DNA of 64,000 nt, taken from assembly GCF_000189635.1 (NCBI RefSeq), contig NW_002476422.1, forward strand, positions 310,001 to 374,000, given 5' to 3'. Made by a program: the position numbers and the translations under genes. Origin of the DNA: Tetrahymena thermophila SB210. Its lineage: Eukaryota > Ciliophora > Oligohymenophorea > Hymenostomatida > Tetrahymenidae. Below, piece by piece: positions 1 through 64,000 of this stretch; positions within the stretch are counted from its first letter, which is position 1, and the number at the start of each line of letters is the position of its first letter. Under the pieces are notes generated by a model. It was not told where the DNA came from. It saw only the letters and a list, made by a program, of their open reading frames with translations, and did no database searches.

Positions 1-40
1 ATATTTTTTTGACAAAAGTTTCTTTTAATCAACATTTAGT

Positions 41-2563
41 TCATTCATAGCTATTCTTTAGCATAAAAATTCTATGTTCAATAAAAATTATTATTTCTCC
101 ATTATCTAGCTAACAAACATTAGGAATGTTCTATGAATAACTATTTTAATTATCAGCCTATTCTTTAGATTATTTGTCATATTTAAGGTTGAAAAATTCT
201 AAAGTTTAGTTTTTTTGATTTAAAACTGAAAGGATTACTTGTTTCGTAACATAGTCTGAGTGTATATACTAGTAATAGTGATATTCTCCTTTGTATAAAA
301 TATTATTAGATAATTTACCATTTATGTAAATAAAGTATTCTTTAAGTCTAGCATCTTAGAATGGTTGTAGATATTGGAGATTAATTACTTTTTTCACTTC
401 AAATTTCTTATTTCTATCAAACTTAACTATCTAGCTACCATTATTTAGAAGTACTAATGTATGTCTTTTACTTTACAATATACTATTTTATAAAGTATAG
501 TTAACTTTATGCATATTTATAAACTTATATTTAAGTTTAACCAAATCAAACGAATAAAAGGCAATGTAATTTTGATTGCAAATCTAATTATTAAAGATCA
601 GGATAAATTGTTTAGTTTCTTTATCAAAAGTAGAAACTATGTTCTTAGTGTAATCAGATAAGCGAACTGATTCTTTTATCATTTATTTAATGCTGAAATT
701 ATACACTCCAAATAATTTGTTTTCGCTTTCTAAATAAACTATAGGTATATAAATATTATTTTCGGAGTCTGTTTCAAATTTAGAAAAGCACAAAATTTAA
801 GTTTTGAGAGACTCAATATCGTTTATATTTGAATCTTTTTATTTTGTGGGCATAATTACATTTAAACTGTAATAGTATTCCATGTAATTAATTGAAATTT
901 TGCGAATTATTATCATTTCAAACTTAAATTTATTGTAATGGTATAATAATATGCTATTCTTATCCATTTAATTATATTCATCTTAAAAATAGAATTGAAA
1001 CTCAAGATTTTATTTTATAACTTAATTTTAATTCAATTCATGGAGAGTAAAGCGATCACTCCATTAGAAAATAATTAACTCTGAGTTCATGTTTTATTAG
1101 GCTTTTTAGTCATTAGATTAAATTAATTCTTCAAGATAAAAAGATTGTTTTTTATTCTTCTAGAAAAAACCTATAAAATCTTAATTATCACTACGAATGA
1201 AGCATGGATAAGTAATGCAGTCATCTTTGAGTAAAGGTGGAAATTATTATAAAATTCTTAAATGTTATGATATTTAATTTTTATCTTCATAAATTTATGT
1301 GAAACTATATTCGTAATTTTTATCTCCTTTTTTCTTGCATATATTTAACTAACAAGTTACCATGTCAGATTAAAATCGGTAAATATTCCTCAATTAAATA
1401 AATGTCTTATTTTTTAAAACAAATATTTTCTCAACAAACCTTTATTTTAATTACTAATTTAGATTGTTTAATTCATCTTTTATTTTCAATTTTTATTTAT
1501 GAAACAAATTTTATTCTTTCCAATCTACTAAACGAATTACTTTACCTTCTTAATTAAATAAAAATGTCCAATTTGAAAATTCTTTCTTTTATCTATTCTC
1601 GATTTAAATTGGTAAAACACAGACTTGTACTTTATAATGACCTTGGTAAACAGTATTTATCTCAAAATTAAATTTTGTTTTTCTTATTATTTTAAGATTA
1701 AATGCATTTAGCTAATAAATTATATTATCTATTACTGAAAACAGAATTAATTTATCTTATTTATCATTTTCATAACCGATTAGGTTCTCCTTATCACAGT
1801 CTTTAAAATAATAATTGAATTCACTATTTGTAATAGGAAGAAGTCTTAGTAAAAAATTGAATTTTTCTTCAAATAATCTTTAAGTTACTTGCTTCTAACT
1901 TATATCTATCTTCAAAAGTAAGTATTGGTGTTGATAATAAATGATTTCATCTTCATAATAATCTATATAACTTTCAAAATTATCAAAATCACCATCTTAG
2001 TACTTAATATTATCTAATCCAGATGAAGTATGAAATATGCTATCAATTTAATATTACATAAGTAATTTTAAATCTAAATTTAATAAATAGAAACCCATAT
2101 AAATTGGGGATGTTAAAGTTATCAAGATGTATTTATTTCCTACAATTACAGATTTAATTTAATATATAGTATAATATGATTTATTGAAATTGCAGATATT
2201 TTAGTAGCTTGCTAAAATCTTTAAATCATTCTTCAAATCTAATAGAGAAATGTTTATATATTATTAACCAAATAAGTCTGTGCCAATAAAATAAGAATAT
2301 ATGCAATTTAATAAATTGATTTGCTAATCTTTTATTATAATATCCTTTGATTCATTTTCATAAAAATATGTTGGCATAGAAATGCATCCGCGTCCTAATA
2401 AGTGTTTATTATTCGATTTAAATATTTCAGCCTTTTGAAAAGATAAAGTTTCAGGTTAAAAGTTTTATTCTTTTAGAAGAGAAGGGTTTTTTGTCAATTC
2501 ATATTAACTTTATTTAAGGTATTCTTCATATTTGCACCTAACTTTTTTATTCAGATCTTTCAT
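41..2563 (-). CDS. Uncharacterised 840-residue ciliate protein
   Basis: A single uninterrupted frame on the minus strand runs from an ATG at 2563 to a TGA at 41-43 when TAA/TAG are read as Gln. An in-frame TGA lies about 110 bases upstream near 2672, and the ATG used is the first one after it, so the start is well bounded. The product is soluble-looking, rich in Asn, Gln, Lys, Tyr and Ile, with no signal peptide or obvious membrane span. It shows regularly spaced beta-type stretches (for example LYHYNKFKFEMIIIRKIS, then HTLVLLNNGSQIVKFDRNKK) that could belong to a beta-propeller, but no diagnostic motif was recognised. The function is unknown. Long codon-coherent composition and the absence of TGA across 840 codons make the coding call strong; the fold remark is a guess. 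Confidence 0.85.
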
Positions 2564-3431
2564 CTTTTTTTAGATTTTTTAAATCAAAGGCGATGTTAAT
2601 TTTTTTATCAAAAAAAACAATATATATTTGAATTAGTAATTGTATTTGAATGATTATTTGTAACAAAAATATCAAATAAACATAATCATCATATTAATTA
2701 AAAATCCATATTGCTTAGTCTGCTTATCAAAAAATTAATATTGATTCTTTTGACTATTTCTGATATAATTATTCTTATTACTGCTTATCAAAAAACTAAT
2801 TTTAACTTTTTTCCTCAGCTAAAATAGATTCTTTTGACTATTTCTGATATAATAATTCTTATTAACTTAAGCTCTAAAATAAAGATTTAATTACTATTCT
2901 TTATAAAAATATAATGCTACTTTAAAAATTAATTTATGTGATTCTGCTTTTTAATAAAATTATTATTCATATTTTTCGTATGAATTATTAAAAATTTAAA
3001 AAAAATACTTTAAATTAAATTAATTATTAATAATTGATTTTTTAATTAATTAATTATGTTTTTTTAAATTTATGAAATTATTTTAAAAATAGCAATGCAA
3101 TTTGTATTATCTATCCCTCCCTACCTAATGCGAAAAATATCATTTTGGCTTTATTAATGAAAAAGTAAGGAAGGAATATCAATTTAAAAAAAATCTAATA
3201 ATTATTATAAAAAATATGATTATTATTCATTTATGAAATTATGTCAAAATAACATTTTTATTTGAAGATCAATTTATAAAAAGATTGAAAAAAAAATATT
3301 ATTTATAATTGTCAGAACATAAAAAAATATATAAATCGATCAATAAATTAATCAATCAATCAATCTAGCTTTCTACAAATTTAAAATTTATTTTCATAAT
3401 TTTATGCAAAATTCTTGTTTTTCTTTTTCAA
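2564..3431. other. Intergenic region with a short direct duplication
   Basis: No gene was recognised. A near-perfect direct duplication lies at about 2720-2780 and 2781-2864. Both units begin with TGCTTATCAAAAAA and end with the block GATTCTTTTGACTATTTCTG followed by a shared tail; the second carries about 23 extra bases. The remainder is AT-rich spacer between the promoter side of the 840-residue gene and the 3' end of the crystallin-domain gene. Confidence 0.6.
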
Positions 3432-4496
3432 TCAGAAATGAAGTTTATTTTTCATATTTCTTGATTTTTGCATGTTTTATTTTAAGCTATTTTTCTTTTC
3501 GTACATGCTAAATTAAACTTTTGAATCATCAATACAAGCATCTGTTTTGTCAAAAACAACAGATTTACCTTAATAGTTTTTAAGGTTATGAAGAGTAATT
3601 TTGTTGTAACCAGCAGGAATAACAACACTTCTTATCTAAGGAATCTTCAAAGCAGGTATACCGTTGCATAAACTTACTGATTGTCCTTTAAAGTTACACT
3701 CTGAATAAACAGTTGGGCATTTAACATCTGGAATAGAAGGAGTAGTGGGTTAACTTGGCTTTGTTGGGGTTGTAGGAGTAGTGGGAGTTGTAGGAGTGGT
3801 AGGAGTAGTGGGAGTAGTGGGAGTAACAGGAGTGGTAGGAGTTGTGGGAGTAACAGGAGCAACGGTAGGATTAGAATCTCTCAAATCAAAGTTACTTTCT
3901 CTGTAAGCACCACTACCAGCTTAAATCCAAAGAATCTTGACATCAACTCTGTCGCCACCAGTAACTCCTTAATTAGGACCAACAATGACTTAATAAAAGT
4001 TAGAAGGAGTATGTCTTGCATAGTTGTTGCAATATCCTCCTTGTCCTTAACCAGCAGCGTTTTGAACCCATCCGTATGTCTTATAAGTTTTTGGATTGTA
4101 TCCTTAGTAGATAAAGAACCATTATCCGAAGTTATCGCCTTAGTTGAGATATCCATGTTGAACTTTAGGATCCCAATTCTAAGAATCATATGTTTCAAAC
4201 ATAACTTTGTTGTCTTAAACAAAAGACTTCAAGACTCTATCTCCAAGGGTATTAGAATTAATATCTTGATTAGCAGATAAACGGAAGACTTAGATTTCGT
4301 TGTTAACCCAAGCAGCTACTCTAATCCAGCCATAGACAGCAAATTCCAATTCATTATTCCATTAATTTTAAAAGGTTTTTATGTATGGTACGCTGTTGCC
4401 AGAAGAGATTGTAAAATCTGTAACAACTACTGTTTAACTAGAGCAAGTGCTAAGGAATATTCCTAATATTAATATGACTTAAATATATTTACTCAT
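3432..4496 (-). CDS. Secreted beta/gamma-crystallin-domain protein with Thr/Pro linker
   Basis: This is an intron-less 354-residue protein, with its ATG at 4496 and TGA at 3432. Residues 1-20 are a signal peptide (a hydrophobic core VILILGIFL ending in STCSS). Residues 21-207 form an unrecognised Trp/Tyr/Gly-rich domain. Residues 213-254 are a linker of TTP/VTP triplets. Residues 260-335 look like a beta/gamma-crystallin unit, with the Greek-key style YSECNFKGQSVSL and a second NLKNYQGKSVVF, and four cysteines. The last 20 residues are basic. Tetrahymena dense-core secretory granule proteins of the Grt/Igr group are known to carry C-terminal beta/gamma-crystallin domains, so a granule or extracellular cargo role is the favoured inference; a different secreted lectin-like protein is possible. 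The linker DNA is a minisatellite-like run of ACT/CCT codons, so length variation between strains is likely. Confidence 0.85.
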
Positions 4497-7400
4497 ATTT
4501 TTAATTAACAAATAAAATTTTATTTTGATTAATTAATTATGAAATATCTAATTTGCTCAGAGCATTTAATTGCCTAAGGAAGGGCAAAGAAAAATAAACA
4601 CTGATTAAAAAATATTTACGTTTTTATTTGAATTAAAAGATACTTTTTTAATTCAAAAACTAACGTTTTAAAGTTTTAAAAGAAAAAGCAACGGATAAAA
4701 TTTACTCTATTTTTGTTAGATTAAAAATATAGATAAAAACAAATTTACATTATTATTAATCTTGATATTTGAGAATTAGCAAATCAATGAAATATTTTAA
4801 ACATTCATTAATTTGAATATTGAATACCAGCATTTTACTTTTTTAAAATGATCGTTTTTGAGATATTTTAGTTAAGCATGCTGGAGGTATATTCTTAGCG
4901 TTTTCCTTAATATAATTTGATATCTTAACTATATTAATTTAATTAAGACTTTATGAATTTATTTGATTTGAAGACATTTGACCTCGAACTTAAATCTATT
5001 AATTACTTATTAAATCCGATTCTATTTTTAATTAAAAGAAATTTTGTATCTTATACTGTCAACACAGATCACAGATTATTAAATAGTATGATATTAATGC
5101 TTTATTTATCAAATTGCTTCAAATCGCATTTAATTTAGTGGTCTTTTTTGATTTAATCGAAGGATAGTTCGTTTCAATTCATTTCCTTAATTCACCTTAA
5201 TAAGCTTTACGACTGATAAGCAATATTACAAAAATAATAATAATGCCATTACATGTAATTTTAGTAGCAATTTTTTTATACAAAAAATAAATAATTTATT
5301 ATTTTAAATTCTATTTTAAGTTAAAAAATAAATTATTTTTTGTTGAATAACTTTAAGATATTATTAAGATGTTGTTGTTGAAATTCTTTCCTTTATTTAA
5401 CCAAGTGCTTATGTTTGTTTAGTCTAATTTCCTTCATTTTATTTACTAGATTTGTGTAGCTAAGATTTCATTTTATTTATATAAAATAATGGACATTCAT
5501 TTCAATGCAAGAAATAAAATAATATTTTATGATTTTTACTTCAAAAGCATGTTTTATTTTATGGAGGAAAATTTAGTAAATTGATCATATAAATTTTGGA
5601 TGCCTTAATTCTAACAATTCAAAAACTAAAGTTAATCTAATAAATAGATTAAAACTCTTCTATAGGTCAATCATATATCAAAATTAATAATTAAGTGACA
5701 TATTTTTAAAATTGATTATGATTTATTCTATTTCTACTCATTAAGTAACAATATTTTCCTGTTTTAGTAATTTTTTAAACATAATAAGTCCGAATATTAA
5801 TTATAAACACAAAGTTTATTCGATGCTTACATTGATAAAATTAGAAGTATTAAAAAAATTTAAAAATAATATTTTAATTATATTTGGGGATATTTTTGGT
5901 TAAAAATAATATTAGTTATTTTATTGTAGATTTTTTAGCCGTTAATTATTTGATATCATAATTTGTATATTAATGTTCATTATAACTTTAATAATTAATA
6001 ATTATACAAAAAATACTTTAGTAGAATAATATGCTATTATTTATTGAAGAATAGTAATAATATTATCGCAAGATAATTATTTCTTAGTGCACATATTAAT
6101 AGAAATTCCAAATATTATTTATTAATACATTTATTTAATTCATTTTAAAATTTATATTTTTTATTGGATAAGTAAAAATAATTCTAATTACATTATTTTT
6201 TATTATTATTTTAGTTAATTAATTTAAGGTGTATTAATATTTTTAGATTATTTAGCTCTTGAGATAATAAAAAATAATTTATGCCCTAATTACATATTTA
6301 CAATAATTACTGAGTTAACATTTTTTTTTTGCATTCTATTAATCCCAAATTTCTCTAAAAAAATAATATTTAATATTATAATTTGTAAATATATTATTTT
6401 AGATAAAAATAAACTATACCTATTTAAATAAATCAAATAAGCAATTAAAATTAAAAGTAAATTTATAGAATATATTTGTGATTATTGTAAAACTTATTTC
6501 TTAAAACTTTAGATTCAAACAAATTATACAATTTATATTTTTTCATGATTGAAAAATAAATTTATAATTATTCTTTCCTCAATTATAAATTAATTAATTG
6601 TAGTAATGAAGAAACTCTATTGTTAAAATAATTAATGATTGAATATTTTATTTATTTAAAGTAGGAATTGAAAGATAAATGTATCAAGAAAATATTGGAA
6701 ATATCAGGATTTTTTTTAATATTATTTTTGAAACTATATTTAATTTTATCCAGAGGCTGGTGCATTGATTTTACTTAGCATTATTTTCCATAATTTACAC
6801 AGGAAAGAAAATAAAAGCATAATTTTTCATTTTTTGACCAATAAATTTTTTTTTGACTTGAAATTTTTTCTTATAATTTATGACCAATTAATTTTGTTTT
6901 AATAATCAAAAAAATAAGCAGTCTAAATAATCTTGAAGTTTATCAAGTTAGATTTAATAGCTAATTTAATGATTCAAACATATTTCAAAATTTGGCAAAT
7001 ATGTTTAGCTAATAAGCAACTTTTACACTTAGTTAGTGTAAATATAAGTTCACATTCTTTTGTAAAATATTTTTTAACTTATTTATGACAATAAATAAAC
7101 AAGATAAAAGATCAATTTGAAATTTTTAACAATATAATTATTCGTAAAAATTAAATAATTATTTTTAAATAAGGACTTTGTATGATTGTGTTAATTAATA
7201 CAAAGGTTTCATTTATTTTGAAATTCGAGACTTGAGACGTGAAAATTTTTGATTTCTAGAAGAAAATTAGTTTAATAAGTGAAACTTATTATTAAGTTTC
7301 AGAAATTATCTTTATAAATCTTTGTTAAGATATTTTAGTTATTTGTTAGATTTAATTTGATCTAAAATTTTGAAATCTATCAATGCAAAATTGCAATTTC

Positions 7401-8345
7401 GAAGTAGATTAGTAAAAGAACTTCATTTTTATAAAAATAGAAGAACTTATAATTAATATGTATTGTAATCATTTTTGATAAACCATTCAATATTTAAATT
7501 ATAAAATAGCTCTTAACAATAAAATTCAAGATAATCTCAAATTTCTTAAAATATTGTGTAAAACATGGTAAATAACTAACTAACTAAATACTATCATAAA
7601 CATTAATTTTTGTAATAGCAATTTATATTTTTGAAATCTTAACTTATTTACAGATTATTTTAAAAAAGTATTTAGAATCTAGTCTAATTTGAAAATATAT
7701 TCGAGTTACGTTTTAATTAATATAAAACCGTTGTAAAATACTAAATTAATTACATATCACTTTTATAATTTTGCAAAAATTTTTTATGAAAAAAAAATTA
7801 ATAATTTTTTTGATAGATTTTGAGTTGTGAACCACTAAATTTATTTGTATTTATAAAATGTGGTTATAATATCCATACAAGTAATTATGAAATATATTGA
7901 TTGATTTTTTTGGTAATTCTTTGTTAAGTAAGTAAGTTAAAAAATATAAGGAAAAGGTGAAAAAAGAAAATTTGTAATATTATAAAAAATTATTTATTAC
8001 TAAAATAGCTAGAAATTTAGTTTACATCAAGACTGACGGAATTTTAGAATGATAGATTTAGTTTGCTACGAATCGTAATTAATTTAATCATGATATTTAT
8101 TATTATTTCAAAGAATATCTCGAAATTGATCAACCATCGATTAGCTATTTAGTGTGTAATGTATTCGGTAAATTAATAAAGTTGGATAATTTTATAATTT
8201 ATAAATTGATTTATTCAAATACTTTTTATCTTTGTAACAAATAAATATCGATTTCCTCATAAAAATTTTCATTCAATTTATAAATTAAAAATCACAATTA
8301 AAATTAATAATTATTAAAATAAGTAAGTAAACACGATAAAACAAA
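4497..8345. other. Long gene-poor AT-rich region
   Basis: About 3.8 kb contains no supported gene, tRNA or repeat. The short sequence ATTTGCTCAGAGCATTTAAT with a following GGAAGGGC (about 4550-4590) is the only base-composition bump and lies just upstream of the secreted-protein gene. One 87-codon open frame (4953-5216, ciliate code) has nothing to support it. The right end is the 5' flank of the plus-strand membrane protein gene. Confidence 0.5.
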
Positions 8346-10112
8346 ATGATTAAGATGGGTTTTTAGCCAAGCAATAGCAAGGAGCAAGTTGAACTTGTCT
8401 TTTTTAAAAAGTGGAACATTATCTACAGAGTTAAATTTTACTAGAATAAGAAGGTCTTGTATTTATGCCATTTGATTTAGTTCATTTTAGCTTTGACCAC
8501 GCTTAGTATACTGTATGCTAAAGTCAACACTAACTTTAAATATGGCATTTATCTAAGTCCTATTTGCTTAATTTACTCTTTTATTCAGATAATCTTCATT
8601 AAAAAAACTTTGACAAATCCTAGATACCACTGGCTTATTTAGTTTATACTCTTGGCAGTTTTGCTTTCAGTCTTTTTAGGAGTTTATTTTTATATTTATA
8701 ATCCTACATTTAAATAGATGTTCAATGAAGGTTAAAACTGTAAAATAATCAAGGACAGCAGGGCAGTCCTTAAGGATGGTTCTTACTTAGAAAATTTTCA
8801 GGTCTTAACTGTCTAGTTCAATTACAATGGATAAACTTTTTAGGGATGCGGTTGTGGCAGTGATAAATACGAAGAGAGTATATACTAAACAAAAATTGAG
8901 CCTTTTCGCTATGTGAGTAATGAAGAAATGACTGCTTTGAATGAATAAACAATGAAAGAAGAAGAGGATATTTCAACCATCAAAATGCCCTCTTGGATGT
9001 GCTAGCCTTTTACTGACTACCAAACTGATATAAAAGGGAATGGATCTTAAAATAAACCAAAAGTCGATGTTGAGACATGTTATTTTAATTTTTATGGAGT
9101 CGATTCTCTATATTTAGATAATTAAAACTCCTCTGATTATTGTAAAAAGAGTGAAAGCTTTGTTTAAGTCATTTTCAAAGAAAGACCTTATTTCCCTGTT
9201 GATCAGTTCTGTCTCCTACTAATTTTTACTTTGTTAGCTATTTTTTCATTCTGTCTTAATTGGATTTTAGTCATTATTGTTCACTACCTGCTACCATGTT
9301 TGAGAGTTGAAGTAGAATAAGACTTTTTCAAATTAGATAATAAGAACTTGCCTATTAAAAAGTCAAATAAAGTTATTCCTACATAAAATTTGTCAAAAAG
9401 CTAACCTCAAAAAATTTAATAAAAGAAAAATGAAACAAAATAAAATGAGGGCGTATTTTATAAAATAAAAAAATTATTTGATTATTTAACAAAACCAAAA
9501 GTAAAAACCTTGCCTATTTAAAAAATAGACATTAAAAACGATCAATAAACTAATCAGTAATAGCAAACAAATAGAAAATCCTCGCTAAATAACTCTTAAT
9601 TAGCTGAAAATAAAATATTGATCACATAACAAGAAAAAGATGGACAATCAAATCCTTAAAGTGTACTCTAAATTAATAATGAATCTTGTTGCGATGAAAA
9701 GTATACAACTTAGATATAGCAGCCTGTAAGTTCAAAACAGTAGTAAAATGTTGTTTTCTTTTCTCTTCCTCCAGCCAAAAAGAAACTTCTTCCTCCAATC
9801 GAAATGAATATTAATTATGACGAAGTAATCAAAGAAAATACAAAGAAAGAAATAGAAGAAAAAAAAACAATAGGAAATTCTCCCGTAAAAGAAAGTTAAA
9901 AAATAAAGAACTAGTAATCAATTGATGTCCCTGATTTAGTAATTTCTTAAAATCATCATCTCCACTCTATTTTACTCAAAGGAGCTAAAAAAGGTTTGAA
10001 TTAAACTTTCTCTGAAAAAAAGAAGTCTAAAGTAAAATTTGTCAGCCATAAAGACTTAGATTAAAATCCAATCTAAAAGAAAAGTAGTGTTAGTGAATCA
10101 AACATAAAATGA
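8346..10112 (+). CDS. Four-helix membrane protein with cysteine loop and Gln/Lys-rich tail
   Basis: A single exon of 588 residues runs from ATG at 8346 to TGA at 10110-10112. Hydrophobic helices lie near residues 37-57, 66-86, 95-118 and 287-316. The 168-residue loop between helices 3 and 4 contains at least six cysteines (including a CGCGS motif and the context SWMCQPF), as expected for a disulfide-bonded extracytosolic domain. Residues 320-588 are a low-complexity Gln/Lys/Asn-rich tail with proline patches (LPPAKKKLLPP), probably cytosolic. With an even number of helices, both termini should face the same side. No family was recognised; an orphan ciliate surface or vesicle membrane protein is the most that can be said. 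Coding status is strong because the frame is clean over 589 codons. Confidence 0.85.
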
Positions 10113-11846
10113 CAAATCTAACTAAAAAATTCTTTAAATAATTTAATCCATTAAAAAAATAAATAATAATCTACTCAAAATGCTAGTTTAAGGACTAGCT
10201 TATGTAAATTCATTCTTAATTATACAAATCACTAATATAAAATTTATTATATAATATAACTAAATATTTATTTTCTATGTTAATACGTAATCAAAACTTA
10301 ATTATTTTCTAATTATATTCTTATTTATTCCTAATATCAACTCAATTTCTATTTTTTAATTGCTTCGAATTCCTTCAAATTCATAAATAGAAGTTTAATA
10401 GAACATTTATTATTTTCTACCAAAACCTTAAAAAAAAGATTATAATAAAATACCTAACGTACTCAATAGATTATACAATGATTATAATTTTATCTATTCT
10501 CATATTTATTTGTTTGAAAGAATTATAGTATGTATTTTTTCATTTTAAATAAAAAATTATTAAGTTTATACATTTGCAATTTAAAAAATTTACGCAACAT
10601 GAATTGTATGTTATTTATTTTTAAAGTTAGACTTATTTTATTTAAAAACAATCAGCTATGAAAAATTGACACACAATTAAATCAATTTTCTTTAAATAAT
10701 GTTATACAAATGAATTTTTATTTTCCCTTAATAAAATTTTCAATTTTTTAATAATTATTTAATAATCTATTAAAGAGCTCCACAATCTAAAAACATAAAA
10801 ATCTATTTATTACTCAATGTATTATTTTTTAATTAAAAAGTTTTATAAAAAAAAACCTTTATACAGAGCACTTGATTTTATCTTCGGATGTTTAAGAAAA
10901 ATATTTTTTTACTTTTCATTAACAAATTTTTCACATAAAAATCTATTTTTTAATGGAAAATTAAATAATTATTTCTTATTTTTTTACCAAAAATATTTTC
11001 TTTAAAAGACAGAATATTTTTTTTATCAATCTTTCAATTATTATTTATATTTTTTTATAGAAATTTTTAGCTTTCAAATTGCAAAAAATATATTTTTAAA
11101 TTTACTTTAAAACACTATTGTATTATAATTATTATTACGAATTTAAATTGGAGATTTGCTTTTAAATGAATTTTAGATCTAAATTTCATTTTAATTATGA
11201 TAAATATTTATTTATTTAGATTTTTTTAGTAATGTTTGAAAGAAAAAAAATAGCAAATAGATTAATTTTGAAATAGTTTTATAATTATAAAAAAAAGAAA
11301 TGAAATAATTTATTCTTCTCATAATTATGAAAGCACATTTGTAAAATTTTTAATACAAATATTTATTAAATTTTACAAATATATTCCTTTAGCAAAAATT
11401 TATTAAAGCAGTATATTTTGCATCAAAAAAACTAAATGGTTAAAATAAAAAAAGACATTCGAAGCAATTGCCACAAAATAAATTATTCCAAATATTTAAT
11501 TTATTAGAAAGAAAAAGTAAAAAATATATTGAATTTAATTTTTTTTTATTCAAGTGAAATAAATATTAAAAAAATACTTTAGAATCTTAATCTAATCGAG
11601 GGTGAAGAAGAAAAATTTCTCAGAGATAGTCTGATATTGAGTAATCTTTAAAGAATTACTAAGTCATAGTTAGAGATTTTGATAATTGTTCTTACCATAA
11701 AATAAGATTTAAAGCTAACTTTATTTAATTTATTTAAAAATCATTAAAAAAAAGAGTTAACATAATCAGTTAACTATTGAATTATTTTTAAATTAATTAT
11801 TATAAGTTTAATTATTTAAGTAAATCGCACCTTTTAAAAAAATATT
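10113..11846. other. AT-rich intergenic region
   Basis: No gene is supported. One 127-codon frame at about 10817-11200 is open on the ciliate code, but its composition (Phe/Tyr/Lys/Asn) is what T- and A-runs produce by chance, and TGA is rare in such DNA. The right end is the 5' flank of LRR gene 1. Confidence 0.5.
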
Positions 11847-12076
11847 ATGTAGCAGACTCAAGTATTTTATGATTTAAGAAATGTAATTATATTTTTTATA
11901 AATATAGCCAATTATTATTTAATTTAAAAAATAAAATAGTTTCTAACTTGTTAATCTTTTCAGATCAAAGATCTTCAATTGAACCTTTTGTAAAACTCTT
12001 TTCTCTTCCTTAAAACTTTTTTAAATATTAAACAGATTAATTTTATTATTTAAATAAACTTTTGTAAATTTTAAAG

Positions 12077-14534
12077 TAAAGAAAATTTTGGTGTAAAAGA
12101 ATCAAATCAAACTGCAGACTAATTAGTTAAATACGCCAACCTCTAGAATTTATTTCTCAATTTTAAGTACTTTGCTAAAAATTGAAATCTAAATAATTAA
12201 TTATTTAATTTGTTTTATTTGCTAAGATGCAACAAACTATGTTTGACTGGAGTATCAAATCTAGCAATATGCTTAGGAAAATGTATAAACCTTTAGCATT
12301 TATACCTTTAATTTGAGTAATGATTAAATAAAAAATGTTCATTAGATAATTAATTAAATTTGATTATATTTAAATTAGTTAGAATAATATTGATGAAAAC
12401 GGAGCTTTTAATTTAGGAAAAGAGATAGGAAAATGCTTCAAATTAAAATCTTTGTCTATTAAAATATGGTTTTAATTTCTCTTTTTTAGGATCCATAAGG
12501 ATTAATTAATTATTAAATTATTTCATTTTTAAAAATTAATCAAAATATATTAAAATCTTTAAAAAAGTTAGAATTTAATTAAAGATAATGGTTTATCCAG
12601 TTTAAGCTTGGGGCTAACTAAGTGTCTATCTATAACAACTCTCAGCTTATATTTTTCGTAAAAATTAGTCTTAATTAATTAAAACAGAAAAATAAATTAT
12701 GTTTAAATTAAAATAATTTATAAGATAAAATCAAATTTAAAGTAATGGAGTATCTGGTTTAGCTGATGCTTTGCAATAAATAACTAATCTTTAAAATTTA
12801 ACACTTGTTCTAGATGGAAAGTAATCTTACTTAAATACTTATTTAATCAACAAAATATGTTAAAAAGTTTTTTTAATTTAAGCAAAATTTTAGTTAATAT
12901 TTATGAATTCATAAATTAAATTTAAAATTCATTTTAATTTTTAAAAGAGGAAATACGATTAATGATGAAAACATTTTTAATTTAGGTTAAAAATTAGGAA
13001 ATTGCAAAAATCTTTAAATTTTAGATCTGGATTTGAGGTAAAAAAAGTTTAAATTCATATTTATATAATATAAATTTTCAATAATTAAGGTCACTTTATT
13101 ATTTTGTCAATTTTCAGTCTAAAGACTTAAAATTAATATTTTCAATAGAAAATTTTTTTAAAAATTTTAATACAAAATATCCACTAAAATACTAGTTAAT
13201 TTATTAGTACTTAGCTATATTTCATGCGCTCTTAACTCAAAGCACATGCTAAAAAGAATTTGATTTTATTTATTCAGTTTAGTTATAATTATATTTTGTT
13301 TTTATTAATTTTTTTTATAATAAGAAATAATGAAATATTTGAAAAAGGAGCTTTTGGATTAGGAGTTGGTTTGGCAAATAATATTAATCTTATATCTTTA
13401 AAACTTTCTCTTTTGTATAGAATAATTAAAATTTCATTAATTAAAATAATTATTTTACTGAAATTAGAACTCTAAATAAAATAAATGACAAGATAATTAA
13501 AGAATTTAGTAAAGGATTTGTTAATATTAATTAGTAGCTGTTAGTTTTTAGTTTGAATTTAAAGTACTCTTTAATTAAATTTTTAAATATTATTCAAATT
13601 TATTTTAATTTTTGAATATAAAATTAACAATTTAGCAACAATCAGATTAGAGAATTGGGAACACCATGCTTTGGGAAAGCAATAGGAAATTATATGAATT
13701 TACAAGAGTTATAATTAAAATTTGAGTAAGTAATATTTCTATTATAATTAACCATAATTTATAATAATTTATTTTAGATAAAATTAAATTAATGAATCTG
13801 GAGCTTTTGAAATCGCTAATGGTATCAGCTAGTGCCTCGATTTGGCAACAATAGAACTTATTTTATCGTAAAAAAAGAAAAATTTAAGTTTATAATTAAT
13901 AGTTTTAATTTGTAATTAATCTGATGATTTTTAAATAGTTCTAATGATTTAAATGATAAAGCTATGTCATAAATAGGGTTTACACTAAGTAAATTAAAAA
14001 AACTGAGAAATCTAACTCTGATTCTCAAGTAAATTTATATTTTGAATTACTTTCCAAAATTAACTCATCATACATTTATTATACAAAAAGAATTAATTTT
14101 TGATTAAACTTTTTAATTTTAATTAGTTGTAATTGCATAAATGATGAAGGCTTAATTGATTTGAGTAAAAGCTTAAATTAGTGCTCAGTTATTTAAAATT
14201 TAAAAATTGATTTATTGTAATTTTTTTAATTATATCAAATATAAAATAAAACTTTTTAAAATTTTTAATTTTACTTGAGTTTCCACTAAAATAAAAAAAA
14301 TAATTTAAGCTCAAATAATATTGGTGATATGGGTATAGCTATTTTAGGACATTAGCTACAGTAATGCAATCAATTAAGAAAATTAGAAATAGATTTTTTG
14401 TAAATTTTTTATGATTTAAAATATTTCTAATAAACTTTATAAATAGGGCAAATAAAATAAAGTTAGTCAGATAAAAATTAATTTAAAAGATTTTTAAATT
14501 AAAAAGATTAATAAGATCAAAGATATCAATTTGA
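12077..14534 (+). CDS. LRR gene 1: one 30-residue leucine-rich repeat per exon
   Basis: Fourteen exons were read: 12077-12166, 12227-12316, 12379-12468, 12568-12657, 12725-12820, 12948-13037, 13325-13414, 13468-13563, 13636-13725, 13778-13867, 13939-14028, 14127-14216, 14310-14399 and 14447-14534 (TGA 14532-14534). Eleven are exactly 90 nt, two are 96 nt, and all junctions are phase 2, so exons can be added or lost without frame damage. Each exon encodes one repeat of the form N-x-I-x-x-x-G-A-x-x-L-x-x-x-I/L-x-x-C-x-x-L-x-x-L-x-L (e.g. NNIDENGAFNLGKEIGKC). This is the ribonuclease-inhibitor-like LRR type, which forms protein-binding solenoids. Introns are 47-127 nt except one of 287 nt. The 5' end is unresolved: an ATG at 11847 followed by MQQTQVFYDL is a candidate, and the first exon may extend upstream. 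Partner and role are unknown. The terminal exon is basic and resembles that of LRR gene 2. Confidence 0.8.
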
Positions 14535-15129
14535 TTATATCATTAAAATTTAGTCTACTTTTATTCAAATATTTTTGTATTTTAAAAATAATAAAATATT
14601 TTTTGTTTTGTGCAAAACTATACAGTTATTATATTGTAAAAATTAACATTTAAAACTATCATATAATAAATAAAAGCAAATAAATATGTAATAATTTGTA
14701 TAATTTCTTGAAAATATAATTTTATTGAAATAATTTAAATACAAATATTAAAAAGATTAATATTTAATCATGTTAATTGATAACTTTTTTGTGTTTATTT
14801 TGTTTTAAAAACATAGCTATCTAGCTAGCTAAAAAAATGTTTCTATAAAAATTGTAATTCTTTTGAAAATAAATTATTTAACTTATAAATATTTTTTTTT
14901 TTATCAATTAACAAAATATAAAACTGATTTTTTTAACAATATTTCTTGTTTGCATTTAAGTTTGAAAAAAAATGAAAAGAATTATTTTATTTCAACAAAA
15001 AAAATTAATTTAATTGAATTTGTTTAATTTAAATAAAGTATTTTTAAAAATCATTAAAAAAATTACTTTGAAAGATCCTACATATTAAATACAATATATA
15101 AATACATTTTAATAATTGAGGACTTGTTA
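14535..15129. other. Convergent intergenic gap
   Basis: About 600 bases lie between the stop of LRR gene 1 and the stop of the first GST, which converge. It is AT-rich with long A and T runs, and no gene or repeat was seen. Confidence 0.5.
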
Positions 15130-15846
15130 TCAGTAATAATATTTATCTTTCATGGAATCAAAAATGAATGTTTTGTTTTCTTTAGTTTGAATGTATTCCT
15201 TGATTTGAGGAATATTCTCAATTCTTTTCAGGTACTCAGTAAAAATTTAGATTTTAGGATAAAATAATTAGAAATTTCTTAAAACTTCGTAAAAGTAAAG
15301 ATCTACGTATGTAAGATTACCTAATAGATATTCTTGATTTCCAAGTTATTTCTTAATTTTCTATTATTATGATAAAATTTAAAATAATTTTTCTATGATT
15401 GAATAAAAACAAAAATAAAAATTTTTTACTTCAAACGTAATATTAAATTGTTCATTGAAAATCTTTTCTTTCTCTTCTTTGAATGAGGGGATTCTCGCTT
15501 AAGCTTCAAGTTTATCTAATAATTCCTTTAAAATCTCCTAAAGTTGTAGATAAGTAATTTCATTCTAATTATAAGAACCATCAACATTCTATCCAATAAG
15601 ATCAAATCTCTTGAACTTCTTAATAATATAGATAGGAATAACTTTAGATTCTGTCACAACTACATCTCCATCTATAACATAGGGTAAATTAGGGAAGTTT
15701 GTATTGAGATTTTTCTTATCTGTACCAAACCACTCCTCTCCATTCTCATGATAAAGTTTATCCTAATATTCCACTTACAAATATTCAAGCAGCAAGCGGA
15801 TAGATTATCCGTAACCTCTTAAGTTCCAATATCCAAGTATTATCAT
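15130..15846 (-). CDS. Mu-type glutathione S-transferase, copy 1
   Basis: The protein has 215 residues in two exons (minus strand: 15846-15430 and 15360-15130), with a 69-nt phase-0 intron (GTAAAA...ATAATAG). The N-terminus reads MIILGYWNLRGYGQSIRLLL, the start pattern of mu-class enzymes, with the catalytic tyrosine at residue 6. NLPYVIDGD supplies the cis-proline of the thioredoxin fold, and the ES in VVTESKVIPIY binds the glutathione gamma-glutamyl group. The C-terminal half is the all-helical domain, with LLGNLTYVDLYFYEVL at the usual place. Length matches the family (about 218). The enzyme conjugates glutathione to electrophiles in the cytosol. It lies downstream of TEX264-like copy 1 on the same strand, 1.7 kb away. 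Intron position and exon lengths (417 + 231 nt) are identical in all three GSTs of the window. Confidence 0.95.
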
Positions 15847-17561
15847 TTAGTTTTTTATTACTATTATAAATGTTTTTTTAAATTATTCTTTTTAAATTAT
15901 TAAACTTTTCCCTTAATTTAAAGACAAATTTCAGAAAACTATCTGTTAAAATATATCAGAAGAATTAATTTAATACAAAATATAATAAGAATTCCTTCAG
16001 ATTTATTTCTGATAAATTATTAAAAATAAAAGTTTTGATTTGAAATCCTGTATTTTTTATGATAAAATACTAATATCAGTTATTTCTTAGAAAAAGAAAA
16101 GAACAATATAATATTTTTAAGTAAAATAATATTTAAAGCACAATTCAAAAATTTATTCTTTTTTTTAAAATTATATTTTAAGATTTTATGATTAAATATT
16201 TTTTTTAAACAACTTTAAGAAAATCAAACTTAAATTATTTTTGAAATTAATTTAGCTTCTAAATTAATAAATGTTCTTTGTTTTATTTTATTGAATTTTA
16301 TTCAAAAAGCTAATTTCTATAATCTTTCTTAGAACAATTCTTACATCAAATAATAAATTTTAGAAATTGTCATCGAATAAATATCTATTTACAGTTTTAA
16401 ATTAGTGGTAAATTATTAATTTTAAGTTGGTTTTCATAGTAATTCTTACTTACTTACAAATTCTGAGAATTACATTCTTCTCCTTTAATTTTAGATATAG
16501 TCACTAATTTTTGATTGTTTAATTTAAAAAAATTTACCATAATTCCTCGATCGATTTGCATTCAATATTAAATACTGTAGTGAGCAAGTAAATAATTTCA
16601 ATAAAAATGTTTATTTCTAGTGCATATATAATTGGTAAAATTTATTAGAAGAAATACATTATTTATTTATGAATATGTATTTAATTTTAACTTTAGTTTT
16701 ATAAAAATTAAGATTTACTTTTTGTTAAAAAAATAGAATATAATCATTTATACTATGCGTTTAATAAAGAATATTAAAACCTAAATAAAAATAATTAGAT
16801 TTTGGAATACAAAAACAATAATTTAATCTCTAAATATTATATTTAAATACTGAATGTGTACTTGATAATAGTTAAAAAAACAGGCAATTTAAAGTTATTT
16901 ATAAAGATAATAAATTGATTTTTCATTTATTTTAGTTAAACTCTATTAAATTTATTTTAATTTCCTAGTAAATGTTGAAAAAGTAAATAAATAAATAAAT
17001 AAACTTAGTATAACCTCCCAGATTAGATAAATAAATACCTTATTAATTAAATATTTTCGCTTACATCTAAATTTCAATCAAATTAGTTTATTTTTAATAA
17101 TCAAACTTTTCATAATCTAAAGTTGAAGAAAATTCGAAGATAAAAAACAAATAAATAAATAGTGAATAAAAGAAAATAACTTAAAATGGGAGTAGGATTG
17201 ATGGATATTCAAATCTTGTAAATTTCAAATATTTTCTTGAATAATAAATAAAATTAATTGAAACTTTTCATAAAATACGTGATTAATCTTTAAATTTTTG
17301 AGTTTTTGAGTGATAAATTAATTTTTATGTGAAAGCAAATATCATAAATAATGAAGATTAAATAAAAAAATTTAGGTAGAAATAAAATGGCTAAAAATAA
17401 GTAAAAATTTAATAAAATGTCTTCAAATAATTTAAAATAGTTAAAAGTAAGCAAAAATATTTTTGAAATTTAAAAGGTTTTAATGGTACATGATAATATT
17501 AAGTTTAATTAATATTGATGCTATCAAGCAAGAACAAACATTTTAATAAAATTTTATAGAA
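15847..17561. other. Intergenic region between GST 1 and TEX264-like 1
   Basis: 1.7 kb of AT-rich DNA, longer than the equivalent gap in the other two modules (about 1.0-1.2 kb). No gene, tRNA or recognisable repeat was found. Promoter elements of the minus-strand GST must lie at its left end but cannot be picked out by eye. Confidence 0.5.
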
Positions 17562-18161
17562 TCAAAATAAGAAGTAACTCTCAGAATTTTCTCCTAATGG
17601 GATATCAAAATTAATTTTCTTGCTTTATTCCTAAAATAAATATGTCTCAACCAAGCAAAACGATGATAAATTTTTCTCCAAAGCATATCCAGTGATTTTA
17701 GGATATATTTTTTCTTTTACTATTTTAAATGAGAATGAAGATTTGTAGGAGAAACTAGTGGAGTAGCTTTGTACTTCAGGAAGCTAAACAAATTTATAGT
17801 TTGGGTTATTATCTAAAAAAATCTTTATCTTATCTTTTTCTCTATTTCCTACTGAAAATCCAAGAGCAACTCGAGCTTGATTTGGATCATCAAGTAGTTT
17901 AGGGTTATCATAGTAAATACCAATAAACTGTACATTAGTAAAATATTTATGGGCATCTTTCTCAAGCTTCATCCATTCAGTACCTATTGTTTGATAACTG
18001 CCAATTCTATTGAAGTAGATGAAATCACATGGACCATACTTCTATTCTTTAATATCGACATTAGAAAAAGCTCCATGATACCAATAGAATCCAGATATTA
18101 ACCCAGCAATTCCTGCACCTATTGCGCAAGCTAATTTAAGTTTATTATTCAAAATATTCAT
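17562..18161 (-). CDS. TEX264/GyrI-like membrane-anchored protein, copy 1
   Basis: The single exon encodes 199 residues, with ATG at 18161 and TGA at 17562-17564. A hydrophobic helix at residues 8-27 (LKLACAIGAGIAGLISGFYW) is followed by a globular domain. Key strings are KYGPCDFIYFNRIGSYQTIG and VQFIGIYYDNPKLLDDPNQA, followed by RVALGFSVG. The order Y-x-GPY/C, G-x-Y, then IYYDNP and a short R-x-A-x-G stretch matches the GyrI-like domain of TEX264, which in animals sits on the ER behind one N-terminal helix and acts as an ER-phagy receptor. This protein lacks the long disordered cytosolic tail with the ATG8-binding motif and ends with SYFLF, so receptor function is not implied. An endomembrane protein with a GyrI fold is the supported call; the ligand is unknown. 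Confidence 0.8.
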
Positions 18162-19562
18162 TTAGTAGTTATTTTCTATAATCTTTAATTCTTCTCTTTT
18201 AATATTAGCAAGTTTATTAATAATTTATTATCAGATTATTGAAAATTATTTATGACTTTTAAAGATAAAAAAGATAAAATAGAGTCCCAATCTAATTTGA
18301 AAAACAAATTCAGAAGAATTTTATAATACTTTGTATCTTAGCTGATAAATTCTAAGTTACACGAAATTGATCAATATTTAGCAATTAAAATAGTAAAAAA
18401 AGGTATTCATAAAAATTTTACTAATATACAAAAATCACCGCCATAAATTACAAAATTTAAAAAACAAAAATAGAAATTAATTTTGGTTTTAAATATAATT
18501 TATACATTTAAATAATATTTTGTGGTAGTTATTAAAAAAAGTTAGTATTTAAAATACTCTTCTTCAATCAATAAATAACTTGATACGATTCTCAGTATAA
18601 AAATTGCATAAAATAATAAAAATTATTAAATGATTTGAATTTTCCAAATCATATTTGCTTAGCTGAAATAGCAAAACAATTAATTGATTTTTGAATAATT
18701 ATTTTCTAAATAATTTATTTAAAATACAAAATTTACAAACAAATTATAAAAAAAATTAGTTTCGAAACTTAATTTGTGAATGTAATTGTTATTAAAAATT
18801 GTGATTATTGAATATTAATTAATTAAAACAGATTTTTTAAATATTAAAACAAGTAAATAACAAACACCAACTAATAAATCCTATTAATTAATGCTTTCAT
18901 GCTTTCTATTATAAAATAAATTTATCATCATCACTCTTAAATAATAAATTTATTTAGAAAAATACTAACAATTAACATTATTAACAACAAAAAGTCAAAT
19001 TACTTAAACTAAAAAAGGGCACTTTATTGAAATCGTTTTTTATATATTGATAAATAAACTTTTATTTAATTAATAGCATTTTTTCAATTATTAATAGAGC
19101 ATATTTATAATTACTCTTTCTCAAAATATTAAAATATTTTATTGAGTTTTATTTTAGAAGATTTTTAGAATAATATTTTTGTATTTTGCCTGAATATCTT
19201 AATTAATGAATCCTTAAAATGTTATTTAGTTAGAATAAATAAATTAATTTCATTTATAATTGTTATAAATTTAACATCAAACATTATATTATTATGAATA
19301 TTCATTAAATAAAAGTAAATCATTCAGTTTTATAATCTTCTAAGATTCTTTATTAAATATAGAGACACTTAAAAAATAAATTTATGAAATTATTGGTAAC
19401 AAAAACTTATCTCAAAATTTATTATTTCATGAAATAATCCATTTATTTTTTAATCTTTGAGAATTTTATTTTAAATTTTGATTTTATTCAATTTTAATAT
19501 TATAAAATACTACCAATATAAATAAATAAATATTATGAATTTATTGCAGGTTTTAGTCTTAT
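18162..19562. other. Intergenic region between modules
   Basis: 1.4 kb of AT-rich spacer between the start of TEX264-like copy 1 and the stop of GST copy 2. No gene or structured repeat was seen. Confidence 0.5.
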
Positions 19563-20267
19563 TCAATAATAAAAATAGCTTTTCATTCTATCAAGAATAA
19601 AGATTTTGTTTTCTTTTGTTTCAAGATAGTTTTTTATTTGAGGAATATTTTCTATTCTATCAATATAGTCGGTAAAGATTGAAAGTTTTGGATAAAAGAA
19701 TTAGAAAAATTTCAAAACTTCATAAAAATAGAAATCTATAAATGAAAGATTTCCAAGCAGGTATTTGTTCTCTCCAAGTTGTTTCTTTATTTTCTATGTT
19801 TATAATAATAATTAAATATTTAGTAAATTAAAAAAATTGTATTCAAATACCTCAAAAGTAATGTTGAATTTTTCATTGAAAATTTAATCTTTTTCTTCTT
19901 TGAAAGATGGTACTTTTGCTGAATTCAATAACGAATCTCTGAGTTCTTTCAAAATTTCTAAGATTTAAAGGAATGTAATTTCATTCAAATTAAAAGACCC
20001 ATCAGGATTTTAGCCAATAAGCTCATAATTTTTGAATTTCTTGGCCAAGTAAATAGGAATAACTTTTGATTCTGTTACAACAATATCTCCATCAATTATA
20101 TAAGGTAAGTTAGGGAAATTAGTTTTAAGTTATTATTTATCAACATTTAACCATTCTTCTCCATCTTAGTTATAAAGTTTTTCCTTATAATCTACTTACA
20201 AATATTCTAGAAGGAGACGAATAGGTTAAGCGTAGCCTCTTAGATTCCAGTAACCAAGGATTATCAT
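19563..20267 (-). CDS. Mu-type glutathione S-transferase, copy 2
   Basis: 215 residues are encoded in exons 20267-19851 and 19793-19563, separated by a 57-nt phase-0 intron (GTATTT...ACATAG). Exon lengths of 417 and 231 nt are identical to copies 1 and 3. The catalytic Tyr6 lies in LGYWNLRGYAQPIRLLLEY, with NLPYIIDGD and TESKVIPIYLAKKF for glutathione binding, and LLGNLSFIDFYFYEVL in the helical domain. It is closer to copy 3 than to copy 1: it shares YAQPIRLL and TDYIDRIENIPQIKNYLETK with copy 3. It lies 1.2 kb downstream of TEX264-like copy 2 on the same strand. Confidence 0.95.
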
Positions 20268-20559
20268 GCTATTTAAATTATTTTGATTGTTTTTTATTAA
20301 TATTTATTATATATTTTAATAAATAATTATTATTCATTTTTAAAGCGAATAACAGAAATATAGAAGAATGATTTCTGATAAATTAAAATATCTATTCGAG
20401 AGAATAAATAATTATTTTGTATTTTCCTCTAAATTATCAAAAAATTGCGCTTAATTTTTATTTATTCAAAATCTTAAGCTTAATATTTCTTAGAAAAAAA
20501 AAGAAGATTACAAAAGTAGTTTCTAGAAAATTTAAATAAAATAAAAAAGATATTTTAAT

Positions 20560-21030
20560 TGAAAATCTATTTTAAAAAATATTTTAGTATCTTAAGCATT
20601 TTTTCTTAAAGCAAATTTTATTATATAAATGGTTCTTCTTTAAGATAAAGTAAGATTAAAATAAAATTTTATATCTCCCTAAACTACTCTATAGTTTCTA
20701 TTTACTCAAGATAAACCTAAAAGAAAATAGGCTTTACAATTTTTAAATTGTTAAATTCATACTAATTAGAAAGAAAAGACTAAAAAGGCCTTCAAATATT
20801 TTCATTTTTAAATATCAAAGTTTAAAAATATTTAAGATATTCAAAACAAATTTTATTATAAATATTGTAATATTTTAAGATAAAATAATTTTAAAAGAAA
20901 ATTTTTTATCTCCTAAACAACTCTATAATTTCTATTTCTTTTTCAATCAAAGAAAATCGTCTTTATATATGTATTAAATTGTTAAATTCATACTAATTAG
21001 AAAGTAAAGACTATAAACACCTTTAACATT
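20560..21030. repeat. Two diverged tandem repeats, about 237-bp period
   Basis: Between GST 2 and TEX264-like 2, the block around 20612-20795 recurs at about 20848-21028. Shared strings include CAAATTTTATTAT, then a C-richer stretch (ATCTCC...AAAC-ACTCTATA), then TTGTTAAATTCATACTAATT followed by AGAAAG. No coding frame is shared. The rest of the 20268-21444 gap holds nothing else that was recognised. Confidence 0.6.
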
Positions 21031-21444
21031 TTTTGATAATATTTTCATATCTAAATATTAAAATTAAAAAATAAAAATTAAATTTTCTTTAATTTACAAA
21101 TATAGTTTATAATAAATATCTCAAATATATTCTACTTTTTATCTAAATTTATATTTATTGAAAAGGATTCAGATTATATTTTTCAATCCATTTATTTATT
21201 TTCAAAGTTAGTTTGAAAACTATTAAAAATAGATTTTTATAAATAATAAGACTTTAATGATAAAATTCAAAAAAAAAATAAGCAAAATAAATGTATTTAT
21301 AAAATATGTTTATACTAATCAATAGTTTATGAAAAATATAATAATGATCTATTCTATTCTATATATAATTATATAGAGTCTTTGATTGATTATATTTGTA
21401 TTAGTAGAAGTATTTATATATATATACCTTCTAACTATATTCAA

Positions 21445-22044
21445 TCAAAATAATAAGTAGCTTTATGAATTATTTCCAATGGGGATATCAAAATTTATTT
21501 TTTTATTTTAAACCTAAAATAAGTAAGACTCTATTAAACAATATGATTTAAGTTTTTTCTCAAATACAAAGTCTCTTACTTTGGGATATATTTTATCTTT
21601 TACTATTTTAAATGAAAAATAAGATTTGAAGGGGAAGCTCGTAGAATGACTTTGCACTTCAGGAAGCTCAGTAAATTTGTAATTTGGGTGACTATCTAAG
21701 AAAGCCTTAATCTTATCCTTTTCACAGTTTCCAACAGCAAAACCAAGAGCTGCTCTTGCTTGATTTGGATCTTTTAGCTGTTCAGGGTTATCGTAGTATA
21801 TGCCAATAAAATGTACAGTGCTAAACTATTTTTGAACTTCATTACTCATCTTTGACCATTCACTACCTAAAGTTTAATAGCTTCCTACTCTCTTATAGTA
21901 GACGAAATCATAAGGACCATACTTTGAATCTCTAAACTCTATATCAGAAAAAGCACCATGATACCAATAGATACCAGATACTATACCAGTGATCCCAGCT
22001 CCTATAGCGCAAGCCAATTTAAAGTTATTCTTCAAGATATTCAT
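21445..22044 (-). CDS. TEX264/GyrI-like membrane-anchored protein, copy 2
   Basis: The single exon encodes 199 residues, the same length as copies 1 and 3, with ATG at 22044 and TGA at 21445-21447. The N-terminal helix LKLACAIGA-type segment (here FKLACAIGAGITGIVSGIYW) is followed by SKYGPYDFVYYKRVGSYQTL and HFIGIYYDNPEQL, then ARAALGFAVG. The GPY and YYDNP motifs of the TEX264 GyrI-like domain are present. It ends QSYLLF. It is the upstream member of the second TEX264-like/GST module and is divergent from LRR gene 2, with a 1.5-kb region between them that must hold both promoters. Confidence 0.8.
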
Positions 22045-23577
22045 TTAATATTAATATAATTGATTGGTTTTTAATTTGTCTTGATTTTGTTTTTTTGTTT
22101 GTTTGTGTTTGTTTCTTACTTATTTAATATAATTTGAATTACAGATTATTTTGAGATTTTTAAATGAAAGAATCATAGTCAAGTCTAATTTAAGAGATAA
22201 ATCAATTAACAAAAAATTTGTAATATTTTATGTCTTGGCTGATAAAATCTGACCTATATAAGGTGAATGGATATTCACTAACACACAAAAAAAAAATATA
22301 TATGTGCTGAATTATATTTATTTTTCTAAGGTCAACTTAGTTTAAAAAAGATAAAACTTTGCTTGAATTATTTATTTCATTATTTTAAAAATAATTTTAT
22401 AATTTAAGATAAATATTTTTTATAGTAGAAAAACAAACAAATTCAAGCAAGCTTAAATATTTTAAATAATACTGAATTATAGAATAAATAAATTAATGCA
22501 ATTTTTGTAATATTTTCAATCATCTCTAATTAAATCTGATGATAATTAAAAATAGAATCAGTCTTTACAAAGACATAAATGTTTTTATCTATTTGATGTA
22601 TTCAAATTTTAATCGAATGAAAAATAAAATGTAAATTTTACCTACCAAAAAATAATTTTCTTTAATAAAAAAGTATCTGCAGCTTTGGTGTATATTAGGC
22701 TAATCTGGAGTAATTAAATAATATCTAGCATAAAAATTTAACATTAAATTGATAGAAGAATTTGAATACTAACTAATATAGAATACATATTATGATATAA
22801 ATTATTTGTCTGTAAATTTGCCAATGATTAACAAACAAGACTGCTATCTATCTAATTAATAGATTAAATTTTAAGGAAGTCTTAATTAAACACATCAGAA
22901 ATAATAAAAATAAATATAATAAGGATAAAAATAAAATATTTATATATGCACTAACACTAATTTTATAAATTTAAGAGCAAATGCTTCATTGATATCTACT
23001 CTATCATAAATTGACATGTTAAAAGCAATGTTTTAAATAGAAATATTAAGATTTAATAATGAATTTTATACTAATATTATTTTTTGTGATATCTCTAAAT
23101 TATTATATTTTGTTTGTTGCTTTTGACTTAATTAATTTATGAAAAAACATATAATTAATTAATTAATTAAATTTCCATAAACTGACTGCTATTAAATATT
23201 TTTGAAGAAAAATAAATGATAAGATACAAAAATTATTTTTAGAATAAAGAAGAAGTAAATATTTATTTTTTTATTAATATTGTTTAAATTCATTTTATTA
23301 AAAAACAATTTTTTTAACTCTTCATTTTAATCGCATTAGGCTCTCGATCTTGATCATAAGAAGTATATTTAATTATTAATATTAATTGTTTTTTACATTT
23401 CAAGTTATTTACAAAATGATTTTTCAATTAGAATTTCTCATCTATATATATATTCTCATTTATTTATTTATTTATTCTCAATTTTTATTTTAATTATTTA
23501 TTATTAATTTTTTTATATTTGATATTTATTCATCATTTTATTTATTTTTTCTTCACTATTAAAAAATACAATTCTAG
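22045..23577. other. Divergent 5' region of TEX264-like 2 and LRR gene 2
   Basis: No gene is firmly supported. A possible first exon of LRR gene 2 starts at an ATG near 23217 (MIRYKNYFQNKEE, then GTAAAT), and a degenerate LRR-like stretch (HQALDLD) sits near 23333-23350. Both are unproven. The rest is AT-rich. Confidence 0.35.
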
Positions 23578-26500
23578 AGATAATCATGTAAAAGACATAT
23601 ATTCTACTTTAGAAAAATGTGCTAATTGCTCAATTTTGAAACTTGATCTTGAGTAATAAAAACCATTTATTTGTTTTAGATTGTGATATTTTTGAATATA
23701 AAAATGAATTTAAAACAATATTTATTAGCTTTTTATTTCATTTATTTTTCTTTTTTTTATTCTCATTGTATTTTTTTTTTCTTTCTTATACTATTTAACT
23801 GATTTTTCATTTTCAACATTTACTTTTATTATTAATTAATTAATTTTCTTATCACTTCATATTTTTTCTCCATTTTTTCATTCTAAACTATATTTTATTC
23901 ATTAATATTTAAAAAGGGGTAGTGTAATTGATGCAATTAGTACATCGTACTTAGGTTCTTCTTTAGGAAAATGCACTAATCTATCAAATTTGATGCTTAA
24001 TCTTAAGTAAAAATAGTTTATTTGTTTTGGATAATGATATTTTTTGAAAAAAAAATGAATTTAGAACAATATAATTAAAACTTTTAATTTATTTATTAGT
24101 TTTTTATTTGATTTATCTTTGATTATTTTATTTTGATTGTGTTTTTTTTTCTTCATCCTTACCTTGGTAATTTAAGTTATTTTTTTTATTTTCAACTTTT
24201 ATTTTTTTATTAATTAAGTAATTTATTTCTTATTATTTCATACTTTTTCTTCATTTTTTTCCTTTAACTAACTAATTAATTAACTCTAAATTTTTTCTTT
24301 GATATTTAAAAAGCTTCGGTTGTATTGGTGATTAAGGTGTATAAGACTTAGGTTCTGGTTTAAGAAAGTGTGCTAATCTCTCAAATTTGGCACTTTGTCT
24401 TCAGTAAAAACAGTTTATTTATTTTGGATTGTGATATTTTTTAAAATAAAAATTAATTTAAAACATTATAACGAACTTTCTTAATATATTTATTAGCCTT
24501 TTATTTGATTTATTTTTTTTCTTTTTTTGATTGTTAATTTAAATAAGTTTTTCATTTTCAACTTATGGCTATTAATTTCTTATTATATAATTAACTAATT
24601 AACAATATATTTTTCTTCTATTTTTAAAAAGAAACAATTAAATCTCTGGTGTAGGTGCATCAGGCTTAGGTTCTGATTTAGGATAGTGCACTAATCTCTC
24701 AAATATGGAACTTTGTCTTTCGTAAAAATAGTTTATTTGTTTTGGATTGTTAATATATAAAGAATTTAAAACGATATAACTCGTTTAATTTATTTATAAG
24801 CTTATTTTTTTATTTGTTTTTGTTTTTTTTATTATATTTATTTTTTTTCTCATTTTCTTACATTTTTAGATTTTTTACTTTTACTATTTATTAATTAATT
24901 TCTTATTACTTCTTATTTTTTCTTTCTAACTAATTAACTATATATTTGTTCTTCAATATTTAAAAAGAGAAAATTAAATTGGTGATAAAGGTGCATCAGG
25001 CATAGGCTTTTGTTTAAGAAAATGCACTAATCTCTAAAATTTAACACTTGATCTTGTGTAAAAGCAGTTTTTTGTTTTCGATTGCTTATCTTTTTAATAA
25101 AAAATGAATTTAAAACAAACAATATAATTAGGATTAAATGCATTTTAAATTTTGGATAGGGTATACTAATTAATGTTTAATTAAAAAAGGTAGAGAAATG
25201 TTTATAACAAAACATTAGTTTATATTTATTTTAACGAAATAGTAATTAGCATAACCTATCCAAAATTAAAAAGGTATATTACTCAAATTAGAGAAATATA
25301 TTTTCTTCAATATTTAAAAAGTAATAATAATATTCGTGCAAATGGTGCATCAGGTTTAGGCTCTGGCTTAGGAAAGTGCACTAACCTCTCAAATTTAAAA
25401 CTTCAAATTCAGTAAAAATTGTTTATTTATTTTGGATTGTGATATTATTTAATTTAAAAATTAATTTAAAAAAAACTAATTATTTTAATTTTTTATTAGT
25501 TTTTTATTTGATTTATTTTTCTTTTTTTTTATATTCTGCTTGTGTTTTGTTTCCTTGTTTACTAATTTAACTCATCTTTTTTTTAATATTTGCTTTTATT
25601 ATTAATTAATCCATTCATTTCTTATTATTTCTTCATTTTTTTCTTCTAATTAACTAATTAATTAACTATATATTTTTCTTCTATATTTAAAAAGTGAAAA
25701 TCAAATCGGTGAAGAAGGTGCATCAGGCTTAGGTTTTGGTTTAGGATAGTGCACTAGTCTCTAAAATTTGAAAATTCGTCTTGAGTAAAAACAGTTTATT
25801 TATTATGGATTGTGATATTTTTTAATACTCTTTTAATTTATTTATTAGCTTTTTATTTATTTTATTCTGGTTATACTTTTTTATTATTTTCTGTTTATTT
25901 TCTTTGTTAATTTAAATCATTTTTTCATTTTTAACTTTTGCTTTTATTGTTAATTAATTTCTTACTATTTCATAATTATTTCATTAATATTTAAAAAGGG
26001 TTAATGAAATTGGTAAAGGTGCATCAGGCTTAGGTTCTGGTTTAGGATAATCCACTAATCTCTCAAGTTTGACACTTCATCTTTGGTAAAAATAGTTTAT
26101 TTGTTTTTGGTTGTGTTATTTTATAATATTAAAATATAATAAAACAACAACTATTTTAATTTATTTATTAGCTTTTTATTTGATTAATTTTACTCTTTTT
26201 TTATTCAGGTAATATTTCTTTTTCTTTCTTGCTTACCTTCTTAGTTAATTTAACTCATTATTTAATTTTTAAATTTTGTTTTTATTAATAATTCATATTT
26301 CTTATTATTTCTTATTTTTTATTCGCTTTTTCTTTCAATAATCTAATTAAATATATATTTAATATTTAAAAAGGGGAAATAAAATTGGTGATCAAGGTTC
26401 ATCAGGCTTTGGTTTTGGTTTAGGATAAAGCACTAATATATCAAGTTTGATTCTTGATCTTATGTAAAAACAGTTTATTGTTTTGGATTGTTATATTTTT

Positions 26501-29500
26501 TAATAAAAAAATGTATTTAAAAAAATATAACTTACTCTTTAAATGTTTTTATTTATTAGATTTTTATTTGATTTAATTTTTATTTATTATGCTTGTTTTA
26601 TTCATATTTCTTTGTTTGTTAATTTAACTTATTTATCTTTCTCAGCTTTTGCTTTTAATAATTAACTAATTTCTTATTATTTCATATTTTTATTTTCAAT
26701 ATTTAATAAGGAAAAACTAAATTGGTGTAATTGGTGCGTAAGGCTTAGGCTCTGGTTTAGGAAAGTGCACTAATCTCTCAAATTTAACACTTAACCTTAA
26801 GTAAAAACTGTTTATATGTTTTGGATTGAGATTGTTTTTAATTTATTTATTTATTTTTTATTTTATATTTTTTTATAATGCTTGTGTTTTTTTTTATTTC
26901 TTTTTTTTTAATTTAAATTATTTATCACTCTCAACTTTTAATTTTCTTATTTCTTAATATCATATTTTTTCTTCATTTTTTTCTTCTAACTAACTAATTA
27001 AAAAATATTTTCACTTCAATATTTAAAAAGTTTTAATTAAATTGGCGCTATTGGGGCATCAGGCTTAGGTTCTGATTTAGGAAAATGCACTAACCTCTCA
27101 AATTTAACACTTAATCTTAAGTAAAATTATTTATTAATTTATTTTTGATTGTGATATTTTATAATATAAAAATTAATTTAAAACATAATAAAAAAATTAC
27201 CTATTTTAATTTATTTATTTGATTTACTTTTCATTTTTTTAATTATGCTTGTATTTTCTTTCTTTCTTTCTTTCTTTCTTTTTTAATTTAAATTTTTTTT
27301 ATTTCTTCTAACGACCCAATTAACTCTTCATTTTTTCTTCAATAATTAAAAAGTTAGAATGAAATAGGTGATGCAGGTGCATCAGGCTTAGGTTCTGGTT
27401 TAGGAAAGTTCACTAATCTCTCAAATTTGACACTTAATCTTTGGTAAAAAGAGTTTATTTATTTTGGATTGTGATACTTTTGAATATAATTTAAAGCAAA
27501 ATAACTAACTCTTTTAATTTATTTATTAACTTTTTATTGATTTATTTTTCTTTTGCTTAACCTTCTTGTGATTTTTTTTCTTTCTTTGTTTAACAAACTC
27601 TTTTTTCATTTTCAACTTTTGCTTTTATATGACTAATTAATTCATATATTTCTTATTATTTCATATTTTTTATTCATTTTCTTTTTTCAAACTAACTAAA
27701 AACCTATTTATTTTTTCTTCAATATTTAAAAAGTTATAATGAAATTGGTGCAACTGGAGCATCAAGCTTAGGTTCTAATTTAGGAAAATGCACTAAAATC
27801 TCAAATTTGATGCTTAATCTTGAGTAAAAATAATATAATTAACTCATATAATTTATATATTAGCTTTTTATTGATTTTTTTTCTTCTATTTTATTCAGCT
27901 TGTGTTTTTTAATTTTTTTCATTTTCAGCTTTTTTTTTATTAAAGAATTAATTTTATCATATTTTCTTCGTTTTTTTCCTTCTAAAAAACTAATTAACTA
28001 TTTTTTTTTACAATATTTAAAAAGAGGTAATCAAATTGGTGATGTAGGTGCATTAGGCTTAGTTTCTGGTTTAAGAGAGTGCACTAATCTATCAAATTTG
28101 GCACTTCGTCTTAAGTAAAAACAGTTTATTTGATTTGGATTATCAAATTTTTGAATATAAAAATCAATTTAAAAAAATATAACTATTTTATTAATTTATT
28201 TATTAGCTTTATATTTGATTTATTTTTCTTATTCTTATTGTGGTTGTGTTTTTTTTCTTTGTTAATTTAAATAATTTTTTCATTTTTAGCATTTTCTTTT
28301 TTTATTTATTAATTAATTTCTAATTATTTCATATTTTTTATTCATTTTTTTTTTTCAAACAAACTAATCAACTATATATTTTTTTCTTCAACATTTAAAT
28401 AGTTAGAACGAAATTGGTGATGCTGGTGCATTAGGCTTAGTTTCTAGCCTAAGAGAGTGCACTTATATATCAAATTTGATGCTTCATCTTGAGTAAAAAT
28501 AGTTTATTTATTTTGGATTGTGATGTTTTTGGATATAAAAATGAATTTAAAACAATATAACTATCATTTTTAATATATTTATTAGTTTTTTATTTGATTA
28601 ATTTTTTTTTAATTTTCAACTTTTACTATTTTATTAATTATACCTTGTTTTAAGTTGATTTGTTCCCCTTATAAAAATTGAAACTAAAGTGGCTAATTAA
28701 ATTTTTTAACTGTGAAAAAGTATTTTAAAGATTTTAAAAGCTTTAATTTTTCAATATTATTTTTATACAGTAAATGATTATTATTTTACTCATTCCAGTC
28801 AAAAAAATAATGATTCAAAAATAAATTTAAAGGTATGTTTATACAATTAGAACTAATCAAATCAACAGACTAAAATTAATTTCTTATTATTTCATTTTTT
28901 TTTCATCGTTTTTACTTTCTAACTTACTAATTAACAATATATTTATATTTTCTTCAATATTTAAACAGTAAAAATAATATTCATCAAATTGGTGCATCAA
29001 GCTTAGGCTCTTGTTTAGGAGAGTTCACTAATCTATCAAATTTAGCACTTTATCTTAGGTAAAAAAAGTTTGTTTATTTTGGATTTTGATATTTTTTAAT
29101 AAATTATCTAACTAATTCTTTTAACTTATTTCATTTGATTTATTTTTCTTTTTTTTATTACATTTGTGTTTTTTTGATTCCTTTTTTCCTTGTTAATTTA
29201 ACTCATTTTCATTTTCAATATTTGGTTTTATTATTAAATAATTTATTTCTAATTATATATTTTTTATTCATTTTTTCTTTCAAACTAACTAATTAACTAA
29301 ATATTTTTTTCTATAATATTTAAAAAGGACTAATGAAATTGATGCAACTGGTGCATCAGACTTGGGTTCTGGTTTAGGGAAATGCACTAATCTCTCAAAT
29401 TTAACACTTCATCTTTCGTATAAGCAGTTTATTTATTTTAGATAGTGATATTTTTGAATATAAAAATTAATTTAAAGGAATATAACTTACACTTTTAACT

Positions 29501-30075
29501 TATTTATTAGTTTTTTATTTGATATATTTTTCTTTTTCATGAGTTTTTTATTTCTTTCCTTGTTAATTTAACTCATTTTTTCATTTTAAACTTTATTTTT
29601 ACATTAATTAATTTATAAATTTCATATTTCTTCTTCAAATTTTCTTTCGAAATAACTAATTAACTTTATATTTTTCATCAATGTTTAAAAAGTTATGACG
29701 AAATTGGTGATGTAGGTGCACTAGGCTTAGTTTCTGGTTTAAGAGAGTGTACTAATCTATTAAATTTGATCCTTCTTCTTGAGTAAAGCAGTTTATTGTT
29801 TTAGATTGTGATATTTTTTAATATAAAAATAAATTTAAAACAAAATATATAACTATTTCTGAAAATTTATTTATTGGCTTTTTATTTGATTTATTTTTCT
29901 TTTATTTTTATTGTGATAATATTTTTTTTATTATATGATTTAAAAAATTTATTCTATATACACATTAATTATAATTAAAAGGATCTAAAAATATGATAAA
30001 CCATAATTATTGAAAGTAAGAAGCAAATCACTCAAATCAAAAAGATTAGTTATCTTAAAGATAGAGCATTGGTGA
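23578..30075 (+). CDS. LRR gene 2: array of 18 one-repeat exons plus terminal exon
   Basis: Exons start at 23578 (75 nt), 23917, 24314, 24632, 24968, 25322, 25695, 25999 (87 nt), 26374, 26711, 27031, 27354, 27734, 28025, 28403, 28969, 29328 and 29693, and a last exon runs 29982-30075 with TGA. Unless noted, each repeat exon is 90 nt. All junctions are phase 2 (...L-x-L-xx^GTAAAA / AAAAAG^x-xx-N). Each exon encodes one LRR, typically NEIGDAGASGLGSGLGKFTN then LSNLTLNL. Intron sequences are themselves repeated, so exon plus intron (about 330 bp) was the amplified unit. Introns are 199-307 nt, except one of 476 nt that holds a duplication boundary. The terminal exon is basic (SLKSKRLVILKIEHW). 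The product is a ribonuclease-inhibitor-like solenoid of at least 570 residues; ligand and role are unknown. The 5' end is not resolved. Confidence 0.85.
25148..25267. mobile_element. MITE-like palindromic insertion in an LRR gene 2 intron
   Basis: A 120-bp segment has 25-bp terminal inverted repeats. The left end reads AATTTTGGATAGGGTATACT then AATTA, and the right end, inverted, matches it with two mismatches. The internal part carries a second small inverted pair (AATGTTT/AAACATT). No sibling intron of the array has it, so it is an insertion after amplification of that unit. It has no coding capacity. Whether it is a non-autonomous transposon or only a palindrome is not settled by sequence alone. 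Confidence 0.5.
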
Positions 30076-32571
30076 TAAAAAAGTGGTAAAAATTTAACAA
30101 ATAAATATAAAAGCATTTGTTTAATATAATTAATATGTTATATTTAATTATTTAATCTAAAATATACTGTATTTCCTTAATTTTAATAGACTTGGTTTTC
30201 ATCGGTGCATTAGATGAAATCCAAGGTTAACTAAATTTTTTATAGCCTAATCATTAATAAGATATTTAAATAGAGAACAGAAAATCCATATATAAGTATA
30301 TAAATGTAAACATATAAAATTTATATTCAATTTAATTTTTGAGAAATGTCAGAACTAAATTACAAAAAATTAATCTTTTCTTTTTTATTAAAATTTATTT
30401 ATTATTTTTACATAATTTTAAATGATAAAAGTTTAATAGAATAAATTGTAAATTTTTGTTTTTTACTTGACCAATCAAAATTATAATTTTATTTTTAAAA
30501 AATTATTATTTATTAATTATCTTGGTTCTTAAAGATAACAATAACACTATTCAATTACTTACATTTCAAATGAATCACTTTTAAATAATTTTATACATTG
30601 TTTTAAGCAAGAAATTTATCTTTTCTATTCTAAAAAGGTATTAGATTGGAAAAATTTGTTTATTAATAAATATCTATCTATCTAATTAATTAAATTATTT
30701 GTGCTATTACTGTTAATAAACACAGGATTTAAATTAATAAAAAAATATTTATATAAATTTTATTTTTAGCCTTTTTACAATATTTTATATTTTAAGACAA
30801 AAATTTTAGACAATTTTTCTGCAATTTAACAATCTTCTCTATATAAAGTATTATATAAAAATACATCAAAATTAAATTTATTTTATCTTATAATAATTTA
30901 ACTTAGTTTTCTAATACTATTAAATCACATAAATTCATAGATACTCAACAAATTTTATGTTGTAATTCAAAAGATAAAATAATTTCCTAATTAAATTAAG
31001 ATTCAAAATATGTATTATTAACTTACATACTATATTTTTATTGATTACTATTAATTATATTTAAACTTTCTTTTAAATTGATTTTGCAGGATAAATATAA
31101 ATTTAATATTCTGATAAGTAAAGGAAGTGCTTAAAAATTAGAATTTAAATGTATATCATTCAATTCAATTTAATTTATACTATTTTAATATTGTAAATAT
31201 CAGAAATGAATTTTAAAATATTAAAAAAATATTTTATTTAACATTTTTTGAATAAAATAAGATTTTTAAAATAATTTGACTAAAAGGGAATTTTTGTTTA
31301 CATATTTTTCATTTTATAAACAACTTTATGAATATTGAAATAAAAGACTAATTAAGAATGTAAATTAATATTGTTATCACATTTTATTTTAAATAAGAAG
31401 CTTTAATAATGAGGATATCATTTTAATCAGAATATGAGGTAGAGTATAAATTAAAAATAACTTTTATTTTTATACTTTTACAACTAGATTAATTTTTTTT
31501 GCTTTGTATGGCTTACTAATCCATATAAAAATAATGCTTATAGCAAAAAGCTAAATTAAGCATTTAAATTTTTTATAAAGAAGATTTTTGCATATAAATT
31601 AATGCACTTTGTATATTTTTATAAAATAAATATGAGAATGTTGTTTAATTAGGAGTTTAAATTTACCTTACTTATATAATATCAGAATGAAAAATATAAG
31701 TTAATTGAGTTAAATAACATTATCTTTTTTATGATAATCTTATAATTGAGAATGAGAAATTACTCATATTAAAGTTTTAAAACACAATAAATGAATTTAT
31801 TTTTTGAAGTTCTGTAAAAATCATACTATGAATATATTGAAAAAATGAGCTAAAAATAATAATTAATTTTATTTTTCTTTTATAAACTAAATTAAGCAAA
31901 ATTTTATTTATTTACTCTTTTAAATAACACAATTTAACCAAACGACTTTAATATATTTGCATATCTAATTCAAAAAATAAAAAATTGATAGTTATTGCAG
32001 TCAGTTAATTTGTTTGAAAATGATATAACTTTTTGAAAGATAAATTGGTAATTAAAACTAAAATGAATTAATATTTAAGTTTTAATAAAGTAAGACTCTC
32101 TCTTTTTTGAAAAAAATAATTAATTTTCCATTTCAAATATTAAATTTAAATTTATAATTGAATGCATTAATCTTTTGACTTTTTAAAATATGTAAGTTTA
32201 TTTATTTTAGTTAATATGAGGTATTAAATAGATTTAAAAATATATTTCTTTTCTAAACAAGATGTAAAATGTAGAATTTTAAATCTCTAAAATATTTTAA
32301 AGAATTTCAATTTTTTATATTTATTACATATTTTTCTCTATAAAAATCATAGAATTTAAAAGCAGATACTTTTTTTTTAAATTGTTAAATACCTATTTAA
32401 ATAAATTTTGAAAACAAATTTATTTGTAAACCAAAAGATTTATTTTCATTCTTTAATTATTTTTTTTAAAAAGAGGTTATATATTGATCAAATATAATTA
32501 ATTAATTTCTTATAAAACTAAAAATATTATTTTGATAATTGGAGAAATCTGTGTCTTTAAATATTGTAGAT
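30076..32571. other. Spacer between LRR gene 2 and membrane protein gene A
   Basis: 2.5 kb of AT-rich DNA without a gene, matched along its length by 36610-39887 in copy B. It contains the hairpin at 30191-30225 (listed separately). Conservation here is by recent descent and does not itself indicate function. Confidence 0.5.
30191..30225. other. Conserved stem-loop (copy A)
   Basis: CTTGGTTTTCATC (30191-30203) pairs with GATGAAATCCAAG (30213-30225) with one mismatch, over a 9-base loop GGTGCATTA. The equivalent in copy B at 36743-36777 keeps both arms intact and differs only in the loop. It lies about 120 bases beyond the LRR gene 2 stop, so it could mark the 3' end of the transcript or an independent small RNA. 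Purpose is unknown. Confidence 0.4.
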
Positions 32572-34873
32572 ATGAGTTAAATTGAAACAAATTCTTGGTA
32601 ATCTTAAGCTAATAATATGATGCTTGGAAGCTAATCAAAATAACAACTTTAGGGATTGAAGCTAATTTTTAAGATAAGTATCTTATCTCTTGTTATCTTT
32701 GGCACTATATTAGCTGTTAATCTAAGACTTACAAGAGATCAGTCTGTATTTTCTCATGAAAAAAACTTAACTGGAAATGCTAATGGTCGTTTCTTAAATT
32801 CATTAGAAAGTAATTAATTAAATAAATTTATATCATTAAATCGCATTTAAAAATTATAGGGAAGGAATTAAGAAAAGAAACTCTCAAAGAAGCCTAAAAT
32901 AATTAAGTTGATGTCGCCTATCAAAGTAAATATTAAATTTATTAAATTGATTTATTTTAATTTCTTTTTAGACCAAAATAATTGATAAAATTTTTCAGAA
33001 TAATGGAAAATTTATCAATCAATTAATAAAATTTGACTTTTCTTAAAAATGAATTAAAAAAAAATATCATTTTTTTAAAAAGCTTTCTACGAACTCATAA
33101 ATGGGTTAAACTAATAAATACTTGATTATCTTAATATATCTTATATTACCGAATATAGTATTAACAAACTCTAAGATTGGACAAATATATTCTACAGAAT
33201 TTATTAAGATTTTCCTATTTCAGCTATAGAGTGGATGTATGAAGATCAAAATTATGGCTTCAAATATAATCCTTAAATTTGGATGGATGGCTATTTAGAA
33301 CAACAAAATAACTAAATAAATGAAAAATCAATAAGTATTTTCCTTATTAACTACTTTAAGCTTGATTATTATAAAATGGACAAATTCTGGAGCTATATGT
33401 ATAATGATTTCTATGGTAGTATTTTAATCAGCGAAGAATATTTAATTAGAGGAACTTTTAATTGTACCTAATCTAATGAATAGGAGTATGTCAAGTCTTG
33501 TCTATTAGTAATTCTTGCTAAAAAATTACAAACAATTGTATTATATTTATTAAATTTAATTAAAAAACAGGCTTAATAATGGGTAGATTTGAACTTGGGT
33601 TATTCAATTGCTAATTTGAACAAAACTATGTTAATAGAACCAGAAATAGCTGCATTTTAAAAGGGCTATTTCAAATAGCATGTCAATTCTTCATCTTTAT
33701 ATTAAGATATTAAATTTGCTTAAGAATGGGGTATTTATTTATTTATTTTACAAAATGTTTACAAGAAATTATATAAAATAAATTTTATCTTAAAGCTGTT
33801 GAAGTTACAAAGATCAACTAGAACACAAGCCACAGCTTGGTTGATAAAGATAATTTATCATTTTTATTCTTAAATGGATAAAACTATGATGAAACTTAAA
33901 ATGAAATATATCTTGTAGAAATTTCTGAGCGCTTTTTGATTAACTAGTATTATTTTGGAGAAAAATACTTAGACGCTACTTACCTCTTCTGGTAATATGC
34001 TATTTATATGGTTGACATTTTTTCTGAGTTAAGGAATTATAAGGATGGTGGATTTGAAGTCTATAAAAAATCTTAATTTGACAGCTAAAAACTTTCTTCC
34101 TAATTTTAAGTAACAAGCGATAACTTAGCTGTAAATATCATCGAAGCTCTCATGCTAGAAAATTATAAATCAAAGAATATTACTGACTGTAAATCTTTTA
34201 CTTATTAACTTTAATAAGCTGAACACTTATGCAAAATTTAATCTTTTAATAATTTTGATTTACAAACTATGAGAACCATCTACGAATGTAAAATGTATAT
34301 GCTTTACTCTCCTTAGTGTGAATAATACAATTTCATTTATAACTTTGACGTTGTAAATTAAGTGATTAAAGAAGTTGATCTACAAATGTATAACTAGTAT
34401 CAATGTATATCTAAGATAGAGAAATGTTCATACTATGAAATAGCTGCTAAATAATGGTATAACTTAGAAGTTATTCGCAAGTTACCTGATGCTGCTGTTC
34501 CTTATTTACCAAAAGGAAGAGATTCAGTAGCTTAATGGATTCCTAATCTTTAGCCTTACGAGTGGGGATATTATGTTGAAAAGTATGGATAAACCTTCAG
34601 TTAACCTCCTGCTAATCTTACTTATAATTAGACTAGCTAACTTTTAGGCTACAACATCCTTTTTTCAAACAATAGATTAACCTAAATTTTTGTGATTGAC
34701 TCATCTTTCTCCTAAAATTACTTTTTCAAAGATCCAAGCTAACTTCGTTCCTACTTTAAGTAAATAACTCAAAATTTAATTAATTTTTCTTTTTATTAAT
34801 CGTTTCATTTAAAATTTAAAAAAGTTGGCTCCCTTCCGATAAAATACATGAAGTCATCTATTAGTAACAATGA
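32572..34873 (+). CDS. Membrane protein with single N-terminal helix, paralogue A (643 aa)
   Basis: Six exons were read: 32572-32809, 32860-32925, 33083-33537, 33571-33730, 33796-34759 and 34825-34873 (TGA 34871-34873). Residues 31-50 (FKISILSLVIFGTILAVNL) form one transmembrane helix after a Gln/Asn-rich N-terminus. The remaining 590 residues, rich in Tyr, Gln and Cys, would then be extracytosolic (type II topology). No family was recognised. The introns are proven by comparison with copy B. Intron 3 is 33 nt here and 32 nt in B, and intron 5 differs by 4 nt, yet all six exon lengths are identical (238, 66, 455, 160, 964, 49), so those segments cannot be coding. Recognisable segments include SAIEWMYEDQNYGFKYNPQ and AAVPYLPKGRDSVAQWIPNL. 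Confidence 0.85.
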
Positions 34874-35502
34874 ATTCGTTACTTTTTTAAGAAAAAATAA
34901 CTTTGATCTTTTTATAAAACTAAAAAAAAATTATTATTATTTTATTATATATTACATAAAAGTGAGTATTTTTATAATCTTATTTTTAAATAAATAAATA
35001 AATTAATGAAGATCTTTAATCTAATTATTTCAGTAAAGTTCATACAAATAGTTATTTTTTAATAATTTTGCTCCTGACTTGTTTGTTTTTATTAAAAAAC
35101 CTTTACAGCTTCTCAAATCCATTTATACTTCATTATTTTTTACCATGATAAAATATCAGTAATAAAATTTTTTATTAATTTTCAAATTATATATGTATGA
35201 TAGCTCTACCATATTTTAAAAAATTTATATAAAAAATGATGAAATAGAAGCCTAAAAAGTATTTTAAAGGTTTTAAAAGCTTTAAATTTTCAATTTTATT
35301 TTTATACAGTAAATGATTATTATTTTACTCATTCCTGTCAAAAAAATAATGATTCAAAAATAAATTTAAGGGTATGTTTATTTTACCAATCAACTCAATA
35401 AACTATAATTAATTTCTTATTATTTCATTTTTTTTTTCTTCATATTTACTTTCTAACTTACTAATTAACAATATAAATATCTATTCTTCCATATTTAAAC
35501 AT
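34874..35502. other. Junction of the two segmental duplication copies
   Basis: The 3' flank of membrane protein gene A runs to about 35250, where copy B of the duplication starts. No gene was seen. Confidence 0.5.
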
Positions 35503-36609
35503 TAAAAATAATATTCATCAAATTGGTGCATCAAGCTTAGGCTCTTGATTAGGAGAGTTCACTAATCTATCAATTTTAGAACTTTATCTTAGGTAAAAAA
35601 AGTTTATTTCTTTTGGATTCTAGTATTTTTTAATAAACTATCTAACTAATTCTTTTAACTTATTTATTAGCTTTTCATTTGATTTATTTTTCTTTTTTTT
35701 ATTACATTTGTGTTTTTTTTTATTTCTTTCTTTCCTTTTTAATTTAACTCATTTTCATTTTCAACATTTGGTTTTATTATTAGTTAATTTATTTCTAATT
35801 ATTCATGTTTTTTCTTTCAAACTAACTAATTAACTAAATATTTTTTTCTATAATATTTAAAAAGGACTAATGAAATTGATGCGACTGATGCATCAGACTT
35901 GGGTTCTGGTTTAGGAAAATGCACTAATCTCTCAAATTTAACACTTCATCTTTCGTATAAGCAGTTTATTCATTTTAGATAGTGATATTTTTGAATATAA
36001 AAATGAATTTAAAGGAATATAACTAACACTTTTAACTTATTTATTAGTTTTTTGTTTGATATATTTTTCTTTTTCATGAGTTTTTTATTTTTTTCCTTGT
36101 TAATTTAACTCATTTTTTCATTTTAAACTTTGTTTTTACATAAATTAATTTCTAAATTTCATTATTTTTCTTCAAATTTTCTTTCGAAATAACTAATTAA
36201 CTTTATATTTTTCCTCAATCTTTAATTGGTTATGACGAAATTAGTGATGTAGGTGCACTAGGCTTAGTTGCTGGTTAAAGAGAGTGTACTAATCTATCAT
36301 ATTTGACCCTTCTTCTTGTGTAAAGCAGTTTATTGTTTTGGATTGTGATATTTTTTAATATAAAAATAAATTTAAAACAAAATATATAACTATATCTTAT
36401 AATTTATTTATTGGCTTTTTATTTGATTTATTTTTCTTTTATTTTTATTGTGATAATATTTTTTTATTATATGATTTAAAAAATTTATTCTATACACATT
36501 GATTATAATTAAAAGGATATAAAAATATAATAAACCATAGTTATTGAAAGTAAAAAGCAAATCACTCAAATCAAAAAGATTAGTTATCTTAAAGATAGAG
36601 CATTGGTGA
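35503..36609 (+). pseudogene. Decayed 3' end of LRR gene 2 in copy B
   Basis: Counterparts of the last three LRR exons and terminal exon lie at 35503-35592, 35865-35954, 36230-36319 and 36516-36609. The first has lost its 3' splice site (AAACAG in copy A is AAACAT here) and carries an in-frame TGA at 35546-35548, where copy A has TGT. The third has also lost its acceptor (AAAAAG became AATTGG). The second and terminal exons remain intact. With no upstream exons or start, this is a non-functional fragment left by the tandem duplication. Confidence 0.85.
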
Positions 36610-39600
36610 TAAAAAAGTGGTGAAAATTGAACAAATAAATATAAAAGCATTTGAATAATAAAATTAACATATTATATTTTATTATATTTTGTAATTTAAT
36701 TATTTAATCTAAAATATACTGTATTTCCTTGACTTTCATCGACTTGGTTTTCATCGGTGTATTAGATGAAATCCAAGGATCAATTTTTTATAGCCTAAGC
36801 ATTAATAAAATATTTAAATAGAGCACAGAAAATCCATACATAAGTATATAAATGTAAACAAATAAAATTTATATTCAATTTAATTTTGGAGTAATTTAAG
36901 AACTAAATTACAAAAAATTAATCTTTCTTTTTTATTAAAATTTATTAATTACTTTTACATAATTTTAAATGATAAAAGTTTAATAGAATAAATTGTAAAT
37001 TTTTGTTTTTTACTTGATCAATTAAAATTATAATTTTATTTTTAAAAAATTATTATTTGTTAATTATCTTGGTTCTTAAAAATAACAATAAAACTATTCA
37101 ATTACTTACTTAAATTTCAAATGAATCACTTTTAAATAATTTTATACAATGTTTTAAGCAAGAAATTTAGAAATTTCTCATTTCTATTTTAAAAAAGTAT
37201 TATCTTGGAAACATTTGTTTATTAATTAATATCTATCTAATTAATTAAATTATTTGTGCTATTACTGTTAATAAACGCAGGACACAAATTTATAAAAGAA
37301 AAAAAAATATAAATATTATTTTTAGCCATTTTACAATATTTTATATTTTAAGACAAAAATTTTAGACAATTTTTCTGCAATTTAACAATCTTCTTAATAG
37401 AAAGTAATATTTAAATAAAAATACATCAAAATTAAATTCATTTTATCTTATAATAATTTAACTTAGTTTTCTAATATTATTAAATCATATAAATTCATAG
37501 AAAATCAACAAATTTTATGTTGTGACTTGTTTTGAAAGCAATTCAAAAGATAAAATAATTTCCTAATTAAATTAAGATTCAAAATATTTATTATTAACTT
37601 ACATACTATATTTTTATCGATTACTATTAATTATAGATAAACTTTCTTTTACATTGATTTTGCAGGATAAATATAAATTTAATATAGTAAAAGAAGCGTT
37701 TAAAAATTAGAATTTAAATGTACATCATTCAATTTAATTTATACTATTTTAAAATTGTAAATATCAGAAATTAATTTTAAAATATTTAAACAATCCTTTA
37801 TTTAACATTTTTTTTAGTAAAATAAGATTTTTAAAATAAAAATTTAAGATAGATAGATAAGAATAATTTGACTAAAAGGGAATTTTTTATTTACATGTTT
37901 TTCATTTTATAAACAATTTTATGAATATTGAAATAAAAGACTGATTAAGAATGTAAATTAATAAAAGAAAAAAATATATAAATTATATTTTTAGCCTTTT
38001 TTCAATATTTTATAAATTAAGATAAAAATTTTAGACAATTTTTCTGTGATTTAACAATCTTCTCTATATAAAGTAATATTTAAATAAAAATACATCAAAA
38101 ATTAAATTCATTTTATCTTATAATAATTTAACTTTGTTTTCTATAATTTTTAAATCATATAAATTCATAGAAATTCAAAAAATTTTATGTTGTGACTTGT
38201 TTTGTAATCAATTCAAAAGATAAAAATAATTTCCTAATTAAATTAAGATTCAAAATATTTATTATTATCTTGCATATGATATTTTTATTGGTTACTACTA
38301 ATTATAAATAAACTTTCTTTATATTGATTTCGCAGGATAAATATAAATTCAATATTCTGATAAGTAAAGGAAACGTTTAAAAATTAGAATTTAAATATAT
38401 ATCATTCAATTTAATTTATACTATTTTAATATCGTAAATATCAGAAATGAATTTTAAAATATTTAAACAATCCTTTATTCAACATTTTTTTAGTAAAATA
38501 AGATTTTTAAAATAATTTTTTAAGATAGATAAGAATAATTTGGCTAAAAGGGATTTTTTTATTTACATATTTTCCACTTTATAAACAATTTTATGAATAT
38601 TGAAATAAAAGACTGATTTAGAATGTAAATTAATATTGTTATCACATTTTATTTTAAATAGGAAGATTTAAAAATGAGGATATCATTCTAATCAGAATAT
38701 GAGGTAAAGTATAAATTAAAAATAACATTTATTTTTATACTTTTACAACTAGATTAATTTTTTTTGATTTGTATGCTAATCCATAAAAAATCATGCTTAT
38801 CGCAAAAAGCTAAATTAAACATTTAACTTTTTTGTAAAGAAGATTTTTGCATATAAATTAATGCACTTTGTATATTTTTTAAAATAAATATGAGAATGCT
38901 GTTTAATTAGGAATTTAAATTTACCTTACTTATATAATATCAGAATGAAAAATATAAGTTAATTGAGTTAAATAACTTTATTTTTTTTATGATAATCTTA
39001 TAATTGAGAATGAGAATTTACTCATATTAAAGTTTTAAAACACAATAAATGAATTCATTTTTTGAAGTTCTGTAAAAATAATACTATGAATTCTGTCTAA
39101 AAATCTAAAATACTGAAAAAAAGAGCTAAAAATCAAAGTTACTTTTATTTTTCTTTTATAAACTAAAATAAGCAAATTTTATTTATTTTCTCTTTGAAAT
39201 AACAGAATTTAACCAAATGACTTTAATATATTTGCATATCTAATTCAAAAAATAAAAAATTGATAGTTATTTCAGTCAGTTAATATGTTTGAAAATGATT
39301 TAACTTTTTGATAGATAAATTGGGATTTAAAACTAAAATGAATGAATATTTAAGTTCATTTAATAAAGTAAGACTCTCTTTTTTTTTGTAAAAAATAATT
39401 AATTTTCCATTTCAAAAATTAAATTTAAATTTACAATTGAATACATTAATCTTTTGACTTTTTAAAATATGTAAGTTTATTAATTTTAGTTAATATGAGG
39501 TATTAATTTTTAAATTTCTATTTGGATAATGAAAAATTAGATTTAAAAATATATTTCTTTTATAAACAAGATGTAAAATTTAGAATTTTAAATTTCTAAA

Positions 39601-39887
39601 ATATTTTAAAGAATTTCAATTTTTTATATTTATTACATATTATTCTCTATAAAAATCATAGAATTTCAAGGCAAATACTTTTTTTTAAATTGCTAAATAC
39701 CTATTTAAACAAATTTAGAAAACAAATTTATTTATAAACCAAAAGACTTATTTTCATTCTTTAATTGTTTTTATTTAAAAAGAGCTTCCATATTCATCAA
39801 ATAAAAAATATAATTAATTAATTTCTTATAAAACTAAAAATAATATCTTGATAATTGGAGAAATCTGGATCTTTAAATATTGTAGAT
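36610..39887. other. Spacer of copy B, with internal duplication
   Basis: This is non-coding DNA homologous to 30076-32571. A block at about 37290-37960 is repeated at about 37965-38640. Shared str ings include TTTTAGACAATTTTTCTG and ATTTAACAATCTTCT, and both end in the CTGATT-AGAATGTAAATTAAT segment. Copy A has this block once. The stem-loop of 30191-30225 is conserved at 36743-36777. No gene was found. Confidence 0.55.
37290..38640. repeat. Nested tandem duplication in copy B spacer (about 680 bp x2)
   Basis: Units at about 37290-37960 and 37965-38640 share most of their sequence, including GACAATTTTTCTG, TTTATGTTGTGACTTGTTTTG and GCAGGATAAATATAAATT. The single copy A counterpart spans about 30740-31370. 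The two units have since diverged by small indels. Confidence 0.7.
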
Positions 39888-41058
39888 ATGAGTTAATTTG
39901 AAAAAAATTCTTGCTAATCTTAAGCTAATAATATGATGCTTGGAAGCTAATCAAAACAACAACTTAAGGGATTGAAGCTAATTTTTAAGATAAGTATCTT
40001 ATCTCTTGTTATCTTTGGCACTATATTAGCTTTTAATCTAAATCTTACAAGAGATCAGTCTGTATTTTCTCATGAAAACCACTTAACTGGAAATGCTAAT
40101 GGTCGTTTCTTAAATTCATTAGAAAGTAATTAATTAAATAAATTTATATCATTAAATTGTATTTAAAAATTATAGGGAAGGAATTAAGAAAAGAAACTCT
40201 CAAAGAAGCCTAAAATAATTAAGTTGATGTCGCCTATCAAAGTAAATATTAAATTTAATTTATTAAATTGATTTATTTTAATTTCTTTTTAAACCAAAAT
40301 AATCGATAAAATTTTCAGAATTATGGAAAATCTTATTGATTAATTAATAAAATTTGACTTTTCTTAAAAATGAATTAAAAAAAAATATCATTTTTTTAAA
40401 AAGCTTTCTACGAACTCATAAATGGGTTAAACTAATCAATACTTGATAATCTTAATATATATTGGGTTAGCTAAAAAAGTATCAACAGCCTCTAAGATTG
40501 GACAGATATATTCTATAGAATTTATTAAAATTTTCCTATTTCAGCTATAGAGTGGATGTATGAAGATCAAAATTATGGCTTCAAATATAATCCTTAAATT
40601 TGGATGGATGGCTTTTTAGAACAAAGAAATAGCTAAATAGATGAAAAATCAATAAGCATTTTCCTTATTAACTACTTTAAGCTTGATTAAGATAAAATGG
40701 ATAAATTCTGGAGCTATACGTATAATGCTTTCAGCTCTAGTTTATAAGTCAGTGAAAATGATTTTATTAGAGGAGCTTTTAATTGTGCCTATTCTTATCA
40801 ATAGGAGTATGTCAAGTCTTGTCTTGTTGTAATTCTTGCTAAAAAATTTCAAACAATTGTATTATATTTATTAAATTTAATTAAAAATAGGCAAAATAAT
40901 GGGCAGATTTGAAATTGGGTTATTCAATTGCTAATTTGAATAAAACTATGTTGGTAGAACCAGAAATAGCTGCATTTTAAAAGGGTTATTTCAAATAGCA
41001 TGTGAATTCTTCATCTTTATATTAAGATATTAAATTTGCTTAAGAATGGGGTATGTAT

Positions 41059-41089
<31 letters not shown>

Positions 41090-42221
41090 TTTTACAAAAT
41101 TTTTACAAGAAATTATATAAAATAAATTTTATCTTAAAGCTGTTGAAGTTACAAAGATCAACTAGAACACAAGCCACAGCTTGGTTGATAAAGATAATTT
41201 ATCATTTTTATTCTTAAATGGATAAAACTATGACGAAACTTAAAATGAAATATATCTTGTAGAAATTTCTGAGCGCTTTTTGATTAACTAGTATTATTTT
41301 GGTGAAAAATACTTAGACGCTACTTACCTCTTCTGGTAATATGCTATTTATATGGTTGACATTTTTTCTGAGTTAAGAAATTATAAGGATGGTGGATTTG
41401 AAGTCTATAAAAAATCTTTATTTGACAGCTAAAAACTTTCTTCGTAATTTTAAATAACAAGCGATAACTTAGCTGTAAATATCATCGAAGCTCTCATGCT
41501 AGAAAATTTTAAATCAAAGAATATTACTGACTGTAAATCTTTTACTTATTAACTTTAATAAGCTGAATACTTATGCAAAATTTAATCTTTTAATAATTTT
41601 GATTTACAAACTATGAGAACCATCTACGAATGTTAAATGTATATGCTTTACTCTCCTTAGTGTAAATAATACAATTTCATTTACAACTTTGACGTTGTAA
41701 ATTAAGTGATTAAAGAAGTTGATCTACAAATGTATAACTAGTATCAATGTATATCTAAGATAGAGAAATGTTCATACTATGAAATAGCTGCTAAATAATG
41801 GTATAACTTAGAAGTTATTCGCAAGTTACCTGCTGCTGCTGTTCCTTATTTACCAAAAGGAAGAGATTCAGTAGCTTAATGGATTCCTAATCTTTAGCCT
41901 TACGAGTGGGGATATTATGTTGAAAAGTATGGATAAACCTTCAGTTAACCTCCTGCTAATCTTACTTATAATTAGACTAGCTAACTTTTAGGCTACAACA
42001 TCCTTTTTTCAAACAATAGATTAACCCAAATTTTTGTGATTGACTCATCTTTCTCATAAACTTACTTTTTCAAAGATCCAAGCTAACTTCGTTCCTACTT
42101 TAAGTAAATAAATAACTCAAAATTTAATTAATTTTCCTTTTTATTAATCGTTTCATTTAAAATTTAAAAAAGTTGGCTCGCTTCCGATAAAATACATGAA
42201 GTCATCTATTAGTAACAATGA
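39888..42221 (+). CDS. Membrane protein with single N-terminal helix, paralogue B (643 aa)
   Basis: Six exons were read: 39888-40125, 40176-40241, 40404-40858, 40891-41050, 41140-42103 and 42173-42221. All are the same length as in paralogue A, and TGA is the only stop. The transmembrane helix at residues 31-50 is nearly unchanged. The fastest-changing part is exon 3, for example DNLNIYWVSQKSINSLQDWT against DYLNISYITEYSINKLQDWT in A. Some changes are visible only with the ciliate code, such as AAA to TAA (Lys to Gln) near 41634. Intron 4 carries an expanded TTTA run (41055-41093). Keeping six exons in frame while introns drift indicates selection to keep both copies. Function is unknown, as for A. 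Confidence 0.85.
41051..41139. repeat. TTTA microsatellite in intron 4 of paralogue B
   Basis: About nine ATTT units follow the donor GTATGT. The copy A intron has about four. This is ordinary slippage, useful only as a marker to tell the copies apart. Confidence 0.7.
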
Positions 42222-43042
42222 ATTCGTTACTTTTTTAAGAAAAAATAACTTTGATCTCTTAATAAAACTAAAAAAAAATTATTATAATTTTATTATATAT
42301 TACATAAAAGTGAGTATTTTTTAAATCTTATTTTTAAATAAATAAATAAATTAATGAAGATCTTTAATCTAATTATTTCAGTAAAGTTCATACAAATAGT
42401 TATTTTTTAATAATTTCGCTCTTAACTTGTTTGTTTTTATTAAAAAACCTTTACAACTTCTCAAATCCATTTATACTTGATTATATTTTTACCATAATAA
42501 AACACCAGTAATAAAATTTTTTATTAAATTTTAAATTATATATGTATGATAGCTCTTCAATTTTTTAAAAAAATTATATAAAAAATGATTAAATAGCTAC
42601 TTTTTTGAGAAGTGATTTTATAAAATATAAAAAATTAATAGTATTAATCAAGTCTACAAAGTATATTAATTACAAATGTTAAATTATTTAATTTATTCAG
42701 TAAAATGTAAAAATAATATTTTAACAAGGAAAGAATTTAGTTATTCGGATTATAAGTAAGTAAGTACCTTACTAACTATGGAAAAGGTAAAGAGCTTATG
42801 ACTTAAAGAATAATTTGGTGATATTTAATGAGATATTACAGAATTAAATTTTTATCAAAAAATTAATTGCATTTTTGTAATTAAATTAGAACTCAAAATA
42901 AATAAAATATCTTAGATGTCTATTTATTTTTATCTTTAGATTTGAAAATATTATTTTAAAATCAAATTAAAATAGAATATAAAAAATAGAACAAGTAATA
43001 ATTAGAAATAAATCGATTTAAATAGTATAAATTTTATATTAT
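42222..43042. other. Gap between duplication end and GST 3
   Basis: Homology to copy A ends near 42595. The remaining 450 bases, up to the stop of GST copy 3, are AT-rich spacer with nothing recognised. Confidence 0.5.
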
Positions 43043-43758
43043 TCAGTAGTAATACAAGCTTTTCATCCTATCAAGAAGAAAGATTTTATTTTCTTTTGTT
43101 TCAAGATAGTTTTTTATTTGAGGAATATTTTCTATTCTATCAATATAGTCAGTAAAGATTGAGAGATTAGGATAAAAGAATTTGAAAATTTTCAAAACTT
43201 CGTAAAAATAGAAATCTATATAAGATAAATTTCCAAGAAGGAATTTGTTTTCTCCAAGTTATTTCTTAATTTTCTACATTTTTAAATAAAAAAAATAAAT
43301 AAATTAATCTTTTTTAAAGTTTCAAAAATATATTTCGATACCTCAAAAGTAACGTTGAACTTTTCATTGAAAATTTTATCTTTTTCTTATTTAAAAGATG
43401 GCACTCTAGCTGAACTATTTAATGTATCTCTGAGATCTTTCAGGATTGATAAAATTTCAAGGAAAATAATTTCATTTTAGTTAAAGGATCCATCATTATT
43501 TTAGCCAATAAGTTCATACTTTTTGAACTTTTTAGCTAAATAAATAGGAATTACTATAGATTCTGTCACAACAACATCCCCATCAATTAGATAAGGTAAA
43601 TTAGGGAAGTTAGTCTTGAGTTCTTACTTATCAGTATTGAACCATTCTTCTCCATTTTCATGATAAAGCTTATCCTTATATTCAACTTATAAATATTCAA
43701 GAAGCAAACGAATAGGTTAAGCATAACCTCTTAGATTCCAATAGCCAAGGACAATCAT
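43043..43758 (-). CDS. Mu-type glutathione S-transferase, copy 3
   Basis: 215 residues are encoded in exons 43758-43342 and 43273-43043, with a 68-nt phase-0 intron (GTATCG...AATGTAG). Exon lengths are identical to copies 1 and 2. Catalytic Tyr6 sits in LGYWNLRGYAQPIRLLLEY, with NLPYLIDGD and VTESIVIPIYLAKKF. The C-terminal half has LLGNLSYIDFYFYEVL and TDYIDRIENIPQIKNYLETK. It is the downstream member of the third module, 1.0 kb from TEX264-like copy 3, and is separated from module 2 by about 21 kb occupied by LRR gene 2 and the segmental duplication. Confidence 0.95.
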
Positions 43759-44770
43759 TCTTTTTTTAATAAATTCTTTGATTTTGTTTATTTTATTTTT
43801 GTATTTATTTATTTTTTTAAAATTTTATTTCAATCTTTTTTCATTTTTAAAGTAAATTATAGAAATAGTTAAGAAAATATTCTGATGAATTAAAAAAATT
43901 AATTTATGAAAAAAATGTAGGACCTAAATAATAAATTAATATTTATTTCTAGAAAAAAACGAATTAGAAAGATTTCTTATCAAATTTGGTAAATTAAAAA
44001 AGTCAAAACTTAATTTTTAATTATTTAAACTTTTTGAAATTGATTATTCACTATTTTGAGTAACTAATTTTTCTTAGAAAAATAAAAGAAGAAATCAAAC
44101 AAGCAAAAATAAATATTTCCAGAAAAAGTTTTGTTTTTAAAAAAATGAATTAATTTAATAGTTATTAAAAATTAAAGGATATTTATTTATTCTGTTATAA
44201 TTTAATTTAATTTAATTTTTGCGGCATAAAAAATGTATACTTTGTCTTAAATAAACATAATTAATTCTATTTTAATTAATAATTGAATTTCTTTTCTAAA
44301 TAAATCTAATATAAAATATGTTTTATTTATGATTAAATTTTAATTTTGAAAAGATAAAACGATTCTTAAACATATTCTATTATTTGCCTATATTTATAAA
44401 ATTTAAAAAAATTTATTAGAGTTTTTAAATGAAGTTACGAGTCATTAGTAGATAACAAAAAGTTTTTTAAATTTTGAAAAATCTTAAACAAAAAAATAAA
44501 TTGAATCATTATTAACTGAAAATATTAAGATTTTGTGTTAATTTAATCAAAAATAATAATTTTAAATCACAAAAAAAAAATTGGTTTTAATTTAATCTAA
44601 AATATAGATCTAAAAAAAAATATATATATATATAAGTATAATTCTATATAATTTTAAGATAGATGAACTACATAATTTTATAATTAAGATATTTGATCAT
44701 TATTTTTCTATTTTAAAAATTTTATTTAACTCTTTTCTGTCAAAGTAGAAGTAAAATAAAATTTCAAAAA
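43759..44770. other. Intergenic gap of module 3
   Basis: 1.0 kb of AT-rich spacer between GST 3 and TEX264-like 3, with a short (TA) run near 44620. No gene was seen. Confidence 0.5.
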
Positions 44771-45370
44771 TCAAAATAGGAAGTATCTGTTTGATTACTC
44801 TCCAAATGGAATATCAAAATTAAATTTTTTGTTTTGTTACTAAATTAAGTAGGATTCAACTAAGCAGTATGGTTATAACTTTTTCTCAGACGCCAATTCA
44901 CTAACTTTAGGATAGACTTTCTCCTAAATTAATTTAAATGAGAAATAGGATTTAAAGGGGAAGCTAGTTGTATAGCTTTTTACTTCAGGGAGATATACAA
45001 GTTTATAACTTGAGTGGCTATCTAAGAAAGCCTATATCTTATTCTTTTCACTTTTTTCTACAGAGAAACCAAGAGCAGCTCTTGCTTAATTTTAATCTAT
45101 TAGCTTTTTAGGATCGTCATAGTAAATACCAATAAAATGCGGACTGTTAAATTAATTTTCAACCTCATCTTTAATCTTAATCCAATCACTGTCTAAAGTT
45201 TCATAACTTCCTATTCTATTAAAGTAGACGAAATCATAAGGACCATACTTTGAATCTGTAAACTCAACATGAGAAAAAGCGCCATGATACCAATAAAGTC
45301 CAGAAAATATTCCAGTAACACCTAATCCTACAGCAAGAATCAGATTTAACTTTATGTTAAAGATATTCAT
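44771..45370 (-). CDS. TEX264/GyrI-like membrane-anchored protein, copy 3
   Basis: The single exon encodes 199 residues, with ATG at 45370 and TGA at 44771-44773. The N-terminal helix is LNLILAVGLGVTGIFSGLYW. The GyrI-like domain reads SKYGPYDFVYFNRIGSYETL, then HFIGIYYDDPKKL and ARAALGFSVE. The usual YYDNP is YYDDP here. It ends SNRYFLF. Equal length and lack of introns across the three copies, together with the shared partner gene, point to duplication of the whole module. Confidence 0.8.
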
Positions 45371-46680
45371 TTAATAAAATGTAATTTTTGATTGATTTGT
45401 GTTCTCAGCCTTTTGTTATTTGTGTTTTTTTCTTATTATATATAATTTAATTAAAGGTTGTTTTAGGACAATTTAAATAGGAGAATCAAAAAAAATCAAA
45501 TTTAATAGATAAATTTTTTAATAAATATTTAGTAATGTTTGATGCCTTGGCTGATAAAATCTAACTCTTACAAAAATGAATAAAGACTCAATATCTCAAA
45601 TACAAAACATAAAACAATAATATGTTTATTATCTAAAAAAGTAAAAGAAAAATAACATAAATTTTATTTCTAATTTTAAAAATAATTGATTGATTTAAAT
45701 AGCTTTTTTTTGGGTTTATTATGACATTTTTAAACTTTTATTTTTAAAATAAGATTTTTTTAGAAATAATAAAATAATAGGGCTTTTGTAATGTTTTCTA
45801 TCTTGGATAATTAAATCTGATTAACTTCATATTAATATATTCAATCTTTTTTAAAACAAAAACAAAATAAAACAAACAATGAGATTGATTAGTTAAATTA
45901 TATTGACATAGCTAATACATATAATTAAAATGAGCTATTTGCAATTTTTAAACAGCGCCTATCATTTTAAAGTGACTTATATTTGTAAAATTTTAATAAA
46001 AATAAAGATTATTTCTAATGATTTAATAGCGCGATTGTAATATTTTGTATCATATATTATAAAATCTGATAATAATCAAATAGAGAGCTTTCTTAATTTA
46101 ATTAAATAGAAGGAAAAATATTTAAATAATAATGAAATTCATAATAATTTTTCTATTCTAAATGCCATGTAATTTATTTATCACATTTTTTAAGTAAAAA
46201 ATAAAGAATTCATACAATCATTTTAAGAAATAAACCAATAAGTGTTCTTTAATATATTTTATTTGCATATAATACCTTAAAAAATACTTATTACTCATTG
46301 TTTTAAAATGCACAAATTTAATTTGGAACCATATATTTAAATTTATTATAAGTTAAACAAATTGCATCATTTATAAAAAGTTTTTACAAAAAATGATTAT
46401 ATGACAATCAGAATATATTCTTTTATATTTTTTTAAATAATAATACCGTCTAACCTGTAAGTTAAGTTAAATAAAAAAATAATTTTTTGGGAAAAACTCA
46501 CACTTAACAAACATTTACCTTGAAGTTTAAAGAAATTGGATATAATTGTATTAAAGGCAATAAGGTATATATTTATACTAATGAGATAAATATAATATAT
46601 TTTAAATTTATAAATAAAGCAGCATAAAAAATTGACAAAAATATTATTTATTAAACTTAGAATTGATTAATTTTTGAAGA
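45371..46680. other. Intergenic region
   Basis: 1.3 kb of AT-rich spacer. From about 46500 rightwards, the sequence is the left end of a block repeated at about 49420 (GAAGTTTAAAGAAATTGGA against GAAGGTTTAAGAAATTAGAA). Confidence 0.5.
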
Positions 46681-47805
46681 TCAAAAATTTAAAATGAGAT
46701 AAAATTTGACAAGTGATTTGCTTTTGCATAAAGGCTTGCTTAAGTCATATCCATAACCTGTTCCGCTTTCATATTAATCAAAAATAAAATAAAAATTAAT
46801 AATTTGTTTATTAATATTACTAAATCATAAGATAGAAATCACGAAGTTTGGGGCATAAGTTGATTCCTCTCACTAAACCTAATTAACCTTCGCTTATACT
46901 ATTAGATCTATTTTAGATAAGTAAATAATTATAAGTTTAAAATTAAAAAATTTACAAATGAAATTAAATTTATTTTACGCTATATCAAGATACAATTAAG
47001 TCAAGTTTCTGCATTTTGATATAAAAATTCCTAATTCAATAGCTCCAATGTTGGTAATTTTATTAGTGCTTATTTTATTTATGAAAAATTTTTCAAAATA
47101 AATTAATTCTAATTAAATTTAAAAAATATTGTTAATAAATAATTGTTTTAGTGTTTTACAAAATCTCTAATTTTAAATTAGATAGATGGACACACTTTTA
47201 AAGCTCTTCACCTAGCCTAATTACTCCTTCATCTCCAAGTTATGTGTTTCTTTTTAAAAAATATTTAATAGGGGATCAATAAATATAAAATAACTTACCC
47301 TACGTCAAGATCTAAACTGGTTAAATTAATCAATGAAGATATTCCTTCAAATAGATAAATTTTATCATACTTAATCTATTAACTCCTATTATTAGTATAA
47401 AAGTAAAATTTTGTAAAAAAAAATAATTTCCTTACCTTAACATTAAGGAAAAATGTTTTAAATGTTTTAATCTTTAAATCCATTGGTAGAAAAGAGTACA
47501 GCTTTTCAGTAAAAGTTCGCTCTAATTACTGTTAATATTAAAAATAAATTTAATTAATATAATATTTATAATTTTAGTAGATATAAATGAATATAGTATT
47601 TTTCTTTAATGAATAGGATTTACATAAGATTAATATATAAATATGAATCTATTTAATTTATATTATCATTATTTTCTACTAACAATTTAGCTTCAATCTA
47701 TTTAGCCTCATTTTTTTGATTTAAGAAACGTATTTCAACCACCAAATTTTTCTATTAATTTAGCTTTTCAAATACAGATGTTTCCAATTCTTCTAAATTT
47801 TATAC
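46681..47805 (-). pseudogene. LRR gene 3 (minus), frameshifted paralogue
   Basis: Exons on the minus strand: 47805-47624, 47528-47436, 47385-47299, 47249-47160, 47068-46979, 46907-46821 and 46765-46681 (TGA 46681-46683). The later exons encode one LRR each (e.g. NTQLGDEGVIRLGEELQKC; TNKITNIGAIELGIFISKC). The first listed exon is a coiled-coil-like segment (VQNLEELETSVFEKL). Compared with LRR gene 4 it carries a net 14-base difference (15 inserted, 1 lost near 47758-47761). That makes it 182 nt and puts the next exon out of frame, giving a TGA at 47506-47508. All other exons match gene 4 in length except the last. It is probably a recent pseudogene, unless another splice site restores the frame. 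The 5' end is unresolved. Confidence 0.65.
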
Positions 47806-49594
47806 TCTAATAAATAAATACTTGTTTATAAAACTTTCTAAATTAGAAAGGAATAGATAGATTAACAAGAAAATAAAAATAAAAGGAAACAAAGTAGTTT
47901 TTATTTTTAAACATTTCAAATATTGCCAGCATTGATTGTATAGTGATATTTCAAACAATTTTTATATTATCAATTATATGTTGTATGTACGTGTATCCAA
48001 CTTATTCATTATTTATTTTTGATGATTTATTTAAAATAATAAATTAGATTTATCAAAAATATTTTATCAAATTTTTTAAGCAGCAAAATTATTTAAGGCA
48101 AAAAATGTTTTCTTTTTATTTTTTCACAAATTTTCTGATATAAAAATCAAAGCTTAGCAGTTCTTATATTATTAAATGTAAAAATTATCTTAAAATATCT
48201 TTATTGCTTTACTTTTATGAAACTATTATTAAATTTTTTATATTTCATATCATACTTTGTTTCCTTTTAATCTTATATCATCAAACTAGGAAGTTACTTA
48301 AAAGAATATTCTCCTTCAGGATGCTATAATACTAACTTTTTTATATAAAAATATTAAGATGTCTTGTAAAAGTTATTTGATAGTGTGTGTTACTTCTTCC
48401 ATAATTTCAGCCATATTTTAGTTAATCTAATTTTTTTATCTAAATAAGTATTTATTTATTTGTTAATTATTATTTTTTATTTGATCTATTTAATTACAAA
48501 TATTCTTGGTTATTTATACTAAATTAATTTGTAAATTTTTTAAGAAGAATTTTGTTAATTTAAAAGAATTATTTATCAGAATTACAAAAGTATTCATTTT
48601 TCTAAATAAAATTTTTTCATTTCTAAAGTAATAATTATTTGAAATAAAAATATATTAACATTTACACTTAAAAAAAGAGAAGTAAGTAAATTTAAACTAA
48701 AATATTTACTTTATTTTAAAATTAAATAACCAAATCTTAACAAATTTTTTCATTTTAAAATGTTTTAAATTTGATAAGTATTTATTTATTTGTTAATTAT
48801 TATTTTTTATTTGATCTATTTAATTACTAATATTCTTGGTTATTTATACTAAATTAATTTGTAAATTTTTTAAGAAGAATTTTGTTAATTTAAAAGAATT
48901 ATTTATCAGAATCACAAAAGTTTTCATTATACTATATAAAATTTTTTCATTTCTAACGTAATAATTATTTGAAATAAAAGTATATTAACATTTACACTTA
49001 AAAAAAGAAATAAATTTAAACTAAAATATTTACTTTATTTTAAAATTAAATAACAAAATCTTAACAAATTTTTTCTTTTTAAAATGTTTTAAATTTGATA
49101 AGTATTTATTTATTTGTTAATTATTATTTTTTATTTGATCTATTTAATTACTAATATTCTTGGTTATTTATACTAAATTAATTTGTAAATTTTTTAAGAA
49201 GAATTTTGTTAATTTAAAAGAATTATTTATCAGAATCACAAAAGTTTTCATTATACTATATAAAAATTTTTCATTTCTAACGTAATAATTATTTGAAATA
49301 AAAGTATATTAACATTTACACTTAAAAAAAGAAATAAATTTAAACTAAAATATTTACTTTATTTTAAAATTAAATAACAAAATCTTAACAAATTTTTTCT
49401 TTTTAATTAGATTCGCATAACTAAAACTTAACTTGAAGGTTTAAGAAATTAGAAATAATTTTAATAAAGGAAATGAGGTATATATATATATTAGAGAGAT
49501 AAATATAATTTATATTAAATTTATAAATAAAACAGCTTAAAAAATTACAAAAATATTATTTATTAAACTTAGAATTGATTAGTTATTTTGAAGT
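47806..49594. other. Region between LRR genes 3 and 4
   Basis: This region holds the unresolved 5' part of LRR gene 3 (a possible ATG near 47934, MLAIFEMFKNKNYF), the triplicated 325-bp repeat (listed separately), and the 3' flank of LRR gene 4. Confidence 0.5.
48445..49405. repeat. Three tandem copies of a 325-bp non-coding repeat
   Basis: Units start at AAGTATTTATTTATTTGTTA at about 48445, 48776 and 49100. They include CTTGGTTATTTATACTAAAT and AAGAATTATTTATCAGAATC. Units 2 and 3 are almost identical, and unit 1 is slightly diverged. A more diverged fourth copy is at about 51275-51600, on the far side of LRR gene 4. No open frame is conserved. Confidence 0.85.
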
Positions 49595-50700
49595 TCAAAA
49601 ATCTTAAATGAGACAAAATTTGACAAGTGATTTGCTTTTGCATAAAGGCTTCTTTAGGTTATACTCACAATCAAAACATGTTCCGCTTTCATATTAAAAT
49701 CAAAAATAAAATAAAAATTAATAATTTATTTATTAAAATTACTAAATCATAAGAAAGAAATCATGAAGTTTGGGGCATAAGCTGATTCCTCTCACTAACT
49801 CTAATTAACCTTAGTTTATCCTATTAGATCTATTTTAGATAAGTAAAAAAATATAAGTTTAAAATTAAAAAATTTACAAATGAAATTAAATTTATTTTAC
49901 GTTATATCAAGGTACAATGAAGTCAAGTTTCTGCATTTTGAAAGATAATTTCCTAATTCAAGAGCTCCAATCTAGGTAATTTTATTATTGCTTATTTTAT
50001 TTATGAAAATGTTAACAAATTAACTTCATTCTAGTTAAGTTTAAAAAGTAGTGTTAACAAATAATTATTTTTAGTGTATTACTAAACCTCTAATTTTAAA
50101 TTAGAAAGATGGACACATTTTTAAAGCTCTTCACCTAGCCTAATTACTCCTTCATCTCCAAGTTATGTGTCTCTTTTTAAAAAATATTTAATAGCTATCA
50201 ATAAATATAAAATTACTTACGCTAGATTAATATAAACACTTTTTAAATTAATCAATGAAGATATTCCTTCAAATAGATAAATTTAATCATATTTGATCTA
50301 TTAACTCCTATTATTAGAAAAAAAGTTAAATTTTGTAAAAAAATAATTTCCTTACACTAATTATAAACCAAAATGTTTTAAATGTTTTAATCTTTAAATC
50401 CATTGGTAGAAAAGAGTACAGCTTTTCAGTAAAAGTTCGCTCTAATTACTGTTAATATTAAAAATTAATATAATATTTCCAAATTTTAAATATAAATGAA
50501 TATAGTAATTTTCTTTAATAATTAGGACTTACATTAGTTCAATATTTAAATATGAATCTTTATTCTAACTTGCCATAAAATTAGTTTCAATCTTTTTAGC
50601 CTAATCTTTTCTATTTTAGAAAAGTATTTCAACCACCAAATTTTTCTATTATTTAAGCTTTTCAAATACAGATGTTTCCAATTCTTCTAAATTTTATACT
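49595..50700 (-). CDS. LRR gene 4 (minus), intact paralogue of LRR gene 3
   Basis: Exons on the minus strand: 50700-50533 (168 nt), 50448-50356 (93), 50307-50221 (87), 50172-50083 (90), 49990-49901 (90), 49829-49743 (87) and 49685-49595 (91, TGA 49595-49597). All junctions are phase 2 and no TGA interrupts. The first listed exon encodes a charged, coiled-coil-like segment (VQNLEELETSVFEKLKQQKN) and the rest one LRR each, such as DTQLGDEGVIRLGEELQKC and NNKITQIGALELGNYLSKC. The true first exon is not resolved: an ATG at 50820 (MIFEMLKNIYYF) is suggestive, but no donor of the right phase follows it. The architecture is the same as LRR genes 1 and 2, but the repeats are more diverged. The ligand is unknown. 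Confidence 0.75.
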
Positions 50701-52148
50701 CTAATAAATAAATAAATAAATGCTAAAAAAGCTTTCTAAACTAGAGAGAGATAGATTTACAACCATTTCTAAATAAAAGGAAACAAAGTAGTATATGTTT
50801 TTTAACATTTCAAATATCATTGATTGTATGGCTAGTGATAGATATTTCAAATAGTTTTTATATTATTAATTATATGTTAAATCTACTTTTTGAATATTTA
50901 TTTAAAATAATAAATTAGATTTATCAAAAGGGGGTGGGTGGGTTTCCATCCCGGACTTATAGAAAATCTCCCGTAGTCCGTTTAGAACGATGTGGTAATC
51001 CCGTCCATACAAAATCCAGGATAACAACCTACCCCCAAATTTAATATATTTCATATCATGCCCTGTTTCCTTTTATTTTTATATATCTACTCCTTTATTT
51101 AAGCATCAATTAAATCAATGTAGTAAATTACTCAAACGATAATTCTTGTTCAGAATCATATTATCCTAACTTTTATTATAAAAAATGTTAAAATATTTTG
51201 TAAAAGTTATTTGATATTGTTACTTTTTCCTTAATTTCACTCATATTTTAGTTAATCTAATTTTTTTTTTTCTAAATAAGTTTTTATTTATTTAAAAATT
51301 AATTAATTTATTACTATTTTTTATTTAATCTATTTAATTACTAATTTTCTGGTTGTTTATACTAAATTAATTTGTACATATTAGATGAAGAATTTTGTAA
51401 TCTGAAAGATTTATTTATCAGAATCACAAAAGTATTCATTTTTTTATTATAATTTACCATTAAAATAACAATTTGAAATAAAAACATATTTAACATTTAC
51501 CCTAATATAAAGTAGTTAGTTCATTTAATCTAAAATAGTTTATTTATATTATTTTAATGTTGAATATTCATACTTTAATAAATTTTTCTTTTTAAAATGT
51601 TCTAACTTTGTTTTTTATTTAAGGAAAACAAAAAGAAAATAGTATTTTTATTTTTTTCTCAAATAATATTATCATTTTTTTAATCTTAGACTCTTATTTA
51701 TTAGGAGTAAACAAGAATTTTTTTTTTAATATGAAAAATAATTTATACAAATATTAAATAGATATTTTAATTGATAACTCTTAAATTAATTGTTGATGAT
51801 TAATTAGAATACATTCATACATTCATTTATATAGTAATATATAATATATATTTAAATATCAATTATTAAACTACTTATTATGCAATTGTTTTGGTAATAA
51901 TATTACAGAAAGAAACATCTACTTTCTTTTAATTGTTATTAATTATGAGAATTTTAATTGTAAATGGATATTAAAAGACAAGAGAAGGATTTTAGAAATT
52001 CTCAGATTTCTAATATAATATAGTTAAAGTATAGAGAATAATATTTTTATTTTTAGAGAGTAGCTTTAAAAATATGTTTTAAAGAGGATTTATGCTTCAT
52101 TTGTATGCTTTAGTTTATTCGTTTTTGTTTTGATATTGAAATTAGATT
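50701..52148. other. 5' side of LRR gene 4 and gap to next gene
   Basis: This gap contains a possible start of LRR gene 4 near 50820, the GC-rich island at 50930-51036, and a diverged fourth copy of the 325-bp repeat at about 51275-51600. Beyond that is AT-rich DNA with no gene up to 52148. Confidence 0.5.
50930..51036. ncRNA. GC-rich island with paired ends; candidate structured RNA or insertion
   Basis: This 107-bp stretch is roughly half G+C in a window that is otherwise extremely AT-rich, with abrupt borders (TTATCAAAA / AAATTTAATA). Its ends can pair: GGGGGTGGGT against ACCTACCCCC, 10 pairs with one G-U. Inside, CGGACT and AGTCCG form a perfect 6-bp stem. The paralogous position upstream of LRR gene 3 (about 48060-48250) lacks the island and instead has some 180 bp of AT-rich DNA between the same flanks. 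It could be a small structured RNA gene, a short terminal-inverted-repeat insertion, or foreign DNA. No known RNA family was recognised, and the strand is unknown. Confidence 0.4.
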
Positions 52149-54977
52149 ATGCAGGAGTAGAAAGAGTTAGTAGACACTGAAACAGAGTATTTGATTAGGG
52201 ATAAAGATAATGTAGAGGATTTTTTGTACGAAATAGAGAGTTCATATTTGAAAAAGGAGGCTGCCAGTAATTTTGACTCACTTGATATTATTTTTATAAC
52301 TGGCGATGCTAATGTAAGGCCATGGTCAAGAAGCATGAAAAAAGTAATATAAATTATAAAAAAAAATACAACTTTAACAAAACATGCAATTAATTTATTA
52401 ATATGCAAATAATTACTATAAACTTAAATTTTATTTGAAAAAAGATTTTGACACTTATTAGGATGAGCATGAAGGCGAACAAATACTTATTTGCTTCTTC
52501 ATTTGCGATGCAGGCAGTAGTTTTTCTATGCGCTTCAAATTTAGAATCAGTAATTAAAACAGATAAGCTTTAAAAAATCAATAGGCTATTTTTGAATTAT
52601 AGATAGAAGAATAAAATAAATTAAGTAACTAATTTTTTGTAAATTTAAAAAAAAGAATATTGAAGTCATCAACGGATAAGGAAATGGTGGTAAATTAAGT
52701 GATATGCACAATCTTCCCATCAGGTTATAAGATGTAAAGCACTACCACTACTTCCTAGAAAATACAACAGGTGATTTATATGGCTTTAACTATGAATCAA
52801 ATGAGTGGGTTCCAAAAGGAAACTGTGGATTGCACTTCAGAAGATCTGCTTAAGAATTTCAGTCAATAGGAAAATACATCCTAAAAGTAATTTAGTTCTA
52901 CATAAATCTAAAATTAATTCAAAATTTTATAGGCTCCTATTTACAAAGCAACTACGTAGAATGTTTAAATAATTATGCCAATTAAATCTAATAAAAACGA
53001 GGAAGTGTGCTCTATTAAAAAAGTTTACTATCATCATTGGTTATTCTAAGGTATTTACTAATTGTTCTTTTCAAAAACTTACCATTAATTAAAATTCATC
53101 TTCAAATACCTAAAATGAGAAAAATAACTTTTATAAACTTAGTAGAAAGAATTTATAATTGTTTTTATATAAAAATTAAATTTTCTTTTAATGAAATAAA
53201 ATAATAAACTAATAAAAGGAATGGACACAGAATTTTTGGTTGAATTGAAGAATAGCTGGGATATTCATTCATTTTCTTTCACAAATCCAGAAAAGACATT
53301 TTAAATATTGGCAGAGTGTGAAAGAGGTCCCTTGGTTGTTTAATGCCTTAATATAATATGCACTTTATTTACAGTTAACTCGAAATATCCTAATACTCTA
53401 TTGCCAATATAAAATTTCATATTAAACACTCTGAAATACATTAAATCTGACAATAAAAAGAACTAAGTAATTTAAATATTTAAAATAATAAATAAATAAA
53501 TGAAATTTCTTAATAATAATGAAAGGTTAGCATATAATCTCTGATACACACTCATAAGCTTTCCTCAGTGGAAGAAATATTAAAAAAGTAAAGATAAAAA
53601 TAAAATAAAACTCTAATGCTAATGAAAGAAAGATCTTCTAAGCTAGGATTTTATCATGCAAATATAGAATAAAAAGACTAAAATTAAGATGGAATAATTG
53701 AAAATGATTACATCAAAGTAAAGAAATATTTTTCATAAATATTCTGATAAATTAATAAACTTAATGTCAACTCAAATATATTATTAATTAAAACAAAAAG
53801 TATCCAGATATGTTTAGCTCAGATGAGTTTAGACATGTAGGATATTCAGCCAAAAAAGACCATGTTCCTGATATAGTAAAATAAAATGCAGTAGTGAACT
53901 CTAAAGTGAAGATTAGAAATAAAATAACTATAGAAAGTAACTCATTATTTTTTTATAATGCTAAATTAAAAATATTTTTTAGTTTTATGATAAAAAAACA
54001 TGTAAAAAAGTTTGTTTAAAAAATGTAAATGAATATCTAAAATTTACAATTTGTTTCTTTATTAAAATTTTAATTTTCAATAAAATATTTTTAAAAATAG
54101 TTAAAAAAGATTAAGATAAAAATCTAAAATAAAAATCTAAAAGTGTCCATCTCAATTTAAATAATATACCTAAGAAAATTTTATTTAATGAAAACGATTT
54201 TAATTCAGAGATGAACTTCTTTGAAAATGATCAAGTAATTTTTAAAAATGTAGATAGAAATTTAATAATTTTTTAATTAGGAAGCAATAGCTTTGAAGGA
54301 TTAAATGTAGCTTTAAGAATATGGGAAATCTAATGTAAGATAATTTCTGCATCCTAGCATACCTTTAGAGTATACTTAAGGAGAGCCTTTATGGGTAAAA
54401 ATTTATAAAAATATTTATTATTATAATTCATTTCAAAAATAAACAAAAGGTACCAGGAATGCTCTCAAATCCTTAAAATAAATTAAAAAGAGGAATTCAT
54501 ATAAGATCACCTAGCGACTCTTAATTATCAACAGCACGGAGCAAAACAAAAAGTGTTTAGAACTAAAACACACTCTATAAATCATTTGTTAAGCCAGGAA
54601 AATTCTTTGGAGAGACCGTAAATAATTAATTTTTAAATTTTATTGTTTATTTTTTAATACTATTTAAAAATAACAGCAAGGTTCTGTTTTTTCTCAGCAA
54701 CCATATATAACACTTGAACAGATATAAAAAATTGAATAAAAGGTTATTTATTTATAACTCATACAAGTATTACTAAATTATTGAATATTATTAATAGGAA
54801 AATGATAAACGAATAATAGCTCATAGAATTTTTAAAACAGGTTCAAAAAGAATGTTTGAAGTATTCCCAAGCTAACTTATTTCTGGTAACGAGAGGCATA
54901 TACATAATTTTATATAAAAATTTAGAGATGAAAAAAGAGAAAAATGGATTTCTTAGTAAAATTTTAAGCTCTTATGA
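52149..54977 (+). CDS. Uncharacterised 12-exon gene (about 652 aa)
   Basis: Exons: 52149-52343, 52462-52638, 52656-52886, 52933-53050, 53219-53466, 53526-53717, 53801-53936, 54101-54234, 54281-54394, 54450-54617, 54677-54742 and 54798-54977 (TGA 54975-54977). All exons join in phase and the frame is free of TGA. The acidic N-terminus is followed by a compact region with LICFFICDAGSSFSMRFKF and GFNYESNEWVPKGNCGLHF. A basic low-complexity C-terminal half follows (LKRGIHIRSPSDSQLSTARS). There is no signal peptide or membrane span. No family was recognised. One junction is odd: exons 2 and 3 can only be joined by a 17-nt intron at 52639-52655 or by one extra A in an A8 run, so either an unusually short intron or a frameshift is present there. 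The first exon could have unseen upstream partners. Confidence 0.75.
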
Positions 54978-56080
54978 TAAAATTGTAATATATAAACAAA
55001 ATAAATAATTATGAAATAAATTAAAAACTTAGTTAGTTGTATAAGAGTTAAATTGCATAAGTTATTTTTAAAGCAAAATACAACTCTAAAAACTCAAAAT
55101 TTTATCTGAAACCAAAACTAAGTTAGTGATTTTGATTTTTTTAAGGGCTATTAAAAAATAAAAATTTAGAGAGATAGTAAAAATATTATTTAAATAATTC
55201 AATAATTAATAAAATACTTAGAAATTAAATAAGTATTTTGATTTTTAAATTTAAATATATATAAATATAAATTACTAAATGCATCTATAAAATAAATATA
55301 TTTTTGATACATTAAAATAAATAAATAAATAAATATGTATATATATATAAATTAGGTATTTTATTTTTTCCAACAGAAATAATCAAAAAATAAATTGAAA
55401 TTTTTATATTAAATTTAACAATATTTTGGTATTTATTATTTTCAATGAAGTATACATAAATTTTATTATTATTTTGTAATTTTTGAAAATAGAAAATTAA
55501 TAAAGAGTTTTATTTATTCTAAAAACACATTTTAAAATTATTAAAATCAAATTAAATAACAACATTTTTATTTATTTTTTTTTAATATTAAAGTTCATAT
55601 GCTTTTTTTAATGTTTATTTACTTTGTTTTTTTTGTTGTATTATGAATTTCTTGATTTTCGAATTTCAATTTTAGTAATTTAAGCTTAAATTTAAGTATT
55701 TAAATAAATATGGAAAATATTTTAAATGATTAATGAGTTAATCCATTTTAATTATAAACGTACACACAAGCTTTTAAATTAATTTGATGTCACTTATTTT
55801 ACTGTTCTTTAATATGGCATTTAGTATATACTTAATACAAGTAGTTAAAGTAGTATAATATTTAATTAAGGTCTACTTGGTATTTCTACTATATTCAAAA
55901 CGAGAACGAGGAATTAGGACTATGATATGAAATTAAATAAATTCAATTTTTAGATGTTTCAAAATATTTTAATTGAATAGAAAGAAAGATTTAATTTATG
56001 AAAAAGGATTGGTTTATTAGATTGAATGTTTGTTTTGCTTTAAAATAAATTATTAAGGGGAGATTGTATATACATATATA
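54978..56080. other. Convergent intergenic gap
   Basis: 1.1 kb of AT-rich spacer between two convergent genes, with a short TA/AAAT microsatellite near 55315-55350. No gene was seen. Confidence 0.5.
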
Positions 56081-58537
56081 TCAATTATCTAATTCTGGTG
56101 TATATCCAGTATTTTTTTTATTATAAAGAGATTGAAGAAGTAGAGCGAATTAGTAGGTTATGTATAGAGTTTGGGAAATGTTTAAACGAGGATCGCATGC
56201 GCTTGTATAGCAAATATTTAAATCTTGATCTTCTATTTCCAAGCCTAGACACTCGGTAACTTGGTTAGGTGAAGTCTCCAAATGAATACCACCTATATTT
56301 TCTTTATTTTCGTGCAATATAGTTGCAAATTTAGTTAATTCTTCAAGTATGTCTTTTACACTTCTTGTTTTGATGTTTTCGTTTGTAGAAAAAGTATTTC
56401 CATGCATAGGATCACAACTCCAAATGAAGTTGAGGTTATATTCTTTTTTTGCTTGAACTAAAGTAGGCAAAACATTTGAAATGTTTTTATTGCCCATTCT
56501 ACAAATTATTATCAATCTCCCCTATAAATTCTATGGATTTAATTTATTAACTAGCTATTTTAGTATTTTTCCATCAGTAGTTGGTCCAACTTTAACAGCG
56601 ATAGGGTTTTATATTCCACTAAAAAAGTTGACATGAGCACCATCAAGTTGGCGAGTTCTTTCTCCCATCCACAACAAATGAGTGCTTGTATTGTAATACT
56701 TATTGTTGTATTTTTTGGTCATAGCTTCTTCATAATTTAAGAGTAATCCTTCATGTGAGATATACAAGTCATCATTATTTAAATTTACATTTTCAATAGC
56801 TTCTATCTAATTATCATTCAATTTTTGCTCTATTTATAATTAATTAATTTAAAATAAAAATTATTTTAAAGAATAATCGCAATTTTATAACAAAATAAAA
56901 TTTAAATATTCTATTCATTTTATATTTTAGCCAAAATTTTGTTTAAAATTTTTGATAATGCAATCAAAATTGTTAAGATTGAAGAAAACTATTAAAATTT
57001 ATTTTGAAAATGGTTTTATTTCATAATTTTATTGTTCTCAATAAATTCAAGATCTTTCTAATCTGGTAAAATTAAGAATAAAAATAACTATGCTTTTTTA
57101 TCATATTTTATTAGCTTTTAATAGTGAGTGATCTAATGATAACTTTAATTAATATTGCATCATAAAATTTAAAAACCTCATAAATTGCATAATTTACAAA
57201 AATAATCAATCATATATAAATTTAAAGTACTAAATTTATTATTTCATCTTCTTTAAAAAGAATTCATTCATCATAGCATAACTATCGTTGCTAAAATATT
57301 CAGAATATTCTTTAGCGTTTAGAATGTTTAATTGAGTTATAATAAACTTGTTTTTGATATTTTAATATTCAATTACATTTAATTGATATTTGAATAATTT
57401 TCTTACTCATTTTGTAAATATTATCTAATCAATTTAAGAATATTTTAAATGTAACCAAATTATTTTTATAATTTGAAATCGGCATATAGAATTATTTTAA
57501 AGAGTTGCTGAATTTATTTAAATGAACGTGACGACTATTGGGCATTACTGCTTTTACAATAATACAATGAGCTAATTGAAGAAAAAATTAACAATTATCG
57601 TTTTTTTTTTGAAAATTTCTATTTCGCATTAACAATTTTAACAATTTTTTTTAATATATCTTAAACTTCTTTATTGCCTTTTATTTTTATTAAGTAGCCC
57701 ATATCAAATTGTATAAGATTAAAATTAAAAAGAAAAATGAATGAATTAATTACACTGCTCAGCGCTGATCTGCTATTTCTATGGGTAACTTTTTTCTTCT
57801 AATAATTATTGAATATTAAGTTTATTATGCATGATGTGCTTCTACTGTGCTCTGATAAAATTCATAGCAGCTACTGAATGGAAGTAGCCTTAACTTAATC
57901 TTAATGGATCGGGTTTTCTAGATTCTAAACTATTTACATTGTCACCGCGATAATTGTATTGCAAAGTACCATCAGGCAATTTTTCAAATTCTTAAGAACG
58001 AGGTTTAGCAAATTATCCAGCAATTCTTCCTATTTTAACGCATTTCTTATTGAGCATATTTGCGAAAATTCTAGAAGCTGCAGTAATTGCTTTTATTTTT
58101 TTTTCCATAAATGAATTGTTCATTTCTGCAAAGCGTTCAGCACAATCTCCCATCTAAATAAAGAATGCACTGCCTGTTTCTACCTGTCTTAGGTCAGCTT
58201 AGAGACTCTCAATCTCATTAACACTGACTATTGAAGGCATTTCATTAATCATTTACAATTGCTAGCTTAACAAATTTGTATTTTCATAAACTGGTTACTA
58301 CAATGCAGGATAAGATCTCCAAGAAGATGGTAACCAAGTTTCTGGAATCTCGTTATGAGAAATTTCTTCAGATGTTTCACTACCAGTTCCTTCGTCTTCG
58401 ATAAAAGATCTTTTCTATTATAAAACATGCTATTTACTGTTGACTGGGTTGGTCTTAGCGCCGATGCTAAATCTAATTTCGCTTCCATCCCATTTATTTT
58501 GTAATTCACTTTCTAATAATACAGAACTTTCAATCAT
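56081..58537 (-). CDS. Class II 3-deoxy-D-arabino-heptulosonate-7-phosphate (DAHP) synthase
   Basis: This enzyme catalyses the first step of the shikimate pathway, joining phosphoenolpyruvate and erythrose 4-phosphate. Exon 1 runs from ATG 58537 to about 57757. It shows TWLPSSWRSYPALQQPVY, IQMGDCAERF (metal-binding Cys132), KIGRIAGQFAKPRSQEFEKL and NYRGDNVNSLESRKPDPLRL. The last exon runs from about 56829 to TGA 56081-56083. It shows HLLWMGERTRQLDGAHVNFF, RLIIICRMG, SCDPMHGNTF (His), GGIHLETSPNQVTECLG (Glu) and SACDPRLNISQTLY (Asp). All four metal ligands of class II enzymes are therefore present. A middle exon lies around 57240-57400 (KEYSEYFSNDSYAMMNEFF), but its borders are unsure. The family's ATGGYADL-type segment after FIRA was not found. 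The start ATG is followed by about 65 residues before the conserved core. Confidence 0.85.
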
Positions 58538-60464
58538 TTCAATAATTGCTACTTAATTTAATATGCAAACACTATCTTTATTTAGCTTTTTTTTTCTCTT
58601 TAATTATTATCAATAAGACTGAATTGTCTTAAATAAATCTTTATAAATCTTTCAAGAAATTGCATAAACATATAAAGAGAGACTGACTATTAATTTATAT
58701 GAATTTTTTTGGTTGATTCTCCTAAATTACTTTAATTTAATGTAAATTCTAATAATAAACAATAAACATATAACAATAGCTCTCTTTTTTATAATATTAT
58801 AAAAGAAATATCATTACAGTTAATCAAATGAACTTGCCATATTAAACAGAATAACAGTTCAATTTAATTTCATTTCTAATATAAATTTTTATACGCATAT
58901 TATATAAAATAATATAAACGCCCACCAAATATGTGTGGAGTTTACTTTTTTATTTTAAAAAGAAGCATATTTACAAAATATGAAACTATCTACAATACTG
59001 TTTTCTGGTACTTTATTCAAATCCTGTTATAATCCTTTAATAAATATCAATATAAACATTGTAAAAATAGAGAAAAAAAGTATTTTATTCCTTTCAATAG
59101 AAATTTCTCAGGAATTTTCACTTTTTAAAGGCCTCTATGTTATTTCCCTGTTTTTGAAGTTTAAAAATATAGATTTTAAATAAATCATAAATTTGTCTAT
59201 TTGTTAAAAGTTAATCATTAGAAATTTCTGAGAAAAAATTTTATTGTACGATAGAATTATTCTCAACTAATTTATTAATAAATTCTGACACCAGTATTTT
59301 AATGAATCACAAATTTAATATTGAATTAATCAATAAAAAGATCTATCAGAAAATATTAAGCAGTTGTATTTAAGTTTACATTATTTTTTTAAAATAAATG
59401 CAATTTTTACCTCATTTTATTATAAATTTGTAAAAATAAAAAACAAGTTTATTTTGCCTAAATATGATCTAATTTGAATGTTTTATTTGTCATTCCTTTG
59501 TTTTAAACATAGTTTATTTTAAACAAAATAAAAATTTATGTAATTACATCAAAGTCAGCTTAGCTTATTCATAAACACTTCATTACTCTTTTTGATTTCT
59601 TCAATTTGAGTAAAATTAAATAAACAAATGAATCATAAATTGTCTTAATATACAAATAAGTGTTATTTGATCATTTATTTTTAAATTTATTAAGTAATAT
59701 TTCTATCCAAAAATATATTTAGCAGAATTATTTAAGATTTTTCTTTATTTATTATTTTTATTCAATTTAAAGGTTATATCAATCATTTAAAATTTAATTT
59801 ATAAAAATTTATTTCAAAAATTTTCAAATTTAAAAAAAAATGTTTAATATTAATATATTTACATTTTATCACTTTTAGAAAGATAAAATATTTTAAATTT
59901 AATTTATTATATTTTATTAAATTGTGTTAGAAAAGTGTACACAAACTCCAATTTAAATAATAAATAAATTTTAACAAAATAATTTAATTTAAAATGCATA
60001 AACAAACGAAAATAGCTAAAGCTTTTTTATAGTAGAATAAAATTATTTCTTTTTAAATAATTAATTAATTATCCTTTTTTACATAGAATATAATATCTAG
60101 AAGAATAAAGGTATTGGTAGCAAATGTAGGTAGAAAAGATAAAAATATGAAAAGAATAAATTAATATATTGACAATAATAATTAAATACATATTTGCTAA
60201 CAAAATAATATAAATAAATCGTATCATTCCTTATATTTATTGAATATAATAAACAACATTCATTTTTTTAATTAAATAATACCTTGAACAGATTTTCATT
60301 CATTTTTAGTAAATTCAGTTTTCATTAATAGAAGATTAAATCAATCAGATCAAACAAAAATTCTTAAAAGTAGTACTTTGAAAGTTAAATACAAAGAATA
60401 AAAATAGTAAATAAATAGCCAAATTAACTAAATAAAATACATCAATCAGTATTTATATATAGCC
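58538..60464. other. Divergent intergenic region
   Basis: 1.9 kb between the starts of the DAHP synthase and NAT10 genes, so both promoters lie here. No gene was supported; a 67-codon frame at 58980 has no family resemblance. No tRNA was seen. Confidence 0.5.
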
Positions 60465-63400
60465 ATGAGAAAGAAAGTAGATTAGCGTATCCAAATTTTG
60501 ATGGAAAACTGCATTAAGCTTAGATAGCGTGGGTTCTTCATCATTGTTGGTGATAGAGGCAAAGAATAGGTAAGAAAAATTACTCTTCACAAATTGAAAT
60601 AAATTCACAATTCTCATTTTATTAGTTTGAAAACATTATCAAAAAAATAAATGAAAATGGAAAATTTTAAAAGAAAACAGTTTTTATAATTCAAAATAAA
60701 TTAATAAATAGGTAGTTAACATTCATTACTTGCTTAATAAAATGAATTTCAAGTCAAAGCCAAATGTCCTTTGGTGTTATAAAAAAGAATTAGGTTTCTC
60801 TACTAATAAGTAGAAGCGTATGAAAGAAATTAAAAAACTTTAAAAGAAAGGATTGTATGATAATAATGTTGACGATCCATTTTAATTGTTTGTCACTTCT
60901 ACTTAAATCCGTTATTGCTACTATAAAGAAACCCACAAAATCTTAGGTCAGACATATCAAATGCTTATCTTATAAGATTTCGAAGCAATCACTCCTAATG
61001 TCCTTTGTCGTACCATTGAAACTGTTGAAGGTGGTGGTTTTGTTATTATGCTTTTCAAAACCATGTCTTCATTGAAGTAACTTTACACACTTACTATGGA
61101 TGTCCACAATCGTTACAGGTAATAAATAAATAGATAAATAAATTATTTTTATATTTAAGTTTTAGCTTTCAAACTTTAATAATAAATACAAGATATTTTA
61201 TCTGTATTGTCATCATAAAAGGGGTAAAGAAAGATATAATGAAATAAAGTCTTATTTAATAGATAAATAAATCATTTAATAATATGGAAATGCTGCTATT
61301 TATTTAAAGTTGAAGAAAATAATAATCTATTAATGAAAATTTTTTGCAATTACTTAAAAATTTCCGTAGCAGAAATAAGTTTCATTGATGATAGCTTTAC
61401 CCTATTATTAAAATAAATTATTTTCTTTGATATAAAATGGAAATACAGAGTTTTTGATATCTTTGAGAGATTCTTTTTTATTTATTTTGTAATTTTTCAT
61501 GCATAATATAATACATAATATATTTAATAATAATAATAAAAATAATAATAATAGAACCGATTAATTCTAAGATGTTGAACCTAGATTCAATGAAAGATTT
61601 ATTTTGAGTTTATCTAAGAGTGAAAACACTATTGTTATGGATGATGAGTTGAATATTTTACCAATTTCAAATTTAATTGAAAATATCAAGTCAGTCAGTG
61701 CTGATGACTCACTTGACTCTAAAATGACTAAAGAACTTGAAGAATTAAAGGAATCTTTGAAATAAAATGTATTAGTAGGTCCTTTCATTAATATAGCCAA
61801 AACGCTTGATTAGGCAAGAGCTATTATGACATTTATAGATGCTATTACTGAAAAAAATACAAGAGCAACCATCTCTTTGACTGCTGGTAGAGGACGTGTA
61901 AATAACATATCAATTAATCTTTAAATAATTTAATTTATCACTGCTTTCTCATTCTAATAAGCTTAATTGAAAATTTATACTTTTAAAAAAATAGGGTAAA
62001 TCTGCTGCTGTTGGTGTTGCTATAGCTGCTGCTATTGTTTGTGGCTTTTCTAATATTTATGTAACTGCTCCTTCTCCGGAAAATTTAAAAACATTATTTG
62101 AATTCATTTTTAATGGATTAGAATAGAATAACTACAAGGAAAACATGCATTATGACATTATTTAATCCACTAATCCCGATTTTAACAATGCTGTCATTCG
62201 TGTTAATGTTTTTAAAACCCATAAATAAATTATTTAATATGTTTCCCCTACAGATTTTGCTTCTATCGGACATGTATTTATTTACTTTAATTATTTTGTA
62301 ATAATTGTTGAAGATATTAAAAATAATTAAAAAAATAGGCTGATTTGGTTGTTATTGATGAAGCTGCTGCAATTCCTTTAGTTTATGTTAAATAATTTTT
62401 AGGACCTCACCTTGTCTTCCTTTGTTCTACAGTTAATGGTTATGAAGGTACTGGAAGATCACTTTCATTAAAGCTTATTTAGCAACTCAAAAGCTAAAGT
62501 AAAATGAACAGTAGCTCTAACTCAGAAGAAAAATAAACTGCTGTTTCTTCTTCTGGTTCAAGAATTTTAAGGGAACTTACTTTAAACGATCCTATTAGAT
62601 ACTCACCTAATGACCCTATTGAAAGATGGTTAAATGATCTTCTTTGCTTAGAGGTATCTTATTTTATTTAATTTTTTAGCTTTTTACTTACTATATCTTA
62701 ATCAAAAAGGCTTCTTAAGCTGTACCTCTTAAAAGTGGTTTACCTCACCCTAATGACTGTGAATTGTTTATGGTTAACAGAGACACACTTTTTAGCTATA
62801 AAAAATCAACTGAACAATTCTTATTCAACTTGATGAGTTTGTTTATTTCTTCACACTATAAAAATTCCCCTAATGACTTACAACTTCTCAGTGATGCTCC
62901 TTCTCATGCTGTCTTTGTTTTAATGGGTAAAATCAAAGAGGGAGAGAAAAAATCTGAAATGCCTGATATTCTCTGTGCAGTTTAGGTTGCTCTTGAAGGA
63001 AAAATCAGCAAGGAAACTTTCAATTAACAAAATGAAAACAGAGTCAGACCTGCTGGCGATTTGATTCCATGGATTATCAGTGAATAATTTTAAGATAGAG
63101 AATTCCCCTCACTTTCAGGTAATTTTAAATTATTTAAATTTTTTCAGTTTAAACATTTCGCTTTTAATTAAATAAAGGTGTTAGAGTTGTGAGAATTGCT
63201 ACTCACCCTGCTGCTTAAAAAATGGGTTATGGTTCTAAATCTCTTGAATTACTCTAAAAATTCTTTGAAGGTGAACTAATTGACTTGTCTAACGAAACTT
63301 TGAATCGTGAAAATTATTTCCTCAAAGCTCAAAGAACTGCAGATGGTGAAAAGAAATTGAAGCCACTTCTTAAGCGTTTAACTGAAATCGAACCACCTCA

Positions 63401-63942
63401 ATTACACTATCTTGGTGTCTCTTTCGGTTTGAGCAAAGAACTCTTCAAATTCTGGAAAAAATCAGGCTATTATCCTCTTTATTTAAGGTAAAATTTTATT
63501 TTTAAATATTTCATACGAAAAGAATATTCTGCTGTTTAATAAAATTGGTTCATGCTAAAAAGAATTCATTTGAATAAATAAAATTAAAAATTATTTTTAA
63601 TAATAAATTATTAGATAAGCTAAGAATGATATTACTGCCGAACACAGCTGCATCATGCTTAAGAGCTTAAAGAAATAAAATGATATGGAAAATGAAAATG
63701 TTTAAGAAGAAAATAAATATAATGACTAATGGTTAAAATATTACAGTGACGATTTCAAAAAGAGATTCCTTCAACTTCTTTCATATGAATTTAAAGACGT
63801 TGATGTCTAATTAAGTTTAGGTGTTGTTGATCCTACTTTCGTTACTGATGATAATGATTCCAGACTTACAAATGACCTTGGTTTGGGTGATAAAGATAAA
63901 AATTAACTTGGAAATTACATCATGGCTCCTATTTCTAACAAG
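60465..63942 (+). CDS. NAT10: RNA cytidine acetyltransferase (NAT10/Kre33), 3' end outside window
   Basis: Eight exons were read: 60465-60569, 60712-61118, 61555-61897, 61995-62273, 62339-62653, 62710-63118, 63178-63487 and 63615-63942. A donor GTAACA follows and the gene runs off the right edge. They encode 832 residues; full-length orthologues are about 1,030. The enzyme makes N4-acetylcytidine in 18S rRNA and tRNA in the nucleolus, using ATP and acetyl-CoA. The N-terminus MRKKVDQRIQILMENCIKLR and VLWCYKKELGF are typical. The helicase Walker A is TAGRGRGKSA (residues about 280-289, split by intron 3). Walker B is VVIDEAAAIP (about 381-390). The GNAT acetyl-CoA motif is QKMGYGSKSLELL (about 633-645). 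YLRQAKNDITAEHSCIMLKS follows at the expected place. All joins are in phase. Introns range from 56 nt to 436 nt; that between exons 2 and 3 is the longest. Confidence 0.95.
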
Positions 63943-64000
63943 GTAACATATATTTTTAATTTTCAAAATAAATAAATAAATATGAAATAATTTATGATAT

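Follow-up and report, generated by a model that had tools for sequence, protein, structure and literature searches.

Eighteen exons coding for leucine-rich repeats (LRRs) lie on the plus strand at positions 23578–29782 of the window, the 64,000-nucleotide stretch of DNA that was analysed, read in the ciliate code in which TAA and TAG specify glutamine. Sixteen of them are exactly 90 nt long (one base, 29 codons and two bases), one is 87 nt and one is 75 nt. Numbered within the whole gene, the array begins with exon 3 (23578–23652), a degenerate first LRR exon of 75 nt with the non-standard acceptor TTCTAG. It continues with exons 4–9 (23917–25784; six exons of 90 nt starting at 23917, 24314, 24632, 24968, 25322 and 25695, with homologous introns), exon 10 (25999–26085; 87 nt and thus a codon short, in phase 2) and exons 11–17 (26374–28492; seven exons of 90 nt starting at 26374, 26711, 27031, 27354, 27734, 28025 and 28403), and it ends with exons 18–20 (28969–29782; three exons of 90 nt starting at 28969, 29328 and 29693). 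Exon 2 and all 18 LRR exons are each followed by an intron in phase 2. The donor is GTAAAA in 15 of the 18 (GTAATA, GTATAA or GTAAAG in the rest) and the acceptor is AAAAAG in 14 of the 18 (TTCTAG, AATAAG, AAATAG or AAACAG in the rest). The first-pass annotation had described 18 successive exons with a single LRR each, 16 of exactly 90 nt and all with phase-2 borders, and we confirmed this at 23578–29782; the GTAAAA...AAAAAG borders that it gave fit the majority of exons just counted and not the remainder. The G+C content of the LRR exons was 34.1%, compared with 14.7% for the introns and 20.5% for the window.

A single LRR crosses the exon junction: the strand leucines end one exon, and the next asparagine and isoleucine start the following one. 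The residue at the junction, which takes two bases from one exon and one from the next, is the last of each repeat, and 11 different residues were found at the 18 splice junctions.

The 5′ head of the gene was found by aligning the window with 2.1-kb stretches upstream of eight paralogous arrays. Exon 1 (23216–23254, plus strand) has an ATG start, 13 codons (MIRYKNYFQNKEE) and the donor GTAAATATT, and both its ATG and its GT donor are common to the window and all eight paralogous loci. Exon 2 (23340–23362, plus strand) is given as still spliceable, from an in-frame fallback AG (CATTAG), and ends in phase 2. Its usual AG acceptor, about 30 nt upstream, is present in all eight paralogues and gone from the window, which has AAAAACAA there; its GT donor is present in the window and in seven of the eight paralogues, the exception being locus L046. 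The usual acceptor of exon 3 (23578) is also gone, and TTCTAG serves instead. At the other end, a terminal exon of 94 nt (29982–30075, plus strand) closes with ...SLKSKRLVILKIEHW and then TGA, a conserved family tail; KSKRLV occurs in the window and in four of five aligned paralogous tails (plus strand only), the fifth, from locus L026, reading KSNRLV. The interval first assigned to the gene, 23578–30075, thus had the correct right end, at the TGA of the terminal exon, and left out the two 5′ exons.

Across the whole gene the spliced frame runs for 585 codons and is free of internal stops in the ciliate code; splicing of the 21 exons would yield a protein of 585 residues. This spliced protein matched Pfam LRR_6 at 60.8 bits (curated cut-off 23.4). 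Only LRR families were matched by Pfam, which found no effector domain, and no signal peptide was apparent by eye at the protein start, so that the predicted product appears to be an LRR-only protein. Sixteen solved sequences matched the protein, including RanGAP and NLRX1 chains and 5irm, which we take to be a NOD2 structure. Ribonuclease-inhibitor-type LRRs have the spacing N-x-I-x3-G-x3-L-x3-L together with an LxxLxL strand. The repeats described here resemble those of RanGAP, NLR proteins and ribonuclease inhibitor in this spacing and strand pattern, in LRR_6 and in the PDB matches. They differ in having 30 residues rather than 28 or 29, the strand and the asparagine being two residues further apart than in that general pattern, and the protein differs from ribonuclease-inhibitor-type NLR and RanGAP proteins in that Pfam found no effector domain here. 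The predicted protein would adopt a ribonuclease-inhibitor-type solenoid fold, with ligand bound by the strand face.

The 17 introns between the LRR exons measure 201–476 nt (median 264). When the introns were compared in pairs, 108 of 136 pairs scored higher than any of 408 comparisons of dinucleotide-shuffled sequence, and the other 28 did not (mean aligned identity 0.81, versus 0.71 for shuffled sequence). The introns are therefore homologous beyond chance, which bears out the earlier claim of mutual homology. An exon-plus-intron unit, put at about 330 bp in the first-pass annotation, was likewise supported, with a size nearer 350 nt given the median intron, and the proposal that repeat units are frame-neutral is upheld by the phase-2 borders of all exons. 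Exon-per-repeat LRR genes exist in animals and plants, with symmetric exons of one repeat each; the present array differs from these in that homology extends to exons and introns alike and the exons are fixed at 90 nt. Between exons 7 and 8, the intron contains a palindromic terminal-inverted-repeat element (25138–25277; 49-nt arms, 82% complementary). The genome has 57 matches to this element, and a given place is often matched on both strands, a repeat pattern as expected of a MITE-like family.

The longest intron (28493–28968, plus strand; 476 nt), before exon 18, holds the left breakpoint (28715) of a segmental duplication, about 6.5 kb long and in tandem, which breaks within the LRR array. 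Here 28715–35247 gave rise to a copy at 35254–42596, in two pieces of 89.7% and 91.5% identity, with an extra internal tandem repeat of 30724–31370 in the copy; elsewhere in the genome, 28612–28885 of the intron occurs only within this tandem copy. The duplicate carries the 3′ end of the gene (35254–36609, plus strand), with LRR exons starting at 35503, 35865 and 36230 and a terminal exon at 36516–36609. Its first LRR exon has an in-frame TGA and the AG acceptors at 35503 and 36230 are gone, which marks the three-exon copy at 35503–36609 as a decayed fragment. Substitutions hit 17 of 364 exon bases and 64 of 1054 bases outside (Fisher p = 0.36), indicating no significant constraint on this partial duplicate. 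The duplication is thus a direct case of a segmental duplication cutting an LRR array in an intron and leaving a fragment behind.

We then searched the genome (101 Mb, 445 contigs) using the window's own exons as queries for LRR units. DNA matches to the exon-intron unit numbered at least 191, with some overlap among them (30 of 976 candidates scored), and among the matches listed 25 contigs were represented. A whole-genome search with Pfam LRR_1 (PF00560) gave zero matches, and its controls were equally silent, making that search uninformative. CCCCAA repeats cap both ends of one contig (C4; 465,941 bases), OSCP was identical to PDB chain 6yny_G1 at 171 of 171 residues, and eS1 was identical to PDB chain 4bts_A4 at all 143 aligned residues; 6yny and 4bts are presumably T. 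thermophila entries. Together, the telomeric repeats and these identities point to Tetrahymena, very probably T. thermophila. RVT_1 had a single match in the genome, in line with a macronuclear origin, since transposons are eliminated from that nucleus, and by this measure the assembly looks macronuclear.

Xiong et al. (PLoS Biol 2019; PMC6564038) described Tetrahymena LRR genes built of 90-bp exons, a single gene having from 1 to 51 of them in T. thermophila. These authors gave unequal crossing-over as a main mechanism by which units spread, with the REP retrotransposon as a possible helper, put forward recognition of bacteria as a possible role, and were aware of no such LRR arrays in any other organism; their group III is the young, long-intron class (PMC6564038). 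Our full-text searches for such LRR genes gave PMC6564038 alone or together with one review, and the other papers listed look unrelated by title. The locus matches this class, and the gene type is therefore already known, the array being a member of the class in PMC6564038. With high confidence we place the locus in the 90-bp-exon, phase-2-intron Tetrahymena LRR family, group III, the genome being macronuclear and, very probably, that of T. thermophila. Group III is defined in print by masking with published consensus repeats (CRS); here the group was assigned from architecture and repetition within the genome. As in group III, there are arrays of exactly 90-bp exons (here in consecutive runs of 6 and 10, the class criterion being at least three), phase-2 introns, an exon-intron unit of about 350 bp, and long homologous introns (median 264 bp here; a peak near 257 bp for T. 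thermophila in PMC6564038). Repeat number is variable in group III (PMC6564038). Further criteria for the group are an exon G+C exceeding that of other genes and an association with the REP retrotransposon in the germline nucleus. Nothing in the array differs in kind from group III, its extras being the 87-nt and 75-nt exons, the intronic terminal-inverted-repeat element and the two lost 5′ acceptors.

Several further features were observed in the window. Pfam found matches in four of ten long window frames and none in six. One gene for a glutathione S-transferase and one for a GyrI-like small-molecule-binding protein form a pair that is present in three copies, all on the minus strand (15130–15930 and 17562–18230; 19563–20333 and 21445–22515; 43192–44094 and 44771–45595), with the GyrI match above the Pfam cut-off in one of the three, and the LRR array sits between the second and third pair. 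On the plus strand at 12234–14214 lies another LRR gene, which has diverged further; several of its exons are 90 nt long and of phase-2 type, and it perhaps belongs to the older group II of PMC6564038. Related LRR exons occur on the minus strand (47162–47248 and 49903–50168) in or near a duplicated segment of 84% identity (46505–48058 and 49418–50929). Finally, a 324-bp unit in three tandem copies, 97% alike, lies at 48444–49406 inside a minus-strand open frame of 476 codons.

Next, we compared exon and intron divergence in 104 distinct 90-nt units with flanking intron, taken from the window and fetched loci (106 minus two read in the wrong register); 17 came from the window, namely the array's 16 and the duplicate exon at 35865. 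Exon identity and intron identity were correlated (Mantel r = 0.32 and 0.36, values that none of 2000 permutations reached), a first run on 106 units having given r = 0.17 (p = 0.022) and r = 0.27 (p = 0.0005). Intron identity was about 0.80 at exon identities of 0.75–0.80, 0.89–0.90 at 0.90–0.95, and 0.95 at 0.95 and above. In 12 of the 15 exon pairs that were at least 95% identical, both members lay in the same fetched locus, one of these being the window pair that stems from the segmental duplication. Exon and intron thus duplicate jointly and mostly locally. The exon-plus-intron amplification first proposed for this locus is thus visible across the 104 units and leaves no such signal inside the array, where exon and intron distances were uncorrelated among the 17 units built on its 16 exons of 90 nt and its 87-nt exon (r = −0.03 and −0.08). 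Pairwise identity among the array's 90-nt exons was 63–84%, and the best exon pair was 92% identical when the 87-nt exon was included in a gapped alignment. Because the distances are uncorrelated within it and its closest pair reaches 92%, we ruled out recent local amplification of the array, which by these distances is old and star-like. Dating the unit duplications by exon and intron identity, a check suggested in the first-pass annotation, was run and did not resolve their order within the array. Symmetric phase-2 exons set in homologous introns would allow recombination between introns to gain or lose whole 30-residue repeats with the frame intact.

Divergence among the array's own exons was 0.28, 0.25 and 0.27 at codon positions 1, 2 and 3; as these are about equal, constraint is not visible from the array alone. 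A tree of 112 exons (114 minus two in the wrong register) was analysed under two substitution spectra. Nine framework sites (seven leucine/isoleucine sites, G8 and C19) had an omega of 0.26 (p = 3e-14). The predicted strand-face sites 1, 3, 26 and 28 had an omega of 1.31–1.37, which is not significant (p = 0.11–0.17) and comes from sites picked after their variation was seen; the strand was assigned from the general ribonuclease-inhibitor pattern, Pfam LRR_6 and the PDB relatives. Position 28 alone had an omega of 0.71–0.79, the other 16 sites 0.81–0.91, and the off-face positions 11 and 14 exceeded 1.5 under both spectra, position 17 under one. These values come from parsimony, which undercounts at such divergence, and from exons that also recombine; the tree covers exon sites, with the junction residue outside it. 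A first run on 114 exons had given a face omega of 1.38 (p = 0.063) and a framework omega of 0.35. The first spectrum was derived from 31500–35247, which has a 509-codon open frame inside it and may not be neutral, and the second, from the non-exon bases of 28715–33400, gave a face omega of 1.36 (p = 0.10). By this test the framework is constrained across the family and the strand face is not; positive selection is not claimed.

Whether the gene works can be read in more than one way. It is a real possibility, though not the probable reading, that the array is a group III LRR gene in decay, mis-spliced at its 5′ end and no longer yielding the full protein: exons 2 and 3 lack their usual acceptors, exon 3 has become shorter and has diverged, and the adjoining duplicate fragment has plainly decayed. 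However, both fallback acceptors preserve the frame, the other 17 LRR exons retain their AG and GT borders, the terminal exon retains its AG, and the 585 codons are free of TGA. In particular, the 16 exons of 90 nt have no in-frame TGA (the other two frames contain 23 and 7), while simulated neutral drift from the family consensus gave a mean of 4.2–4.3 (500 simulations, two substitution spectra) and none at all in 1.6–1.8% of simulations (P = 0.016–0.018). With its two 5′ acceptors lost, this copy of the array may be decaying. Diversification of the protein inside a single cell line, whether through skipped exons or through somatic recombination in the macronucleus, is in our view very improbable. 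Skipping of symmetric phase-2 exons would be frame-neutral, and one junction residue per repeat is made from two exons (11 residues at 18 junctions), but the 63–84% identity of the 90-nt exons should limit recombination between them, and the term 'alternative splicing' is absent from the main text of PMC6564038. A satellite reading, in which the array consists of non-coding tandem units of about 350 bp with a chance open frame, is scarcely credible and was rejected: intron-intron similarity about equals exon-exon similarity, yet 16 of 18 exons have the exact 90-nt length with splice borders, TGA is confined to the other two frames, the framework omega is 0.26, and the start and stop exons are common to paralogues.

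For the array as a member of the group III family, a modular recognition role, as already proposed in the Discussion of PMC6564038, is plausible. The further idea that the family gives a single-celled organism a combinatorial repertoire for recognition, in which the leucine framework is fixed, exposed strand residues are free or selected, and exon shuffling creates new binding surfaces, strikes us as quite unlikely, its support having been reduced by the weaker result for face positions in the cleaned 112-exon test. The junction residue, on the same face, would be set by which two exons adjoin, because its codon is split across the splice junction.

Together, our results confirm a published unusual architecture from raw sequence and dissect one locus fully, with its head, its tail, a duplication breakpoint inside the array and a decayed offshoot. 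They add to PMC6564038 the co-divergence of exon and intron across 104 units and the constrained framework set against an unconstrained strand face. A constrained framework, an unconstrained face and a face residue encoded by a split codon would make the published recognition idea testable on thousands of sequenced exons.
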